Part shown: piece after piece, positions 1-64,000 of the stretch | Numbering within the stretch: the first letter of the stretch is position 1 | Layout: each line of letters begins with the position of its first letter | NCBI RefSeq assembly: GCF_004123295.1 | Contig: NZ_SDMK01000001.1 | Coordinates: forward strand, 434,001 to 498,000 | DNA length: 64,000 nucleotides | Source: Silvibacterium dinghuense | GTDB lineage: Bacteria; Acidobacteriota; Terriglobia; Terriglobales; Acidobacteriaceae | Direction: 5' to 3' | Notes under the pieces: model-generated | The model's input: the letters and a program-made list of their open reading frames with translations, nothing else | Told to the model about the DNA's origin: nothing | Database searches by the model: none | Made by a program: the position numbers and the translations under genes

Positions 1-318
1 GCGCGGCGAGGCTACGGCCTTGTGCTTCGCGGGATCGCCGGTCTCGACAGGCAGAATCTCGGTCCAGTTCTTCCAGTCGCGATTCTCAATCTCGATGGCG
101 ATGGGCGAGCCGATGGTCTTGCCATGGCGCACGCCGGAGAGGAACTGCGCGGTGTCCTGCTCGATACGCATACGGCCACCACGGCCGTAGCCCTGCTGGC
201 GGCGCCAGAGCTCGCGGTTAACGCGCGCACCGTCAATGGGAACGCCCGCAGGCATGCCCGAAACCAATGCAATGAGGCTCTCGCCGTGGGATTCCCCGGC
301 GGTTGAAAAACGCAGCAT
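1..318 (-). CDS. aroC: Chorismate synthase, N-terminal part (cut by window edge)
   Basis: Chorismate synthase makes chorismate from 5-enolpyruvylshikimate-3-phosphate using reduced FMN, the last step of the shikimate pathway. Reading leftwards from an ATG at 318, 106 codons are open to base 1. The protein begins [12 protein letters not shown], where GESHG is the family's first signature, followed by a glycine/arginine-rich stretch (YGRGGR, near residue 45) and [10 protein letters not shown], also typical of the family. An AGGGAAG ribosome site lies just upstream of the ATG. The rest lies beyond the left edge. It is the last gene of a minus-strand run that begins near 5353. A second shikimate gene, DAHP synthase, lies at 47813-48871. 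Confidence 0.95.
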
Positions 319-442
319 TCTTCCCTGTACCGTCCGTTCTGCCTAAAAGGGACTGGCCGCGGCGCGTAGCGCCAGCGGCTCAAGACACCTGACTTTTCAT
401 TGTAGTAGAAGCGCGAAGCTGACCGCTCGCACTGATGGATCA

Positions 443-490
443 ACCGCAGGTCCCTCCGCTCACTTCGTTTGCTGCGGTCGGGATGACGGA
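443..490. repeat. REP-like intergenic repeat with short stem
   Basis: In the gap between the EVE gene and aroC lies an element with a 6-bp stem (CCGCAG at 444-449, CTGCGG at 472-477) ending in CGGTCGGGATGAC. Its reverse complement begins GTCATCCCGACCG, and the same 13 bases occur at 57765-57777, also between genes. This looks like a dispersed REP-type repeat. The family assignment is inference from only two copies; the rest of the 319-493 gap shows nothing else. Confidence 0.45.
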
Positions 491-493
491 TTC

Positions 494-886
494 TTACGAG
501 AGCGTGAGCCAGTCCCACTGCGCCTCATTCAAAGGCACGACCGAGAGCCGTCCCTGCGTAACCAGCGGCGACTGCGTAAAGATCGGGTTCGCCTTGATCT
601 CGGCAAGGTTATGCGGCGTCTTGACCGGCTTGCCGACTTTGATGCGAACGATCGGCACCTTCGGATCGGTGGGATCGACGGAAAGGACAGTCGCCGCTCC
701 CATCGCGGTGCGCTCATCCCCGGTGTGATAAATGATGCACTTCGCGCCCTTCTTCATCTCGCGCAGGTACTTCACGGCGGCAGGATTGGTGACGCCATCC
801 CAGATAGTTTCGACGTCGCGCTGAAGATCGGCGAAGGAGTAGACAGAAGGCTCGGTCTTGAGCAGGTATCCGGCGATAGTATTCAT
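494..886 (-). CDS. EVE domain protein (PUA-like fold)
   Basis: A 130-residue protein that is a single EVE domain. EVE domains are PUA/YTH relatives thought to bind modified bases in nucleic acids. Recognisable features are the N-terminal YLLKTEPSVYSF segment, WDGVTNPAAVKYLREM and IYHTGDERTAMGAATV, which match the bacterial EVE / THYN1-like family in order and length. The ATG at 886 (MNTIAGYLL) starts right at the domain edge; an upstream ATG at 937 would add 17 unlikely residues. It follows the YhaM-like nuclease by about 60 bases in the same direction, so both may act in nucleic-acid metabolism. The specific ligand is unknown. Confidence 0.88.
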   Translation of the reverse strand: MNTIAGYLLKTEPSVYSFADLQRDVETIWDGVTNPAAVKYLREMKKGAKCIIYHTGDERTAMGAATVLSVDPTDPKVPIVRIKVGKPVKTPHNLAEIKANPIFTQSPLVTQGRLSVVPLNEAQWDWLTLS

Positions 887-947
887 GATGTTTTTTCTCT
901 TACGACTCAGGGTATAGGGTGCGGGGCACCCAGCCACTGTGTATTTT

Positions 948-2123
948 TCAGGAACCGAACAAGCCGAACTGCGGTTCGATCACAGACTCAGAAACCTCAG
1001 CAGCGGCTTTGTGCTCTTCGGGCTCATCGTCTTCACTTTCCGGAACAGGCGTGACGGCAACGCTCTCCGCAACTTCGGCCACGACAACCGACTCATTCCC
1101 AGCGGATGGCGGCACCGGAACGGCTGCAGGCTCCAAGGCGAGCGACGGCACGCCGCTCTTCGCCAGAAACGCCTTTGTATCGAGCAGCGGCCGCTCCATG
1201 GCGCGGACGTAGTCCGTCATTTCGCCCGGAGTCCGTCCAGCGGCGACGGTGCGCTCGAACTCCGACTGGATGGTCTGCATCTTGGCATCCATGTCGTCGA
1301 GGTAATGCAGCAGGATCGCCTCGGGAATCATGGGGAGCTTGGGTGAGCCGAACTCGTACTTGCCGTGATGGCTGAGGACGATGTGCTCGACCAGGACGCG
1401 AAGTGCCGGCGGAAAGCCGGGGATGGCGTCGATACGCTTGTCGATCAGGTTGACGCCCATGGTGATGTGGCCGAGGAGCTGACCTTCGAGGGTGTAATCG
1501 AACGTCGCGCCCCAACGCAGCTCGTAGAGTTTGCCGATATCGTGCAGGATCGCGCCGGTCAGCAGTAAGTCGCGATGGACGGGATAGTGGCCGGCGGCGA
1601 GATCGGCGATGCCGAGCAGCGAGACCACGTGCTCGAGCAGGCCGCCGATCCAGGCATGGTGCATGCCCTTGGCCGCTGGAGCCTCGCGAAAGGCCGCAGA
1701 GAACTCCGGATCATCGAGAAACGAGCCGAGCAGGGCGTGGAGATACGGATCGGTGAAGCTGGCGACGTAGCCATTGAGCCTGGCCCACAGGTCGTCGATG
1801 TTGTACACCGTGCTGGGGACGAAATCGGAGAGCTGATAGCTGCCGGGCTCAGCGACACGGATACGCTCAAGTGTGAGCTGGATCTTGTCGCGGTAGCGGC
1901 CAACCTGGCAGTGGACCTTGACAATGTCGCCAGTGGAGAATTCGCCGGCCCCCGAGGTCTCCCACATCACCCCTTCCGCCTGACCGGTACGGTCGGCGAG
2001 GGTGAGGGAAAAGTAAGGGGCGCCGTCCTTCTTGCTGCGGACCTGTTTCGCCGTAACGGCGAAGTACGCGGTGATGCTTCGGTTCTCGTACTTCGCCAGC
2101 TCGGCGACAGAGGGCTCTTTCAT
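948..2123 (-). CDS. YhaM-type 3'-5' exoribonuclease (OB fold plus HD domain)
   Basis: A 391-residue protein with an N-terminal OB nucleic-acid-binding fold (about residues 15-95) and an HD hydrolase domain (about 155-300). The metal-binding set is visible: H165 in EHV, HD at 194-195 in LHDIGK, SHHG at 251-254 and acidic residues near 277-279. This architecture matches YhaM/CbsA, a Mn-dependent 3'-5' exoribonuclease. The C-terminal 60 residues are an acidic, Ala/Val/Glu-rich tail not needed by the family. It starts 4 bases after the SurA-like stop codon, so it is translationally linked to the chaperone upstream. The family is sure; the RNA substrate is not known here. Confidence 0.85.
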   Translation of the reverse strand: MKEPSVAELAKYENRSITAYFAVTAKQVRSKKDGAPYFSLTLADRTGQAEGVMWETSGAGEFSTGDIVKVHCQVGRYRDKIQLTLERIRVAEPGSYQLSDFVPSTVYNIDDLWARLNGYVASFTDPYLHALLGSFLDDPEFSAAFREAPAAKGMHHAWIGGLLEHVVSLLGIADLAAGHYPVHRDLLLTGAILHDIGKLYELRWGATFDYTLEGQLLGHITMGVNLIDKRIDAIPGFPPALRVLVEHIVLSHHGKYEFGSPKLPMIPEAILLHYLDDMDAKMQTIQSEFERTVAAGRTPGEMTDYVRAMERPLLDTKAFLAKSGVPSLALEPAAVPVPPSAGNESVVVAEVAESVAVTPVPESEDDEPEEHKAAAEVSESVIEPQFGLFGS

Positions 2124-2127
2124 CAGG

Positions 2128-3975
2128 CTAGTTCTGCTGCGACGGCGCGGCGGGCGCCGGGTTGGAGGCCGGCTGGGCAGGCGCGGGGGCCTGCGGCTGG
2201 CTCTGATTCTGGTCGCTGTTCTTCTTCTTCCGGTCCTTCATGCGGCGCTTGGGACCGGTCTTGGAATCGTCGACCTTTTTCACCTTCGAGGTATCGCCGT
2301 TCAGGCCAAGAGCTTTCCGCTGCTGCTGGCGAGTGGCAACCTCGTCGGACGAGGGCGCTTCCGGAGCAAAGGGATCGACCTTCTTCTTCTTCGGCTCGGA
2401 CTTGTGCGCCGAATAGCGGGATTTCACCTTCTTCTCTTCTACCTGCTCAGGAGCCGCGGCAGAGCCATCCGGGTTGACGACCTTGAGGTTCGAGGTGTTT
2501 CCCGTACCCGTCTGCGTGCTGGTGTCGGCGGTAGCGCCGGCGTCTTCAGTCTTGGTGGGAGCCGAGGGAAGCGTCTCACGCGGAGCCTGACCGAAGCGGA
2601 TCTTCTCCTTCTTGCCCGCCTTCATCGTCGAAGACTTGGCAGTAGCCTTTGCACTGGCTTCCTGTTGCTTGCGCGTCTTTCCGGTTGCAGCGGGAGCCGC
2701 GGTAGCGGTGGCCGATGCAGCCGGAGCATTGCCCTGCGGAACATCCGCGAGCGAGGGAGTACCGGCTGGCGGCGCAGCCCCGGCCGGAGCCGAAGCGGTT
2801 TCCGTCTCAGGCGCAGCAACGCCCGCGCTCCGACCGCGCTGATGGAAGCGGGCGCGGACAACCTTCTTCTTCTTCTTGGGCTTCGGCGGCTCGTAGGCGC
2901 TGAAGATCGGCTTCATCTCGTTGGGGCTGGCGCCGGAATCTTCATAGCCGCTCTTGATGTTGATATAGGCATCCTCACGAAGATGGGTGAGGTATTCACG
3001 CATGGCAGGGCCCATCTTGGCCATGCCGACCGCGTCTTCCACCTGTGGCTCGACATCCTTGTACGGCTGGACACCGGCCGGGGTGTGCTCGGTAACCTTC
3101 AGAATCGCAAAGCCCTGGCGGGTGCGGATCGGCTCGGTAAACTGGCCGCTCTGAAGAGCGAAAACCTTGTCTTCCAGGTCCTTGGAGGAGGGGAACAGGG
3201 CACCGCGCTTGAACTCGCCCAGTTCGCCGCCCTGTGCTGCCGTCGGACCACCAGAGTCAGCCTTGGCCAGCGCGGCGAAATCACCGCCGTTCTTGAGCTG
3301 GTTATAGAGGTCGTCGGTCTTCTTCTGCGCCGCCGCCACCTGGGCAGCATCGTCCGGATTCGCAGTCGAGATCAGGATTTCGCTGACCTGGACCTGCTCC
3401 GGCTGCTCAAAGTCCTGCTTATGGTCGTTGTAATAGGCCTGCAGCTCGGAGGGCGTTACGTTGACGTGCTGGCCGACTTCCTGGCGGATCACCTGCTGCG
3501 CAATGATCTGGTTGCGGATGCTCTGCTTGAAGTCTTCCCAGGAGACGCCCTGATCCTCGGCGGCCTTCTGCAGGGCTTCCAGCGTGGGCAGATTGTTCTG
3601 CTTACGCATCTCGTCGAGGCGCTTGACCAGCTCGGTCTCGCCGGTGATGTCCAGCTCCTTGGCCTTGGAGAGCAGGAGCTGGCGATCGATCAGGTCGCGG
3701 AGCATGTCGTGCTTCTGCTCGAAAAGCTGCTGCTGGGTCCAATTCTGCTGGCGGGCCTGGTTCTCCAGGTCCTGCTCGGCGCGCTCGTAGTCGGAGCGGC
3801 TGATGACCTGGTCATTGACGCGCGCGACGATGTCCTCGACGACCTCGCCCTGGTAGGGAGAAGCATCCTGTGCAGGCTGCTTCGTCTGTGCGAAGGCGGG
3901 ATGGAGAGTGGGAACAGCCAGGCTGGCGGCCAGCACGGCGCAGGCAATTCGATGCGTCGGAAAACGAAGGGTCAT
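2128..3975 (-). CDS. SurA-type periplasmic peptidyl-prolyl isomerase with long basic C-terminal tail
   Basis: About 615 residues. A signal peptide (MTLRF...HPAFAQ, cut near residue 29) is followed by a SurA N-terminal chaperone domain (about 45-180), one parvulin-type PpiC rotamase domain (about 195-297, with the GGELGEF and GFAILKV motifs) and a helical stretch to about 345. The last roughly 250 residues are low-complexity Ala/Pro/Ser/Thr with many Lys/Arg blocks, unlike E. coli SurA, which ends soon after its second parvulin domain. Its role should be outer-membrane protein folding in the periplasm. The start at 3975 is chosen because it opens the signal peptide; in-frame ATGs at 4002, 4050 and 4155 lie upstream without good ribosome sites. 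Confidence 0.85.
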   Translation of the reverse strand: MTLRFPTHRIACAVLAASLAVPTLHPAFAQTKQPAQDASPYQGEVVEDIVARVNDQVISRSDYERAEQDLENQARQQNWTQQQLFEQKHDMLRDLIDRQLLLSKAKELDITGETELVKRLDEMRKQNNLPTLEALQKAAEDQGVSWEDFKQSIRNQIIAQQVIRQEVGQHVNVTPSELQAYYNDHKQDFEQPEQVQVSEILISTANPDDAAQVAAAQKKTDDLYNQLKNGGDFAALAKADSGGPTAAQGGELGEFKRGALFPSSKDLEDKVFALQSGQFTEPIRTRQGFAILKVTEHTPAGVQPYKDVEPQVEDAVGMAKMGPAMREYLTHLREDAYINIKSGYEDSGASPNEMKPIFSAYEPPKPKKKKKVVRARFHQRGRSAGVAAPETETASAPAGAAPPAGTPSLADVPQGNAPAASATATAAPAATGKTRKQQEASAKATAKSSTMKAGKKEKIRFGQAPRETLPSAPTKTEDAGATADTSTQTGTGNTSNLKVVNPDGSAAAPEQVEEKKVKSRYSAHKSEPKKKKVDPFAPEAPSSDEVATRQQQRKALGLNGDTSKVKKVDDSKTGPKRRMKDRKKKNSDQNQSQPQAPAPAQPASNPAPAAPSQQN

Positions 3976-4132
3976 CTGTATGAACGTCTCGATCGGCGGC
4001 ATTAGGGGGAGCGATAAGTCCTGACCCATCCTGGCCGCGCTTGTGGTCATTCTAAACACCCGCCTTGTTGAACGCCAGTGAAGCGGGCCCGGTCTTGCAG
4101 GTAAGGCGGCAACCGCGCGCGGGACAGGCACG

Positions 4133-5353
4133 TCAGGCTTGCGAAGAAGCCGCAAGCCGCCCGGATTCCGGAACTTCTGCCTGAGAGAGCTGCCACAGCC
4201 GCCAGAGGCCTACAAGCAGCGCAGCAACCATCACAATGGTCTCCCACGTACCCCAGGCATCCACACGATGAGACTTGAGACGTACATATAAAGAAAGCAG
4301 CGACGGGAAATAAATTACACCGAGCAGCAGGAGCGGACGCCGGATTCGGAGTGCCTCGACCAGCACAAAGAAGGCGGCGAACAGGCTGATGCAGGTGTCA
4401 TATCGCAGGAGCCGGGGATTGGCCAGGATCACAGCCACGGTCAGGCAACCCAACCATAGCGCTTCCGAGTTGACGGCATGGCGGCGGGCTCGAAACAGCA
4501 GAAAAACGATGACGGCAAGCACTATTCCCTGCACTAGGTAAGGAAACCAGTTCACGGGGTGATGAAAGAGCTTGCGCTCGATCGTGGCCACTGCACCGAG
4601 GATGCCTGAGCCGAAATCGCTGTGATCTGCCACCTGAATGCGCGCGGCGATGACAAACCGGCGGTAGAGATCCGGCGCCAGCCACTGCTGGAGCGGATAG
4701 CTGGAGGCGGAGAGCAGGCCGCAAGCGATGCTCTTCCACCAATGCCCTGCAAGCACTGGAAATAAAAGCAGCAGCAGGAAAGGCGGTTTGATCAGGCCGC
4801 ACAGGAAAACGACGGTATAAAACCAGCCCCAGCGGTTGGAGCGGATTCCGGGGACGGCGGCGGCAAAGGCTGCCGCATACACCACGCTCGCAATATTCCC
4901 GCCGCGCAGAGCAACGACGCTGGCGTAGCTCGGCTCCGCCGCATAGATAAGAAAGGCAAAGGGCAGGCTGAGCCAGGGCCTTTGGAAGTAAAAACGGGCA
5001 AACAGCCAGGGAATCACCAGCACAGATGCGAAGTGCAGGGTGAAAAAGACCGTCCAGCCGATGACTCCGGGCAGAAGATGGGACAGAGCCGTCGCAGCTG
5101 CAAGAACCAGGGGCGGATACACGAAAAGCAGGCCCTCACCATCCGTATAGGGATCGCGATGGGCCTGCCAGTCGGTAACCGCACGGGCATACACCTTGGC
5201 GTCCCAGAAATAGCGGGCTCCGCTCGGATTCAGCCACACATAGACCCCAAGCACGGCCAGGGTCGCAAGAAACAGAAATAAGGCCGGGGGCAGCTTGGGG
5301 ATAAACGGATCCGGACCGCCGTCAGCAGCGTGCGTACGATGGGAAGCAGACAT
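4133..5353 (-). CDS. GT87-like (DUF2029) polyprenol-linked glycosyltransferase, membrane protein
   Basis: A 406-residue integral membrane protein with about ten hydrophobic helices. After the first helix comes an acidic periplasmic loop (GARYFWDAKVYARAVTDWQ) followed by DPY, the pattern of the GT87/DUF2029 family, whose characterised members are actinobacterial polyprenyl-phosphomannose-dependent mannosyltransferases. A central LIKPPFLLLLLFPV helix and the NPRLLRYD segment also fit the family. The donor and acceptor cannot be read from sequence. It is the first gene of the minus-strand run leading to the SurA-like gene; no strong ribosome site precedes the ATG at 5353. Confidence 0.78.
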   Translation of the reverse strand: MSASHRTHAADGGPDPFIPKLPPALFLFLATLAVLGVYVWLNPSGARYFWDAKVYARAVTDWQAHRDPYTDGEGLLFVYPPLVLAAATALSHLLPGVIGWTVFFTLHFASVLVIPWLFARFYFQRPWLSLPFAFLIYAAEPSYASVVALRGGNIASVVYAAAFAAAVPGIRSNRWGWFYTVVFLCGLIKPPFLLLLLFPVLAGHWWKSIACGLLSASSYPLQQWLAPDLYRRFVIAARIQVADHSDFGSGILGAVATIERKLFHHPVNWFPYLVQGIVLAVIVFLLFRARRHAVNSEALWLGCLTVAVILANPRLLRYDTCISLFAAFFVLVEALRIRRPLLLLGVIYFPSLLSLYVRLKSHRVDAWGTWETIVMVAALLVGLWRLWQLSQAEVPESGRLAASSQA

Positions 5354-5403
5354 GGCTTTAAGTATTCAGGGAGCTGCGCAGGGGAGAAAATCACTATATC
5401 ACC

Positions 5404-5460
5404 GGTTCCGGGCCGCCATAACAGACATTTGCGCCACACGCACTCAGGTTCCGGGCCGCC
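5404..5460. repeat. Pair of 14-bp direct repeats in a divergent promoter region
   Basis: GGTTCCGGGCCGCC occurs exactly at 5404-5417 and again at 5447-5460, 43 bases start to start, between the GT87-like gene (minus) and the processing protease (plus). About four helical turns separate the copies, which would put them on the same DNA face. A TATACT hexamer at 5486-5491 could be a -10 element for the protease, but no clear -35 is seen. The rest of the 5354-5557 gap holds nothing else recognised. Confidence 0.45.
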
Positions 5461-5557
5461 GGCTATCTGCGAGGCTCTCCGGTGCTATACTTCGGCCTAG
5501 AGCGCTCCCGCAAAGTCCTTTTCCTGCGGGGCCGGGAGCCAGAGGATTCTTCCCAGA

Positions 5558-7165
5558 ATGTCTTCACGCGCCCGTCGCACGCTTCTCTCCCTCATTGTCT
5601 TTTTCACTGCCTGCGGTGTAGCGGGCATGTTCATCAGCCAGAAGGTGGGAGCGCAGTCTTCGACCGACGAATCGGCATTCCGCGACAGCCTCAAGAAGTT
5701 CACCGATGTCTATCAGGTGGTTGCGGATAACTACGCCGAACCCCTGACCGGCGACAAGCCGGACGATGTGATCTACGACGGGGCCATTCCGTCGATGCTG
5801 CATACGCTCGACCCGCACTCGAACTTCTACGATCCGAAGTCCTACGCGAAGATGCGCGAGGACCAGCACGGCCGCTATTTCGGCGTGGGCATGACGATCC
5901 AGCAGCAGAACAACAAGATCATCGTCGTCTATCCCTCCGAAGGCACGCCGGCCTTCAAGGCCGGTATCCGCCCCGGCGACCTGATCGTTTCCGTGGATGG
6001 CAAACCGACCGAGGGCCTGGATACTTCAGCCGTGGCCGACCTTCTGAAGGGCCCCAAGGGCACGCATGTGCACCTCACCGTCACGCGTGAGGGTGCGGCC
6101 TCTCCGCTGACTTTCGACCTGGTGCGCGACGATATTTCGCATCCCTCGATCGATCTCAAGTATGAAATTCGTCCGGGCGTGCTCTACATCCACATTACGC
6201 AATTCCAGGAGACGACAGGCCGCGAATTTTCGGACGCCATCGACCAGGCCGGCGACATCAAAGGCCTGCTGCTTGATCTGCGCGGCAACCCCGGCGGCCT
6301 GCTGACCGAAGCGGTATCGGTCTGCGACAAGCTGCTCAACAAAGGACAGCTCATCGTCTCACAGCGCGGCCGCGCCTATCCGGAGCAGAGCTATCGCGCT
6401 CAGCATGGCAACGGCGGACATGTCTTCCCCGTCGTCGTGCTGGTGAATCACGGCACCGCCTCGGCGGCGGAGATTGTCTCCGGCGCGCTGCAGGACCATG
6501 ACCGCGCCATCATCTCCGGCGAGATCACCTTCGGCAAAGGACTGGTGCAGACGGTCTATCCGCTCTCGGACAACACCGGCCTGGCATTGACGACCTACCA
6601 CTACTACACGCCCAGCGGACGCCTGATCCAGCGCAATTACAACGGCGTGTCTTTGTACGACTACTACTACAATCACGGCCAGCCGCAGAACAACAAGGAC
6701 CGCGAGGTCAAGCTGACCGACTCGGGCAGAACGGTCTACGGCGGCGGCGGCATCACGCCGGACGACGATATTACGACCCCCAAGGCGAACCACTTCCAGG
6801 AATTGCTCGCCGCGCACAACGTCTTTTTCAACTACACCAAGCATTACTTCATCAACCATACGGTCGATAAAAACTTCCAGGTGGATGATGCGGTCATGAC
6901 CGACTTCAAGCAGTTCCTGACGGCGCAGAACATCAGCTATACCGACCAGGATCTGAACGGCGTGGACGACTGGCTGAAGACCAATATCAAGGCGTATCTC
7001 TTCGGCACGCAATTCGGCGAGACGCAGCGCCTGCGCATCGAAGCCGACTGGGATCCGATGATCGCCAAGGCCCTGACCTACATGCCGCAGGCTGAAGCGC
7101 TGGAGCAGACGGCACTCAAGGATGCGGCGGCAAAACAGACGGCGCAAAACTCGCCTACCGAATAA
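5558..7165 (+). CDS. C-terminal processing peptidase, S41 family
   Basis: A 535-residue protease of the Ctp/Prc family. An N-terminal membrane anchor or signal peptide (about residues 8-32) is followed by a helical cap, a PDZ domain (about 105-180, with YFGVGMTIQ and AGIRPGDLI) and the S41 catalytic domain. The nucleophile is Ser302 in GTASAAEI and the general base Lys327 in FGKGLVQ, both intact; the LRGNPGGLL motif lies at about 241-249. About 150 C-terminal residues after the catalytic core are helical and charged. It acts in the periplasm, trimming C termini of envelope proteins. AGAGGAT lies upstream of the ATG; a strong terminator follows the gene. Confidence 0.93.
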   Translation: MSSRARRTLLSLIVFFTACGVAGMFISQKVGAQSSTDESAFRDSLKKFTDVYQVVADNYAEPLTGDKPDDVIYDGAIPSMLHTLDPHSNFYDPKSYAKMREDQHGRYFGVGMTIQQQNNKIIVVYPSEGTPAFKAGIRPGDLIVSVDGKPTEGLDTSAVADLLKGPKGTHVHLTVTREGAASPLTFDLVRDDISHPSIDLKYEIRPGVLYIHITQFQETTGREFSDAIDQAGDIKGLLLDLRGNPGGLLTEAVSVCDKLLNKGQLIVSQRGRAYPEQSYRAQHGNGGHVFPVVVLVNHGTASAAEIVSGALQDHDRAIISGEITFGKGLVQTVYPLSDNTGLALTTYHYYTPSGRLIQRNYNGVSLYDYYYNHGQPQNNKDREVKLTDSGRTVYGGGGITPDDDITTPKANHFQELLAAHNVFFNYTKHYFINHTVDKNFQVDDAVMTDFKQFLTAQNISYTDQDLNGVDDWLKTNIKAYLFGTQFGETQRLRIEADWDPMIAKALTYMPQAEALEQTALKDAAAKQTAQNSPTE

Positions 7166-7192
7166 CTGCTCTTCCGCCGTTTACAGGCACAC

Positions 7193-7227
7193 AAAAGGCA
7201 CAGTCCTCAAAAAGGATTGTGCCTTTT
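7193..7227 (+). terminator. Rho-independent terminator after the processing protease
   Basis: A 14-bp stem (7193-7206 with 7214-7227, one G-T pair) with a 7-base loop. The left arm begins AAAAGGCACA and the right arm ends TGTGCCTTTT, so the stem runs into a T tract. It lies 28 bases past the protease stop and upstream of poxB, so poxB needs its own promoter. Confidence 0.85.
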
Positions 7228-7317
7228 GCTTTGCAAGGAGAGCGGCAGCGGCCAACTCACAGCACACATCACCAATCGAAGTCTGTAGAAATCACCAGAA
7301 AAGCGAAAGGGATCGAG

Positions 7318-9039
7318 ATGGCAATTGTGGCGGAAGTTCTGGTTGAGACACTCGCAAAGGCTGGCGTGGAACGCGTGTGGGGCGTAACCGGCGATTCACT
7401 GAACGGGATCACGAATGCGATCCGCACGACCAAAGGGCTCGCTTGGATGCACGTGCGCCATGAGGAGTCTGCAGCCTTCGCGGCAGGAGCCGAGGCGCAC
7501 CTGACAGGGACACTGGCCGTCTGCGCCGGCAGCTGCGGACCGGGTAATCTGCACCTGATCAACGGCCTCTACGACTGCCATCGCAGCCGCGTGCCGGTGC
7601 TGGCCATCGCCGCGCAGATTCCCAGCCAGGAAGTGGGTTCGAACTACTTTCAGGAGACCAGCCCGGAGCACCTCTTCAAGGAATGCAGCCACTACGTAGG
7701 CGTCATCACGCAGGCTGAGCAGATGCCGACCGTACTGGGAATCGCGATGCGCACGGCGCTCACCAAACGTGGGGTCGCGGTCATTGTGCTCTCCGGCGAC
7801 GTGGCGCTGCGCAAGTGTCCGTCCCCGGCGCTCGAGCTTGGCATCCTCACCTCGCAGTCCGCTGTCGTACCCTCGCTAGCAGAGCTCGAACAGGCCGCAT
7901 CGATCCTGAATAGTGCAAAGAAGGTGGTGATTCTTGGCGGCGCGGGCTGCCAGGGATCGCATACGGAGCTGCTGGCTACGGCAGCAAAGCTGAAATCACC
8001 GATCGTACATGCCCTGCGCGGCAAGGAGTTCATCGAGTACGACAACCCGTATGACGTCGGCATGACCGGGCTGCTCGGTTTCTCCTCTGGCTATCACGCC
8101 ATGATGAACTGCGACGCGCTGCTGATGCTGGGCACGGACTTCCCCTACCGGCAGTTCTATCCGCCGAAAGCAAAGATCATCCAGATCGATGTGCGCGGCG
8201 AGCAGATCGGCCGCCGCACCGATGTGGCGCTGGGTCTCGTCGGCACCGTAAAGGAGACGCTCGACAAGCTGCAGCCGCTGCTCGAGGACAAGAGGGACGC
8301 CTCGTATCTCGAGAAATGCCGCGATCACTATGCGAAGACGCGCGCGGACCTCGACGATCTGGCTGTCGGCGAACCGGGGAAGAAGCCGATCCATCCACAA
8401 TTTGTCGCGAAGGTTCTTGATGAAGTCGCCGCAGATGACGCTGTCTTTGCCTTCGATGTGGGCACGCCAACCATCTGGGCCGCGCGCTACCTGCACATGA
8501 ACGGCAAGCGCCGCCTGCTGGGCTCGCTGAATCATGGATCGATGGCCAATGCCCTGCCCCAAGCGCTCGGCGCGCAGGCAGCTTATCCCGGGCGGCAGGT
8601 GATTACGCTCTCCGGCGACGGCGGCCTCGCCATGCTGCTCGGCGATCTGCTCACCCTGCGTCAGCATAGTCTGCCGGTCAAGCTGGTGGTCTTCCACAAC
8701 GACACGCTGGGTTTTGTCGAACTCGAAATGAAAGCCGCCGGCCTGGTCGACTTCGGCACCGAGCTGGTGAATCCCAACTTTGCCGAACTGGCGAACACCA
8801 CAGGCGTTCTGGGTATACATGTCGAGTCGCCCGAAGAACTGGAGCCTGCGCTGCGCAAGGCTCTCGCACACAACGGCCCGACGCTGGTCGATGTCGTCGT
8901 CAATCGACAGGAACTCTCCATGCCGCCGACAATCTCCGCGCAGGAAGCCCTCGGCTTCAGCCTCTACATGTTGCGCGCCGTGATGAGCGGCCGCGGTGAC
9001 GAGGTCATCGACCTGGCGAAGACGAATTTGTTTCGGTAG
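7318..9039 (+). CDS. poxB: Pyruvate dehydrogenase (quinone) / pyruvate oxidase
   Basis: A 573-residue ThDP- and FAD-dependent enzyme that decarboxylates pyruvate to acetate and CO2 and passes electrons to membrane quinone. It matches E. coli PoxB in length and throughout: WGVTGDSLNG near residue 21, catalytic Glu in RHEESAAFAAGAEA (about 47-60), CAGSCGPGNLHLINGL, the ThDP motif GDGG...N near 440-470, and the C-terminal membrane-binding peptide (SLYMLRA, SGRGDEVIDLAKTN). The ATG at 7318 is preceded by AAAGGG at good spacing; a longer frame from 7219 runs through the terminator and is not credible. It stands alone between two terminator-like hairpins. Confidence 0.95.
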   Translation: MAIVAEVLVETLAKAGVERVWGVTGDSLNGITNAIRTTKGLAWMHVRHEESAAFAAGAEAHLTGTLAVCAGSCGPGNLHLINGLYDCHRSRVPVLAIAAQIPSQEVGSNYFQETSPEHLFKECSHYVGVITQAEQMPTVLGIAMRTALTKRGVAVIVLSGDVALRKCPSPALELGILTSQSAVVPSLAELEQAASILNSAKKVVILGGAGCQGSHTELLATAAKLKSPIVHALRGKEFIEYDNPYDVGMTGLLGFSSGYHAMMNCDALLMLGTDFPYRQFYPPKAKIIQIDVRGEQIGRRTDVALGLVGTVKETLDKLQPLLEDKRDASYLEKCRDHYAKTRADLDDLAVGEPGKKPIHPQFVAKVLDEVAADDAVFAFDVGTPTIWAARYLHMNGKRRLLGSLNHGSMANALPQALGAQAAYPGRQVITLSGDGGLAMLLGDLLTLRQHSLPVKLVVFHNDTLGFVELEMKAAGLVDFGTELVNPNFAELANTTGVLGIHVESPEELEPALRKALAHNGPTLVDVVVNRQELSMPPTISAQEALGFSLYMLRAVMSGRGDEVIDLAKTNLFR

Positions 9040-9043
9040 GAAA

Positions 9044-9083
9044 GCAGAAAGCGGCAGATCGATATCGATCTGCCGCTTTCTGC
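9044..9083. terminator. 40-bp perfect palindrome, probable bidirectional terminator
   Basis: A perfect inverted repeat, 20 bases each arm with no spacer, centred between 9063 and 9064 (left arm GCAGAAAGCGGCAGATCGAT). It lies 4 bases past the poxB stop and 21 bases from the convergent transglycosylase stop, so it can end both transcripts. The usual T tract is replaced by TTTC within the stem. Confidence 0.7.
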
Positions 9084-9103
9084 CTGCTGCATTCATACCA
9101 GAA

Positions 9104-11587
9104 CTAGTTATTCGTAGCTGCGTGTCCGCCCTGCGCCTTCTCCAGCTCACGGTAAATCTCTTCGTTGCGGATAATGGCCTGGACGTACTCGCGGGTTTCC
9201 GTAAAGGGGATGGATTCGACAAACTCGTCCATATCGCGGTAACGGCCGCTGGACTGCCAGTCGAGGACACGGTTGTCGCCGGCGTTGTAAGCGGCAAAAG
9301 CATATTCGGGTTTGTCGCCGAACTTATCGAGGGTCTGCTTGAGATAGCGGGCGCCGAGACGGATATTCGTCCCCGGATCGAGCAGATCCTCGGTGCTGAA
9401 GCGTCCCATGCCCTCTTCATGCGCCATCTGTTTGCCCACGCTCGGCAGTAGCTGCATCAGTCCATAAGCGCTCTTGTTCGAGACGGCATTGGGGTTGAAC
9501 TCCGTCTCCTGGCGGATGAGCGAGGCGATCATGATGGGATCAAGACCGTTGGCAGCGGCAGCGCCTTTAATCTCCAGCCAGTAGGACTGCGGAAAGAGAA
9601 TGCGCCAGTAAGCCATGGGCATCGAATTGACCGGCGCCGAGGTATAAAAGGGCACAGCACGCTTCATCAGGCGCATGGCATGCGACGTTTCACCGTACGC
9701 AGCATAGATGGATGCTTCCGCGAACGCGCCCCATGAATCGCTGCCGTCAGCGGCGCGAATCTCGGCAGGGATGTACTCATTAAGTCCGGCGTTGGCCAGC
9801 AGCTTGGCCTTGACCAGATGCGGGTCCTGATCGGGTACATCGGCAGAAAGCTCGGGAATATCCTCGGGCTGAAGCGCATCGAGGCTCGGGATCTGCGTAG
9901 GCTGCGCGCTCACGTTCGCAGAAGCGGTCTGCAGCGACAGCGAAGGATCGAGTTGGGAGAGATGAGCCAGGTGCTCCTGCGCAAGCTCGGCATAGTAATA
10001 GTGGCGATAAACGCGGGTAAGAGTGCGGTAATACTTGGCCGCTTCGGCATACTGGCGATTGTCCTCATAGACGCGGGCACGCCAATAGAGAGCCGAAGGA
10101 ATCTCCTTGCCACCGGCGTACTGTGCAATCTGCTCATCGAACATACGCGCGGCCGTGGTGACATCCCCCTGCCGATAGGTGAGCCATGCAGCGCGCCAGT
10201 GCGCGCTCGGAGAGTAATTCGAGCAGGGACCGGAGTGCGGAGATTCGCACGACTTCGGGAACCGTCTCGCCAGCTCGGAATAATAGCCGATGGCGGTCGG
10301 GAAATCCTTGCGCAGCAGATACATGTTGCCGCTCGAGTAGAGCGCTTCGGCCAGCCACGGGCTCGAGGGGAAGCGGGCCTTCATGCTCTCGACGATCGAG
10401 CGCTGCGTCTCGCCATCGTCCTTATCGCGGGCCAGTTCCATGAGCAGGTATTGGCGACGCGCGCCTGCGTCGTCCGAAGTGTCGGGAAGACGCATGAGCT
10501 CTGACGCATTCAGGCGCTTGAGCTTCCAGTCGCAGGCCGCAGCGGCCACCAGCATGGCATTGTGCCCGGAGGCATCCAGGCTCGGATCATTGGCCAGTGA
10601 GCGGTATTCTTCCGCCGCAGGATCATAACGTCCGGCGTTATAGAGTGCATCCGCATGGCTGCGGCGCTCGGAGGCGGGCAATGCAGTAAGAGCTCCGGAA
10701 GAGGCGAGCTGCGTGCGCGCGGCAGCAGCCTCAGGCGAGAGCGGATAGCTCAGATAAATATGACGGAAGAGCTGCGTCGCCTGCGCGGCATTGCCGGCCA
10801 TCAGCTGCGCCTTCGCATCGGCAAGCTGAAAATCAGCTTTGCCGGCCAGCGGCTCAGAACGATGGGCATTCAGAACACGCAGCGCGGACTGCGGATCGCC
10901 TTCCTGGATATAGAGGTTCGCTTCAAGAACCGGGATACTCGCAACAAAGATGGAATCCGGATGCTTGGAGCTAAAGCTGCTCAGCACGGACTCGGCCTGC
11001 GGAAGCTGGTTGCTCTGCAGATACGCCTGCGCGGTCAGGTAATCCGCGTAATCGTCGAGCGCATCGCCGACACGGTTCGCCGAAGTAAAAGCGGTCACGG
11101 CATCCGCGTACTTGTGATCGAGCAGGTAGGCGTGCCCCATGGCCAGGTAAGCCGTCGCCGCAGCTTCGCCGGTATGCGCATGCGCATAGGCGGCAACGCC
11201 GTCATAAGCGGCCGGCGTGCGCATGACTGCCAGCTGCTGGGCCATCGGGCGCAGCTGCGAGGAGGCGACAAAAGCCTGCTGCAGCTTATGGCTGACCGCG
11301 ATCTGCCGCGCGGTCAGAGGGCGCCGCGGATGACGGCGCATGGCTGCCTTGCGGATAGCCGCGGCATGGCTGTGCTCGGAGGTCCGGGCTGCAGAGTGGC
11401 CGGATGCATGCCCTGTCGATTTCTTCTCAGCCGAGGCAGAAGCCGCGTGATGCGTCGATTTCTTCTTATGCGAGATGGTCTGCGCACCCAGGTGCGATGA
11501 GAGGACGAGCGTAGCCGCGAGCAGCAGCGCTGCTCCGCTTCCGGCCTTCGCCCATTTGCTGCAATGTGAAAACTCCGCGGCTGCCAA
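9104..11587 (-). CDS. Soluble-type lytic murein transglycosylase with TPR-like superhelix
   Basis: An 827-residue Slt70-like enzyme. A signal peptide (about residues 12-36) leads into a His/Ser/Lys-rich linker (to about 90), then a long alpha-helical TPR-like region (about 110-640) and a C-terminal SLT domain. The catalytic Glu is E694 in RQETEF, followed by the family motif YGLMQLLP and, further on, AAYNAGDNRV. It cleaves peptidoglycan strands with 1,6-anhydro-muramic acid formation in the periplasm. The start is TTG at 11587, supported by AGGAG nine bases upstream; no ATG exists before the helical region. It is monocistronic, divergent from the polysaccharide cluster. Confidence 0.9.
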   Translation of the reverse strand: MAAAEFSHCSKWAKAGSGAALLLAATLVLSSHLGAQTISHKKKSTHHAASASAEKKSTGHASGHSAARTSEHSHAAAIRKAAMRRHPRRPLTARQIAVSHKLQQAFVASSQLRPMAQQLAVMRTPAAYDGVAAYAHAHTGEAAATAYLAMGHAYLLDHKYADAVTAFTSANRVGDALDDYADYLTAQAYLQSNQLPQAESVLSSFSSKHPDSIFVASIPVLEANLYIQEGDPQSALRVLNAHRSEPLAGKADFQLADAKAQLMAGNAAQATQLFRHIYLSYPLSPEAAAARTQLASSGALTALPASERRSHADALYNAGRYDPAAEEYRSLANDPSLDASGHNAMLVAAAACDWKLKRLNASELMRLPDTSDDAGARRQYLLMELARDKDDGETQRSIVESMKARFPSSPWLAEALYSSGNMYLLRKDFPTAIGYYSELARRFPKSCESPHSGPCSNYSPSAHWRAAWLTYRQGDVTTAARMFDEQIAQYAGGKEIPSALYWRARVYEDNRQYAEAAKYYRTLTRVYRHYYYAELAQEHLAHLSQLDPSLSLQTASANVSAQPTQIPSLDALQPEDIPELSADVPDQDPHLVKAKLLANAGLNEYIPAEIRAADGSDSWGAFAEASIYAAYGETSHAMRLMKRAVPFYTSAPVNSMPMAYWRILFPQSYWLEIKGAAAANGLDPIMIASLIRQETEFNPNAVSNKSAYGLMQLLPSVGKQMAHEEGMGRFSTEDLLDPGTNIRLGARYLKQTLDKFGDKPEYAFAAYNAGDNRVLDWQSSGRYRDMDEFVESIPFTETREYVQAIIRNEEIYRELEKAQGGHAATNN

Positions 11588-11820
11588 GTGGTTCGACTCC
11601 TGTTTCTACTCTATGCCGAATGCAACAGGAAATTGCCGGACGGATATCGGCAAAGGCAACAGGGTTTCCGACTTCGACAACGGGCAAAAAAGGAACAGGC
11701 CGGCATCCTCGGTTCAATTTCGGAACCGCGCATTACGAAAGTCTGGTTGCAGTTCCGAATGCCAGCCTGCCGGAGTGCAGACACGGCTATGCTGAGGCAG
11801 CTCTCCATAAGGATGAAGTC

Positions 11821-12894
11821 ATGCCTGAGTCCCTCTTCAGCCGAGCCGGCTCGATGCACGGTCATGCTGACCGGCCCAGGGAGGCCGACATCACGGTTGT
11901 AATCCCGACGCATCAGCGTCCGGAGCTTCTGCGGCGGGCTCTCATGAGCGTCCTGCGACAGAGCTACAGCGCACTGGAGGTCATCGTGGTCTCCGACGGA
12001 GACGACGGCTCGGATGCACAGGCCATTGTCGATGAGTTCCGCGACAGACGGCTGCGTGTCGTGCCTCTATGGCTGCGAAGAGGCGGCGCACAGGCGCGCA
12101 ACATTGGCGTCCGAATGGCAAGAACGCCCTGGATCGCCTTCCTTGACGATGACGATGAGTGGCACCCGGAAAAACTCGCACGACAGATGCAGGCCACCCG
12201 GACGATGCAGGTGGAATTTCCCGTGATCTCTTCGCAGAGCCTGGTGCAATCGAACACCCGCGCATGGATATCTCCCGAACGCGCCTTTCAGGCAGACGAA
12301 GCGATCAGCGATTTCCTCTTCTGCCGCAGCCGCTTTATCGATGGAGCCCAGTACATGCAGACCTCGTCTCTGCTGGTGCCGCAGGAGCTGCTGTTAAAGA
12401 TTCCATTCCGCCCTCATCTGCGGCGCCACCAGGACTGGGACTGGCTTCTGCGTGCGGCCAAGCAGCCAGGAGTAGCATTCCACATGGTGGCGCAGCCGCT
12501 GAGTATCTTCCATGTGGAGGAGGGCAGAAACAGCGTCGGTCGAGGACAGGACTGGGAGTTCTCGCACGCCTGGGCGACAGAGATGCGGCACGGATTCACT
12601 CCCCGGGCCTATTCCTTCTTCCTGGCCACCGAATGCGTCTCCCGCGCCGTCAAGAGCCGGGCCGGCTGGAAGGCCTACGCGCCGCTGATCCGCGATTACT
12701 TCCTGTCCGGACGGCCCACCGTGCGCTCCCTGCTGACGCTGGCCGGCTTTCTCTTCGTACCGCCTCCGGTACAGACGCGGATACGGCGCGCAGCCCGTAC
12801 GCGGCTGCAGCCATCCGAATCCAGCACAGAAAATGCCATGACGCCTCAGGAGATCGGCAGCCTCGGCTCTCCTGCCATCACCACGCACAGCTAA
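11821..12894 (+). CDS. Family 2 glycosyltransferase (first gene of polysaccharide cluster)
   Basis: A 357-residue GT-A fold enzyme. ITVVIPTHQRPELL (residues 24-37) starts the nucleotide-binding half, the DXD-type metal site is FLDDDDEWHPEKL (108-120), and HQDWDW in the middle is the usual acceptor-side ED/WD motif. It should add a sugar from a nucleotide donor to the cytoplasmic lipid-linked repeat unit; donor and linkage cannot be read. The ATG at 11821 follows AAGGATG at good spacing; an open frame extends back to 11566 but overlaps the start of the transglycosylase. The SIS gene follows after 14 bases. Confidence 0.85.
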   Translation: MPESLFSRAGSMHGHADRPREADITVVIPTHQRPELLRRALMSVLRQSYSALEVIVVSDGDDGSDAQAIVDEFRDRRLRVVPLWLRRGGAQARNIGVRMARTPWIAFLDDDDEWHPEKLARQMQATRTMQVEFPVISSQSLVQSNTRAWISPERAFQADEAISDFLFCRSRFIDGAQYMQTSSLLVPQELLLKIPFRPHLRRHQDWDWLLRAAKQPGVAFHMVAQPLSIFHVEEGRNSVGRGQDWEFSHAWATEMRHGFTPRAYSFFLATECVSRAVKSRAGWKAYAPLIRDYFLSGRPTVRSLLTLAGFLFVPPPVQTRIRRAARTRLQPSESSTENAMTPQEIGSLGSPAITTHS

Positions 12895-12908
12895 CGGAGA
12901 CACGAGTT

Positions 12909-13553
12909 ATGTCCATGAACGGCTATACGGAGCAATATCTTGAGGAGGCGAAGCAGACACTCTCACTGCTGAGCTTCCAGGCCATCGAGCAGGTTGTAGA
13001 AATTCTCAGCCGCACGCGGGATCGCGGAGGAAGGATCTTCTTTCTCGGCGTGGGAGGTAGCGCCGCCAATGCCAGCCATGCCGCGGCAGACTTCCGCAAG
13101 ATCTGCGGCATCGAATCCTATTCCGTTTCCGACAATACGGCCGAGTTGACCGCCCGCAGCAACGACGAGAGCTGGCTGCGCGCCTACGCGGGTTGGCTGG
13201 AGGCCAGCCGCCTGCGCTCCACAGACACGCTCTTCGTTCTCTCCGTCGGCGGAGGCGATGAGGAAAAAGGGCTGAGCCTGAACCTGATCGAGGCTCTGCG
13301 GCTCGGCCAGCGGCGTGGCGCAAATATCGTCGGCATTGTCGGACGTCAGGGCGGCTATACCGCCCAGGTCGCCGATGCTTTCGTGCTGGTGCCTACGGTT
13401 GCGGAGAGCTCCGTAACCGCCCACGCCGAATCCGCCCAGGGGACGCTATGGCACCTCATGGTGAACCACCCGCGATTGAAACAGAACGAGCCGCAGTGGG
13501 AGAAAACATGCATGGCCTGCAGCGAGCGATCTTTCTCGATCGCGACGGCGTAA
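12909..13553 (+). CDS. SIS-domain phosphosugar isomerase, GmhA-like
   Basis: A 214-residue single SIS domain protein resembling D-sedoheptulose-7-phosphate isomerase GmhA. The phosphate loop is GVGGSAANAS (47-56). H57 sits where GmhA has its first zinc ligand, but the second ligand Glu appears to be D61, and the C-terminal Gln/His pair appears as E174 and H182, so the metal site is altered. Context supports a heptose role: the next gene, overlapping by 46 bases, is a GmhB-like phosphatase and other heptose genes lie at 17982-19711. GGAG precedes the ATG at 12909. It could instead be a related ketose-aldose isomerase. Confidence 0.75.
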   Translation: MSMNGYTEQYLEEAKQTLSLLSFQAIEQVVEILSRTRDRGGRIFFLGVGGSAANASHAAADFRKICGIESYSVSDNTAELTARSNDESWLRAYAGWLEASRLRSTDTLFVLSVGGGDEEKGLSLNLIEALRLGQRRGANIVGIVGRQGGYTAQVADAFVLVPTVAESSVTAHAESAQGTLWHLMVNHPRLKQNEPQWEKTCMACSERSFSIATA

Positions 13554-14170
13554 TCAATCGCAATATCTGGAATCCTGACACAGGCGCCTTCGAGGCGCCT
13601 CTCTCGGCATCGCAGTTCATACTGATTCCCGGCGTCATCGATGCGCTTCGATGCCTGGCACGAGCCGGTTATCTGCTGTTTCTCGTCTCCAATCAGCCGA
13701 ACTACGCCAAGGGCAAAGCCGGACTGAATGATCCGGCGGCGATCCACCGCACGTTCCTCAAGCGCATGCAGCGCGCAGATATCTCTTTTACCGGCTGCTT
13801 TTACTGCTTTCATCATCCGGATGGACGCATCAGAGATTACACCGGCTGCTGTCTCTGCCGGAAACCATCTCCCTATTTCCTGCGGATGGCCAGCCGCAGC
13901 TTCGACGTGGACCTGCCTGGCTCCTGGATGATCGGCGATCGAGCAACCGATATTGTCTGCGGCCAGGCAGCGGGTACACATACCGCGTGGGTCGGAGAAG
14001 CGTGGCCGGAAGCACCGCGCGCGGATATCCGGGCGCGCGATCTGCGCGAAGCCGCGCAGATCATTCTCTACCGGGACACCGCGCCAGGTTATGGCGCGGC
14101 AGGCCGCGGCAAGGGCGAACGACGATTGCCATCCGCCAGAACGAGCACTTCGGACTCTCCATTGCGCTGA
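13508..14170 (+). CDS. HAD phosphatase, D-glycero-D-manno-heptose-1,7-bisphosphate 7-phosphatase-like
   Basis: A 220-residue HAD phosphatase of the GmhB/HisB-N type. Catalytic DRDGVIN is at residues 11-17, the second motif is VSNQP (60-64) and the Asp motif is GDRATD (143-148). The zinc loop diagnostic of GmhB is present: CFHH (100-103), then CLC with RKP (115-120). In the heptose pathway it removes the 7-phosphate. It starts inside the SIS gene (overlap 13508-13553) after GGGAG, indicating coupled translation. The last 82 bases overlap the convergent transaldolase; the C-terminal tail after about residue 190 is low in family similarity and may reflect that overlap. Confidence 0.85.
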   Translation: MHGLQRAIFLDRDGVINRNIWNPDTGAFEAPLSASQFILIPGVIDALRCLARAGYLLFLVSNQPNYAKGKAGLNDPAAIHRTFLKRMQRADISFTGCFYCFHHPDGRIRDYTGCCLCRKPSPYFLRMASRSFDVDLPGSWMIGDRATDIVCGQAAGTHTAWVGEAWPEAPRADIRARDLREAAQIILYRDTAPGYGAAGRGKGERRLPSARTSTSDSPLR

Positions 14171-14949
14171 ATGGCATGCATGGGAGTTTCTACTCCCATC
14201 GCGAGAGGTTGAGGCGGAAAGAGATCTGCGGTGTCGATCGCATAGGCCGCAGCCTGCGCATCACGGAAAAACATCTCGACGGTTTCCAGTGAATACTGGT
14301 CCAGATTCTTGCCTGCAAGAGAAAGCTTGGCGAGCAGATCCGGAGGCATGGTAATGATGTCGCATCCGGCCTCCTCGGCCTGATAGAAGTTGAGCACCTC
14401 GCGCGGGCTGGCCCAGAGGAGCTGTGCGCTCGAATGCGCATGGAGCCATTCGGCAGCACGCCGCATGACTGGCACCGGATTCACTCCAGTGTCGGCAATC
14501 CGCCCGGCAAATATAGAGACAATTGCCGGGGCTTGCGCCGGAAGTATCTCGAGAATTCGTTCGACTTGCTCCAGGGTAAGCACCGCCGTCACGTTGACGG
14601 TGATGCCTGCAACGGCAAGGCGCTGCATCAATTCCCCGAGAAAGCGGCCTGAGCGGTCCGTAACAGGAATCTTCACATTGACATTTGGAGACCAGCGGGC
14701 GATGGCATAGGCCTGCGCCTCCATCTCCGCTTCGTCATCGGCAAAGACCTCGAATGAAACAGGAAGATGAGGAACAAGATGGAGGAAGGTTCGCGCGAAC
14801 GCCTCATAGTCTGTGATCCCCGCCTTACGCATCAGCGTGGGATTGGTCGTAAAGCCTTGCACAGTGGGATTTGCAGCGTAAGCGCGGACGCTGTCGAGAT
14901 CAGCGCCATCGCAGAAGATACGGATATGGTTCTGGCCGGATGGGGGCAT
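14089..14949 (-). CDS. Transaldolase-family enzyme
   Basis: A 286-residue TIM-barrel aldolase of the short transaldolase / fructose-6-phosphate aldolase group. FTTNPTLMRKAGI (33-45) is the strand-2 signature and K93 in NVKIPVT is the Schiff-base lysine; NVTAVLTLEQ and SIFAGRIADTG follow as in the family. It transfers a dihydroxyacetone unit, which would give sedoheptulose-7-phosphate, the substrate of GmhA. GGAGG lies six bases before the ATG at 14949. It heads no other gene downstream and overlaps the HAD gene by 82 bases tail to tail. Its place inside a heptose-type polysaccharide cluster suggests a dedicated precursor supply; this is inference. Confidence 0.82.
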   Translation of the reverse strand: MPPSGQNHIRIFCDGADLDSVRAYAANPTVQGFTTNPTLMRKAGITDYEAFARTFLHLVPHLPVSFEVFADDEAEMEAQAYAIARWSPNVNVKIPVTDRSGRFLGELMQRLAVAGITVNVTAVLTLEQVERILEILPAQAPAIVSIFAGRIADTGVNPVPVMRRAAEWLHAHSSAQLLWASPREVLNFYQAEEAGCDIITMPPDLLAKLSLAGKNLDQYSLETVEMFFRDAQAAAYAIDTADLFPPQPLAMGVETPMHAIQRNGESEVLVLADGNRRSPLPRPAAP

Positions 14950-14981
14950 GATGATCCTCCAGTGAGTGTGCATGAGAGCAG

Positions 14982-15809
14982 TCAGGCCGGGACAGGCGGC
15001 CGCGTGCGGGATGCGATCCGCTGCTTCCAGAACTGGATCAGAACGATGGCTGCGAAGCGCGGATTGCCGAGCAAGTAGCGCCGCCAGAGACGGCGCGGCT
15101 CGCGGATAAGACGATAAAGCCATTCGAGCCCAAGACGGTGCGTCCATCGCGGCGCGCGACGGCGAAGTCCTGCGCAGGTATCGAGCGCAGCTCCGACGCT
15201 GATCGCAGCGCCGATCGGCAGCGACGGGCAATGCTCCAGCATCCAGAGTTCCTGCCGCGGCGCTCCAAACGCGACACAGAGCAGATCAGGATGCGCCTGC
15301 GCGATCATTCTGCGGATCAGGCTCAGTTCTCCGGGGTCCTCATCGAACCCGAGTGGAGGACAGTAGCAACCTGCGATCTTCAGTTCGACATAGCGGCGCT
15401 GCAAATTTGCAGCAGCGGCAGCAGCGGCTCCGGGAAGTCCTCCGAGAAAGAAGACGTTTCTCCCCTGCGCCGCACAGGCGGCACAAAGCGCGATCATCAG
15501 ATCGCCTCCCGTCACACGTTCCGGCATGCGGCCGCCAAGCAACCTCGCCGCCCACACCACGGAAATACCATCTGCAACGCAGAGATCCGCTGCGTGCAAG
15601 GCAGCGGCAAATCCCGCGTGTTTTTCGGCCAGCTGTATTAGCTGCGCATTCGGCCCCATAATCAGCATTGGCGGGCGCTGTCTTCGGCCAAGTACGGTCA
15701 TTACCCAGGCGACCGCCCCCGCCAGCGTAAAGCTGTCGACGCAGACATTCCCCACCAGCACGCGCGGCGGCCGCACGGCATCCGGGGAAGACGCCGTCAT
15801 CATGGCCAT
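14982..15809 (-). CDS. WecG/TagA/CpsF family (GT26) glycosyltransferase
   Basis: A 275-residue enzyme of the GT26 fold. Family landmarks are NVCVDSFTLAGAV near residue 20, MGPNAQLI (51-58), LHAADLCVADGISVVWAA, ERVTGGDLM, FFLGG, and GAPRQELWM with the catalytic-region acidic and Arg residues. Members transfer N-acetylmannosamine(-uronate) or similar sugars to undecaprenyl-PP-linked acceptors at the membrane; the basic, hydrophobic C-terminal tail (RRLWRRYLLGN...) fits membrane attachment. Its ATG overlaps the stop of the preceding family 2 gene by ten bases, and GGAG lies close upstream, so the two are translated together. Confidence 0.9.
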   Translation of the reverse strand: MAMMTASSPDAVRPPRVLVGNVCVDSFTLAGAVAWVMTVLGRRQRPPMLIMGPNAQLIQLAEKHAGFAAALHAADLCVADGISVVWAARLLGGRMPERVTGGDLMIALCAACAAQGRNVFFLGGLPGAAAAAAANLQRRYVELKIAGCYCPPLGFDEDPGELSLIRRMIAQAHPDLLCVAFGAPRQELWMLEHCPSLPIGAAISVGAALDTCAGLRRRAPRWTHRLGLEWLYRLIREPRRLWRRYLLGNPRFAAIVLIQFWKQRIASRTRPPVPA

Positions 15810-16774
15810 AACAGCTCCGAGCGCTCCAGAAAGAAGTTTGGGGGAAGGCCGTTCGCAATGCGTGCAGAAGAAAAATACTCATCGCGGATACGACGCCATA
15901 AATAGCGGGGAGACGCCACACAGGATGCGCCCAGATGCCGTCCCGCATTCAGAAAGCTGCGCTGCGCCAGGGACATATTGCAGGCGCGCAACCGCTCTTT
16001 GGCCTCCCGCTCACCGCGCGGAAGCATCTGCACAAGCGCCGCACGAATGGCTTCGATAGGACGAGGTTGACGCCGCAAAAGATGAGAGAGCAGAAGATAC
16101 TGGACATAAAGCCCCGCGATCATCTGCTCGCCGAGATGGCGCGAGCTGACGCTCTCCGCATTCTGGCGAAAGCCGACAAGCACCTCCGGGATGCAGCAGA
16201 TATCGGCATGCAGAGCCATGCGCCACCACAGATCGGCATCTTCGTTATGCAGCCCGACGCGGTAGCCGCCGCAGGCAAGCGTGCGGCGCACATGGAGCAC
16301 TGCGCTCGAATGGCAGATAGCGAGAAGATATCCCGAGCGCACAATAGCACGCAGCTCTTCCGGAGAGCCACGTGAACTGCGGAAAAAGCCGACGGCCCTG
16401 CCTCGCGGATGATAGTTCGCATAGGAATAGAACATGCCTGCATCGGGATAACTGCGAATGGCTTCCCGCAAAACCGCGATGCGATGCGGATGCGCGATAT
16501 CGTCAGCATCCTGACGCACCAGCCACGGCGTCTCACATTCGAGGAGCATCCGATTGAGCGTATACGCAAGGCCCTGCCCAGGCTGCTCGATCACATGCAG
16601 ACGCGAATCCCGCAGAGAGTGGAGATACGCAGCACTGCTATCTTCACCGCCATCCACGATGGCAAGAATGCGAAAATCCGCATCGCTCTGAGCGAGCAGA
16701 CTATCCATACACTCTGCGAGCAACGGCATCGCATTGCGCACAGGCAGACCGATGGTTAACAGGTCGCTCTGCAT
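15800..16774 (-). CDS. Family 2 glycosyltransferase
   Basis: A 324-residue GT-A enzyme. LLTIGLPVRNAMPLLAECMDSLL opens the nucleotide-binding domain, VRQDADDIAHPHR carries the DXD-like metal site (DADD), and the LHNEDADLWWRM segment is the acceptor-site motif. It should add a sugar during repeat-unit assembly. The ATG at 16774 follows AGGGG seven bases upstream and starts directly before the domain; an ATG at 16846 would add 24 residues. It is the first gene of a three-gene minus-strand unit (GT2, WecG-like, transaldolase) that is divergent from the epimerase at 16982. Confidence 0.85.
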   Translation of the reverse strand: MQSDLLTIGLPVRNAMPLLAECMDSLLAQSDADFRILAIVDGGEDSSAAYLHSLRDSRLHVIEQPGQGLAYTLNRMLLECETPWLVRQDADDIAHPHRIAVLREAIRSYPDAGMFYSYANYHPRGRAVGFFRSSRGSPEELRAIVRSGYLLAICHSSAVLHVRRTLACGGYRVGLHNEDADLWWRMALHADICCIPEVLVGFRQNAESVSSRHLGEQMIAGLYVQYLLLSHLLRRQPRPIEAIRAALVQMLPRGEREAKERLRACNMSLAQRSFLNAGRHLGASCVASPRYLWRRIRDEYFSSARIANGLPPNFFLERSELLWP

Positions 16775-16981
16775 TCTCGCCCCTTTCGTAAAGACAGCTT
16801 TGGCCAGATGCTTGAAGCGCGTCAACGCAGAAATCTGTAACTCCATAACCGACGTAATCTGTCATTCCCGAATCGCGCATGCTACTTTCACCAGCGTTGC
16901 CTCACATGTGCAGTATTTCCGACTTATTGCACAAACTTCGACGAATCTAGAAAACGCCAAAACCGGGACGAGGTAACGGAT

Positions 16982-18004
16982 ATGCTTCACGCAGCCACCG
17001 AACCAGGATCATGGATCGAGGCTCTCCCGATCCACGAACAGCGCCGCTACTGCATCATCGGCGGCGCGGGATTCATCGGCAGCCACTTCGCTGACCGCCT
17101 GATGGAAGACGACCGCACCGAAGCCGTTACGGTGCTGGATAACTTCCGCACCGGCCGTCACCGTCACCTGCGAAAGCATCTCTCGGGAGCCGACCCGCGC
17201 TTTCGCATGGTGCATGGAGACGTGCACGACCGGCAGAAGCTGATGGAGGCAATGGAGGGCCACACGCTGGTCCTTCACCTAGCGTCGAACGCAGATATCG
17301 CGCGTGCCGCTATTGAGCCTGAGATCGATTTTCGCGAAGGTACGGAGCTTACGCAGCACATCCTCGAAGCGGCACGCGCCTGCAACGTAAAGCGCGTGCT
17401 CTATGCCTCCGGGAGCGGCGTCTATGGCGATGCTGGCGAACAAATCCTGCGAGAGGAGGATGGTCCCCGAGCGCCGATCTCAACCTATGGAGCAAGCAAG
17501 GTAGCTGGGGAGGCTCTGATCGCCAGCTATTGCGCGATGTTCGACATGACAGCTTGTGTCTTCCGCTTCGCTAACGTAGTCGGCGCGCGGCAGACACACG
17601 GCGTAGGTTACGACTTCCTGCAGCGCCTGCAGCATGATCCGGCGCGCCTTCGTGTTCTGGGCGACGGACGCCAGAAGAAGAGCTACATTCACGTCTCCGA
17701 TGTCGTCGAGGCCGTGCTCCATGCCGAATCTCGATCGAAGCAGGCATACGCGATCTACAACGTAGCGACAGAAGACACCATTACGGTCACGGACATCGTG
17801 GGATTTGCGTCCGAAGCTCTGGGCCTTCGGCCCATGATCGAATACAGCGGCGGCGATCGCGGCTGGAAGGGAGATGTGCCCATCGTTCGACTGGATTGTG
17901 CGAAGCTGCGGGCACTGGGCTGGGCACCTCGCTACAACAGCCGCGATGCCATACGGCTATCGCTCGAGGAGATGCTGAGAGATGAGCATGTGGCGCTTGT
18001 CTGA
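16982..18004 (+). CDS. NAD-dependent epimerase/dehydratase (extended SDR)
   Basis: A 340-residue extended short-chain dehydrogenase of the nucleotide-sugar type. The NAD-binding glycine motif GGAGFIGSH is at 27-35, the catalytic set is S143 and Y169xxxK173 (YGASK), and the substrate part keeps RFANVVGARQ and SYIHVSDVVEA. It resembles UDP-glucose 4-epimerase and GDP-sugar dehydratases; which sugar it acts on cannot be read. As the first gene of a seven-gene plus-strand run that continues with the HddC- and HddA-like genes, a GDP-heptose substrate is plausible. GAGG lies eight bases before the ATG. It overlaps the next gene by 23 bases. Confidence 0.85.
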   Translation: MLHAATEPGSWIEALPIHEQRRYCIIGGAGFIGSHFADRLMEDDRTEAVTVLDNFRTGRHRHLRKHLSGADPRFRMVHGDVHDRQKLMEAMEGHTLVLHLASNADIARAAIEPEIDFREGTELTQHILEAARACNVKRVLYASGSGVYGDAGEQILREEDGPRAPISTYGASKVAGEALIASYCAMFDMTACVFRFANVVGARQTHGVGYDFLQRLQHDPARLRVLGDGRQKKSYIHVSDVVEAVLHAESRSKQAYAIYNVATEDTITVTDIVGFASEALGLRPMIEYSGGDRGWKGDVPIVRLDCAKLRALGWAPRYNSRDAIRLSLEEMLRDEHVALV

Positions 18005-18728
18005 ATGCCTCCCGCCGGTAGCGATCCTGGCCGGTGGGCTGGGAACCCGGATGCGTCCCACCACGGAGTGGGTGCCGAAGGTGCTTCTGCCCGTAGCCGG
18101 CGAACCATTCCTGGGGCACCAGTTGCATCTGCTCGCGCAGCGCGGCGTGAGCGATGTCGTGCTGTGCTGTGGGTATCTCGCCGAGCAGATTGCACGCTAT
18201 GCCGGGGACGGTAGCGACTTCGGTCTGCACCTACATTATTCCCGCGACGGCGCATCGCCGCTGGGCACTGGAGGCGCGCTGCGCCATGCCCTGCCGATGC
18301 TAGGCGAAGAGTTTTTTGTTCTTTACGGTGACAGCTATCTGGAAGTCGATCTGGCCGAGGTCTATTGCGCCTTCGTGCAAAGCGGACTGCCTGCGCTGAT
18401 GACCACGCTTCTCAATCGGAGCCGCTGGGGCGCGAACAATGTCCGGATGCGCGGCGGCCTGGTCACGCAGTACGGTTGCGATTCTTCTCCGGGGATGGAG
18501 TACATCGACTATGGGCTGAGCCTGTTTCGCGCCGAGGTCTTCGCAAGCTGGCCGGATGACGCTGCATTTCCTCTTACCGAGGTGCAAAGCATGCTGGCCG
18601 CGGGGAAACGCATGGCGGCGTTCGAGGTTTCACAGCGTTTCTACGAGATTGGCTCGCCGAGCGGACTGGCCGAGACAGAAGCCTACCTCCGCTCACAGCC
18701 GCGCAGGCTCCGGGAGACAACGCCGTGA
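17982..18728 (+). CDS. Sugar-1-phosphate nucleotidyltransferase, HddC-like
   Basis: A 248-residue nucleotidyltransferase. The nucleotide-binding signature LAGGLGTRMRP is at residues 17-27, KVLLPVAGEPFL carries the second conserved Lys, and LYGDSYLEVD provides the metal-binding Asp. It resembles D-glycero-alpha-D-manno-heptose-1-phosphate guanylyltransferase (HddC) and lies directly before an HddA-like kinase, as in known GDP-heptose clusters. The assignment rests on that pairing; mannose- or glucose-1-phosphate transferases share the same fold. The start overlaps the epimerase end by 23 bases, and the stop overlaps the next GTG start by four. Confidence 0.78.
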   Translation: MSMWRLSECLPPVAILAGGLGTRMRPTTEWVPKVLLPVAGEPFLGHQLHLLAQRGVSDVVLCCGYLAEQIARYAGDGSDFGLHLHYSRDGASPLGTGGALRHALPMLGEEFFVLYGDSYLEVDLAEVYCAFVQSGLPALMTTLLNRSRWGANNVRMRGGLVTQYGCDSSPGMEYIDYGLSLFRAEVFASWPDDAAFPLTEVQSMLAAGKRMAAFEVSQRFYEIGSPSGLAETEAYLRSQPRRLRETTP

Positions 18729-19711
18729 TTATGACACGGACACCGTTACGTATTTCGATCGGCGGAGGAGGAACGGATCTTCCGTCTTACTACCGGCGCT
18801 TCGAGGGATTCGTCATTTCCGCAGCGATCAACAAGCATGTCTACCTTACGGCAAATCGAAGCTTCACCCATGGCTATTTGCTGCGTTACTCCATCAATGA
18901 ACATGTCTCACATACCTCTGAGATTCGCCATCCTCTGCTGCGCCATGCCATCGAGATGCAGGAAGTCAGGGACCCGCTGGAGATCGTAAGCATAGCAGAC
19001 GTGCCGGCAGGAACGGGGCTGGGCTCCTCAGGCGCATTCGTCGTCGGCCTCGTGCACCTACTGCATGCCCATAAGTGCGAGCCGGTCACTCCGGAGCAAT
19101 TGGCTCGCGAGGCCATCGAGATCGAGATGGAGCGCCTGGGCGAACCAGTAGGCAAGCAGGACCAGTACATTGCCGCGTATGGCGGCCTGCTCTGCCAGCA
19201 CTATCACCAGGACGACACGGTCACACTCGAGCCCCTGTCCATGCGTGCAGATACGCTACGCGATTTTTGCGATTCCCTAATGCTGTTCTTTGCCGGAGAG
19301 ACGCGGCAGGCTTCGGTCATCCTGGAAGAGCAGCGTAAGCGAACTGAAGAAGACGATCCGGCGATGCTCGAGGGGCTGCACTTCGCACGGCAACTCGGAT
19401 TGGAGATTCGCCACATACTCGAAGCCGGAGATGTGGCTGCGTTTGGCCCACTGATGCACCAGCACTGGGAGCGGAAACGAAACCGGAGCCGGGGCATGAG
19501 CAACGCGCGGATCGATGGCCTCTATGAGATGGCTCGCCGCAGCGGCGGTGCGCTAGGCGGCAAGCTGGTGGGTGCCGGCGGCTGTGGCTTCCTGCTCTTC
19601 CAGACCTTCGACCGGCGGCGTCTCCGCAACTGCATGCGAGAAGCGGGAGTCGAGGAAATGGACTTCCAGTTCGATTTCGACGGATCCGTCGTGCACACGA
19701 GAAGCGTATGA
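18725..19711 (+). CDS. GHMP kinase, D-glycero-D-manno-heptose-7-phosphate kinase (HddA)-like
   Basis: A 328-residue GHMP kinase. TPLRISIGGGGTDLPSY (6-22) is the N-terminal signature shared by HddA and FKP-type sugar kinases, PAGTGLGSSGA (94-104) is the ATP-binding motif 2, and KLVGAGGCGFLL near residue 285 is motif 3. HddA phosphorylates D-glycero-D-manno-heptose-7-phosphate at C1, after which GmhB and HddC act; both partners are in this cluster. The start is GTG at 18725 in a GTGA overlap with the preceding gene, with an ATG two codons later. It overlaps the Wzc-like gene by four bases. Confidence 0.85.
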   Translation: MIMTRTPLRISIGGGGTDLPSYYRRFEGFVISAAINKHVYLTANRSFTHGYLLRYSINEHVSHTSEIRHPLLRHAIEMQEVRDPLEIVSIADVPAGTGLGSSGAFVVGLVHLLHAHKCEPVTPEQLAREAIEIEMERLGEPVGKQDQYIAAYGGLLCQHYHQDDTVTLEPLSMRADTLRDFCDSLMLFFAGETRQASVILEEQRKRTEEDDPAMLEGLHFARQLGLEIRHILEAGDVAAFGPLMHQHWERKRNRSRGMSNARIDGLYEMARRSGGALGGKLVGAGGCGFLLFQTFDRRRLRNCMREAGVEEMDFQFDFDGSVVHTRSV

Positions 19712-22035
19712 ATGAGAAAGCATTGCTGGCGGGCCGCCCGCTGGAGTGGACAGACTTGCTCACCCGGCCGCGGAGAGAGTGGACAATGCTGGACCTGTGG
19801 CAGGTCATGCGCAGGCGCAGGCGATGGGTCCTGTGGCCGACAGGCGCCGCCCTTCTGCTGGCAACACTCTATTGGCTGCTGGCGACGCCACGCTTCCAGG
19901 CGAACGGAGAAATCGAAGTCCAGAGAGAATCCGCCGCTGCTTTTGGCCTCGATAATTCGGTAAACGGCGAGCCTTCCCAGGCAGAGGGAGATTCACTGGA
20001 CTACAGCATGACGCTCGAGACGGAATCGAAAATCCTCGAGTCACCCACGCTGGCACTCAGGGTCATGCACGATCTCGAGCTGGAGACGACGCATGACTAC
20101 TTCCCGCAGCGGACGACAGGATGGCATCTGCCTGCATGGTTGTTCTTCTGGCGACAGCCTCTGGAGCCGCTGAACATCCGCCTGGAAGATGCTCCGAACC
20201 GGCGCTATGTCGCGTTGAAGATCTTCGAACATCACCTCAAGGTGAAGGCGGAACCGGGTACACGCCTGATCGATGTGAGCTATGCAGACCCCAACCCGTA
20301 TCTGGCGACTGCAGTGGTCAACCGCTTGTTATCCGCGCTGACGGAGTACACCTATCAAGCACGTTTTCAGGCCACCGCGCAGGCCTCCGACTGGCTCGCC
20401 GGCCAACTCAAGGGTCTGCGCGCCCAGACACAGGCACTTGAAGACCGTGCCAGTCGCCTGCAGCGGGATACGGGAATTTATGGGGATGATGCAGGGCACA
20501 ACATCGTATTGGATCGGCTCACGACCCTGAACCAACGGCTCGCCGCAGCAGAGACAAACCGCATTCTGATGCAAGCCATCGCGCAGGCTGCGGAGAGCGG
20601 AGATCCCGAGCTTCTACCCGCGCTGAGCGGAGGAGGCGGCAGTGGCATGCCCGGGTATGGACCGCAGCTGGCAGTGATCCAGGAACTGCGCATGCGTGAG
20701 GCCGCACTCGAAGCAGAGATCGCAGAAAACGATGCGCGGTATGGTCCCGCCCATCCGCATACCGCTGAGTTGCAGGCAGAGCTTACCGGCGTGCAGCGAT
20801 CGATCCGGGCAGAAGCAGAGCGCATGGGACATCGCGCACGGGTCGATCTCGATATCGCGCAGAACACCGAGAATGCCGCCCGCGACGCCTTCGAAAAACA
20901 GCGCTCCACCGCCGATGCGATGAGCAATCGCACCGTCGCCTATCAACTGGCGCGGCAGGAAGCCGACAGCAGCCGCAATGTCTATGAAGGCCTGCTCGCG
21001 AAGCTCAAACAGGCTGGGGTGCTCGAAGGCCTGCGCTCGACCAACCTCACCGTAGTAGCGCCGGCACAGGTTCCTCCGACACATCGGCCCAGCAGCCCGC
21101 GCATGCTGCTTGTCTACGCATGCGCCCTCATCGGCGGACTGTTCCTGGGCTGCACCGGAGGCTGGACAGCCGAACGCTTCGATCACTCGGTACGCTCCCT
21201 TGAGCAGCTCGAAGAGGAAGTCGGCTCTCCTCTGCTCGGCATCCTGCCAGAATTCTCTCGGCGTTTGAAGACGCGCCGTCGAGCCTCCTGGAGAGAAATC
21301 CTGATGCGCAGAGAATCGGTCTCGACTTCGCCCTTGTTCATGAGCAGAACAGGCATCGCAGACCAGGCGCGACAGGAGATCTTTGTCGAAGCACTATGCT
21401 CTCTACGAACATCCCTGCTGCGGCTGCGCGATGGAGACAGCTCGCAGGTGGTATTAATCACCAGCGCAGTAGCCGGCGAAGGCAAGAGTACGATTGCCGC
21501 CAATCTGGCCGGAGTGCTGGCGCAATCCGGCGAGCGAGTGTTGCTCGTCGATGCCGATCTGCGACGGCCGGGCATTTACCACGAGCTCGGCATGCCCGCC
21601 GGCCTTGGATTGAGACATGCACTGCGCAGCAAGAGCGAGCCCGCCATCCAGAAATTCCCCGGTCTTCCCAGCCTCTCCGTACTGTGCGGAAGCACGGCTG
21701 CAAGTATGCCGGCAGAACTGCTGGCGTCGGCAAAGATGCAGGAACTGCTCCGCGAATGGCGCCGGAATTACGACGTTGTGCTACTTGACAGCCCTCCGAT
21801 TCTGCCGGCAACCGATCCGGCGCTGCTGGCGCAGGCGAGCGATGTCACCATCCTCGTGGCACGGCACGGCGTTACCACCTGCCAGGCCGTGCATCGCTCC
21901 ATGGCCCTGCTCCGCGAGCAGATTCCGGAGACCGGCACATTGCGCGTGGTGCTGAACGGAATCTCCAAAGACAGCCAGGACTTTCACGATTACTACGGTG
22001 ACAACAAGACCTATTCGAGACGGAAAACGGCATAA
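19708..22035 (+). CDS. Polysaccharide co-polymerase / tyrosine autokinase (Wzc-like)
   Basis: A 775-residue inner-membrane protein. TM1 (about 40-58) and TM2 (about 466-485) flank a Wzz-type periplasmic domain with a long coiled coil (about 225-440); the proline motif before TM2 (PPTHRPSSP) is typical. The cytoplasmic BY-kinase part has Walker A AGEGKSTIA (589-597), Walker A' VLLVDADLRRP (611-621) and Walker B VVLLDSPP. The C terminus holds only three tyrosines (DYYGDNKTY), a short cluster compared with E. coli Wzc. It sets chain length and works with the Wza-like protein encoded next. Confidence 0.92.
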   Translation: MNEKALLAGRPLEWTDLLTRPRREWTMLDLWQVMRRRRRWVLWPTGAALLLATLYWLLATPRFQANGEIEVQRESAAAFGLDNSVNGEPSQAEGDSLDYSMTLETESKILESPTLALRVMHDLELETTHDYFPQRTTGWHLPAWLFFWRQPLEPLNIRLEDAPNRRYVALKIFEHHLKVKAEPGTRLIDVSYADPNPYLATAVVNRLLSALTEYTYQARFQATAQASDWLAGQLKGLRAQTQALEDRASRLQRDTGIYGDDAGHNIVLDRLTTLNQRLAAAETNRILMQAIAQAAESGDPELLPALSGGGGSGMPGYGPQLAVIQELRMREAALEAEIAENDARYGPAHPHTAELQAELTGVQRSIRAEAERMGHRARVDLDIAQNTENAARDAFEKQRSTADAMSNRTVAYQLARQEADSSRNVYEGLLAKLKQAGVLEGLRSTNLTVVAPAQVPPTHRPSSPRMLLVYACALIGGLFLGCTGGWTAERFDHSVRSLEQLEEEVGSPLLGILPEFSRRLKTRRRASWREILMRRESVSTSPLFMSRTGIADQARQEIFVEALCSLRTSLLRLRDGDSSQVVLITSAVAGEGKSTIAANLAGVLAQSGERVLLVDADLRRPGIYHELGMPAGLGLRHALRSKSEPAIQKFPGLPSLSVLCGSTAASMPAELLASAKMQELLREWRRNYDVVLLDSPPILPATDPALLAQASDVTILVARHGVTTCQAVHRSMALLREQIPETGTLRVVLNGISKDSQDFHDYYGDNKTYSRRKTA

Positions 22036-22053
22036 GCAGAGATGGAGAACAAC

Positions 22054-22986
22054 ATGAGAACAGTACTGGCCATACTGCTGGCAGCGTGCCTGTCTCTGGC
22101 GGAGAATGTTGCTACAGCTCAGAATGCTCCCGCGCAGGCCGCATCGGATATTCCGCATTCCTCCGCCTCACAGGAGAGCCTGAGAATTGGTCCAGGCGAT
22201 CTGCTGGCCATCACGGTATTGCGCGAACCGGAGATGGATCGGAAAGTGCGCGTGCGCGACTCAGGCGAGATCGACGTACCGCTCGCTGGACAAATCCAGG
22301 TGATGGGTCTCAGCCCGGACGAAGCCGGCACAGCGATTGCGCAGCGGCTTGAGGAAGCAGGCTATCTCCGTCACCCTGAAGTCTCGGTGCTGGTTCAGGA
22401 ATATGCGACGCAGCAGGTGGCTGTGCTCGGTCAGGTCGCACACCCAGGAACCTATCTCCTCGAATCGCCGCGCACGCTCCTCGATGTGCTGGCAATGGCC
22501 GGCGGACTGACCGACTCCGCAGACCGGCATCTGATGATCGAGCATAGCGATGGGCGGACGCCGGCGCAGGTGTTTCTTTCCAACCAGGCAGCCGATGCGC
22601 TGGAGGCAAATGTGCAGATCCGTGCCGGTGACCGCATCATCGTACCCAAAGCCGGACTGATCTACGTCCTCGGAGACGTTGGCCGCCCGGGCGGATACCT
22701 GATGCAGAATGAATCGCGGATGACACTGCTCCAGGCCGTAGCTCTGGCCGGCGGTGCAAACCATACCGCGTCGGAAGAGCACGTGCGCCTGGTGCGCAAT
22801 CATGACGGCGACATCGACGAGCAGGAGCTTCCACTCAAAGAGATCGAACGGGGACAGGTCCCCGATCTTCTGCTGCAGGCAAACGATGTCATCTACGTGC
22901 CATTTCACCTGGGCAAGCACATCCTGATGGGGGCAACGGCAATCGTGGCGGCAGCCAGTTCGGCCGCGGTCTATGCCGGTCATTAG
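22054..22986 (+). CDS. Polysaccharide export protein (Wza-like, SLBB domains)
   Basis: A 310-residue secreted protein. The signal peptide is MRTVLAILLAACLSLAENVATAQ. A Poly_export domain (about 40-115, beginning LRIGPGDLLAITV) is followed by two SLBB domains (about 120-175 and 205-265), each with the VAVLGQVAHPGTY / IYVLGDVGRPGGY repeat. A hydrophobic C-terminal helix (GATAIVAAASSAAVYA) follows. It should form the periplasm and outer-membrane channel. No lipobox Cys is evident, unlike E. coli Wza. The ATG at 22054 is preferred over 22042 because GGAGAAC sits six bases before it. Confidence 0.9.
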   Translation: MRTVLAILLAACLSLAENVATAQNAPAQAASDIPHSSASQESLRIGPGDLLAITVLREPEMDRKVRVRDSGEIDVPLAGQIQVMGLSPDEAGTAIAQRLEEAGYLRHPEVSVLVQEYATQQVAVLGQVAHPGTYLLESPRTLLDVLAMAGGLTDSADRHLMIEHSDGRTPAQVFLSNQAADALEANVQIRAGDRIIVPKAGLIYVLGDVGRPGGYLMQNESRMTLLQAVALAGGANHTASEEHVRLVRNHDGDIDEQELPLKEIERGQVPDLLLQANDVIYVPFHLGKHILMGATAIVAAASSAAVYAGH

Positions 22987-24313
22987 GCCCAACGCTGCAG
23001 ATACCTCTCCTGGGGTCGAGGGGATTTTGTGTGCCACGCTGCTGGCTTTTTTTGCCGTACAGGGAGCTATACCCTTCATTGCGCCCAACCAGGCGCTGGA
23101 AACAACCGGTCAGGCCGCTTCAGGACTCATGTTCTGGGGCGGAATTCTGAGCCAGACAGCGGTATATGGAAGCATCGCCGCGCTGCTCCTCCTCGACCTG
23201 CCGCGCATCCTGCGCTGGCTCCGCGCGATGCGCTGGACACTCGGCCTTGCGCTGCTGGCCATTGCTTCTTCCGTGTGGTCCCAGTTTCCCTCCTATACTT
23301 TGCGCCGTTCTATCCCCTTTGCCATGGCCGGGCTGTTCGGATTGTGGTTTGCGCTTCGCTATCCGGTGAAGCGGCAACTCTCGATCCTGCGCATGAGCAT
23401 GCTCGGACTGGCTTTGGCCACGATCATCATGGTCATCCTGTTTCCCGGACTGGCACTGGATCGCTCTACCGGTCATGTCACCGATTGGCAAGGCATTTTC
23501 ACGTCGAAGAATGCCTGCGGACGCATCATGGTTCTGGCCACAGCCATTGTCCTCGGCGAAAACCGTGGAGTTCTGCGAAGCCTGCCTCCGATGCTGCTCT
23601 TTCTTTTTGTAATCGCCATGAGCGGCTCACGCGGAGCGTGGGTCATCGAAGGCGGCGTACTGACCGTGTACGGTGGAATCTGCCTGATGCTGGCGAGCAC
23701 CCGTCGCAGCCGGATTGTGCTCGGCATGGCACTCGCATGCTTCACGATCACAGCAGCCGCCGTGCTCATGACCCATCTGAAAGCAGCGATGGCCCTCCTC
23801 GGACGAGACACCACCCTGAGCGGAAGAACCCAAATCTGGGCACAAGTATGGCCATTCGTCATCACACATCCGTTACTCGGATGGGGTTACGCAGGTTTCT
23901 GGAAGGGGCTGGAGGGCGAAGCCTTTCGAGTCGTAGCTGCTGTGCGCTTTATCGTCTATCATGCCCATAATGGTTTTCTGGAGATCGGGCTGGAACTGGG
24001 AGCCGTTGGACTAGCAATCTTTCTCTGCAGCTATGCACGCGCCTGGCGGATACTATGGCTGAGGATGAGAGAGGCAAGGGACAGGCACCTCATCTGGTTT
24101 CTACTTCTGCTCCTGTTAATTGGCCTCTATGATCTGGATGAGAACACGCTTCTCATTTACAACGGGTTATTCTGGGTCGTTTACGTTTCAGTCTTGTGTA
24201 ATCTGGAGTTCCTGCGACACGAAGATCGATTGGCTGCCGAACTTTCCCTCCAGCACGCAGTCACATCAAGAATGGCGCACGGCGCGCTGCAAGAGAGCCG
24301 CAACTGGGATTGA
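22973..24313 (+). CDS. O-antigen ligase / polymerase family membrane protein
   Basis: A 446-residue polytopic membrane protein with about ten to twelve helices. The Wzy_C/WaaL signature is present in the second half: a large periplasmic loop with GRTQIWAQVWPFV and HPLLGWGYAGF, then VYHAHNGFLEIGLELG, the HxxHN motif of O-antigen ligases and ExoQ-type polymerases. In a cluster with Wza and Wzc but no lipid A core genes it is more likely the repeat-unit polymerase than a WaaL ligase. It overlaps the Wza-like gene by 14 bases. Confidence 0.87.
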   Translation: MPVIRPNAADTSPGVEGILCATLLAFFAVQGAIPFIAPNQALETTGQAASGLMFWGGILSQTAVYGSIAALLLLDLPRILRWLRAMRWTLGLALLAIASSVWSQFPSYTLRRSIPFAMAGLFGLWFALRYPVKRQLSILRMSMLGLALATIIMVILFPGLALDRSTGHVTDWQGIFTSKNACGRIMVLATAIVLGENRGVLRSLPPMLLFLFVIAMSGSRGAWVIEGGVLTVYGGICLMLASTRRSRIVLGMALACFTITAAAVLMTHLKAAMALLGRDTTLSGRTQIWAQVWPFVITHPLLGWGYAGFWKGLEGEAFRVVAAVRFIVYHAHNGFLEIGLELGAVGLAIFLCSYARAWRILWLRMREARDRHLIWFLLLLLLIGLYDLDENTLLIYNGLFWVVYVSVLCNLEFLRHEDRLAAELSLQHAVTSRMAHGALQESRNWD

Positions 24314-25458
24314 ATTTGAAACGCGTTCTCATCTACAGAGCAGACCTGCTTCCGCCGTCCGAGACCTTTATTACGGGCCAAACCGCTTCTTTGCAGCGAT
24401 ACACACCCTGGTTTGCTGGCCTGCGCCGTTATACCAAGGGACTTACCCTGGACGCTTCGAGGGTACTTTCAGTTACCAAAGGTAATAACTTTCAGGACAA
24501 GCTTATTCGGCGCGCCTATCTGCTCAGCCGCATCTCTCCCAGCTTTCATCGAAAGGTGCAGCAGATCCGGCCCTCACTCATCCATGCTCACTTTGCACCG
24601 GATGGGAGCCTTGCGCTCAAGGTGCAAAAGCTGCTGGATGTACCGCTGATCGTGACATTGCACGGTTTCGATGTCACCAAAGGCGATGAAGCCTTTCGCG
24701 ACTCTCTCTTCGGACGCATGTACCTGAGCCGGCGAGCGGATCTCTGGCAGCAGGCATCCTTATTTGTCTGCGTCTCCGAACATATCCGGCAGATGGCCCT
24801 CGAGCGGGGCTTCCCGGAAGACAAGCTGCTCGTGCATCGGATCGGCATCGACCTGACCCGCTTCCTTCCGGCTGAAAAGCAGGAGCCCATTGTGCTCTTC
24901 GTCGGCCGCATGGTTGAGAAAAAAGGCGCGATTCATCTGGTTCGGGCGATGCAGAGTGTACAGGCGCACCTGCCCCATGCGCGACTCGTGCTGCTTGGCG
25001 ATGGTCCCCTGAAACCGGAACTGGAAGAAGAGGCGCGAAAGCTAGGCGTGAAAGCCGAATTCCTTGGCATGCAGCCGCACAATGAGGTCATCAGCTGGAT
25101 GCGCCGGGCTCAGGTACTCGCGGCGCCAAGTATCGTGGCGCGCAGCGGCGACTCGGAAGGACTGCCCACCGTGATGTGCGAGGCTCAAGCCATGGGATTG
25201 CCCGTAGTTTCTTTCCGGGGACCAGGAGTGGATGAAGCAGTCGTGCACGGAGAAACCGCTCTGCTGGCCGCGCCTGGCGATGATCGTGAACTTGGCGAGG
25301 CCATCACCCGGCTGCTCAGCGATCCGCAACTGCTCACACAATTCGGCGAAGCAGGCCAGCGGAGAGCCGCGGAATTCTTCGATATCCGGCATCAGACTGC
25401 CCTGCTCGAAGACATCTACGATCGTGTTGTGGATGCGGCTACGCGGCGGATCGCCTGA
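24310..25458 (+). CDS. Family 4 glycosyltransferase
   Basis: A 382-residue GT-B enzyme. The N-terminal acceptor domain has HAHFAPDGSLAL and TLHGFDV; the C-terminal nucleotide-binding domain has VLFVGRMVEKKG, LLGDGPLKPELEE and the EX7E-type segment EGLPTVMCEAQAMGLPVV. GT4 enzymes are retaining and often add mannose, glucose or galactose. The start is TTG at 24310 within an overlap with the previous stop; a second in-frame TTG lies at 24316. Last gene of the seven-gene export unit; it ends six bases from the convergent hemW gene with no clear terminator. Confidence 0.88.
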   Translation: MNLKRVLIYRADLLPPSETFITGQTASLQRYTPWFAGLRRYTKGLTLDASRVLSVTKGNNFQDKLIRRAYLLSRISPSFHRKVQQIRPSLIHAHFAPDGSLALKVQKLLDVPLIVTLHGFDVTKGDEAFRDSLFGRMYLSRRADLWQQASLFVCVSEHIRQMALERGFPEDKLLVHRIGIDLTRFLPAEKQEPIVLFVGRMVEKKGAIHLVRAMQSVQAHLPHARLVLLGDGPLKPELEEEARKLGVKAEFLGMQPHNEVISWMRRAQVLAAPSIVARSGDSEGLPTVMCEAQAMGLPVVSFRGPGVDEAVVHGETALLAAPGDDRELGEAITRLLSDPQLLTQFGEAGQRRAAEFFDIRHQTALLEDIYDRVVDAATRRIA

Positions 25459-25464
25459 CGGGCT

Positions 25465-26646
25465 TCAAGCTTCTGTTTCAGACATCAGGAAACGCTCGAA
25501 GACATCATTGGAAAGCAGGCGGCCTTTGGCTGTAAGGCAGATTCGATCCTGCTGTTGCGCCAGGAGAGACTCCTCCTTCAACTCGGCGATCGTCTGCTGA
25601 AAAGGCTCAATGGCCTCTGTGCCGAACTCCGCTTCCAACTCAGTCAAAGAAACGCCACGGTTCAGACGAAGACCAAGGAACCATGCTTCTTCCAGCTCTT
25701 CCTCACCTTTAAGCGCCTGCGCATCATGCCACCCAGGAGCCTCGAGGAAGCGCGGCAGTTCGCTGCTCGTGGCAAAGCGAAACACCCTGCCCTGCGCATC
25801 GCGCAGCATCGAATGCGCATCCAGCCCCAGGCCCAGATAAGGCCGTCGCTCCCAGTATTTGAGATTATGCGCAGACTCGTAACCGGGGCGCGCGAAGTTG
25901 GATATCTCGTACTGCAAGAGACCTGCAGCTTCAAGCATGGCCGCGCCTTCGAGATACATCGTAGTGATGGCTTCATCGGAAGGCACCTGCGGCGCATAGT
26001 AGCGCAGGCCGCCGTTCTCGATCTCCCGGCCAAGGCGGGAGTCGTCATCGATCTCGAGCATGTAGAGGCTGGCATGATTGACACCGCTGGCGATCAGCAC
26101 TTCTACCGATTCTCGCCAGGAAGCCTCTGTCTGCCCGGGAAGACCGGCAATCAGGTCGAGACTGATGCGGGCGATGCCGGAACAGTGGACGCGGGCGACA
26201 TCTTCGAGAGCAATGGCGCGTGTGTGCAGACGGCCAGTGTGCTTGGCCTCTTCATCGATGAAGGACTGTACGCCGAAGCTGAGGCGATTGACACCATTTG
26301 CGGCCATGGCCGTGAGGGTCGCGTCTTCCAACTGGCCGGGAGCGCACTCGACGGTAATTTCGGCGCCAGGAAGGACCTCGAAGTGACGGCGCAAAAGCAG
26401 AAAGAGGCGATCGACCTGCGAAGCGGAGAGCAGCGAGGGAGTGCCTCCACCAAGGTAGATGGAATCGGCCTTTGCGGGCAGCGCGGCGCGCCATGGCGCA
26501 GAGTCCCGTGCAGCGCCAAGATCGGCCTCGAGGCGGTCGAGATAGCGATCCATCTGCGCGAGCGGAAAAACGCCTGAGGCGAAGTTGCAGTAGGTGCACT
26601 TGGACCGGCAAAAGGGGATCGAGATGTAGAGTCCGACGGGGTCCAT
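25465..26646 (-). CDS. hemW: Radical SAM heme chaperone HemW
   Basis: A 393-residue radical SAM protein. The cluster-binding motif is C13xxxC17xxC20 followed by NF, the HemW form (CxxxCxxCxF) rather than the CxxxCxxCxC of coproporphyrinogen dehydrogenase HemN. YLGGGTPSLL, SFGVQSF and SLDLIAGLPGQT are conserved in order, and a winged-helix HemN C-terminal domain follows (about 290-385). HemW delivers heme to respiratory enzymes. The start codon at 26646 is only 34 bases from the divergent SGNH hydrolase start. Confidence 0.92.
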   Translation of the reverse strand: MDPVGLYISIPFCRSKCTYCNFASGVFPLAQMDRYLDRLEADLGAARDSAPWRAALPAKADSIYLGGGTPSLLSASQVDRLFLLLRRHFEVLPGAEITVECAPGQLEDATLTAMAANGVNRLSFGVQSFIDEEAKHTGRLHTRAIALEDVARVHCSGIARISLDLIAGLPGQTEASWRESVEVLIASGVNHASLYMLEIDDDSRLGREIENGGLRYYAPQVPSDEAITTMYLEGAAMLEAAGLLQYEISNFARPGYESAHNLKYWERRPYLGLGLDAHSMLRDAQGRVFRFATSSELPRFLEAPGWHDAQALKGEEELEEAWFLGLRLNRGVSLTELEAEFGTEAIEPFQQTIAELKEESLLAQQQDRICLTAKGRLLSNDVFERFLMSETEA

Positions 26647-26680
26647 GCCAGTTCTTATTCTCCCACGCTACACTTTCCGC

Positions 26681-27391
26681 ATGCGTATGTTCGCGACTGT
26701 TCTCATGCTCAGCGGATGCCTGCCTCTTGCGGCGCAGGAAGCCATGCCGGTCTTTCACCCGCACGATGTCGTTCTGTTTCAAGGGGATTCGATTACCGAT
26801 GGTGGAAGGTGGATCGGCAGCCAGGATCTGAATCACACCATGGGCCAGAGTTATGCCTACCTGATCGCGGCAGAGATGGGGGAGCAGTTCCCCGAGCGCG
26901 ACCTCCAGTTCCTCAATCGGGGAATCAGCGGGAACCGGGCGATCGACCTTGAAAAGCGCTGGCAGACGGACACGCTGGCACTCAAACCGAATCTGCTGAG
27001 CATTCTAGTCGGCATCAACGATTTCATCGTGCCGGGAGAGACTCTCGAGCAGTATGAGACGACATACGATCACCTCATCAGCGAAACGTTGTCTGCGCTG
27101 CCGGGGATAAAGATCGTGCTCGGCGAGCCTTTCCTCATGCCGGTCGGCAAACACCATGACAACTATGCCGCAGAGCTCGCGGAGGTGAAGAAGCGCCAGG
27201 ACGTGGTTGCGAAGCTCGCCGCGAAGTACCACCTTCCGGAAGTCATGTACCAGGATGCGCTGAATAAGGCGCTCAAGCGGGCTCCTGCCGACTATTGGAG
27301 CTGGGACGGCGTGCACGAAACCTACGCCGGGCATGAGCTGATGGCCAGGACCTGGCTCGAAACCGTCAACGCCTTCTGGCCCAGGGGATAA
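26681..27391 (+). CDS. Secreted SGNH/GDSL hydrolase
   Basis: A 236-residue esterase-like protein. A signal peptide (MRMFATVLMLSGCLPLAAQ) precedes the four SGNH blocks: nucleophile S37 in FQGDSITDGG, Gly in RGISGNRA, Asn in LVGINDF and the Asp/His pair in WDGVHETYAGH near the C terminus. This layout matches rhamnogalacturonan acetylesterase- and TesA-like lipases/acetylesterases; the substrate is unknown but de-acetylation of a polysaccharide is plausible. The ATG at 26681 opens the signal peptide; an ATG at 26645 overlaps the hemW start codon and is less likely. Confidence 0.85.
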   Translation: MRMFATVLMLSGCLPLAAQEAMPVFHPHDVVLFQGDSITDGGRWIGSQDLNHTMGQSYAYLIAAEMGEQFPERDLQFLNRGISGNRAIDLEKRWQTDTLALKPNLLSILVGINDFIVPGETLEQYETTYDHLISETLSALPGIKIVLGEPFLMPVGKHHDNYAAELAEVKKRQDVVAKLAAKYHLPEVMYQDALNKALKRAPADYWSWDGVHETYAGHELMARTWLETVNAFWPRG

Positions 27392-27462
27392 CGGGCGATC
27401 TTCCGGAATCAAACGCCCAGGCTGGCACATCTCAATCATGGCAGAGTAGTTTTGGCGGGTGC

Positions 27463-29430
27463 ATGGCAGAAGAGGACAAAAAAAAACAGGCGCAACAGCA
27501 GGATGATGAAGTTGTCGGCAAGGCATACGATGCCCGGCTGATGCGCCGGCTGTTGAAGTACCTCTATCCATACAAGTGGGCAGCTGTCGTATCGGTGATC
27601 GCAATTCTGATCAAGGCCGTCTGCGATGTGCTCGGGCCATACCTGATGGAAGTGGCGATCGACCGTTACATGACGCGGCATGTGGGATCGCTGACAGAGG
27701 CGAAGGGCGCGTTTCTGGCGCGCTGGCTGAGCAATGACGCAGCAACAGGGATCACTCAAATTGCGATGATCTACCTGGGCGCGCTGCTGGTCAGCTACCT
27801 GCTTGAGTTCGTGCAGACCTACCTGATGCAGTGGACCGGCCAGAAGATTATGTTCGACATGCGCAAGCAGATCTTCGGCCACCTGCAGTCGATGCATATC
27901 GGCTTTTATGACCGCAACCCGGTAGGCCGGCTGGTCACGCGGCTGACGAGCGACGTAGACGCCCTGAACGAGATGTTTACTTCAGGCGTCTTCGCCATCT
28001 TCGAAGATGTCTTCGTCCTAGCGGGCATCATCTTCGTCATGCTGCGCATGAAATGGTGGCTGGCGCTGTTGACCTTCGCCGTGCTGCCGCTAATCCTCAT
28101 CGCCACGCGCATCTTCCGCAAGTATGTGCGCGACTCCTACCGCCGTATCCGCTCTGCCATCGCGAAAATCAATAGCTACACGCAGGAACACATCACCGGC
28201 ATGAGCCTGGTGCAGCTCTTCAATCGCCAGGATCGCGCCTTCCGCGACTTTGAAGCGGTGAACCGCACGCACATGGAGGCATTCAAGGATTCGATCCTTG
28301 CCTACGCGTTGTACTATCCCGCGGTGGAAATCTTCAGCTCTGTGGCCATTGCCCTCGTGATCTGGATGGGCGGACGCGGCGTGATGCGCGGGGCGGTCAC
28401 AGTGGGCGTGCTGGTGGCGTTCATCCAATACGCGCAGCGCTTTTTCCGGCCAATCCAGGATCTGAGCGAAAAGTACAACATCCTGCAGGCGGCCATGGCG
28501 GCGAGCGAGCGGGTCTTCAAGCTGCTCGACACCGCGCCGGAGATTGTCTCCCCAGCACATCCGAAGCAGGGCGACGGCTCGGGCTCCATCGAGTTCCGCG
28601 GTGTCTGGTTCACCTATCAACGATTGAGCGACGAGCAGCGGGCAAAGATCGCTACCGCGAGCGAGACCGAGCTGGCAGCGATGGAGGAGATCGAGTGGAT
28701 CCTGCGCGGCGTTTCATTCACGGTGCAGCCAGGACAGACGGCGGCCATCGTGGGACACACGGGTGCGGGCAAGTCGACGATCATCAGCCTGGCCATGCGT
28801 TTCTATGATGTGCAGCGTGGCGCCGTACTTATCGATGGGCTCGATGCGCGCGAACATGATCTGCGCACACTGCGCGAGCATTTCGGCGTGGTCCTGCAGG
28901 ACCCGGTGCTCTTCAGCGGCACGATCGCCGACAATATCCGGCTGGGGACGGAGCGGATCACCTACGAACAGATGCATATTGCCGCCGAACAGGTGAATGT
29001 GCACGACTTTATCCAGTCTCTGCCGAAACAATATGAGGAGCCGCTGCGCGAGCGAGGCAACTCGCTTTCGACCGGGCAGAAGCAGCTCATCAACTTTGCA
29101 CGAGCGCTGGCGCATGACCCGCGGGTGCTGATCCTCGATGAGGCAACTTCGTCTGTCGATACGGACACAGAGATACGCGTGCGGCTTGCGCTGGAGCGGA
29201 TGATTGTCGGCCGCACCTCGATTGTGATCGCGCACCGCCTCTCGACAGTGCAGCGAGCGGACACGATCCTGGTGATGCATAAAGGACAACTGCGCGAGAT
29301 GGGCACTCACCAGGAGCTGCTGGCCCAGCATGGACTTTACTGGAAGCTCTATCGGCTACAGTACAAAGACCAGGAACTGGGATTGCCTGCAGATGGACTG
29401 ACGCCGCCGCTGCTGGCCGGCGCGGATTGA
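27463..29430 (+). CDS. ABC exporter, fused membrane and ATPase domains (MsbA-like)
   Basis: A 655-residue half-transporter. A Lys/Gln/Asp-rich start leads into a six-helix type IV exporter domain (about 35-330) and an ATPase domain (about 360-635). Walker A is GHTGAGKST, the Q-loop is VVLQDPVLFSGT, the signature is LSTGQKQ, Walker B is RVLILDEATSSVD and the switch is IAHRLSTVQ. It works as a homodimer or heterodimer to export lipids, peptides or drugs. An insert of about 25 charged residues lies in the ATPase domain before Walker A (LSDEQRAKIATASE...). It stands alone, so no partner suggests the substrate. Confidence 0.9.
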   Translation: MAEEDKKKQAQQQDDEVVGKAYDARLMRRLLKYLYPYKWAAVVSVIAILIKAVCDVLGPYLMEVAIDRYMTRHVGSLTEAKGAFLARWLSNDAATGITQIAMIYLGALLVSYLLEFVQTYLMQWTGQKIMFDMRKQIFGHLQSMHIGFYDRNPVGRLVTRLTSDVDALNEMFTSGVFAIFEDVFVLAGIIFVMLRMKWWLALLTFAVLPLILIATRIFRKYVRDSYRRIRSAIAKINSYTQEHITGMSLVQLFNRQDRAFRDFEAVNRTHMEAFKDSILAYALYYPAVEIFSSVAIALVIWMGGRGVMRGAVTVGVLVAFIQYAQRFFRPIQDLSEKYNILQAAMAASERVFKLLDTAPEIVSPAHPKQGDGSGSIEFRGVWFTYQRLSDEQRAKIATASETELAAMEEIEWILRGVSFTVQPGQTAAIVGHTGAGKSTIISLAMRFYDVQRGAVLIDGLDAREHDLRTLREHFGVVLQDPVLFSGTIADNIRLGTERITYEQMHIAAEQVNVHDFIQSLPKQYEEPLRERGNSLSTGQKQLINFARALAHDPRVLILDEATSSVDTDTEIRVRLALERMIVGRTSIVIAHRLSTVQRADTILVMHKGQLREMGTHQELLAQHGLYWKLYRLQYKDQELGLPADGLTPPLLAGAD

Positions 29431-29581
29431 AATCCGCGTTCTCCGAACAAAGTTATAGCGAGCACCCTGCCTTGAAGCGTTCCCTGCTGTCCAGCATCTT
29501 ATGATGCAGGCATATGGCATACGTTCGCGCCGTCACGGCGCTGGCGATCCATCTACCCGGAACAGATAAAGGAGTCAGATC

Positions 29582-30361
29582 ATGGATTTGGGGCTGAAGG
29601 GCAAGCGCGCTCTGGTGACTGGATCGACTGCCGGCATTGGCCTGGCGATTGCGAAAGAGCTGGCCGCCGAAGGCGCAACGGTATGGATAAACGGACGCAC
29701 ACAGGCGCGTGTGGATGAGGCTTTGCTGCAGGTAAAAGGCGATGCGAAGGGCGTAGCAGCCGATCTCGCTACCGCAGAAGGCGCAAAAAAGCTGTTTGCC
29801 GAAGTAAAGGACATCGACATTCTGGTGAACAACCTTGGCATCTTCGAAACGAAACCATTCCTTGAAATCGAAGATGCAGAATGGCTGCGATTCCTTGAGA
29901 CAAATGTGCTGAGTGGCGTGCGCGTAACGCGGCAATATCTGCCCGGCATGCTTGAGCGCAAGTGGGGCCGAGTACTCTTCATCTCCAGCGAGAGTGGCAT
30001 CCAGATCCCGGAAGAGATGGTGCACTACGGCGTCACGAAAGCGGCACAAATCGCATTGGCGCGCGGTATCGCAGAAACGATTCCGGGCAGCGGCGTCACA
30101 GTGAACAGCCTGCTTCCGGGCCCTACGGAGAGCGAAGGTGTAACTGCAATGGTTGCGAAGATTGCGAAGGACAAAGGCATCACACCCGAGCAGGTGGAGA
30201 AAGACTTTATCCGCGACGCGCGCCCCTCGAGTCTGATCAAGCGGCTGGCCAGGGTCGAAGAAGTAGCGGCAATGGCCGTGTACCTGTGCAGCGAGCAGGC
30301 CAGTGCGACAAACGGCGCGCCGGTGCGCGTGGATGGCGGCGTGGTTAAGAGCGCCTACTAA
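29582..30361 (+). CDS. Classical short-chain dehydrogenase/reductase
   Basis: A 259-residue classical SDR. The cofactor motif TGSTAGIG is at 13-20 and the catalytic residues are S136, Y149 and K153 (YGVTK); NNLG near 83-86 and the C-terminal TNGAPVRVDGG are also typical. An N40GR41-type site after beta-2 (INGRT) fits NADP preference. AAGGAG lies eight bases before the ATG. It is followed after 35 bases by a beta-hydroxyacid dehydrogenase on the same strand, so both may be co-transcribed. The substrate is unknown. Confidence 0.88.
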   Translation: MDLGLKGKRALVTGSTAGIGLAIAKELAAEGATVWINGRTQARVDEALLQVKGDAKGVAADLATAEGAKKLFAEVKDIDILVNNLGIFETKPFLEIEDAEWLRFLETNVLSGVRVTRQYLPGMLERKWGRVLFISSESGIQIPEEMVHYGVTKAAQIALARGIAETIPGSGVTVNSLLPGPTESEGVTAMVAKIAKDKGITPEQVEKDFIRDARPSSLIKRLARVEEVAAMAVYLCSEQASATNGAPVRVDGGVVKSAY

Positions 30362-30396
30362 CTTCCACTGAAAACAGACAAGGAGCGGAGCACAGC

Positions 30397-31248
30397 ATGA
30401 CGAAGATTGCCTTCCTGGGGCTGGGCGCGATGGGTTCGCGCATGGCAAAGAACATCCTCGACGCAGGATTCGAACTGACGGTATGGAACCGCACCGCTTC
30501 TGCGGCAGAGGATCTGGTCAAAGCAGGAGCGCGGCAGGCCAACTCACCGAAGAGTGCGGCAGACGGTGCGGAAATTGTCATCGCGATGGTTACGGATGAT
30601 GTGGTCTCCTCCGATCTCTGGACTGACGAAGCAACCGGCGCCCTGGCAGGCATGAACGCAGGATCGATTGCGGTAGAAATGAGCACGCTGACGCCGGAGT
30701 GGGTAGCGAAGCTGAAAGAGAAGGCTTCCGCACGCGGCGTGGCGCTGGTGGATGCACCGGTCTCCGGCTCCCTGCCTCAGGCGGAGGGACGGCAACTGGT
30801 AGTCATGGCCGGCGGAGATACTGAGGCGTTCGAAACGGTAAAGCCGGTACTCTCAGCAATCGGCCCGACGCACCACGTGGGCGCGAGCGGACAGGGCGCA
30901 GCGTTGAAGCTGGCGGTCAATGCGCTGATGGGCATTCAGATCACGGCATGGGCTGAGATGCTGGGCTTTCTCGGCAAGCAGGGGCTCGACACGCATAAGA
31001 CCATGGACTTGCTGGCGACCATGCCGGTGTGTAGTCCACTAGCCGCTGGCATGTCCAGACTGATGCTGGCGCAGGACTATGCTCCACGCTTCACCAATGC
31101 CCTGCTGGCAAAGGATTTCCGCTACTTCAAGCAGACGACCGGCAATGAGAAAACGCCGATCGCCGATGCGGCATCTGCCGTATACCAGCGAGCCGCCGAA
31201 GAGATGGGCCACGAAAATGTAACTGCCGTGATTCGTTTTTACGAATAA
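30397..31248 (+). CDS. Beta-hydroxyacid dehydrogenase family oxidoreductase
   Basis: A 283-residue enzyme of the 3-hydroxyisobutyrate dehydrogenase group. The Rossmann motif GLGAMGSRMA is at 8-17, with WNRT (30-33) after beta-2 pointing to NADP binding. The substrate loop DAPVSGSLPQAEG (119-131) and catalytic K171 with N175 in GAALKLAVNA are intact. Such enzymes reduce or oxidise small hydroxyacids or semialdehydes, including glyoxylate and succinic semialdehyde; which one cannot be told. AAGGAG lies upstream. Likely co-transcribed with the SDR gene before it. Confidence 0.87.
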   Translation: MTKIAFLGLGAMGSRMAKNILDAGFELTVWNRTASAAEDLVKAGARQANSPKSAADGAEIVIAMVTDDVVSSDLWTDEATGALAGMNAGSIAVEMSTLTPEWVAKLKEKASARGVALVDAPVSGSLPQAEGRQLVVMAGGDTEAFETVKPVLSAIGPTHHVGASGQGAALKLAVNALMGIQITAWAEMLGFLGKQGLDTHKTMDLLATMPVCSPLAAGMSRLMLAQDYAPRFTNALLAKDFRYFKQTTGNEKTPIADAASAVYQRAAEEMGHENVTAVIRFYE

Positions 31249-31314
31249 CGGCGAACGGCCATCACAGAGCGAAGATGACTGACTCGAGAGATGCGTCGTG
31301 TAGCATCGAAGTCC

Positions 31315-32136
31315 ATGTCTCTTCGCTCTTTTGCATTGCTCCTTCTGGCGACAGCCACTCTGGCTGCCGCACAGACCACGACAACGCAGCCGGACTGCGG
31401 CCTGACCCATCTGCAGGTATGCGCGCTGCATGTCGCACAGGATGAGGCCGGCATTGTCACGGCGCCTTTCCATGTCAATAGCAATGCACTTTACTGGGTA
31501 GTTCCCTTCGGAGTCGCCACAGGCGTAGCGCTCGACCAGGACCAAAACGCTCTCGAGGCCGTAGGGGTACATCCCACGCGGGAAAAGGATTTCGGCCGCT
31601 TCTCGGACTATGGCGGAATTTATGGCCCCTCGGCGGCCGTGGGGGTGGGATACATCGCCGGCAGCATGACGCATAACGATCACCTGCGCGAAACCGCGGT
31701 GCTGGCAGGCGAGGCGATGGCGGATTCGATCATCCTGAACACCGGCCTGGGCTATGCCATTGACCGGCAGACGCCGCTCGAAGGCGACGGCACGGGGCGC
31801 TTCTGGCCGCATGGGCTGAGAACATGGCCCGATGGCCAGTCGATGCCCTCTGATCACTCGGTACTGGTGTGGTCATTCGCGCATGTGGTCGCCAGCGAGT
31901 ACAACGGCTGGGCCACGCGGCTGATCGTCTACTCGCTGGCCACCGGGGTTTCCGGTTCGCGCGTGATGGCGCGCGACCACTTCCCCTCTGACGTTCTGGT
32001 AGGCGCGGGCCTCGGCTATTTTATCGGCGGATACGTCATGCATCGGCGATCGGAGCGGAGCGACTGGGGCCACTTCAGCCTCTCAGCCGTCTCCACTCCG
32101 AACGGGCGTGGTATCGGGCTGAACATCCGCCCCTGA
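31315..32136 (+). CDS. PAP2-family membrane-associated phosphatase
   Basis: A 273-residue secreted or outer-envelope protein. Signal peptide MSLRSFALLLLATATLAAAQ, then a PAP2 core: a diverged first motif around DRQTPLEGDG, the second motif MPSDHS with the catalytic His, and the third motif SRVMARDHFPSDVLVGAGLG with the second catalytic His and supporting Arg and Asp. Family members dephosphorylate lipid phosphates. The upstream ATG at 31291 would put eight charged residues before the signal peptide, so 31315 is preferred. It converges on a DUF1348 gene six bases away. Confidence 0.82.
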   Translation: MSLRSFALLLLATATLAAAQTTTTQPDCGLTHLQVCALHVAQDEAGIVTAPFHVNSNALYWVVPFGVATGVALDQDQNALEAVGVHPTREKDFGRFSDYGGIYGPSAAVGVGYIAGSMTHNDHLRETAVLAGEAMADSIILNTGLGYAIDRQTPLEGDGTGRFWPHGLRTWPDGQSMPSDHSVLVWSFAHVVASEYNGWATRLIVYSLATGVSGSRVMARDHFPSDVLVGAGLGYFIGGYVMHRRSERSDWGHFSLSAVSTPNGRGIGLNIRP

Positions 32137-32142
32137 CAGCGA

Positions 32143-32556
32143 TCAGCGCAACTGGCGTTCGCTCTCTCGGATCGGCAGATCGTTGATGCTGGCCTCCCGC
32201 CTCTGCATGAGACCGGAGGGAGCGAACTCCCAGAGCTCATTGCCATAGCTGCGATACCAGCTTCCGCTGTCATCGTGCCATTCGTATTGAAACTTCACGG
32301 CCATGCGGTTGCCGCGAAATCCCCACAACTCCTTCTTGAGACGATAGCCGAGCTCACGCTGCCATTTGCGGGTGAGAAACGCAACCACCTCATGGCGTCC
32401 CTGCAGGAATTCCGCGCGATTGCGCCATACCGTGTCCTCGGTATAAGCCAGTGCAACGCGTTCAGGATCGCGTGTGTTCCAGAGGTCTTCGGCAAGCTGA
32501 ACCTTCTGCTCGGCCAGCTCAGGATCGGTGAAAGGCGGGGCAATGATGATGCTCAT
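32143..32556 (-). CDS. DUF1348 (NTF2-like fold) protein, short C terminus
   Basis: A 137-residue NTF2/SnoaL-like fold protein of the DUF1348 family. The conserved core is visible: [56 protein letters not shown] and SINDLPI. Family members usually carry a further C-terminal segment of around 15-20 residues after the ESER sequence; here the frame stops three residues later, so this copy is slightly truncated. GAGGAG precedes the ATG. No enzymatic function is established for the family. Confidence 0.82.
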
Positions 32557-32622
32557 ATAGCTCCTCGCTCCTGATTGGATTCCTTTTCAGCGCCGAGCAC
32601 AACAGCCGGAAGATGTATGGGC

Positions 32623-33795
32623 TCAACTGGGCAGCACGGCATCGTCAGGACTGTAGAAGCAGACGCGATCGCGGCCTTCGGCCTTTGCCTGGTAAAGCGC
32701 AATGTCGGCTTCGCGCAGTAACTGCTCTGCAGTAAGCGGACGCTGTGCCGAAGTGCTGGCAACGCCGAAACTGGCGGTGATGCGATGCTCACCATCGGGC
32801 GTAAAGCTGGGCCACTCACGCAGGCTGCGGCAGATCTGCTCCACAAGATTGCCGGAGGCCAGCAGATCGACATGAGGCAGCATGAGGAGAAACTCCTCGC
32901 CACCGAGACGGGCCAGCGTATCCGTCTGGCGAATGCGCTGCACCAGGAAGCCCGCGACTCCGTGCAGAATCGCATCGCCCACGGCATGCCCATGCCGGTC
33001 ATTCACCGCCTTGAAGTAATCGAGATCCAGGATCGCAAGCGTAAGTGGATAGCCAAAACGCTGCGATCGCGCGAGCTCCCGGCTAAGTGCCTGATCGAGC
33101 CCGCGGCGATTGAGGACCCCGGTAAGAGGGTCGATGATGCTCTGGTGCAGAAGATGATCTTCGGTGCGTGCCTGCATCATCCAGAGAAAGGTGAGCGGGA
33201 GCAGGGACACGTTGGCGATATAAATGACGACGCTGATCACCTGCAGCCGGGGCGTAGTGACATCGGGATCGCCATGCAGAACGAAGGCCACATAGACACG
33301 GGCCATCTCGACAATCGTGAACAAGATAAAGAACCAGCCTAGCAGCAGGCGGGGAACGCGCGTAGAAGCTTCCCGGCTGAGGAAGAGCAAGGTATACGCG
33401 ACGATGGACTCCAGCGCGATCACCAGATCACCGAGAGCGTCGCTCCAGGTTGCAGCTGGACGGTGCATCCACGCAAGGAAAACGGGGAACGAAAGCACGA
33501 GAAATGCAACCGAGATCCAGACAGCGGTGTTCCTGCGGCGGGTGAAAGCTACGAGCGCGATATTCAGCAGGCAATAGGAGAGCGGGATCATCTCCTGGTT
33601 GAGGGCGTGGGTGATCCAAAGTGGAAGATGGGCGGCGCCAAGATCGATGATGGCGCCCGCGGAATTGGCCAGAAAGCTATAGAAAATCCACCGCCGCATC
33701 GGGTCGCTCCATCGCTGGAGCGCCAGCGCTCCAAAGACGACAGTGAAGCAGAGCAGCTGCACGTCTTGAATCAGCAGGGTGGCATTGAGGAGCAT
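32623..33795 (-). CDS. Diguanylate cyclase with multi-helix membrane sensor (GGDEF)
   Basis: A 390-residue membrane protein: about seven helices (residues 5-215) followed by a GGDEF domain (about 225-385). The active site is intact (GGEEF), and an RxxD inhibition site (RQTD) sits five residues before it, so the enzyme should make cyclic-di-GMP under product feedback. The membrane part resembles no named sensor that I recognise. It is divergent from the blaI-like gene with 121 bases between start codons, so the operators there could in principle affect it. Confidence 0.88.
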   Translation of the reverse strand: MLLNATLLIQDVQLLCFTVVFGALALQRWSDPMRRWIFYSFLANSAGAIIDLGAAHLPLWITHALNQEMIPLSYCLLNIALVAFTRRRNTAVWISVAFLVLSFPVFLAWMHRPAATWSDALGDLVIALESIVAYTLLFLSREASTRVPRLLLGWFFILFTIVEMARVYVAFVLHGDPDVTTPRLQVISVVIYIANVSLLPLTFLWMMQARTEDHLLHQSIIDPLTGVLNRRGLDQALSRELARSQRFGYPLTLAILDLDYFKAVNDRHGHAVGDAILHGVAGFLVQRIRQTDTLARLGGEEFLLMLPHVDLLASGNLVEQICRSLREWPSFTPDGEHRITASFGVASTSAQRPLTAEQLLREADIALYQAKAEGRDRVCFYSPDDAVLPS

Positions 33796-33866
33796 TTTGA
33801 AACCATCTTAGATTTGCCGGAATAGAGAAGGAAGCCCCTTGTAGGGTGGCGACATGTTTTCTCCAG

Positions 33867-33882
33867 TACGATTTTTTTCGTT
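33867..33882. promoter_or_regulatory. Operator half of a tandem pair (upstream copy, imperfect)
   Basis: TACGA-N6-TCGTT, one mismatch from the perfect TACGA-N6-TCGTA site 20 bases downstream. It lies immediately before a TTGACA -35-like hexamer (33881-33886). Likely binding site for the BlaI-type repressor encoded next. Confidence 0.65.
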
Positions 33883-33886
33883 GACA

Positions 33887-33902
33887 TACGATTATTTTCG
33901 TA
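33887..33902. promoter_or_regulatory. Operator of the BlaI-type repressor (perfect 16-bp palindrome)
   Basis: TACGA-TTATTT-TCGTA, a perfect 5-6-5 inverted repeat lying in the spacer right after TTGACA at 33881-33886. BlaI/MecI dimers bind such dyads and block RNA polymerase. The two copies are exactly 20 bp apart, two helical turns, so two dimers would sit on the same face. Confidence 0.72.
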
Positions 33903-33916
33903 CAAAGATGGCTGCC

Positions 33917-34321
33917 ATGGTCAGCAGACAGCACTCTCCGCAGCCAGCACCGCTCCCCACCGAAGCCGAGCTCAGAATTCTGCAGATTCTCTGGGAGGCC
34001 GGCACCCCCCTGACCGTCCGCGAGGTGCACGAAGCCCTGCGCGACCAGCAGACGGGCTACACGACGATCCTGAAGCAGATGCAGATGATGGTCGAGAAGG
34101 AGCTGCTGGTGCGGAATGAGCGCTATCGATCGCACCTCTATGAAGCCAGGTATCCGCGTGAGCAGACGCAGCACCGGCTGATTACTGAACTGGTGCAGAA
34201 GGCATTCTCCGGCTCGGCGAAAAGCCTGGTCATGGGCGCGCTTGCAGCAAAACCGGTTTCGAAGAACGAGCTGGCGGAGATTCGCGAGATGCTCCATGCA
34301 TTCGAGGAGAAATCAAAATGA
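33917..34321 (+). CDS. BlaI/MecI/CopY-family transcriptional repressor
   Basis: A winged-helix repressor of 134 residues (from ATG 33917; ATG 33908 gives 137). The Pencillinase_R core starts at PTEAELRILQILWEAG, with GYTTILKQMQMMVEKELL as the recognition and wing region and a helical dimerisation tail (about 85-130). BlaI proteins are inactivated by proteolysis triggered by an M56 sensor, which is the next gene, overlapping by four bases (ATGA). With a -35 at 33881 the mRNA would begin close to the start codon, so it may be leaderless; a frame from 33854 would run through the operators and is rejected. Confidence 0.88.
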   Translation: MVSRQHSPQPAPLPTEAELRILQILWEAGTPLTVREVHEALRDQQTGYTTILKQMQMMVEKELLVRNERYRSHLYEARYPREQTQHRLITELVQKAFSGSAKSLVMGALAAKPVSKNELAEIREMLHAFEEKSK

Positions 34322-35898
34322 CCATCACAGGGCACATCGCATCCTTCCTTCCCCTGCTGGGTTGGAGTCTGCTGCACTTTGTCTGGCAGGGCGCGCTGCT
34401 CGGCCTGCTGCTGGGCGCATGGCTTGGTGCAGTAAAGAACGCTACGCCGCGCCTCCGCTATGCAGTGTGCTGTGCGACGCTCGCTGCGATGCTGCTCTGC
34501 CCACTTCTCACCGTCGTGTATCTTGCGGGGCAAAACAGCAGCAGGTTTACGTATGAGACCGGCGCATCCGTGGCATCCGAAGCATCTGCTCAACCCCTGC
34601 CCGGCTCCGCTGCGCCATGGAGACTGGCGGACGAGTTGACCACGGCCGCAGACCGCGAGATGCCGTGGATTCTCACCGCCTGGATAGCCGGTGTGCTGCT
34701 GGCTCTGGCCAGGATGGCTGCCGCCAGCCTGGCGGCGGACCGGTTGAAGAAGCAGTCGCTGCTGCCGGCGCCGGATTCCATTGTGGCGTCAGCAATGAGG
34801 ACGGCGCAAAAGCTCGGCATGGAGCCTGCCTTCCGCATCTTTCTCTCGGCAAGAGTAACGACGCCGATGGTCGTGGGGTGGCTGCGACCGGTAGTGCTGC
34901 TGCCGCTCACCTGCGTGATAGGCCTGTCTCCAGAGCAGATGGAAGCGCTGCTGGCGCACGAGCTCGCACATATCCGCAGAAAAGATTACCAGGTGAACCT
35001 TTTGCAGGTGGCAGCCGAAGCAGTGCTGTTTTATCACCCCGCAGTCTGGTGGACTTCGCGGCAGATTCGCCGCGAACGCGAACTGTGCTGCGACGATGTC
35101 GCCGTTGCGATCAGCGGATCGCCACTGCTCTATGCCAGGGCACTCTATCTCCTCGAAGAGCAGCGGAGCCCGGAAACCTTTGCACTTGCAGCCAACGGAG
35201 GACAGCTCACCATGCGCATACAACGCCTGCTTTACGGACCATCTACACAAACCCCTTCACGCCGAACTGCGCTCTCACTGTTCGCGACCGGAGCGATCCT
35301 TGCCGGAGCATTGCTGGTGCTTGCCGGTTTCGCGGCAAACCGTGCAACAGCGGAGATACAACAGACGGCTACGCAAGTTTCTGCTCCTGCTGTCACTGAG
35401 TCCGAAGCGCGCCAGCATCTGCTTGCTCACCAGGAGCCTGCCTATCCTCCCATAGCAAGAGCAGCCCATATCGATGGCGAGGTTGCCGTTGCCGTCACCA
35501 TTGATGAGAGTGGAAAAGTGATCCAGGCGCACATCGTGAGCGGGCCGCCCATGCTGCAGAGCGCAGCACTGGAAGCTGTAATCCGGTGGAGTTTTACGCC
35601 GTTTTCGATCGACGGAAGCACCGCCACAGTCAGGACAACGCTCACTGTTCCATTCAAGGGTGATGCGAATGCCCCGGCCATCTCCGAAGAGGATGCGGCG
35701 CTGGCCTGCACCTACTATGATCGCGGGGTTAGGTCTGGGTCTGCGGGTGTTTGCGAGCGGGGGCCGAGCCAGTCGGGAATCTTCGTATGTGCAAAGATCT
35801 CAGACCGTCAGCAGACTCAGCTACAGGAAGGCTGCAAGCAGAAGGTTGAGAGCTTTGAGGCCACTCACACAGGCGCTGTCGAGAAAATTACTCCGTAG
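34318..35898 (+). CDS. M56 (BlaR1-type) membrane metalloprotease with TonB C-terminal domain
   Basis: A 526-residue sensor protease. Helices lie at about 5-38, 47-70, 115-135 and 318-342. The zinc site is H214ELAH218 with the second motif RERELCCDD (252-260), so protease activity is expected. After the last helix comes a periplasmic TonB C-terminal domain (about 370-448; YPPIARAAHIDGEVAVAV and WSFTPF), then a Cys-containing tail to 526. BlaR1 carries a penicillin-binding domain at this place; here a TonB-like domain replaces it, so the signal is probably not a beta-lactam. It is translationally coupled to the BlaI-like gene. Confidence 0.88.
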   Translation: MTITGHIASFLPLLGWSLLHFVWQGALLGLLLGAWLGAVKNATPRLRYAVCCATLAAMLLCPLLTVVYLAGQNSSRFTYETGASVASEASAQPLPGSAAPWRLADELTTAADREMPWILTAWIAGVLLALARMAAASLAADRLKKQSLLPAPDSIVASAMRTAQKLGMEPAFRIFLSARVTTPMVVGWLRPVVLLPLTCVIGLSPEQMEALLAHELAHIRRKDYQVNLLQVAAEAVLFYHPAVWWTSRQIRRERELCCDDVAVAISGSPLLYARALYLLEEQRSPETFALAANGGQLTMRIQRLLYGPSTQTPSRRTALSLFATGAILAGALLVLAGFAANRATAEIQQTATQVSAPAVTESEARQHLLAHQEPAYPPIARAAHIDGEVAVAVTIDESGKVIQAHIVSGPPMLQSAALEAVIRWSFTPFSIDGSTATVRTTLTVPFKGDANAPAISEEDAALACTYYDRGVRSGSAGVCERGPSQSGIFVCAKISDRQQTQLQEGCKQKVESFEATHTGAVEKITP

Positions 35899-35919
35899 AG
35901 TGGATTTCTCTGAAGAAGA

Positions 35920-35954
35920 AAAAGCGGCTGCGCCTGAACAGGGCAGCCGCTTTT
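35920..35954. terminator. Bidirectional rho-independent terminator
   Basis: A 12-bp perfect stem (35920-35931 with 35943-35954): AAAAGCGGCTGC on the left and GCAGCCGCTTTT on the right. It lies 21 bases after the M56 stop and 21 bases from the convergent elongation-factor gene stop, so A and T runs serve both directions. Confidence 0.85.
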
Positions 35955-35975
35955 GACTTTGCAGCCAGAATCCGC

Positions 35976-36551
35976 TTAGGCCCGGCCGTTGAACTCGCCG
36001 GTCTCGGTCGAAACGCGGACTTTCTCGCCTTCCTTGATAAAGAGTGGAACTGCAACTTCGATGCCGGTTTCGACCTTGACGTTCTTGGTCACCGAACCGC
36101 TTGCCGAGTTGCCTTTGGCGCCCGGCTCGGCATAGGTCACAGTCAGCTCGACATACTGCGGCAGCTCAAGACCGATAGGGTTTCCATTGAATTTGTGAAC
36201 TTTCACAATCAGCCCCTCGAGCAGGTAGTCCTTGGCATTGCCGATCATGGACTCATTGAGGGTAAGAGTCTCGAAGCTCTCCTGGTCGAGAAAGTGGGAG
36301 CCTTCGCCATCGGAATAGAGAAAAGAGGAAGGAACGACCTCGAGATCGGGTTCCTTGAACTTCTCGCCGGCCTTGAATGTCTTATCGAAGACGGCCTGGG
36401 TGAGAAGGTTCCGCATCTTGATGCGAACCAGGGTCTGGCCACCGCGGGCGGTGGGGGTGGAGACTTCCACGTCGAGGCAGTAGAACGGCGTGCCTTCGAT
36501 CTCGAAAAAGTCCTTGCGCTTGACGTCGATGGCGTCGATAAGTGCAGCCAT
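35976..36551 (-). CDS. Elongation factor P family protein, YeiP/EfpL-like
   Basis: A 191-residue three-domain EF-P protein. EF-P relieves ribosome stalling at polyproline. The domain I tip loop reads TPTARGGQT (32-40), which resembles the SPTARGAAT loop of YeiP/EfpL and not the PGKGQ loop with Lys34 of canonical EF-P. The later ELPQYVELTV and C-terminal EFNGRA also resemble YeiP. Arg36 in the loop would be the residue nearest the peptidyl-transferase centre; no beta-lysylation site is present. AGGAGA lies upstream of the ATG at 36551. General annotation pipelines would likely name it efp. Confidence 0.82.
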   Translation of the reverse strand: MAALIDAIDVKRKDFFEIEGTPFYCLDVEVSTPTARGGQTLVRIKMRNLLTQAVFDKTFKAGEKFKEPDLEVVPSSFLYSDGEGSHFLDQESFETLTLNESMIGNAKDYLLEGLIVKVHKFNGNPIGLELPQYVELTVTYAEPGAKGNSASGSVTKNVKVETGIEVAVPLFIKEGEKVRVSTETGEFNGRA

Positions 36552-36676
36552 GGTGATCTCTCCTGCGAACTGCCGGCCGCGGGACGCCGCCAACCTGTTC
36601 TGGGCTTTTTCTGAGTATAAAAGGCCGGGCGCAGGGTGCGTCATCCGGCCGCAAACGGTCATAAAATAGATGAGCA

Positions 36677-36898
36677 ATGCCATTTCCAATCAAGACATGC
36701 ATCGTATGCGGAGAAGAGTTCGAACTGAGGCCGGACAAGCCAGGCTTCGCCAACCGCTGCTGGGACTGCAGCGTGAATGATGAGCCTGACGCCTCCGGCG
36801 GAGGCCAGACGGCGGCGGATGCGCTGGACAGCACCAGCGAGATCAATGCCGAGCGCCGGAAGGCGATCCGCGATCTGCTTTACCGCAAGGACAGCTAA
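36677..36898 (+). CDS. Small zinc-ribbon protein
   Basis: A 73-residue protein. An N-terminal treble-clef or ribbon motif is seen: C8IVC11 followed by C28WDC31, enough for one zinc. The middle (about 34-53) is Gly/Ala/Asp/Ser-rich and the C terminus is a charged helix (INAERRKAIRDLLYRKD). It may be a nucleic-acid- or protein-binding adaptor. It is divergent from the elongation-factor gene and precedes lpxB by 78 bases. The ribosome site is weak, but the zinc motif and position between genes make it credible. Confidence 0.7.
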   Translation: MPFPIKTCIVCGEEFELRPDKPGFANRCWDCSVNDEPDASGGGQTAADALDSTSEINAERRKAIRDLLYRKDS

Positions 36899-36976
36899 CT
36901 ACGAACGGCGGAGCCGCCCACTGCAGCTCCGCCATAACTTGTAGTGTGCAACGATCGGACAGAAGATAGGGCACGG

Positions 36977-38170
36977 ATGGGAATGAGCGGAGCACCCAAA
37001 ATCTTTATCTCCGCAGGCGAGGCGAGCGGCGAGCACTACGGCACGTTGCTGATCCCGGCCATCCGGCGGCTGGTACCGCAGGCGGAGTTCTTCGGCCTGG
37101 GCGGGCAGCGCATGGAGACACTCGGCTTCCGGCGGATCGTGAAAGCTGAAGACGTGGCGGTCATGGGGATCACCGAGGTCATCCGGCACATGCCGCGTAT
37201 TTATGGCGAATACCGCCGGCTGAAAGCATCGATCCGGACCGAGCGGCCGGATGCGGCGGTGCTGATCGACTTTCCCGACGTCAATCTTTCGCTGGCCAGG
37301 CACCTGCATCGCGCCGGCGTGCCGGTGATTTATTTTGTTTCACCGCAGCTCTGGGCCTGGAAGAAGTACCGCATCCGCGAGGTGCAGCGCTATGTCGACC
37401 GGATGCTGGTGATCTTCCCCTTCGAGGAGAACTTTTATCGTGAGCGCGGGGTAGAAGCGCAGTTTGTCGGGCATCCGCTGGCAGAACTGCCGCTACCCGT
37501 GGTTACGCGCGAGACTTTCGCGACATGTTGGGGTTTAGACCCGTCCAAGCAGTGGATTGGCCTGCTGCCGGGCAGCCGGGGCAAAGAAATCCGCCTGAAC
37601 CTACCGGAAATGCTGCGGGCGGCCGCGCTGCTGGCAGGCCGTGGCGATTACGAGTTCGTGCTGCCGCTGGCCGCCACACTGACAGCAGCACACAGAGAGA
37701 CGGTCAAGGAGATTCTGGCTACGGTTCCGGTAAACGCAAAGGTCGCGGTAACCGACGATGCCCGGGGCACGCTGCTACATGCCCGCGGCAGCCTGGTAGC
37801 GAGCGGTACAGCAACCGTGGAAGCGGCGCTGATCGGAAATCCGTTCCTGGTGGTCTACCGCGTATCCCCGGCAACCTACGCGGTAGCCAAACGGGTGGTA
37901 GATGTTCCCCACGTAGCGATGGTGAACCTGATCGCAGAAAAGCGGCTGGTGCCGGAGCTGATCCAGGACGACTTTACCGCCGAGCGGGCTGTCGCTGAGC
38001 TCGAGCCCTTGTTGCGGGATGGAAATGACCGGGAACGGATGTTGAGCGGGCTGCAGGCGATATCGGATATGCTCAAGGCCGAAGGACAAGAGGAAGCAAC
38101 GGCCATCGATCGTGTGGCTCGCGTGACCAGCCAGATGCTGCAGGCAAAAGCAGCCGGGACACGGGATTAA
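36977..38170 (+). CDS. lpxB: Lipid-A-disaccharide synthase
   Basis: A 397-residue GT19 enzyme that condenses UDP-2,3-diacylglucosamine with lipid X to make the lipid A disaccharide. Landmarks: KIFISAGEASGEHYG near residue 8, FFGLGGQRM, VMGITEV, the YFVSPQLWAWKKYR motif, FVGHPL and LPGSRGKEI, and in the C-terminal half SLVASGTATVEAALIGNPFLVVY. It acts at the inner membrane. The ATG at 36977 follows AGGG; an ATG at 36983 is equally possible. Other lpx genes are not in this window. Its presence shows an LPS-bearing outer membrane. Confidence 0.94.
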   Translation: MGMSGAPKIFISAGEASGEHYGTLLIPAIRRLVPQAEFFGLGGQRMETLGFRRIVKAEDVAVMGITEVIRHMPRIYGEYRRLKASIRTERPDAAVLIDFPDVNLSLARHLHRAGVPVIYFVSPQLWAWKKYRIREVQRYVDRMLVIFPFEENFYRERGVEAQFVGHPLAELPLPVVTRETFATCWGLDPSKQWIGLLPGSRGKEIRLNLPEMLRAAALLAGRGDYEFVLPLAATLTAAHRETVKEILATVPVNAKVAVTDDARGTLLHARGSLVASGTATVEAALIGNPFLVVYRVSPATYAVAKRVVDVPHVAMVNLIAEKRLVPELIQDDFTAERAVAELEPLLRDGNDRERMLSGLQAISDMLKAEGQEEATAIDRVARVTSQMLQAKAAGTRD

Positions 38171-38202
38171 AGGCTCGAAATCTGTCGGAGGAGACGCAGG
38201 GG

Positions 38203-40191
38203 ATGGGGTCGGTGGGACAAACGCTGGTACGTCGCTCAATGCTGGTCCTGGTCCTGGTTGCGGTCCTGTTCCCGGGCCGCCCCGCGCAGCTCTTTGCCGC
38301 GGAAAAACCGACGATCGACGTAACGGGCTACACCATCGATGCCGAGATTCACCCTGCGGAGCACACGCTGACGGCGACGGCCAAGGTGACCTTCAAGGCG
38401 CTGGCCCCGGTGGACACAGTGATCTTTGACCTGCACGGGGCGCTGCGTGTCGAAAAGGTGACCGACTCGACCAATATCGCGCTGAGCGGCGAGCGCGGGG
38501 CCGAGGCCTCGCTACGCATTACCCCCGCAACGCCGCTGGAGCAGGGCAAAAGCTACACCTGGACCTTCACCTATGGCGGATCGCTCGAAAATGATGCGGG
38601 CGGACCGGTGGAAGGACTGAAGCTGGCCTACATCGGCGATCCGATCACCTACCTGCTCTATGCCGGGCGGTGGTTCCCGATGACGGGCTACCAGACCGAC
38701 CGTTTCACCGCGGCAGTCCACGTCAAGGTGCCGGCCGGATACACAGTGGTGGGCAGCGGACGACAGGGCCAGGGCAAGCCGGCGGATGGCGGCGAAACAG
38801 AATACGACTTCAACTGGGACAAGCCCGGCTTCCCCGGCACCATCCTCGCCGGAAAGTTCGAGCCAGCGGTTTCTCCAGCCCCGAATATCCATATCTACAC
38901 AACGGCAGCGCACAAGGCTGCCGCCGAAGACTACGCACAGGAGACGCTGCGTGTCTTCGCCTTCTTCACCTCCGCCTTCGGACTGCCGGAGTCGAACCAG
39001 ATCAACGTGGTCGAGCTGCCGAACGACACGGTGCCAGTCTTCTGGGCGCCGGAGATTGCAACCGTAGCGGGCAACCGTATCGGAGGCAAGGGTGACTATC
39101 GCCTGCTGGCCAACACCATCGCGCACCAGTGGTGGGGCAGCGAGATCAGTCCGGCCTCGATGAACGACGAGTGGATCGTCAACGGCATGGCGCGCTACGG
39201 CGAACTGATGTATCTCGAAGACGCGGCCGGGCGCTCCGCGCTGGACACAGCCATCCTGGATGTGGAGGCGGCGGCGCTGGCCTATGACACGATTCCGCTG
39301 ACCAGCGCAGGGCGGTTGAATGTCTTCTCGCCCGAGTTCCAGTCGATGACGCTGGATAAAGGAGGCATGGTCTATCACATGCTGCGCGGCATGGTGGGAG
39401 ATGATAGCTTCAGCAAGATTCTGCGCGAGACGCTCACCGAGTACAAGGACAAGAGCATCCGGACAAGCGACTTCGAGAAGATTGCCGAAGCGCAGTCGCA
39501 GCAGCAGCTCACACCTTTCTTCGCGCAGTGGCTGGACGGTACCGGGGCACCGAACTTCACCAATAAATATGCCGTCTACCGCCTGGGAAATAACCGCGGC
39601 TTCCGTACCATTGGCGAAATCCAGCAGGATCTGGATCTCTTCAACATGCCGGTGACCCTCGAAATCGAGACCGAGGGCAAGACAGAGACGAAGAAAATCA
39701 ACGTGGTGGGCACCGATTCGCAATACGTGGTCGACACCTTCGGACGTCCTCGCAAAGTGCGCATCGATCCGGACAACTGGGTACTCAAGACCACGCCGGA
39801 CATGCAGGTGCGGGTATCGATCCTGAAGGGCCAGCAGCTGATCGCACAGGGCGACATCAGCGGCGGCCTCGACGAGTTCCACAAGGCGCTCGAAGCCAAT
39901 CCGCAAAGCTCACTGGCGAGCTACCGCATTGCCGAGGTCTTCTTCAACCAGCACAACTTCCAGTCGGCGGTAAACTCCTACCGCGACTGCCTGCGCGGCG
40001 ACGGAGACCCGAAGTGGACAGAGGTCTGGAGCCACGTGCAGATCGGCAAGATCTTCGACATCACCGGGCAGCGGGATCGCGCGATCACCGAGTACCGGCA
40101 GGCGATCCAGACCAATGACAACACGGCGGGAGCACTGAACGAGGCGCGGCACTATATCCAGGTGGCGTACAAACTGCCGGATACCCCATAG
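38203..40191 (+). CDS. M1-aminopeptidase-like protein lacking catalytic residues, with C-terminal TPRs
   Basis: A 662-residue secreted protein: signal peptide (to about 33), an M1-type beta-sandwich (about 36-220), a thermolysin-like domain (about 225-460) and TPR-like repeats (about 555-655). The HExxH helix of M1 enzymes (as in HELAHQWWG) reads N304TIAHQWWG, so the first zinc His and catalytic Glu are replaced, and the third ligand in WLNEGFA reads W-I-V-N327-G-M-A. It therefore should not bind zinc or cleave peptides. It probably acts as a binding or scaffold protein in the periplasm. GGAGGAG lies before the ATG. Confidence 0.85.
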   Translation: MGSVGQTLVRRSMLVLVLVAVLFPGRPAQLFAAEKPTIDVTGYTIDAEIHPAEHTLTATAKVTFKALAPVDTVIFDLHGALRVEKVTDSTNIALSGERGAEASLRITPATPLEQGKSYTWTFTYGGSLENDAGGPVEGLKLAYIGDPITYLLYAGRWFPMTGYQTDRFTAAVHVKVPAGYTVVGSGRQGQGKPADGGETEYDFNWDKPGFPGTILAGKFEPAVSPAPNIHIYTTAAHKAAAEDYAQETLRVFAFFTSAFGLPESNQINVVELPNDTVPVFWAPEIATVAGNRIGGKGDYRLLANTIAHQWWGSEISPASMNDEWIVNGMARYGELMYLEDAAGRSALDTAILDVEAAALAYDTIPLTSAGRLNVFSPEFQSMTLDKGGMVYHMLRGMVGDDSFSKILRETLTEYKDKSIRTSDFEKIAEAQSQQQLTPFFAQWLDGTGAPNFTNKYAVYRLGNNRGFRTIGEIQQDLDLFNMPVTLEIETEGKTETKKINVVGTDSQYVVDTFGRPRKVRIDPDNWVLKTTPDMQVRVSILKGQQLIAQGDISGGLDEFHKALEANPQSSLASYRIAEVFFNQHNFQSAVNSYRDCLRGDGDPKWTEVWSHVQIGKIFDITGQRDRAITEYRQAIQTNDNTAGALNEARHYIQVAYKLPDTP

Positions 40192-40298
40192 CGGATTTCA
40201 TTTCGACACCGCATCATGACCTTGGTGCTCGTGCATTCCTGAAAGATGTGCCGCGCTCCTGCGGAAGGTGAGACGCTGCAGACAGCAGCCCTCCCCCT

Positions 40299-40760
40299 AT
40301 GAAGATCACGCCAGCCGATATCGCACTTGCGTTCATCGACATGATCAACCTGCACGACATGTCGAATTTCGAGAGCCTCACCACCGAAGACCTTCTGTTC
40401 ATCGATGCCGAAGGCAACCGCATGCACGGCAGGAAGCCGCTGCAGCGCTGCATGCGCGCCTATTTCACCTGGTTCCCCGACTACTCGATCGAAGTTGAGC
40501 AGTCCTTTGCCAGCGGCAATCTCGCCGTCATCACCGGACTGGCCATGGGCACGCATGCGACAGGCGGACGGGCCGACAAGGATCAGCGCTGGCGCACGCC
40601 ATCTGCGTGGCAGGCGGTAGTGCGTTCGGGCAGAATCTCCGAATGGCGCATCTACGCCGATAATCGCTTTCTCTGGCAGGTTGCCGAGAGCAGGAACAAC
40701 AGGATGATGTGGGATGGAACGCCCTCGAGCGACGCCTATTCGCTGTTACCGCCCAGGTGA
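40299..40760 (+). CDS. SnoaL/NTF2-like fold protein
   Basis: A 153-residue protein with a SnoaL-type alpha+beta barrel: N-terminal helix pair (ALAFIDMINLHDMSNFESL), a DLLFIDAEGNRMHGRKPL strand-turn, WFPDYSIEVEQ and the closing strands WRTPSAWQAVVRSGRISEWRIYAD. Proteins of this fold include ester cyclases, limonene-epoxide hydrolases and many of unknown function; no catalytic set can be assigned. No ribosome site is clear before the ATG. Its last 25 bases overlap the convergent SpoIIM-like gene. Confidence 0.72.
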   Translation: MKITPADIALAFIDMINLHDMSNFESLTTEDLLFIDAEGNRMHGRKPLQRCMRAYFTWFPDYSIEVEQSFASGNLAVITGLAMGTHATGGRADKDQRWRTPSAWQAVVRSGRISEWRIYADNRFLWQVAESRNNRMMWDGTPSSDAYSLLPPR

Positions 40761-41737
40761 GCCTCCGCAGGAGTCCGCGAGCGGCCTCCCTCGGCAAGCC
40801 AGAAGCAGAGCAGGCTGAAGAGCGCAGCTCCTACGGTGAACTTGAGTGCGACAGGCGCGCCTGAAGGCGAGAGAAAGCCTTCGAGCATGCCGGCGATGAT
40901 CAGCAGCGGCACCACGCCGGAGAGCAGGCGAATTGCCTCCCGCCCGCCCTCGGCCAGCGCGTCGCGGCGGGAGAGCATGCCGGGAAAGATCAGCGCCGCG
41001 CCCAGGCGAAGACCGGCTCCGCCGGCGATGAAGATACTGGGCAGCTCCAGCGAGCCATGAGCAGCGACGAAGCTGAAGAGATCGAGCGCCATGTGCGCCT
41101 GCGAGCAGGCAGTACTGATGACGCCGAATTGCAGGCCGTTCTGGAAGAGCAGCCAGATGCTGCCAAGCGTGCCGACGATGCCTCCGGCAAAGGCCATGAA
41201 CGCGACGCCAATGTTGTTGGTGAGGATGGCGCTCGAAGCCTGGGGCTTCATGGAGACAATGGACTGCGTCCACATGCGATGTTGCGCAATGGTCTCGAGC
41301 ATCTGCGGACCGAGCATGGTACGCATGAACTCCGGACGGACGAGGGTGAGCAGCGTGCCCAGTACCGCTCCGGCCAGGAAGATGAGCGTAGACGCTGCGA
41401 CCCAGGGAAAGAGCCGGCGGAAGATCCGCGGATAATCGAAAGCCAGAAAGCGGAAGATGGAGCCGAAACCGGATTTACGTCCGGTGTAGATGTGGTTATG
41501 AGCACGGCTAAGCAGCCCGTTGAGGTGATCCTCAAGTGCAACCGCGGCGCGGTCGGAGCGCACGGCGGAGAGATCGGAGGCGACCTGGCGATAGAGAAGC
41601 CCGAACTCGCGCAGCTCGGCCGGAGGAAGCGTGCGGATGCCGGAGCTCTCCACCTGCCGGGTGATGCTTTCCAGCCGGGACCAGGAGCCCTGCCGCTGTT
41701 CGATCCAACGATGTGAGATGAGGCGATCGGAGGTCAT
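40736..41737 (-). CDS. SpoIIM-family membrane protein
   Basis: A 333-residue protein. A cytoplasmic N-terminal helical part (1-110) precedes five to six membrane helices forming the SpoIIM (DUF95) domain, with the NNIGVAFMAFAGGI segment and the LLFQNGLQFG/HGSLELPSIFIAGGAGL helix pair typical of the family. In B. subtilis SpoIIM is part of the engulfment complex, but in non-sporulators the family has no known role and often sits beside RDD proteins, as it does here divergently. GGAG lies six bases before the ATG at 41737. Confidence 0.85.
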   Translation of the reverse strand: MTSDRLISHRWIEQRQGSWSRLESITRQVESSGIRTLPPAELREFGLLYRQVASDLSAVRSDRAAVALEDHLNGLLSRAHNHIYTGRKSGFGSIFRFLAFDYPRIFRRLFPWVAASTLIFLAGAVLGTLLTLVRPEFMRTMLGPQMLETIAQHRMWTQSIVSMKPQASSAILTNNIGVAFMAFAGGIVGTLGSIWLLFQNGLQFGVISTACSQAHMALDLFSFVAAHGSLELPSIFIAGGAGLRLGAALIFPGMLSRRDALAEGGREAIRLLSGVVPLLIIAGMLEGFLSPSGAPVALKFTVGAALFSLLCFWLAEGGRSRTPAEAHLGGNSE

Positions 41738-41841
41738 GCGTACTCCACCGGGCAGGAAAAAGCTCCGGCAGTTGCGATCAGCATAGCAGTCCCGCTGGTT
41801 TTTCGAGACAGCGAGCAGGGAGTTCGGGTAAAACTCGACTG

Positions 41842-42702
41842 ATGGCATTTGCTGACCGCTATTCTGCCGAGTCCGCGCTGAACGCGGATCTGCTGACGAT
41901 CGATACGCCTGAGCAGGTGGCGCTGCGCTTCCCGGTGGCCGGGGTGGGCAGCCGCTTCCTGGCGCTCTTCACCGATTGCGTGGTGCAGGCCGTGGTGTAT
42001 CTGATCATCGTGCTGGTATTTGTGCTGCTGGTCTCGGCCGCGCCGAAGACTCCGGCCGGGCAGATGTCGCACAGCGGCGAGAAGTGGCTGATCGCCATCC
42101 TGATCCTCATCCATTTCCTGATGTACTGGGGCTACTTCGCGCTCTTCGAAGCATTCTGGAACGGGCAGACTCCAGGCAAGCGTCTGTGCAAACTGCGCGT
42201 GATCCAGGATTCGGGCCGGCAGATCACCTTCTTCGAATCGATGACACGGAACCTGATCCGGATTGTCGACATGCTCCCAGGCATGTACCTGGTAGGAGTA
42301 GTCGCCATGGTCTCGAACCGCCAGCACAAGCGCCTGGGCGACATGGCGGCAGGAACGCTGGTCGTGCATGAGCGACGCACCGAGGAACCGATATGGGGCG
42401 GCACGGGATCGCGCACGCTCACCGCTTCTCTCTTTACGCCTCCCACGGAAACCACCAGCTTCGCTCCACCGGAAGCAGAATTCCCGGCCGACGCCGTGGC
42501 GCGGCTCTCATCCGACGACCTGCTGGTGATGGAGCGCTTCTTTGCCCGCATTTTAGATATGGACCTGGAGACACGCGCCGGCATCGCCGACAAGCTGGCA
42601 CGGCAGATGACGGCAAAGATGGGGATCACGCTCGAGCCGGACGCGAAACCGGAACGGCTGCTCGAAGGACTGGTTCGGCAGATGCGCTCGGTGGGGCGAT
42701 AA
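41842..42702 (+). CDS. RDD family membrane protein
   Basis: A 286-residue protein. The RDD domain (about 25-175) has VGSRFLALFTDCVVQ with the family's Arg and Asp in the first helix, a second helix pair, and ATPG-like ...NGQTPGKRLCKLRVI..., followed by a third helix (RIVDMLPGMYLVG). The C-terminal 100 residues are soluble, starting with Thr/Pro-rich sequence and ending in a helical, charged part. Function is unknown; some RDD proteins are implicated in Na+/H+ exchange. It pairs with the divergent SpoIIM-like gene 104 bases away. Confidence 0.85.
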   Translation: MAFADRYSAESALNADLLTIDTPEQVALRFPVAGVGSRFLALFTDCVVQAVVYLIIVLVFVLLVSAAPKTPAGQMSHSGEKWLIAILILIHFLMYWGYFALFEAFWNGQTPGKRLCKLRVIQDSGRQITFFESMTRNLIRIVDMLPGMYLVGVVAMVSNRQHKRLGDMAAGTLVVHERRTEEPIWGGTGSRTLTASLFTPPTETTSFAPPEAEFPADAVARLSSDDLLVMERFFARILDMDLETRAGIADKLARQMTAKMGITLEPDAKPERLLEGLVRQMRSVGR

Positions 42703-42754
42703 AGCTGCCTCGCTCCAGTCGGAATAACAAGCCGCTTCCCTCGCAAGCTAAGCA

Positions 42755-43918
42755 CTACAAAAGCCTGCGCACCTCGCGGGCTATCTGCGCCTCTTCCTCG
42801 CTCCCCACGATGAGAACCTCGATCGGCTCTCCCTCTTCCGAAATCACCTTCGCGGCGTCGCGATTGCGGGCATCGTCAAGTTGCACGCCAAGCCATGCGA
42901 GCTTATCTGCGACATTGGCGCGAACTGAAGCGCTGTGCTCACCGATACCGCCGGCAAAGATGAGCTGATCGAGCCCGCCCAGCGAGACGGCAAAGGCCGC
43001 GACCGTACGCGCAACGGCGCGGCAGAAGATCTCGATGGCAAGAGCAGCCTCATGGCTTCCCTTTCCCGCAGCCTCGTCCAGCTTGCGCATATCGCTGTCT
43101 CCGCCAAGAGCTTTCAGCCCGGAGTCGTGATTCAGCAGCGACTCGAGCGCCTGGTCGTCGAGATGGTGAACACGCATGAGGTACAGCAGCACACCGGGAT
43201 CGAGATCACCGGTGCGCGTCCCCATGGGAATGCCGCCCGTAGGAGTCATCCCCATGCTCGTGTCGACGGACTTGCCATCGCGCACGGCGCAGAGGCTGGC
43301 TCCATTGCCGAGGTGAGCGATCACCGCGCGCGGCTTCAGCGCGCCACCCAGCGTGTGCACGATGGAGGCATACGACAATCCATGGAAGCCGTACCGCCGC
43401 ACGCCTTCCGTGACGAACGTCTCCGGAAGCGGATAGTGCCATGCCTCTTCCGGCATCGTCTGGTGAAAAGCCGTGTCGAAGCAGGCGAACTGCGGGATGC
43501 CTGGATAAACGCTCTGGGCCGCGCGGATCAACTCGATCGAGGTAGGAATATGCAGCGGAGCAAAGTGCACGGCCGCGTCGAGCGTGGCCAGCACCTTGTC
43601 GTCAATACGAGCATGGTCGCGGAGCTTCGCACCGCCATGCACCACACGATGTCCCACGGCACCAGGCTTTGGCTCGTGTAGCTGGTTCAGCGTCTCGGTC
43701 AAATGCTCGAGAGCCTCACGCTGCGAAGCGTACTTGCGGTCTTCGTGGTGGAGCAGCTTTCCTGCTCCGTCGAATACCTCGAGCTTGCCGCCGTCTTTTC
43801 CAATACCCTCGGCCGATCCACGCAGAAGCGGCCTCTCCTCGCCATTTTCAAGCGAGAAGAGACCGAACTTCAGCGTGGAAGAACCACTGTTGATGGCAAG
43901 GATAGGGACATCGCTCAT
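42755..43918 (-). CDS. ackA: Acetate kinase
   Basis: A 387-residue ASKHA-fold kinase that interconverts acetyl phosphate + ADP and acetate + ATP. Landmarks in order: [16 protein letters not shown] (5-20), [18 protein letters not shown] with the catalytic Asp, [46 protein letters not shown], and FAGGIGEHS. It overlaps the phosphoketolase stop by four bases (ATGA), so the two form one translated unit: phosphoketolase makes acetyl phosphate, AckA recovers ATP from it. No separate promoter is expected. Confidence 0.95.
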
Positions 43919-46353
43919 GCGTTGTCCCCGCCTGTATCGAGACTGGCGGAGGTGTGCGCCTTCCCGCTCCAGCGCCAGTCACGCACCTCGGGCATATCCT
44001 CGCCGTACTGCGAGACGTAGAGTTTGTGGTCTTGCCGCTTGCTATAGAACCACTGCGTGGTCTCCTCGCGCAGATGCGTAAGACTCGGCGTGCGCAGAAC
44101 CACATCGAGGACCAGGCGGAAGCGGTCAAGGTCGTTGAGCACGCACATATCGAACGGTGTGGTCGTCGTGCCCTCTTCCTTATAGCCGCGCACATGAATG
44201 TTGTCGTGATTCGTGCGGCGATAGGTTAACGTGTGCACCAATCGCGGATAGCCATGGTAGGCGAAGATACACGGCTTGTCCTTGGTGAACATGCGATCGA
44301 AGTCCTCATCCGGCAGGCCGTGCGGATGCTCGGTATCGGGCTGCAGGCACATCAGGTCAACGACGTTGACGACGCGGATCTTCAGCTCCGGAATTCTCTG
44401 GCGCAGGATGCTGACGGCAGCCAGCGTCTCAAGCGTCGGCACATCCCCGGCACAGGCCATTACCACATCCGGCTCGCCGCCGCCGTCATTCGAAGCCCAG
44501 TGCCAGATACCCGCACCCACCGTGCAGTGGCGGATCGCATCGTCCATGTTGATCCAAACCGGTGCAGGCTGCTTGCCAGCAATGATCAGGTTCACATAGT
44601 TGCGGCTGCGCAGGCAGTGGTCGGCGACAGAGAGCAGCGTGTTCGCATCGGGCGGAAGATAGATGCGCACGATGTCCGACTTCTTGCTGGCCACGTGATC
44701 GATGAAGCCCGGGTCCTGGTGGCTGAAGCCGTTATGATCCTGCCGCCAGACGTGCGACGAGAGCAGGTAGTTGAGTGACGCGATGGGCTTGCGCCACGGG
44801 ATATTGCGTGTGACCTTCAACCACTTCGCGTGCTGATTGAACATCGAGTCGATGATGTGGATGAAGGCCTCATAGCAGGAGAAGAAGCCATGGCGGCCGG
44901 TGAGCAGATAGCCCTCAAGCCAACCCTGGCACATATGCTCGCTGAGCACTTCCATCACTCGGCCGGTGGGCGTCAGGTTCTCATCCACGGCTTCGGTTTC
45001 GGCGATCCAGCGCTTGCCGCTGACCTGGTAGATATCCTGCAGACGATTCGACGCCGTCTCATCCGGGCCGAAGACGCGGAAATTGCTGTGCGCCAGGTTC
45101 GACTGCACCACATCGCGCAGATAGTCGCCGAGCACCTTGGTCGCCTCGACATCCACCGCACCGTTTGAGGGGAACTTCACCTCATAGTCGCAGAAGTCGG
45201 GCAGGCGCAGGGGCTGCAGCAGCAGGCCGCCGTTGGCGTGGGGCGTCATGCCCATGCGCAACTCGCCCTTGGGAGCAATGTCGGCGTACTCGGCCTTGAA
45301 GGTGCCTTGCGCATCGAAAAGCTCTTCGGGCTTGTAGCTGCGCATCCAGTCTTCGAGCTGCTTCAGGTGCTCGGGCGTGTCGCGCACATCAGCCAGCGGC
45401 ACCTGATGGGCACGCCACGTACCCTCGACCGGCTTGCCGTCCACAAACTTCGGCCCGGTCCAGCCTTTGGGCGTGCGCATCACGATCATCGGCCATGCCG
45501 GGCGGGTAGCGTCGTTCTTCTCGCGAGCATGCTGCTGAATCGCCTTGATCTCGTCGAAGACCACATCCATCAGCGCCGCCATCTGCTGATGCATGATGGC
45601 CGGCTCATGCCCGGTGATGAAGTAGGGCTTGTAACCGTAGCCGCGCAGCAGGCTTTCGAGCTCACTCTCCGGAATGCGTGCCAGCACCGTGGGGTTCGCG
45701 ATCTTGTAGCCGTTCAGGTGCAGAATCGGCAGCACCGCACCGTCGGTGATCGGATTTAGAAACTTGTTCGAGTGCCAGCTGGTCGCCAGCGGCCCGGTCT
45801 CGGATTCGCCATCGCCGACAATACAGGCCACCACGAGGTCTGGATTATCGTAGGCCGCGCCGAAGGCATGCACCAGCGAATAGCCAAGCTCGCCGCCCTC
45901 GTGGATGGAGCCGGGCGTCTCCGGCGCAACGTGGCTGGGCACGCCATACGGCCAGGAGAACTGGCGGAAGAGCCGCTTGATGCCGTCGCGGTCGCGCTCG
46001 ATGTTCGGATAAAGCTCAGTGTAGGAGCCTTCAAGATAGGTATTGGCCGTAAGACCGGGACCCCCATGGCCGGGGCCGATGATGTACATCAGCTTCTGCT
46101 CGCGCTCGCGAATGATACGGTTCAGATGCACATACAGAAAATTGAGTCCAGGCGTAGTGCCCCAGTGGCCCAGCAGGCGCGGCTTGGTGTCCTCGATGGT
46201 GAGCGGACGATCCAGCATAGGATTGTCCTTGAGATAAATCTGGCCGACGGAGAGGTAATTGGCTGCACGCCAGTAGGCGTCCATTTTGCGCAGAAGTTCG
46301 GGGGAGAGGGGCTGCTCCTGCAGTCCCGCGGTCAGCGTATCGGTGGAAGCCAT
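43915..46353 (-). CDS. xfp: Xylulose-5-phosphate/fructose-6-phosphate phosphoketolase
   Basis: An 812-residue ThDP enzyme that splits xylulose-5-P, fructose-6-P (and in some members sedoheptulose-7-P) with phosphate to acetyl phosphate plus an aldose phosphate. Signatures include [35 protein letters not shown], the ThDP-binding [28 protein letters not shown] and [22 protein letters not shown] lies eight bases before the ATG. Upstream at 46408-46423 is a CRP-type palindrome, suggesting catabolite or cyclic-nucleotide control of acetate formation. Confidence 0.95.
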
Positions 46354-46407
46354 CGAAGATCTCCTAAGGGAACTGGACTGATGCTACGCAATGGGCCTTT
46401 AAGGCGC

Positions 46408-46423
46408 TGTGAGCACCGTCACA
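46408..46423. promoter_or_regulatory. CRP/FNR-family operator upstream of xfp-ackA
   Basis: TGTGA-GCACCG-TCACA, a perfect match to the CRP consensus TGTGA-N6-TCACA, centred about 62 bases upstream of the xfp start codon. A further TGTGA half site lies at about 46456. The 46354-46599 gap otherwise shows only the inverted repeat at 46558. Confidence 0.7.
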
Positions 46424-46557
46424 CAATTGAAAATGGGCAAAGCACAGCCTTCGCCAGAATGTGACGTTACCGCCTTCGATTCCAACTGGAAAAAGAAGGA
46501 TGCGGAGAGGCTCAATTTTTCAGGAAAGATTTACCGAAGACACGGAAACCGGCAGTA

Positions 46558-46578
46558 GTCCATGCAGCCTGCATGGAC
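46558..46578. repeat. 21-base inverted repeat near lipoprotein gene end
   Basis: GTCCATGCAG and CTGCATGGAC separated by one C. It lies 22 bases past the stop of the minus-strand beta-propeller gene. There is no T run, so a factor-independent terminator is doubtful; it may stabilise the 3' end or be a binding site. Confidence 0.4.
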
Positions 46579-46599
46579 CGCCATCAAGAGGAAGGGAGA

Positions 46600-47805
46600 T
46601 CAGTGGACGTGGAAGGCTTTGACGGCAATGTCATTCGGCCGCACACCGGCTGGCAGCATGGTAAAGAGCGTGCCGATGCGAATAGAGCCGTTCGAGGCAT
46701 AGCTCTGGGTCCGGACGACAGAGACATCGCCGGAACGAGTGTCGGCAGCCAGCAACAGGAATCCATCTTCTGAGAAAGCCAGAGCGCCGGGACCGCCGCC
46801 GACACGGACCGGAGGCTTGATAAGCCGTCCGTCGTCAATCGAATACACACCGATCGAATCAGCATTGGAGTTGCTGATCCAGAGCAGCGAATTGTCCGCG
46901 CTCACAATGGCGTTGGCCGGGTGCGCACCGACGAGGTAGGCGCCGCCGACCTCATTAGTGCCGGTAGCGATCTCAGAGACGGAGTCGCTGTCGAAGTTGG
47001 AGACGAAGATCTCGCCTCCGTCAGGCTTCATGGCGAGATGTACCGGGGTCTTACCCACATCGAGGAGGGCGAGCAGCCGGTCGGCATGCTCATCATCGTT
47101 CGGGCTGTCTGGCTTCGCCAGTCCAACAGACATGACCTGATGGCCTCCCGAGCAGGCGGCAAAGGCCTTGGAAGAATCGGGCAGGATGACCGCATCCGTA
47201 GCCTGCGGACAGCCGGAGAAGACGGCGCGGACGCGCATCTTCACCGGATCGACGACCGAGACGCTGCCGCCATCACGGTTGGTGACAACGAGGGACTTGC
47301 CGTCTGGGGAAATCTTCGCCAGCCCGGGAGCTTCTCCAACGCCGACGACGCCAATCTCCCTGCGCGCCTCGAGGTCAATGACCGAGACGGTATTCGAACC
47401 GGAGTTGGCGACATAGCCGAACTTGCCATCGCGCGTCACGTCGATGAAAAACGGACGCTTCTGCAGCGGAATGGTCGCAACGACCTGGTTCTTTTCCGCG
47501 TTGATGACGCTGAGCGAGCCATTTCCACTGGCCGGCCCCGCATTCACGACATAAACCTCATTGCGAACGGGGCTCGCAGTCACCCCCGTCGGCTCCTGCC
47601 CCACCTGCAGTACGCGATCCTGGCGCAGATTGACGAGGTCGAGCACCGAAACGGTATTCGAACCGCCGTTGGTCACGTAGGCATACTGGCGATAGTCCGG
47701 CGGGTACTGGGGAAAGTGGTTGCGTGTGCATCCGGCCAGCACAAGCGGGGCCAGCGCGAGAAGGCAAAGGCGGCTCACGCGCGGCCGCCTCGTCAGGTTC
47801 TTCAT
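46600..47805 (-). CDS. YVTN/YncE-type beta-propeller lipoprotein
   Basis: A 401-residue lipoprotein. A type II signal peptide ends in the lipobox LVLAGC (acylated Cys at about 26). The rest is a seven-bladed beta-propeller of 40-residue YVTN repeats: the YVTNGGSNTVSVLDL, YVVNAGP, YVANSGSNTVSVIDL, VVTNRDGGSVSVVDP and ISNSNADSIGVYSI units are easily aligned. Function is probably binding in the periplasm or at the outer surface. It starts seven bases after the aroF stop, so it may share that transcript, but no pathway link is apparent. Confidence 0.88.
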   Translation of the reverse strand: MKNLTRRPRVSRLCLLALAPLVLAGCTRNHFPQYPPDYRQYAYVTNGGSNTVSVLDLVNLRQDRVLQVGQEPTGVTASPVRNEVYVVNAGPASGNGSLSVINAEKNQVVATIPLQKRPFFIDVTRDGKFGYVANSGSNTVSVIDLEARREIGVVGVGEAPGLAKISPDGKSLVVTNRDGGSVSVVDPVKMRVRAVFSGCPQATDAVILPDSSKAFAACSGGHQVMSVGLAKPDSPNDDEHADRLLALLDVGKTPVHLAMKPDGGEIFVSNFDSDSVSEIATGTNEVGGAYLVGAHPANAIVSADNSLLWISNSNADSIGVYSIDDGRLIKPPVRVGGGPGALAFSEDGFLLLAADTRSGDVSVVRTQSYASNGSIRIGTLFTMLPAGVRPNDIAVKAFHVH

Positions 47806-47812
47806 ACGATAG

Positions 47813-48871
47813 CTAGCGGACAGCGGCGGTCTCCGTCACTTCGATGCCGCGCGGAATGTTGCGGCCAACCACGTTGGCGATCTGGCTGCACTCGTCCATA
47901 AGCTTTGAGAACTGCTCGGGATAGATCGACTGTGCACCATCGGAAAGCGCCTTATCGGGCGAATGATGCACCTCGACCATGAGTCCATCCGCGCCGACGG
48001 CGACCGCAGCGCGAGCCAGTGGCAGGACCTTGTTGCGCTTGCCGGTTCCGTGGCTCGGGTCGACGATGATGGGCAGATGGCTGAGCCGCTGCACCGCAGG
48101 CACGATGCTGAGGTCGAGCGTGTTGCGGGTGTGATCGGCGAAGGTGCGGACGCCGCGCTCGCACAGAACAACCTGGTAATTGCCCTCGCTCATGACGTAT
48201 TCGGCGGCCATGAGGAACTCTTCGAGCGTAGCAGCCAGACCGCGCTTCAGCAGAACAGGCTTCCGCTTGCGGCCGGCAGCCTTCAGCAGCGAGTAGTTCT
48301 GCATATTGCGGGCGCCGATCTGAATGACATCGGCGTAGTGATCGACCAGCTCCAGAGCTTCGGTATCGATGGCCTCGGTCACGATGCGCAGTCCATAGCG
48401 CTCGCGAACCTCGGCGAGCAGCTTCAGCGCTTCTTCACCCAATCCTTGAAAGGCGTACGGCGAAGTGCGTGGTTTGAAAGCACCTCCGCGAAAGAACTGG
48501 GCGCCGGCCTTAGAAATCTGCTCGGCCGCGGCGAAGACCTGTTCGCGCGACTCGACCGAGCAGGGCCCGGCGATCACCGCCAGGTCGCGACCGCCTATGG
48601 TCGCGTTCGTCCCCGGAAAGGTGATGACGGTGTTGTCCGCTTTGACATCGCGGCTGACCAGCTTGTAGGGCTTCGAAACGGCGATGACTTCGGCAACGCC
48701 GGCAAGCTCTTCGAGGCTGCCTGCCTCTACCTGCCCCTTGTTACCGGTGATGCCGATGGCGGTGCGCTGAGCGCCCGGCAGAGGATGCGCCCGGAATCCG
48801 AGGCGGGTGATCTGATCGCAGACCGCCTGAATCTCCTCGGGCGTGGCCTGCGCCTTCATGACAACTAACAT
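47813..48871 (-). CDS. aroF: 3-deoxy-7-phosphoheptulonate (DAHP) synthase, type I beta
   Basis: A 352-residue enzyme making DAHP from PEP and erythrose-4-phosphate, first step of the shikimate pathway. An N-terminal ACT-like regulatory domain (about 1-75, [16 protein letters not shown]) precedes the TIM barrel, as in the Thermotoga enzyme, so feedback by Tyr/Phe is expected. Active-site motifs: [40 protein letters not shown] and [12 protein letters not shown], and [14 protein letters not shown]. It competes with the transaldolase for erythrose-4-P. The following lipoprotein gene is seven bases away. Confidence 0.93.
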
Positions 48872-48952
48872 CGAGTGCCTGACCTTTCCGTCCTGCTTAT
48901 AACCGAACCCTCAGTGTAGCCGGAGGCTGCGGGGGCGGGCAATTGGCAGCCG

Positions 48953-50194
48953 TCAGCGCGCAGGCGTCTCCTCGTAAATCACCCTCCCGCCTCGGATCGC
49001 TGTATGAACGCGTGCCAGGTTGGCAACGTCGGTGGCTGGGTCACCGTCGAGGACGACGAGATCGGCAACACTTCCCGGCTCGATGCGGCCTTTTTGCGGC
49101 TGATGGAAGTAGTCGCTGGGCGCGGTGGTGAGCGAGGCGAGAATCTCACGCCAACCGAGCGCGCGGCCCATGAACTGATACTCCTGCGTGGTGTCGTAGA
49201 CCGACTGAAAACCCACATCGGTGCCGAAAAGCACCGTTCCCCCAGCTGCAGCCCAGCTCTTCAGCTCGGATACTCCGGAATCGACCAGATGCGCGGAGAC
49301 CGCAGGATTATGGACGACCGTCGTCCACAGGGTAAGCGTGGGAATCAGCGCCGAATGCTGCTGCTTCATTCGCGCCAGCTCCGCCGGGGTAAAGCCGTTC
49401 TCGGTGGGGATGGTGTGGGCAAGGATATCGACGCCGGCAGCCAGGGCATTGTCCACACCCGCGTAGTTCTGCGGATGCGCAAAGACCGGCTTGTGCTGCG
49501 CGTGGGCCACGTCGACGGCTGCCGCCGCGATCGGCTCCGGCATATTAATGACCGGCGCATCCCCCATAAAGGCGCCGGTAAAGAGCTTGATGCCGTCGAG
49601 CGGGATGTGAAGATAGCGCTCGGCCATCTCCCGGGCCTGATCCGGGGTAGCCGCCTCGGGAAGCTGGAGACTGGCAGGGAGGTACACAGGATGACCGTGG
49701 AGCGGAAAGATGTCCCCGGCCATGAGAATCTGCGGCCCGGGAATCTCGCCCGATTCAATGCGGCTGCGCAAGGCAAGCGTGTTCTCCGGGACAGAGCCGA
49801 GGTCCCAGACCGTGGTGAATCCCCAGCGTGTGAGCATCTGCTGCAGGTGCCCTTCCAGCTGAGCGACCGGAGCATGGGCAGCATCGTCCCAGCCAGTCTC
49901 GAAGTGGACGTGGCTGTTCCAGAAGCCGGCAACAATGATCTTCCCCGAGCAATCGAGGACACGAACACCAGAGGGAACAGTAAGGGCCGAAGCAGAACTG
50001 ACGGCAGCGATATGGCCGTCATGGATGAGGACCACGGCGTTATCGATCGGAGCGGCCTGCGGATTCGCATAGACCCGCGCGCCGCGGAGGGCGAGGTCTG
50101 GAACTGGAAGCTGTGCCGAAGCCTGGGCCCAGGTTTGGACTGCAAACAGGCAGACTGCTGAAAGCACAATACCTTGCAGACGATTGATCTTCAT
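48953..50194 (-). CDS. Secreted amidohydrolase-family protein
   Basis: A 413-residue metal-dependent hydrolase. Signal peptide (MKINRLQGIVLSAVCLFAVQTWA) then the composite beta domain and TIM barrel: ALRGARVYA with VLIHDG, the HxH motif in FWNSHVHF, a carbamylation-position Lys in GIKLFTGAF, later His in VFAHPQ and ILAHTIP, and the Asp in FGTDVG. Such enzymes include imidazolonepropionase-like and prolidase-type hydrolases; the substrate is unknown. AGGAG lies six bases before the ATG at 50194; the ATG at 50257 is rejected because the signal peptide starts later. Confidence 0.87.
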   Translation of the reverse strand: MKINRLQGIVLSAVCLFAVQTWAQASAQLPVPDLALRGARVYANPQAAPIDNAVVLIHDGHIAAVSSASALTVPSGVRVLDCSGKIIVAGFWNSHVHFETGWDDAAHAPVAQLEGHLQQMLTRWGFTTVWDLGSVPENTLALRSRIESGEIPGPQILMAGDIFPLHGHPVYLPASLQLPEAATPDQAREMAERYLHIPLDGIKLFTGAFMGDAPVINMPEPIAAAAVDVAHAQHKPVFAHPQNYAGVDNALAAGVDILAHTIPTENGFTPAELARMKQQHSALIPTLTLWTTVVHNPAVSAHLVDSGVSELKSWAAAGGTVLFGTDVGFQSVYDTTQEYQFMGRALGWREILASLTTAPSDYFHQPQKGRIEPGSVADLVVLDGDPATDVANLARVHTAIRGGRVIYEETPAR

Positions 50195-50396
50195 GCACAC
50201 TCCTGCCCCAAACCCATTCCAGGACCGTACCCGACTATACGCAATCCAGGCATCCACTGTTCCTTAATGGCCGGATTCGAAGCCCGACCCGGCAACTCCT
50301 TTGCCGTGAGACACCGGAGAGATATAGGATGACCTGAAGGAGTTCACAGAGCCGGGAGCGTTTCCCACTTCTGTTGAATTTCTGCAACTATCTCGC

Positions 50397-51023
50397 ATGG
50401 CAACGATCCAAACACAAGGCACGGAAGAGATTCACCCGGACGTTCTGCTGGTCGAACAGGCGCGAGCGGGGGATGTGCATGCATTCGAGAAACTGGTGCG
50501 TCAGTACGACCGCCAGGTCTTCCGGATCGCGCAGCACATCACTCAAAATCGCGAAGACGCAGAGGACGTGGTCCAGGATGCGTTTCTGAAGGCCTACGAG
50601 AAGCTGGACCAGTTCCAGGGCAACTCGAAGTTTTACACCTGGCTGGTGCGTATCGCCGTCAACGAGTCGCTGATGCGGCTCCGGAAGCGGCGGACCGGCA
50701 AAATGGTCTCGATCGACGAGGATGTGGAGACGGATGAAGGCTCCATGCCCCGCGACCTGGCCGATTGGAGCCCGGACCCGGAGGCCCAGTATGGGCAGTC
50801 GGAGATGGCGGAGATTCTGCGCAAGACGATCCAGGGACTGCCCCCGGGGTTCCGCGTCGTCTTTGTGCTGCGCGATGTGGATGGGCTTTCGACCGAGGAA
50901 ACGGCCGAGACCCTGGGTTTAAGTATTCCGGCGGTGAAGTCTCGCCTGCTGCGGGCGCGACTCCAGTTGCGGGAGCGGCTTAGCCGCTACTTCCGCAAAA
51001 ACGGTAAGGATGGTGCAAAGTGA
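50397..51023 (+). CDS. ECF-type RNA polymerase sigma factor (RpoE/SigW-like)
   Basis: A 208-residue sigma factor. Region 2 (about 25-95) includes VRQYDRQVFRIAQHI, NREDAEDVVQDAFLKAYEKL and the FYTWLVRIAVN -10 recognition segment. Region 4 (about 140-200) includes LPPGFRVVFVLRDVDGLSTEETAETLGLSIPAVKSRLLRAR. The linker is acidic. It directs RNA polymerase to envelope- or stress-type promoters. The next gene, overlapping by four bases, encodes its zinc-finger anti-sigma factor. No clear self-regulated GGAAC-type promoter was found in the 50195-50396 gap. Confidence 0.92.
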   Translation: MATIQTQGTEEIHPDVLLVEQARAGDVHAFEKLVRQYDRQVFRIAQHITQNREDAEDVVQDAFLKAYEKLDQFQGNSKFYTWLVRIAVNESLMRLRKRRTGKMVSIDEDVETDEGSMPRDLADWSPDPEAQYGQSEMAEILRKTIQGLPPGFRVVFVLRDVDGLSTEETAETLGLSIPAVKSRLLRARLQLRERLSRYFRKNGKDGAK

Positions 51024-51253
51024 CGTGCTCCGAGTTTCTGGCTCAGCTCGATGACCTGATCGACAACCAAGTGTCGGTGGAGATGCGCGCCGACCTGGAA
51101 GAGCACTTGCGCGGCTGCGAACACTGCGAAGTGACCCTCAGCACGACGCGCAAGACCATCGAGGTCTATCGAAAGCACGAAATCTACGAGCTGCCCAACG
51201 CCATGCGCGAGCGGCTGCAGCAGGCCATCCTTGCTAAATGCAAGAAGTGCTGA
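51020..51253 (+). CDS. Zinc-finger anti-sigma factor (ZAS domain, soluble)
   Basis: A 77-residue protein with the anti-sigma zinc finger: C3 at the start, then H29xxxC33xxC36 (HLRGCEHC). It lacks a membrane helix, unlike many members of the group, so it is a soluble anti-sigma factor that could sense redox state through its cysteines. Two extra Cys sit at the C terminus (KCKKC). The start is GTG in a GTGA overlap with the sigma gene, giving coupled expression. Confidence 0.88.
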   Translation: MTCSEFLAQLDDLIDNQVSVEMRADLEEHLRGCEHCEVTLSTTRKTIEVYRKHEIYELPNAMRERLQQAILAKCKKC

Positions 51254-51283
51254 TTTTGCGCATTAACCATGGTGCGCAAAATC
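51252..51283. terminator. Bidirectional terminator hairpin
   Basis: A perfect 11-bp stem (GATTTTGCGCA with TGCGCAAAATC) around a 10-base loop. It starts at the anti-sigma stop codon, and the stop codon of the convergent membrane protein gene lies in the loop. The T and A runs within the stem can serve either direction. Confidence 0.72.
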
Positions 51284-51571
51284 AACAATAATTGCAGTAA
51301 TCCAGATTGGAAATCCTAGAAACCACATGCGTGAGTGCTTCCATTGCCTGCGCACTGAAATTACGATCACCCAGATCAGGTTCGTAAGCAAAAACAAGGC
51401 TAAAACTGGAGCAATCGCTGCAAACCAAACGAACGGTTCTCCTGTCACAGCGTGAATTCCCGCGTCACGCTCTGCCGGAATTACCCATCCATGAGAAGCA
51501 GCGACCAGATATACGACTGCTCCCAATATGTTCCAGAAGAGCATTGATACATTCCACATGCGGACAGACAT
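51263..51571 (-). CDS. Small membrane protein, unknown function
   Basis: A 102-residue protein from the ATG at 51571 (MSVRMWNVSM), preceded by GAGGCACGG; an ATG at 51619 would give 118 residues. Three hydrophobic helices are seen (about 7-24, 45-65, 80-96), with a short loop (HGWVIPAERDAGIHAVTGE) between the first two and a basic SVRRQWKHSR cytoplasmic segment. No family is recognised. Base composition is more AT-rich than in neighbouring genes, which may mean recent acquisition. The codon pattern and helices make it a credible gene, but function is open. Confidence 0.6.
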   Translation of the reverse strand: MSVRMWNVSMLFWNILGAVVYLVAASHGWVIPAERDAGIHAVTGEPFVWFAAIAPVLALFLLTNLIWVIVISVRRQWKHSRMWFLGFPIWITAIIVDFAHHG

Positions 51572-51663
51572 CCGTGCCTCGCTTACCGGGATAATCTTTT
51601 CGTACTGACCATAGTGCATCGTCTCAAAACCGCTTAGAACACCATCTATCGCAGTATGAGATA

Positions 51664-51697
51664 CAAAAGGCTGGCATCCCGAGATGCCAGCCCTTTG
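51664..51697 (-). terminator. Terminator of the cupin-like gene
   Basis: A 10-bp perfect GC-rich stem (51669-51678 with 51683-51692, loop CCGA) extended by four more pairs across one mismatch. On the minus strand it is followed by TTTTGTAT, a usual T tract, about 56 bases past the stop of the gene at 51753. Confidence 0.85.
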
Positions 51698-51752
51698 CTT
51701 TATTTCAAACCATGAGAGACGCGCCAAAGGCGCAGATGCCCGTGACAGCCAG

Positions 51753-52784
51753 CTACCAGCGGCCTTCCATCTGTTTGAAAATGCGCTCGTTCTGCTCTTT
51801 CGCGATCTGCGGCTGGTAAGGTTTTTTCTTGATCGCACCGTTGACCCGCTGCATCGCCGACCAGGCTGCGCCCTTGACAGCATCCTTGAAGGCGCTCTGC
51901 CCCGGAGGCGTCGGTTTCAGGCCGCGCTGGCGCAGCATGTGGTTCGCCTTGTAAATATTGCCCCACAGCCGGTCGTGGAAGACAAAGTTGATGTTCATCG
52001 AGATGGAAACATCGTTGCCGTTCTTGAGCCAGTGACCGGTGTTAACCGGGATATGCGTGCCGGTGCCCGGCTTCATCATGAAGACCATGGACTGGTCCTC
52101 AAGCTCGGGCTTGTAAACACCCGCCTGGTTGTCGACCGCCCAGAAGCGCTCCAGCTCCTCATCCGGCACGGCTGCCTTGTTCGAGCGTGGGAAGAAGTGG
52201 ATCTCCTTGTCGCCGCGGATCTGAAGCAGCCACGCACACTCGCGGTCCACGTGATAGGGCGTCGAACGGCCCGGTGAGGTGATAAAGATGATTGACTCAA
52301 ACCACTTGATCTTGTTTTTCACCTGACGGCCGGCAAGCTGCAGCACATCGGCGATGCCGTCCTCAAGAATCTTCTGATACGCCGGATTGCGCTCCACATG
52401 GTTGAGCATGATCCAGCCGTTGGCCTTCTCGATCTGCTCGATCGTCTCACGCACCTCACGGACTGGCTTCGAGGTTTCGAGGGCTTTGTCCGCGTGGCTG
52501 GGATTGCCGATGAGGCAATAGGCATCACCATGGGGACGGTGCGGGTCGTTGCGCGAAGTGATCTCGTTCGCCAGCTCGACCAGGCGGGAAAGTTCAAAGA
52601 GCGGATGCCCGCTGAAGCGATGCGCCACCTCGAATGGCAAACGATTGAAGTTCTCGCGGAAGATGCGCTCATCGCAGGAGACAAGCGGCGCGCTGCCGGA
52701 AGAAACAGCAGGCTGGGAAACGGGGAGATTGCCGTTGGCAATGGAGCTGGTAGCCATGTGGGTACGATGCCTCGCCAGGTTCAT
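51753..52784 (-). CDS. Cupin/JmjC-like (2-oxoglutarate oxygenase fold) protein
   Basis: A 343-residue protein resembling cupin_8/JmjC-type hydroxylases. The metal motif HxD is in TPYHVDRECAWLLQIRG, and a distal His is in GTGTHIPVNTGHWLKN, completing the H-D-H triad. A helical N-terminal part (1-125) and a basic C-terminal tail (KKKPYQPQIAKEQNERIFKQMEGRW) flank the fold. Likely a Fe(II)/2-oxoglutarate oxygenase acting on a protein or small molecule, by family analogy. The start is uncertain: ATG 52784 is given, ATG 52757 and GTG 52811 are alternatives, none with a good ribosome site. Confidence 0.75.
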   Translation of the reverse strand: MNLARHRTHMATSSIANGNLPVSQPAVSSGSAPLVSCDERIFRENFNRLPFEVAHRFSGHPLFELSRLVELANEITSRNDPHRPHGDAYCLIGNPSHADKALETSKPVREVRETIEQIEKANGWIMLNHVERNPAYQKILEDGIADVLQLAGRQVKNKIKWFESIIFITSPGRSTPYHVDRECAWLLQIRGDKEIHFFPRSNKAAVPDEELERFWAVDNQAGVYKPELEDQSMVFMMKPGTGTHIPVNTGHWLKNGNDVSISMNINFVFHDRLWGNIYKANHMLRQRGLKPTPPGQSAFKDAVKGAAWSAMQRVNGAIKKKPYQPQIAKEQNERIFKQMEGRW

Positions 52785-52945
52785 AGGCCGGCTGCGGACA
52801 GGGGGAGACACTTAAGCCGGAAGCTGTGATTTCAGCATACGGCGATTTCGCCCTGCTCCCAAGCAGAAAGTAGTAATACAAATTGTTGCCAGGTAACGAC
52901 TTAGACAGTTACGAAAGCAGCACGGAAGATGCGTCCGACAGCTCG

Positions 52946-54433
52946 TTACTGCTGGTTGGGGCTTGAAGGAGTAGTACCAGTGGTGCTGCCTGTGCCGGAA
53001 CCAGTGCTGCTGCCGGAGGTAGAACCCGTGCTGGAACCGGAACTGCTGTCCGAGCCGCTGGTCGTGCTGCCGGTGTCGTCGCGGCGGTGGAGCGTGGGGC
53101 GCTCGTCATCGGTACTGGAGTTCGGATCGTTGGTGCTGACTTTACGAAGCGTTGGCTTCTGTCCATTCTTGCCGTTGGTGAGACGGCGCTTGTTCTCGAT
53201 GCGGGCCAGCCGCGCCTTCACGTCATCGAATTCCGAGGTCGTGACCATGTATTCATCCCGCGCGGGCAGGATGGTGGCAATCTCTTCCTGCGAGTGTGCG
53301 ATGCGATCCGGGGTCTGCGGATGGTCGGAGAAGAGTTTCGCCACGGCTCCGGGCTTATGCTTCTCGAGGTCCTGAATCTTCTCGAAGAAGGTGATGAAGG
53401 CCTGCGGATCATAACCGGCGCGGTACATGTACTGGATGCCGAGGTAGTCGGCCTGGGCCTCGAACTCACGGGAGAATTCAATAAACGTAATCGGAATGGC
53501 GACGTTCGCGGCTTCATAGATGCCATAGCCGGTCCAGCCGCCGATCATGATGAGCGGGATAGTGCCGATCTGCGCATAATTGGCGCGGGTCATCTCACGG
53601 GCGGCGTGGTGCGCGCAGACGTGGGCGATCTCATGAGCCATGACACCGGCCAGCTCGGCCTCTTCGTCAGCCGCAAGGATAAGACCGGAGTTGACGTAGA
53701 AGAAACCGCCGGGCAGCGCAAAGGCGTTGATCTCGTCGGTATCGATGACCTTGATGGTGAAGGGTACCTTGCAGTCGGAGTTCTTCACGATGTTCTGGCC
53801 GATGCGGTTGACGTACTCCGTGACAACCGGATCGGTGATGAACTTCGTGCTCTTCTCGAGCTCCATGGCATAGGACTTGCCCATCTTGATTTCGGACTCG
53901 GTGGAGTACCAGTTACCCATGCCGCGGCCGCCGATGTTGCGCGTACCTACCGCGTTCACATCTTCGATAGTTCCCTTCTTGACGCCCGGCATGGTGCCGT
54001 CGGGATTAGCCTGGCGCATGGGGACCACATCCCCGCTTGAGGGCACATTCTTGCTGTTGCTGTCGGATTTCGCCGTAGAGGTCGAGCTGCCATCCGGAGT
54101 CACAGGCGTGGAATCGGATGGGGCCTTCGATGGCGCATCGACCGGCGTGTTCTTGATGGGAGCGTTCTGAACCTGAGGGGACTGCTGCTGCGTGCTCTGG
54201 CCGGAGTTATTGGAAGAGCTGGAGCCAGTGGTCTGGGAACTGCTGCCGGATTGCGCGTTGCCCGACTGGGACGTACCTGACGAAGAGGTGCCAGACGGGG
54301 ATGTGCTCTGCGTACCTGAGGTGCCACTCTGTGCCGAGGTCTGCCGGGCATAGACGCAGGCGGGCGCGGCGAAGGCCAAAGAGGCCAACACCAGCGACGC
54401 AGGCAGGCGATGGGAAAGAGGCAGGTAGCGCAT
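52946..54433 (-). CDS. Secreted M48-family metalloprotease with Ser-rich flanks
   Basis: A 495-residue protein. The signal peptide is followed by a Ser/Thr/Gln/Gly-rich stretch (about 31-130). The M48 catalytic domain (about 175-385) has H267EIAH271 and the third ligand region REFEAQAD (322-329). The C-terminal 60 residues are again Ser/Gly/Thr-rich. The core resembles BepA/YfgC, which degrades misassembled outer-membrane proteins, but the TPR part of BepA is missing. GGGAG lies eight bases before the ATG. The low-complexity flanks suggest a surface or wall-associated linker. Confidence 0.88.
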   Translation of the reverse strand: MRYLPLSHRLPASLVLASLAFAAPACVYARQTSAQSGTSGTQSTSPSGTSSSGTSQSGNAQSGSSSQTTGSSSSNNSGQSTQQQSPQVQNAPIKNTPVDAPSKAPSDSTPVTPDGSSTSTAKSDSNSKNVPSSGDVVPMRQANPDGTMPGVKKGTIEDVNAVGTRNIGGRGMGNWYSTESEIKMGKSYAMELEKSTKFITDPVVTEYVNRIGQNIVKNSDCKVPFTIKVIDTDEINAFALPGGFFYVNSGLILAADEEAELAGVMAHEIAHVCAHHAAREMTRANYAQIGTIPLIMIGGWTGYGIYEAANVAIPITFIEFSREFEAQADYLGIQYMYRAGYDPQAFITFFEKIQDLEKHKPGAVAKLFSDHPQTPDRIAHSQEEIATILPARDEYMVTTSEFDDVKARLARIENKRRLTNGKNGQKPTLRKVSTNDPNSSTDDERPTLHRRDDTGSTTSGSDSSSGSSTGSTSGSSTGSGTGSTTGTTPSSPNQQ

Positions 54434-54564
54434 GGACGGCTCCCGGAGAGGGACAAGTCCCGCTCCTATAGACGTAGTATGCGCCCAAGAGTTGCAGGTG
54501 TCACTCCGCAGCTCTCAGATGATTTTGGGTGACTGAAATCTCCCAGGTGCCCGCGACAGAGCGC

Positions 54565-55560
54565 TCAGCCTGCAGTGCTCTGGAAATACTCGCGGTACCA
54601 CTCGACCGTCTCACGAATAGCCTCAGGCATTGCGTACTTCGGCTCCCAGCCGAGCAGCTTGCGCGCCTTCGAGGCATCGAGGTGCTGCTCGCGGATCTCC
54701 GCGCTGGCGATGTTCTGGATCACCGGCTTGAGGTCGGTGCGGCCCATGATACCAAGCGTCGTTTCGACGATTTCGAGCACGGTCAGGTGCTCGCCGAGCG
54801 AGAAGTTGAAGGCTTCGCCAGCCAGCGCCGGGTTTTCGGTGAGCTTTTCGCCCAGCAGCAGATAGGACTCCGCCGCATCCTTCACATAGAGAAAATCGCG
54901 GACGTAGTGGCCATCGCTGCGGATGAGGAACGGCTCGTTCTCCAGCGTGGCCTTGATGACGCCGGGAAAGGTGCGGCTCCAGTGCAGATCGCCTCCGCCG
55001 AAGAGATTGCCGCAGCGGGCGACTACGGCGCGCAGACCGTAGGTCGCGGCATACATTTGCGTGATGAGATCGGCGCAGGACTTCGAGACATCGTAGGGAT
55101 AGCGTCCCTGCAGGGGATGAGTTTCGAGGTAGGGCAGATTCTCGCTCGATCCGTAGGCTTTATCTGAAGACGCAACGAGGATATTCGGCGGCGCGTCGGC
55201 CGGTGCGGAGATGCGGCAGGCCTCAAGCAGGTTCCAGGTGCCTTCGACGTTCGCGCGCAGCGTGCCCATGGGATCGCGCTTGGCTACGCCGACCAGCGGC
55301 TGCGCGGCCAGGTGAAAGACGGTATGCGGCGCATACTCGGCAATGGCGCGCTGCATGGTGGCAAAGGATTCCAGCTCGCCCGCGACCACATCCACGCGTT
55401 CCAGCATGCCTTCGCGGGCGAAGATGCTCTTCGGCGCCGGATCGCGCAGCAGCACGGTAACCTCGGCTTCCTGCTCCAGCAGCGCCTTGACCAGCCAGCC
55501 TCCCAGCAGCCCCGTGGCACCGGTTACGAACGCGCGCTTGCCCTTCCAGAATCCCGCCAA
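54565..55560 (-). CDS. rfbG: CDP-glucose 4,6-dehydratase-like SDR
   Basis: A 331-residue extended SDR. The glycine motif GATGLLGGW follows FWKGKRAFVT, as in RfbG (FWQGKRVFVTG). Further matches: HLAAQPLV with the position after it in RfbG, SSDK, the YxxxK pair in YPYDVSKSCADL, CGNLFGGGD, and EAFNFSLG. It converts CDP-glucose to CDP-4-keto-6-deoxyglucose. The start used is TTG at 55560, which has GGAGAGG five bases upstream and matches the family N terminus; ATG at 55602 is the alternative. The divergent neighbour makes its substrate. Confidence 0.82.
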   Translation of the reverse strand: MAGFWKGKRAFVTGATGLLGGWLVKALLEQEAEVTVLLRDPAPKSIFAREGMLERVDVVAGELESFATMQRAIAEYAPHTVFHLAAQPLVGVAKRDPMGTLRANVEGTWNLLEACRISAPADAPPNILVASSDKAYGSSENLPYLETHPLQGRYPYDVSKSCADLITQMYAATYGLRAVVARCGNLFGGGDLHWSRTFPGVIKATLENEPFLIRSDGHYVRDFLYVKDAAESYLLLGEKLTENPALAGEAFNFSLGEHLTVLEIVETTLGIMGRTDLKPVIQNIASAEIREQHLDASKARKLLGWEPKYAMPEAIRETVEWYREYFQSTAG

Positions 55561-55635
55561 ACGAACCTCTCCAACACACCTGAAAATCCGGCGAAACGCC
55601 ATGGCACAAAGAACGGCGAAACGCATGGTACTAAG

Positions 55636-56439
55636 ATGTCTATTAGATCATTTTCAAAAGAAATGTGCGGCTGCCCACGACCTGCCGCGGAGACGTTGTC
55701 CTTGAACGCATCGCAGAAAGCAGTACCCGGCGACCTTTCCGTAGTCATCCTGTGCGGAGGCAAAGGCTCGCGCATCTATCCGTTCTCCGAATATTTCCCC
55801 AAGCCAATGATGCCCATTCACGGCCGCCCGGTGCTGGTGCACCTGATGCACGTGTACGCGGCGCAAGGCGTGCGCCATTTTGTGCTGGCCGCGGGGCACC
55901 GCAAAGAGATGCTCTACGACTACTTCGACGGCCGCTTTCCGGAGTGGAAGATCGACATTGTCGACACCGGGCTCGAGGCCGATACCGGCGAGCGCATCCG
56001 CTCCTGCTTCGACCGCGTGGGAGATAAATTCTTCGCCACCTACGGCGACGGCCTGGGCAACGTCGACCTCCATGCCTTGCTGCGCTTCCACGAAGAAAAG
56101 GGCGGCCTCGCCACCGTAACCTCTGTCCCGCTGCGCTCGCAGTACGGCACCGTGCACTTCAACGCCGGGCAGCAGGTCGACCGCTTCGCCGAGAAACCTG
56201 TGATTCACGATTACTGGATCAACGCCGGCTTCTTCGTCTTCGAAAAGGCCGCAGCAGAGTTCTGGCAGGGCACAAACCTCGAGTCCGACGTCCTGCCTCG
56301 TCTTGCCGCCGAGCGGCAGCTCTATACCTACCTGCACCACGGCTTCTGGAAGTCGATGGATACCAGCAAGGACCAGCAGGAACTGGAGCGGCTGGTAGGC
56401 GAAGGCATGGCTCCCTGGATTGCGCCGGCGGCAAATTAG
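55636..56439 (+). CDS. rfbF: Glucose-1-phosphate cytidylyltransferase-like nucleotidyltransferase
   Basis: A 267-residue nucleotidyltransferase. The signature is VVILCGGKGSRIYPF (about 35-49), then YFPKPMMPIHGRPVL, DIVDTGLEADTGERIR, TYGDGLGNVDL with the metal Asp, and GFWKSMDT near the end, all in the order of RfbF. It makes CDP-glucose from glucose-1-P and CTP. The divergent gene uses this product. The start is uncertain: ATG 55636 has no good ribosome site, while TTG at 55702 has GGAG nine bases upstream and lies ten codons before the conserved core. Confidence 0.85.
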   Translation: MSIRSFSKEMCGCPRPAAETLSLNASQKAVPGDLSVVILCGGKGSRIYPFSEYFPKPMMPIHGRPVLVHLMHVYAAQGVRHFVLAAGHRKEMLYDYFDGRFPEWKIDIVDTGLEADTGERIRSCFDRVGDKFFATYGDGLGNVDLHALLRFHEEKGGLATVTSVPLRSQYGTVHFNAGQQVDRFAEKPVIHDYWINAGFFVFEKAAAEFWQGTNLESDVLPRLAAERQLYTYLHHGFWKSMDTSKDQQELERLVGEGMAPWIAPAAN

Positions 56440-56518
56440 CGGACTGCAGCTTAGTAGAGATTTCTCTCGTCTAATGGCTGGGCCGGGAAGTACATACGCG
56501 GCCCTCCAGAAATCGTCT

Positions 56519-57691
56519 ATGACCGCGCTGAAAGCCGCCGCCTGCTCCCTTGCCCTGCTCATGGCCACTCCCCTGCCCTTTGCGCAGGAGGCCAAGCACG
56601 CTACCCCTGCCACGAACACCTCCCCGGACAATGCTCCGGCGACAACGCTGCATGTCGATGTGAAAGTGGTGACCATGGCCGTCACCGTGCGCGACAAGCA
56701 CGGCAAGATCGTCCCCAATCTCACCAAGGACGACTTCACGCTGCAGGATGACAACCATCCGCAGACCATCAAGTACTTCAACATCGACCCCAATCTGCCG
56801 CTGACCCTGGGCCTGCTCGTGGATACCAGCGGAAGCCTGCGCGACGCCATCGGCGACGAGCGCACAGCCAGTCAGAAATTCCTCGACCAGATGCTGTCGC
56901 AGAGCAAGGATCGCGCCTTTCTCGTCGAGTTCAATCGCGAGGTCGACCTGCTGGCCGATCCCACCTCGAACAAGCAGACGCTGGAGCGCGCGCTCGACCA
57001 TCTCGACTCGCCGCAGTTCAACCCCTCGAATGGCGATCCCTCCGGAGGCAGCGACCCGGACCAGAACAGCGGTGACAACAACAACCATGGGCGGCGGATG
57101 AACGGCGGCGGCACCATGCTCTACGACGCCATCTATCTTGCCTCGGACGAGTTGATGAGCAAAGAGAAGGGCCGCAAGGCGCTTATCGTGCTGACAGACG
57201 GCGAGGATCGCGGCAGCAAGGAAACGCTGCACACCGCGATCGAGGCCGCGCAGCGAGCCGACACCGTGGTCTACGCGATGTACTTCAAAAGCGAGCAGCA
57301 CAATAACAACAACGGCGGCGGATTCCCCGGAGGACATCGCGGCGGCGGCATGGGCTGGCCAGGCAGCGTCGGTGGATGGCCAGGCAGCGGCGGCGGAGGT
57401 TATCCCGGCGGGGGTGGAGGCGGCCAGCGGCAGGAGAAGTCGTCGGTAGACGGCAAGAAAGTTCTCGAGCAGATCTGCGCCGAAACCGGTGGCCGCATGT
57501 TCGAAGTGAAAAAGAAAGAAAACTTCGACGATATCTACTCACAGATTGCCGAAGAGCTTCGCAGCCAGTACATCCTCGGCTACACGCCGGACAAGAGCGT
57601 AGCTGGCGGCGGCTATCACCGCATCACGCTCGAACCAAAGAAGAAGGATCAGATCGTACAGACGCGGCAGGGGTACTACGCGCAGGAGTAA
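56519..57691 (+). CDS. Secreted VWFA-domain protein of the acidobacterial VWFA-related type
   Basis: A 390-residue protein. Signal peptide (MTALKAAACSLALLMATPLPFAQ), a beta-rich N-terminal part with the family's VVTMAVTVRDKHGKIVPNLTKDDF (about 50-73), then a VWA domain with MIDAS D102TSGS106 and, later, VLTDGEDRGS. A Gly/Pro/Trp-rich insert of about 50 residues (HNNNNGGGFPGG...) interrupts the C-terminal part of the domain. Members are very numerous in Acidobacteriota and likely mediate protein-protein or polysaccharide contact. The ATG at 56519 opens the signal peptide. Confidence 0.9.
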   Translation: MTALKAAACSLALLMATPLPFAQEAKHATPATNTSPDNAPATTLHVDVKVVTMAVTVRDKHGKIVPNLTKDDFTLQDDNHPQTIKYFNIDPNLPLTLGLLVDTSGSLRDAIGDERTASQKFLDQMLSQSKDRAFLVEFNREVDLLADPTSNKQTLERALDHLDSPQFNPSNGDPSGGSDPDQNSGDNNNHGRRMNGGGTMLYDAIYLASDELMSKEKGRKALIVLTDGEDRGSKETLHTAIEAAQRADTVVYAMYFKSEQHNNNNGGGFPGGHRGGGMGWPGSVGGWPGSGGGGYPGGGGGGQRQEKSSVDGKKVLEQICAETGGRMFEVKKKENFDDIYSQIAEELRSQYILGYTPDKSVAGGGYHRITLEPKKKDQIVQTRQGYYAQE

Positions 57692-57717
57692 GGCGTATCG
57701 ACACAAACGGTGCATGT

Positions 57718-57747
57718 TGTATCGGCACAGAGCAAAAGGCCGATACA
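57718..57747 (+). terminator. Hairpin after the VWFA gene
   Basis: A 9-bp perfect stem (TGTATCGGC with GCCGATACA) around a 12-base A-rich loop, 27 bases past the stop. No T run follows, so termination by this hairpin alone is uncertain. Confidence 0.45.
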
Positions 57748-57764
57748 TAGAGAGCAAAACTGCT

Positions 57765-57777
57765 GTCATCCCGACCG
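57765..57777. repeat. Second copy of the REP-like core
   Basis: GTCATCCCGACCG, identical to the reverse complement of the end of the element at 443-490. It lies between the VWFA gene hairpin and the small secreted protein; the rest of the element is not conserved. Confidence 0.4.
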
Positions 57778-57827
57778 AAGGCGATTCGCCCTGCGCGCAG
57801 CAGCGTGGTGTATGCTCGAACCGAGTC

Positions 57828-58202
57828 ATGCGCCGCGCTGTTGCCATTCCGATGCTGTTGCTCCTGATGTTCCCCATCTTTGCGGGGTTCTTCGGTGAAG
57901 CAGCTGCGGAGGCCAACCTCCCAGCCTGCTGCCGCAGAGCTGGCAAACACCACTGCGCAATGATGGCCGGGATGGTGAATCCCGAAAATGCGCAGCGTGG
58001 CTTCGGCATCATCAGCGAGAAGTGCCCCTATATGCCGGCGGCGCTTTCGATCATCGTACTTCCTTCCTTCCAGCCTTCGACCGCAGCAGCCATCTATGCC
58101 GGCGTGCAGCAGCATGCTTCGATCACACCGCAGACCGAAGCGCAACAGCGCATCTCCTACGATCGCGCGCGGCAGAAGCGCGGACCTCCCTCGCTCAGCT
58201 AA
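57828..58202 (+). CDS. Small secreted protein with CC-HHC motif
   Basis: A 124-residue protein. A signal peptide (MRRAVAIPMLLLLMFPIFAGFFGEAAA) is followed at once by LPACCRRAGKHHCAMM, a cysteine/histidine cluster that could bind a soft or transition metal such as copper; a further Cys follows in EKCPYMP. A hydrophobic stretch (AALSIIVLPSF) and a polar basic tail complete it. No family is recognised with certainty. It lies 135 bases upstream of the TonB-dependent receptor on the same strand, which would suit a role in metal or ligand delivery; this is inference. Confidence 0.65.
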   Translation: MRRAVAIPMLLLLMFPIFAGFFGEAAAEANLPACCRRAGKHHCAMMAGMVNPENAQRGFGIISEKCPYMPAALSIIVLPSFQPSTAAAIYAGVQQHASITPQTEAQQRISYDRARQKRGPPSLS

Positions 58203-58307
58203 CCCCTCCTGTCTTTCAGAGTGTTATCGGCTCACAGGCGTGTTTCCCCGTGCCTGCGTGCGGATGCGCATCCTCTCTGATTTGTAACAGTCATGGATAT
58301 ATGAGAG

Positions 58308-58324
58308 CCGTGAGTTTTTCACGG
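58308..58324 (+). promoter_or_regulatory. Short hairpin next to the receptor ribosome site
   Basis: CCGTGA-GTTTT-TCACGG, a 6-bp stem ending at the GGCGGAGG ribosome-binding sequence (58323-58330) of the TonB receptor. It could tune translation start; no known riboswitch is recognised. Confidence 0.35.
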
Positions 58325-58337
58325 CGGAGGCCCGCTC

Positions 58338-60701
58338 TTGCTACAACGATTTCTCAGCCGTCTCTTGCTACAGCCGCAACGATCCGTTCATCGATCTCTA
58401 TTTTTTCTGCCCGCTCCTCGCTTGCTCTTTGTCTTATCTGCTCTTCTATTACCATTTTTTCTCCCCGCGCTCCCGGCACGGGCCTCTGTCTTCGGACAGA
58501 TTCAGGGCGTAGTGCATGATCCCGCGCACCGTCCCATCGCCGGTGCGCGCGTGCAGGTGCACGCAGCCTATTCCGATCTGAAATTCGCTGTTGTCTCCGG
58601 TAACGACGGCGCATTCCGTATTCCCTCGGTCCCCATCGGGACATACACCGTAACCGTATCCAGCTCCGGCTTTGCAGATTTCGCCGAAACCGTGAACGTC
58701 ACAGCCGATTCTGCGGAAATTCTTCACTGCCAGCTGGCGCTCGGAACCGTAACGCAGACCACGACGCTGCATGAAGAGACGCAGTCAATCCATGCGGACT
58801 CCTTTACCCCGACAACGATGATCAATCGCACGGACATTGCCAGCACCCCAGGCGCCGACCGCACCAACAGCATGGCAATGATCACCGACTACGTGCCGGG
58901 TGCCTACATGACTCACGACATGTTGCACATGCGCGGTGGCCACGAGCTCAGCTGGATGATCGATGGAGTAAACATTCCGAATACGAACATTGCCAGCAAC
59001 ATTGCGCCGCAGATCGATCCGAAGGACATCGACACGATTGAAGTGGAGCGCGGCAGCTACGGCGCAGGCGTCGGCGACCGCACCTATGGTGTCTTCAACG
59101 TGGAACCGCGATCGGGCTTTGAGCGCGACCGCGAGGGCGAACTGGTGATGACGCTGGGAAACTTCTACCAGACCAACAACCAGATCAGCTTCGGCGATCA
59201 CACCGAGCGCTTTGCCTGGTTCACCAGTCTGAACGGCAACCGTTCGGACTACGGATTGCAGCCTGCGACTGAAAAGCCGGTGCATGACGCCGAAAACGGC
59301 TACGGCGGCTTTGCGTCGCTGATCTACAATCACGATCCGGCGAACCAGCTGCGCCTCATCAATCAGCTGCGCACCGACTACTACCAGATCCCCTACGATC
59401 CCAATCCGAATGACTGGCAGAACCAGCTCTACGACTCGAGCGGGCTGCGCGACGGCGAGCACGAAACCGACGGCTACACCGCCTTCACCTGGGTTCATAC
59501 GTGGAGTCCGACAACGCTGGCGCAGGTCTCGCCCTTCTACCACTACAATGATGCCGATTATGATCCGAGCGCGAACGATCTGCCGACTGCAACAAAGGTA
59601 GATGAGACAGGAAACTATGCCGGACTACAGGCTTCGGCCAGCACCGTGATCGCCAGAAACACGATCACAGGCGGGGTATACGGCTATGCGCAGCACGAGA
59701 ACGATCTCTTTGCGACCACCTTCAACGACGGCAGCTATGCGAATTTCTCGCAGAGTCAGAGCGTACTCGCAGGCGTCGAGGAAGCCTTTCTCGAAGATCA
59801 CTACAAACCAACCTCATGGCTCACGCTGATCGGCGGAGAACGGCAGACGCACTTTCAGGGCACGATCAGCGAAAATGCGATCTATCCGCGCATCGGCGCA
59901 GCCGTGCTGATCCCGAAGCTGAACTGGGTGCTGCGCGGCTTTTACGGACACTACTACCAGCCGCCGCCGCTCACCAGCATCACCGGCCCGGCACTGGCTT
60001 ATGCCAACTCGACCAACACCAGCTTCACTCCGCTGCGCGGCGAGCGCGATGAAGAGCATCAGTTCGGCCTGCAGATTCCCTTCAGGGGCTGGCTGCTGGA
60101 CGCAGACACCTTCCAGACGCGGGCCAACAACTTCCTCGACCACAGCAACATCGGCGAATCGAGCATCTTCATCCCGGTAACGGTGCAGGGCGCGCTGATT
60201 CAGGGATGGGAGCTCACACTGCGCTCGCCCGAGCTCTGGCATTATGGGCAGTTTCATCTCGCCTACTCGAACCAGATCGCGCAGCAGATCGGACCGATCA
60301 CCGGCGGACTCATCTGCTACAACCCGGACGATCCTTCGGCCTGCGCCGTGGCTCCCGGATACAGCGCGCTCGACCACGACCAGCGCAACACGCTCAACGT
60401 GGGCTTCAACGGCAAGCTGCCGCACCAGATCACCGGAGCCTTCAACGTGTATTACGGCTCGGGATTTTCGAACGGCTACACCGATCCTCCATCACCATAT
60501 TCAGGGAACTACCTGCCCGCTCACACCACGGCGGATATAGCACTCGGCAAAACCTTCGCCGAAAAGTACAGCCTTTCGGTGAACCTGTTAAATATCGCCA
60601 ATACGCGGGTGCTGCTGGATAACAGCCTGACCTTCGGCGGCTTCCACTACAACGATCCCCGGCAGATCTACGGGGAATTCCGCTACCACTTCCACTTTTA
60701 G
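58338..60701 (+). CDS. TonB-dependent outer-membrane receptor with N-terminal carboxypeptidase-regulatory-like domain
   Basis: A 787-residue outer-membrane protein. After a signal peptide (about residues 20-48) comes a CarboxypepD_reg-like domain (about 52-135, GQIQGVVHDPAHRPIAGARVQV), then a plug domain (about 150-260; MRGGHELSWMIDGVNIPN) and a beta-barrel ending in the aromatic FRYHFHF. This architecture is common in Acidobacteriota and Bacteroidota for uptake of glycans or metal chelates. The start is TTG at 58338 with GGAGG upstream; no ATG precedes the signal peptide. Substrate unknown; the SBP and histidine kinase downstream suggest a sugar. Confidence 0.9.
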   Translation: MLQRFLSRLLLQPQRSVHRSLFFLPAPRLLFVLSALLLPFFLPALPARASVFGQIQGVVHDPAHRPIAGARVQVHAAYSDLKFAVVSGNDGAFRIPSVPIGTYTVTVSSSGFADFAETVNVTADSAEILHCQLALGTVTQTTTLHEETQSIHADSFTPTTMINRTDIASTPGADRTNSMAMITDYVPGAYMTHDMLHMRGGHELSWMIDGVNIPNTNIASNIAPQIDPKDIDTIEVERGSYGAGVGDRTYGVFNVEPRSGFERDREGELVMTLGNFYQTNNQISFGDHTERFAWFTSLNGNRSDYGLQPATEKPVHDAENGYGGFASLIYNHDPANQLRLINQLRTDYYQIPYDPNPNDWQNQLYDSSGLRDGEHETDGYTAFTWVHTWSPTTLAQVSPFYHYNDADYDPSANDLPTATKVDETGNYAGLQASASTVIARNTITGGVYGYAQHENDLFATTFNDGSYANFSQSQSVLAGVEEAFLEDHYKPTSWLTLIGGERQTHFQGTISENAIYPRIGAAVLIPKLNWVLRGFYGHYYQPPPLTSITGPALAYANSTNTSFTPLRGERDEEHQFGLQIPFRGWLLDADTFQTRANNFLDHSNIGESSIFIPVTVQGALIQGWELTLRSPELWHYGQFHLAYSNQIAQQIGPITGGLICYNPDDPSACAVAPGYSALDHDQRNTLNVGFNGKLPHQITGAFNVYYGSGFSNGYTDPPSPYSGNYLPAHTTADIALGKTFAEKYSLSVNLLNIANTRVLLDNSLTFGGFHYNDPRQIYGEFRYHFHF

Positions 60702-60717
60702 GGGATGACAGACCCAC

Positions 60718-60752
60718 CACCCGCCCTTTCGGAGAAGAGAAATGGGCGGGTG
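60718..60752 (+). terminator. Strong hairpin between receptor and binding-protein genes
   Basis: CACCCGCCC pairs with GGGCGGGTG, continued inward by TTTC/GAAA across one bulged base. It starts 17 bases after the receptor stop. No T tract follows, so it may be a partial terminator or an mRNA-stabilising hairpin that makes the receptor more abundant than the signalling proteins. Confidence 0.5.
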
Positions 60753-60782
60753 CGCGGAGTTACACTTGGGAACGTCTTTCCC

Positions 60783-61763
60783 ATGATGCCGACTCCCCGT
60801 TCGTCCTGGCCCCGGAGGGCCGCTTTTCTTTTTTTAATGGGAGCGCTCGCCCCGCTGGTGAGCTGCCACTCCTCTCCTATGCGTGTGGCCGTTATCCCAC
60901 AGACAACCGCTCTTACCATCTGGGAAGCGGAGCATGCCGGCACAGAGTTTGCTGCACGCCATCACGGCTTCCAGGTGTACTGGAATGCGCCGACGAGCGA
61001 AGACGATATTCAGCAGCAGGCTGCGCTGATCGACCGTGTCGTCGAAGAAAAATATCCGGCAATGATTCTTGCGCCTGACCAGGCCATCGCGCTGATGGCC
61101 CCGGTGCAGCGTGCCATCCACAAGGGCGTGCGCACCGTGATCGTGGCTTCGCCGCTCGATCTGCCGCCCGGGCCGAATCTCACCTATATCGTGAACGACG
61201 ACCTGACGAGTGGACGCATGGCCGCGATGCGCATGGGACAGATTCTCGGCGGCCATGGAAGAATCGCGATTCTGGGGATACCACCGGAATCGCTGAGCAC
61301 CCTTGCCATGGTGCACTCCTTTGAAACAACGCTCGAACACGACTTCCCCGGAGTTGTCATCGCCGAACGGCGATTTGGAACGCACAACCAGACAGAGGCT
61401 CAACAGCGGGCTGACGATGTGCTGCATGACGACCCGCACCTGGACGGCATCTTCGCAGTCTCCTCCGCAGCCGCGGGAGGCGCTTATGTAGCGCTGAGAG
61501 CCCAGGGACAGGTTGGCAAGGTAAAGGTAATCGGCTATGAACAGAGCGTAGAGCTGGCCAACCTGGTGCGGCAGGGGGCTATCGACTCGCTGGTGGCTAT
61601 CAATACCTATGAGATGGGCTATCGGGCCATGGAATCTCTGGCCGCGCCGCGAGGCAGCACACCGCCCTACATCTACCTGGAGCCGACCCTGCTGACCGCA
61701 GAGAATCTCGACTCGTACGAATCCCGGGCGCTGATCAATGTCGATTGGAGCCGCGAGCCATGA
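60783..61763 (+). CDS. Sugar-type periplasmic binding lipoprotein (Peripla_BP_4 / LacI fold)
   Basis: A 326-residue binding protein. A type II signal peptide ends in the lipobox LVSC (Cys28). The two-lobed ribose-binding-protein fold follows: RVAVIPQTTALTIWEAEHAGTEFAARHHGFQV, VEEKYPAMILAPDQ, TVIVASPLDL, VNDDLTSGRMAAMRMGQIL, HLDGIFAVSSAAAGGAY, and VKVIGYEQSVEL. These are the features of ABC sugar-binding proteins, but no permease or ATPase gene follows. It overlaps the histidine kinase start by four bases, so it most likely presents ligand to the kinase. Weak ribosome site; ATG 60786 is possible. Confidence 0.87.
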   Translation: MMPTPRSSWPRRAAFLFLMGALAPLVSCHSSPMRVAVIPQTTALTIWEAEHAGTEFAARHHGFQVYWNAPTSEDDIQQQAALIDRVVEEKYPAMILAPDQAIALMAPVQRAIHKGVRTVIVASPLDLPPGPNLTYIVNDDLTSGRMAAMRMGQILGGHGRIAILGIPPESLSTLAMVHSFETTLEHDFPGVVIAERRFGTHNQTEAQQRADDVLHDDPHLDGIFAVSSAAAGGAYVALRAQGQVGKVKVIGYEQSVELANLVRQGAIDSLVAINTYEMGYRAMESLAAPRGSTPPYIYLEPTLLTAENLDSYESRALINVDWSREP

Positions 61764-63913
61764 CCACAGCCCTCACAGCTGGAATCCAGCGGAAACGGCG
61801 TGGACTCGCTGTTGGAATTGTCTGCGGCCTGCTGCTGCTCAGCGCCGGAGCAGCACTCCTCCTGCACAGCCGCTCGATTGGGCTGCCGTATCACGACACC
61901 TTCGCCTCCGGACAAATGGATGGCTGGACAGCCTACGGCGGAAGCTGGCACACCGCAGAGGGCGGAGTACGAAACGACTCGGAAGAACGCGGGGCAAAAC
62001 TCGTCACCGGTTCGAATCGCTGGCGCTCCTACGTGGTGGAAGCCGACATCCAGCTGATCGGTGGAGGCGATACGGGCCTGATCGCACGTGTCAGCGATAC
62101 CGAACGCGGTGTGGATGCCTACAGCGGCTACTATGCGGGCCTGCGCACGCTCGACAACACGCTCGTGCTCGGACGCGCTAACCATGGCTGGACTGAATTC
62201 CCTCCGCAGCATTTTCCCGGAGGCATCGTGCCAGGACGCTGGTATCACCTGCGCCTGTCTGTGCAGGGCTGCACCATCACAGCCGACGCCCGGGGCATCG
62301 ACGCACCCGGAGCCACGCAGATCCGCGCGGAAGATCCCCACTGCCTGACCGCGGGCAAAGTCGGACTGCGCTCCGTGGCCGCAGGTGGTATGTGGAAAAA
62401 TGTGCGGATCACGGAACTGCCGGAGAACGCCGGCCCTCCAGCGCCGACGCCGCACATGATGGTCTATCCCACCAGCCAGGGCTCGATGCCTTCTTCGACC
62501 AATGAAGTGCCCCCATCGCTGATAAGTGAATCGACGCCTGCGCATCAGGCCGTTTCGATTCGCAGTCTTCGCATGCTTTCCACGAGCCGGCCTGAGCATG
62601 TCACGATACACGGCGTGGTCACCAGCACGACCCCCAGTCTGTACGTCCAGGACCGTAGCGGAGGTGCGCTGGTACAGCTGGACCGCCCGACGATTCTGCG
62701 CCTGGGCGACGAAGTGGAAGTAGAGGGCGAAGCTCACCCGCAAGGGCTTATAGTGCTGATCACCCGGGCTATGGCAAGCCGCATCGGAGGCACGTCTCCG
62801 CTGCCACCCTCCTCTGTCACTGCGGATCAGGCGGCAACCGGCATGTATTCCGACATGTACCTTGAGGTGCAGGGACAGTTCGACAGTATCGAGCCTTATG
62901 GGACGCAGGGCAGCCTGATCAGCATGCATGATGGGATGCAGACCTTTCGCGCCATCGCCGATACACCCGAGGCCACAGCGCGCTTCCGCAGCCTGGACAG
63001 GCACAGCACGATCCGCATTCGAGGCATCTGCGTCCTTGGCTCGGAATACACGAATGATATGGTGCCGTTCGCACTCCTTGTAAGCTCGCCCGAGGATGTA
63101 AAGATCATCGACGGTCCCCCCTGGTGGAGTCCGGAACACCTGATCCTGATGGCCATCGTCATGCTGGCCCTGGGATTCGTCGTGCAGATGCTGCTCAGCC
63201 GTGCCGAGAAATGGCGCCTGCATGCGGTGATCCGCGAGCGCGAGCGGCTGGCAAACGAGCTGCACGATACCCTGGCCCAGAGTTTCGCCGGAATCGGCTT
63301 CCAGTTGCGCGCGATCCGCAACAGGCTGGCAAAAAAGGATGTGGAAATCGATGTACCGTATCTGCTCGAAGACCTGAAGATCGCCACCGATCTCGTTCGT
63401 CACAGCCATGACGAGGCCCGGCGCAGCATCACTACGCTGCGGCCCGAAGCCATCGAGTCCAGAGGGCTGGTCGCAGCGCTTGAAATGACAGCCCGGCGCA
63501 TCGTAGCCCGCGGCCAGATCGCGATCGATATCCGCGTGCGCGGCGAAGCACGCCCACTTCCCCTCCACATGCTCGATTCCCTCTTCCGTATCGGGCAGGA
63601 GGCCATCTCGAATGCCATCCAGCATGGACATCCCACGCGGATTCATATTGAGGTGGAATATGGAGAGCGCTCCATTATTCTGGTAGTGGAAGACAATGGC
63701 ATCGGGTTTGTGCCGCGAGCAGACTCCGGCGGCTTTGGGCTCTCCGGAATGCGGCGCCGGGCAGAATTGATCCGCGGCACCCTCGAAGTCCGAAGCGACC
63801 CTGGCGGCGGCAGCCAAATTCGGGTAGAAGTACCAAATCCAGAACGCCAGCCATGGTTTCTACGTCTGACATATAGAAAACGCAAAAGTCAGGAGAACAT
63901 CACAGATGTCTAG
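61760..63913 (+). CDS. Sensor histidine kinase with extracytoplasmic jelly-roll and OB-like domains (HisKA_3)
   Basis: A 717-residue kinase. TM1 (about 15-36) precedes a periplasmic part: a LamG/DUF1080-like jelly roll (about 43-220; FASGQMDGWTAYGGSW, YYAGLRT, WYHLRLSVQG) and two OB-like units (about 278-445). TM2 lies at about 459-479. The dimerisation domain is HisKA_3 with phospho-acceptor His502 in NELHDTLAQSFAGIGFQL, and the ATPase has the N box (QEAISNAIQHG), DNGIGF and GFGLSGM. HisKA_3 kinases pair with LuxR-type regulators, as the next gene indicates. The ATG at 61760 lies in an ATGA overlap. Confidence 0.9.
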   Translation: MTTALTAGIQRKRRGLAVGIVCGLLLLSAGAALLLHSRSIGLPYHDTFASGQMDGWTAYGGSWHTAEGGVRNDSEERGAKLVTGSNRWRSYVVEADIQLIGGGDTGLIARVSDTERGVDAYSGYYAGLRTLDNTLVLGRANHGWTEFPPQHFPGGIVPGRWYHLRLSVQGCTITADARGIDAPGATQIRAEDPHCLTAGKVGLRSVAAGGMWKNVRITELPENAGPPAPTPHMMVYPTSQGSMPSSTNEVPPSLISESTPAHQAVSIRSLRMLSTSRPEHVTIHGVVTSTTPSLYVQDRSGGALVQLDRPTILRLGDEVEVEGEAHPQGLIVLITRAMASRIGGTSPLPPSSVTADQAATGMYSDMYLEVQGQFDSIEPYGTQGSLISMHDGMQTFRAIADTPEATARFRSLDRHSTIRIRGICVLGSEYTNDMVPFALLVSSPEDVKIIDGPPWWSPEHLILMAIVMLALGFVVQMLLSRAEKWRLHAVIRERERLANELHDTLAQSFAGIGFQLRAIRNRLAKKDVEIDVPYLLEDLKIATDLVRHSHDEARRSITTLRPEAIESRGLVAALEMTARRIVARGQIAIDIRVRGEARPLPLHMLDSLFRIGQEAISNAIQHGHPTRIHIEVEYGERSIILVVEDNGIGFVPRADSGGFGLSGMRRRAELIRGTLEVRSDPGGGSQIRVEVPNPERQPWFLRLTYRKRKSQENITDV

Positions 63914-64000
63914 CACCTCGGAAACGCTTACTGCATCCCGGATCCGGATTTTAATTGCAGACGATCACCCTGTTGTCCGCGCCGGTCTGGCCAGCATGCT
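63906..64000 (+). CDS. Response regulator, N terminus only (cut by window edge)
   Basis: Thirty-one codons are visible from ATG 63906. The RIRILIADDHPVVRAGL segment is the start of a NarL/LuxR-type receiver domain, with the acidic pair DD that helps bind Mg2+. The gene overlaps the kinase end by eight bases, so the two are produced together as a two-component pair. The output domain lies past the right edge. Confidence 0.9.
   Translation, partial: MSSTSETLTASRIRILIADDHPVVRAGLASM

Follow-up and report, generated by a model that had tools for sequence, protein, structure and literature searches.

A sugar-nucleotide module with an integral transaldolase in an exopolysaccharide cluster of Silvibacterium dinghuense: a candidate route to an activated octose

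An exopolysaccharide cluster of the acidobacterium Silvibacterium dinghuense carries a six-gene sugar set, including a transaldolase, which recurs in linked form in many sequence records and belongs to the enzyme families of the lincosamide octose pathway; its isomerase and nucleotidyltransferase have affinities to the lincosamide enzymes. On balance, sequence comparison favors, by somewhat more than an even chance, a cluster that supplies the exopolysaccharide with a GDP-activated octose, an aldose of eight carbons, via the lincosamide route. Because several of the enzymes resemble the lincomycin octose set more than the heptose set, a rare C8 sugar may be among the constituents of the polysaccharide.

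The window is the whole stretch of 64,000 nucleotides that was analyzed (contig NZ_SDMK01000001.1, positions 434,001 to 498,000), and coordinates are given relative to its first base. The six open reading frames (SIS, HAD, transaldolase, SDR, nucleotidyltransferase and GHMP kinase) were present at the positions given in the first-pass annotation, with concordant Pfam families. The cluster comprises the following genes:

11821..12894, + strand: glycosyltransferase family 2, 5' of the SIS gene (PF00535, 7e-26, scored on the longer ORF 11566-12894)
12909..13553, + strand: SIS sugar-phosphate isomerase, LmbN-like, putative octulose-8-phosphate isomerase (PF13580; two inserts; GmhA-like fold)
13508..14170, + strand: HAD-IIIA phosphatase of the GmhB/LmbK kind, putative terminal-phosphate phosphatase (TIGR01656, 98.5 bits, cut-off 84)
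14089..14949, - strand: transaldolase of the TIGR02134 type with complete catalytic residues (305.5 bits; conserved residues; fold)
14982..15809, - strand: WecG/TagA/CpsF glycosyltransferase (PF03808, 8e-59)
15800..16846, - strand: glycosyltransferase family 2 (PF00535, 1e-16)
16982..18004, + strand: GalE-like SDR, putative LmbM-like epimerase of an activated sugar (PF01370; best solved match 3ehe)
17982..18728, + strand: sugar-1-phosphate nucleotidyltransferase, LmbO-like (tree, 97/92)
18725..19711, + strand: GHMP sugar kinase of the HddA/LmbP kind (NF049969, 148 bits, below the cut-off of 600; tree; site table)
19708..22035, + strand: Wzz/BY-kinase chain-length protein (PF02706, PF13614)
22042..22986, + strand: Wza-type polysaccharide export protein (PF02563, SLBB)
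22973..24313, + strand: Wzy_C polymerase/ligase (PF04932, 2e-18)
24310..25458, + strand: glycosyltransferase group 1 (PF00534, 3e-35)

The transaldolase gene is located on the opposite strand, grouped with two glycosyltransferase genes and convergent with the HAD gene (82 bp overlap). Since it is antisense and convergent, the six-gene sugar set does not form a single operon here. Searches with tblastn at 1e-4 revealed no LmbL-, LmbZ- or LmbS-like gene within the window.

Four of these genes had been read as the GmhA-, GmhB-, HddC- and HddA-like set for GDP-D-glycero-D-manno-heptose. Their positions and superfamilies were correct, but all four products scored below the cut-offs of the respective models. 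The SIS protein reached 46.7 bits with the GmhA equivalog TIGR00441 (cut-off 209 bits), and the HAD protein, for which the query in the family scans was fragment 13520-14125 of ORF 13508-14170, reached 93.5 bits with the GmhB model TIGR00213 (cut-off 149.6 bits). The nucleotidyltransferase scored 86 bits with the HddC equivalog NF049965 and the kinase 148 bits with the HddA equivalog NF049969, against strict cut-offs of 300 and 600 bits, respectively, which may leave out true members. The top-scoring model was HddA for the kinase and MurU for the nucleotidyltransferase (114.9 bits, cut-off 250). The heptose cut-offs are strict, as none of the control GmhA proteins from 41 related genomes (132-205 bits) attained that of GmhA. 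The transaldolase was above the cut-off of the NCBIfam equivalog TIGR02134 (305.5 versus 281.95 bits).

By sequence, the SIS isomerase has the LmbN form and not the GmhA form, and its activity is predicted on that basis. Inserts of six and four residues together with the substitution T120V were counted in the alignment in 59 of 61 SIS rows from the loci (window included), in all five LmbN-type rows and in none of 26 GmhA rows; the two SIS rows lacking the inserts were extra GmhA-like genes. In the SIS tree, LmbN grouped with 21 of the 59 module rows (support 91). The nucleotidyltransferase of the window groups with LmbO, apart from HddC: 19 module and four LmbO rows split from seven others, HddC among them (97/92), the row of locus L127 being too short for use. 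Two transaldolase-linked cyanobacterial nucleotidyltransferases fell with HddC/MurU, against the rest of the module, and a clade of module plus HddC was not rejected in the topology test (p 0.16). A first nucleotidyltransferase tree was dropped and rebuilt without L053, L054 and L072, unrelated rows that it had contained; with them included, the topology test came close to rejecting a module plus LmbO clade (p 0.086) and did not reject module plus HddC (p 0.63).

The window transaldolase showed 44% identity to the Staphylococcus type, whose presumed role is in the pentose phosphate pathway, versus 30-38% to the LmbR type. In the transaldolase tree 31 of 83 module rows joined five Staphylococcus-type rows (97) with the LmbR type outside, so that orthology to LmbR was not recovered, yet a module plus LmbR clade was not rejected (p 0.62). 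K86 and E60, which we take to be the Schiff-base lysine and the TAL-type Glu of transaldolase, were present in 83/83 module rows; LmbR-type enzymes carry Gln at a position where the module transaldolases have Glu. Structure models, proposed in the first-pass annotation as a check, confirmed a transaldolase fold (AF2 mean pLDDT 80, disordered C-terminus) and a GmhA-like fold for the SIS protein (AF2 mean pLDDT 92), but models of this kind do not discriminate between heptose and octose.

For the kinase, the balance of evidence is toward HddA. Its identity was 41-43% to two HddA-like proteins versus 31-37% to the LmbP type, and at 36 positions discriminating LmbP from HddA the module kinase agreed with HddA at 24 and with LmbP at 12. 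In an unrooted tree the window clade was on the HddA-type side of a 97 split, away from LmbP and ten other module rows; deciding by this tree alone was rejected, since three groups without a root are insufficient, although the tree leans to HddA. The HAD protein was 35-39% identical to the LmbK type and 33-38% to the GmhB type. For its placement a careful tree was used, though a quick one looked cleaner, and the window row stood next to GmhB at a weak fork (72/37); the LmbK proteins of two lincosamide-like clusters (L126, L148) were nested in the module phosphatases (99/95). Pairwise identities of the SDR were 40.7-42.4% to the LmbM type and likewise 41.8% to the SDR of a heptose-type cluster. 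The earlier suggestion that this GalE-like protein (PF01370) may modify the activated sugar is upheld as a possibility.

The transaldolase belongs with the module genes. Among 34 loci chosen by transaldolase similarity alone, with neighbors ignored and at least 8 kb of flank on each side, a SIS and/or HAD gene was found in 30. An activation arm was likewise found in 30, consisting of GHMP kinase plus nucleotidyltransferase in nine, the rarer arm and that of the window, and of an HldE-like fusion in 21; kinase and fusion occurred together in 0/34. An LmbM-like SDR was present in 29/34, an LmbL-like gene in 21/34, an LmbZ-like gene in 22/34 and the DegT-type aminotransferase of the LmbS cluster in 5/34. 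The LmbL-like dehydrogenases of the relatives have an altered Cys column, as in the LmbL type. A search of 392 Streptomyces genomes gave five transaldolase matches, every one accompanied by SIS, kinase, nucleotidyltransferase, SDR and HAD genes in lmb order, with lincosamide markers in two of the five clusters. Among the matches listed, plasmid kinases of at least 49.7% identity occurred only in the five records with the nearest transaldolases. The same gene set, which had been suggested as worth seeking in related genomes, is found in relatives. The proposal that an integral transaldolase would supply the starting ketose phosphate for a route to a nucleotide-activated higher sugar is supported. 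Such a transaldolase had been called unusual; it is instead a regular part of the module in loci recorded under many phyla.

In the route that we favor, the transaldolase would shift a dihydroxyacetone unit (C3) from fructose-6-phosphate or sedoheptulose-7-phosphate to ribose-5-phosphate, giving octulose-8-phosphate, which the SIS enzyme would convert to octose-8-phosphate. The GHMP kinase would place a phosphate onto C1, the HAD phosphatase would take off the 8-phosphate, and the nucleotidyltransferase would yield NDP-octose, probably GDP-octose, on which the SDR may act as an epimerase. The adjacent glycosyltransferases with Wzc, Wza and Wzy would then assemble and export the polymer. The ribose-5-phosphate acceptor, and with it carbon number, nucleotide, stereochemistry and polymer, are what we infer from the gene set.

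A GDP-heptose route with a dedicated transaldolase, in which fructose-6-phosphate and erythrose-4-phosphate give sedoheptulose-7-phosphate for GmhA/HddA/GmhB/HddC-like steps, is unlikely though well within consideration. It would agree with a transaldolase closest to the Staphylococcus type, a kinase closer to HddA, a HAD protein inseparable from GmhB, folds the same as those of the heptose set and, in relatives, an alternative arm from a heptose enzyme family (HldE-like). GDP-heptose as the product, as originally proposed, retains the support of the kinase but is weakened by the LmbN-form isomerase, the nucleotidyltransferase separate from HddC, and the presence elsewhere in the genome of another transaldolase and a GmhA-HldE pair. 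Moreover, plasmid heptose-type clusters of Lawsonia and R. leguminosarum have SIS, HAD and GHMP genes, with transaldolase absent from the stretches shown.

Use of a different aldose phosphate acceptor, so that the module would make a heptose or an octose with a different configuration, is considerably less probable. The acceptor is unreadable from a transaldolase sequence and the module transaldolases are distinct from the LmbR type, but positive evidence for an alternative acceptor is lacking, and the resemblances to LmbN and LmbO suggest the lincosamide octose. That the transaldolase serves central metabolism and entered the cluster by accident is very improbable. It does lie on the opposite strand in the window, and TIGR02134-type enzymes occur outside such clusters in Lactobacillus, Ligilactobacillus, Staphylococcus, Treponema and on one Streptomyces plasmid; against this, linkage was kept in 30/34 loci picked irrespective of neighbors, often with module genes and transaldolase on one strand, and the genome has its other transaldolase.

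If the octose reading is correct, the linear-octose pathway, which to our knowledge is described only from antibiotic biosynthesis, would be in widespread use for building surface polysaccharides. Octoses of this kind may have been missed so far and would be worth looking for, many SIS enzymes annotated as phosphoheptose isomerase would have a different substrate, and where the lincosamide sugar came from could be tested. Tentatively, and with slightly more doubt than confidence, we suggest that many phyla put linear octoses into surface polysaccharides, that HldE-arm operons with transketolase-like pairs perhaps make longer sugars, and that the lincosamide sugar pathway derived from an older polysaccharide module. 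Bradyrhizose, a C10 sugar, is our guess for the product of the HldE-arm operons with a transketolase pair. Published Coxiella tags CBU0674-0678 are similar to the HldE-arm operon (PMC5843353). The same source names virenose and dihydrohydroxystreptose as O-antigen sugars; neither is an octose, which counts against octose formation by the whole superfamily. According to PMC4753412, branched octoses with a two-carbon branch at C-4 are already known in Gram-negative polysaccharides; an octose in a polysaccharide is therefore not itself new, but the route would be.

Compared with the GDP-octose pathway of lincomycin and celesticetin (LmbR-LmbN-LmbP-LmbK-LmbO-LmbM; functions according to PMC4351081, PMC5854111 and PMC12945683), the window is alike in all six enzyme families, in the SIS inserts and in nucleotidyltransferase affinity, and its relatives also have LmbL- and LmbZ-like genes. 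It differs in belonging to an exopolysaccharide cluster of an acidobacterium, in having a transaldolase closer to the Staphylococcus type and a kinase closer to HddA, and in lacking LmbL-, LmbZ- and LmbS-like genes. The GDP-D-glycero-D-manno-heptose pathway (GmhA, HddA, GmhB, HddC) shares superfamilies and step logic with the window, with HddA as closest kinase and an inseparable HAD protein, but is without a transaldolase in the two reference stretches, its GmhA is without the two inserts, and the window proteins fall below its model cut-offs. The window transaldolase is of the TIGR02134 (Staphylococcus) type by score and complete catalytic residues; the Staphylococcus-type enzyme stands apart, whereas that of the window is tied to a sugar-nucleotide module.

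The six genes in which the first-pass annotation had seen a GDP-heptose route with its own transaldolase, plus an SDR that could modify the product, were all found, as open reading frames with matching families:

12909-13553, + strand, SIS isomerase
13508-14170, + strand, HAD phosphatase
14089-14949, - strand, transaldolase
16982-18004, + strand, SDR
17982-18728, + strand, nucleotidyltransferase
18725-19711, + strand, GHMP kinase

The transaldolase gene lies on the strand opposite to that of the other module genes, co-directional with two glycosyltransferase genes. Downstream of the kinase are genes for Wzc, Wza, Wzy and then a glycosyltransferase. The SIS and HAD genes overlap by 46 bp; the HAD and transaldolase genes are convergent and overlap by 82 bp. 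The transaldolase scored above the cut-off of its equivalog model, TIGR02134, while four heptose models matched window proteins only under their cut-offs, which are strict. Modification genes (LmbL-, LmbZ- and LmbS-like, named after lincomycin octose enzymes) were looked for within the window and none was found. A phosphoketolase (xylulose-5-P/fructose-6-P; PF09364, PF09363, PF03894), which uses the same sugar phosphates, is encoded at 43915-46353 (- strand). The genome also carries another transaldolase (PF00923, 308.6 bits) and, on another contig, a GmhA gene (186.9 bits) adjoining one for HldE (380.7 bits, above cut-off).

The transaldolase is part of the gene set. A copy of at least 49% identity was present in 14 of 61 genomes searched, its own included. 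Genome contigs were scanned with a transaldolase alignment, blind to neighbouring genes, giving at least 584 relatives among at least 589 pattern matches. Together with the window and three loci from plasmids, the best 80 made up 84 loci, many of them short, in which SIS (59), HAD (70), nucleotidyltransferase (26) and kinase (20) genes were identified. Thirty-four of the best 80 had 8 kb or more of flanking sequence on either side, and in these genes were counted anywhere up to 10 kb each side. SIS was present in 26/34, HAD in 27/34 and either in 30/34. An activation arm was likewise present in 30/34, either kinase plus nucleotidyltransferase (9) or an HldE-like fusion (21; PF01467 and PF00294 in the one representative scanned); kinase and fusion never occurred together (0/34), and loci L101, L102, L107 and L118 had neither arm. 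LmbM-like SDR, LmbL-like dehydrogenase and LmbZ-like oxidoreductase genes were found in 29, 21 and 22 of the 34. Organism labels come from the records; several are MAGs whose names are doubtful.

Kinase matches came from 88 plasmid records; among those listed, five reached at least 49.7% identity, the rest at most 39.3%, and these five records also held the nearest transaldolases listed (at least 51.8%). Lawsonia plasmid 1 and an R. leguminosarum plasmid each carry a heptose-type locus; in the stretches shown, SIS, HAD and kinase were present in both and transaldolase was absent. TIGR02134-type transaldolases also occur outside such modules (L035, L036, L037, L038 and L144), with transporter, PTS or unrelated genes as neighbours; that of L035, a Streptomyces plasmid, sits outside any such cluster.

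In PMC4351081 four functions count as confirmed, namely those of lmbR (transaldolase), lmbN (C8 isomerase), lmbK (C8 phosphatase) and lmbO (C8 guanylyltransferase); those of lmbP, lmbM, lmbL, lmbZ and lmbS are given as predicted. According to PMC5854111, LmbR joins ribose-5-P with F6P or sedoheptulose-7-P; according to PMC12945683, GDP-octose becomes the GDP-lincosamide via LmbM, LmbL, CcbZ and CcbS. A transaldolase relative (E <=1e-8) was found in 5 of 392 genomes of one genus, taken as Streptomyces from chaplin genes in one of them (G087). Kinase, nucleotidyltransferase and SIS genes lay beside it in all five; SDR and HAD genes lay in the same 20-kb stretch in four loci and in an adjoining stretch in the fifth. 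Loci L126-L129 match the order of the lmb genes tabulated in PMC4351081, K-L-M-N-Z-P-O-S-R; in L125 plus L148 the order of the genes other than L is kept, with extra genes between Z and P. The tabulated order is presumably the genomic one. Based on marker genes, the L126 and L125 clusters were named lincosamide-like: L126 with L150 carries gamma-glutamyltranspeptidase, rRNA dimethylase and LmbV-like genes, and L125 a chorismate-binding enzyme and AMP ligase, as in celesticetin. L127-L129, octose-type clusters of Streptomyces, represent a third kind, perhaps for an undescribed octose product. L127 encodes class II tRNA-synthetase-like and aminoglycoside-adenylyltransferase-like proteins, with related genes in L128 and L129 by clustering.

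In 45 LmbL-like sequences the column of the catalytic Cys holds Asn (33), Thr (9, including all four Streptomyces sequences of the set), Cys (2) or a gap (1). Loss of this Cys would fit oxidation of a secondary alcohol, e.g. C6 of a sugar of at least seven carbons, heptose and octose alike. In L091 (8737-20722; Pfam scan of this locus) and similar loci the HldE-arm operon runs SIS-HAD-TAL-SDR-SDR-HldE-LmbZ-LmbL-SDR-methyltransferase-SDR, TAL being transaldolase, and a gene of a transketolase N-half cluster occurs in 10 of the 34 well-flanked loci. Operons with this gene possibly make longer or branched sugars, e.g. bradyrhizose, whose genes are termed unknown in PMC4743980. The Coxiella genes CBU0674-0678, given in PMC5843353 as one phosphoheptose isomerase, a pair of epimerases and a reversed HldE-like protein, resemble the HldE-arm operon in their order; locus L118 is noted alongside them.

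The window SIS isomerase has a GmhA-like fold at 18-26% identity. In E. coli GmhA numbering, 7 residues separate G122 from S124 and 11 separate P163 from Q172 in 59 of 61 locus sequences, window included; the other two, L098_1017 and L056_1288, come from extra GmhA-like genes. LmbN-type sequences have 7 (four) or 10 (one) and 11 (5/5) residues there; GmhA-type sequences (22 from relatives of the window genome, its own, E. coli and two from plasmids, one partial) have 1 and 7 or 8 (26/26). T120 is Val in 59/61 locus and 5/5 LmbN-type sequences, and position S121 is Gly (60/61), His (5/5 LmbN-type) or Ser (26/26 GmhA-type). D94, S124 and H180 are conserved throughout; E65D and Q172E are also common to module and LmbN-type, yet occur in one or two heptose-type sequences. 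Because S119, S121 and S124 are phosphate ligands in GmhA, the phosphate site may have been rebuilt to take a longer chain. In the tree (21 of 59 module sequences) module and LmbN stand apart from GmhA with support 91.

Ten transaldolase residues (D7, N29, E60, K86, N112, T114, S138, R143, S174, R176; trimmed numbering) are invariant in 83 sequences and do not reveal the acceptor; LmbR-type enzymes have Gln60 (5/5). Module and Staphylococcus-type transaldolases group together (97), with LmbR-type next. A 97/92 branch unites 19 module nucleotidyltransferases with four LmbO sequences, opposite HddC-type, MurU and two transaldolase-linked cyanobacterial sequences (L097, L103); a module plus HddC clade was not rejected (p 0.16). 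In the HAD tree (27 module sequences) LmbK of both lincosamide-like clusters falls inside the module phosphatases, grouping with three at 99/95, and a weak fork (72/37) places the window's group beside GmhB. At 36 kinase positions separating LmbP-type from HddA-type, the module agrees with LmbP at 12 and HddA at 24. Gly103 occurs in 17/19 module and 5/5 LmbP kinases (Ser in 5/5 HddA-type), and His247 in 19/19, 5/5 and 0/5, respectively. Overall identity favours HddA-type, and a 97 split of the unrooted tree joins the window's clade with it; long LmbP-type branches may explain part of this leaning.

The module is similar to the lincosamide octose route, and its product would probably be an octose. 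A heptose product instead, to which we give more than a quarter of the weight, is favoured by the kinase, which leans to the enzyme of the GDP-heptose pathway, and by the window transaldolase, which is not an ortholog of LmbR. The phosphatase and SDR side decisively with neither pathway. Against a heptose and for the octose, the likeness to the lincosamide pathway is clear in the isomerase and good both in the nucleotidyltransferase and in which genes are present and how they are ordered.
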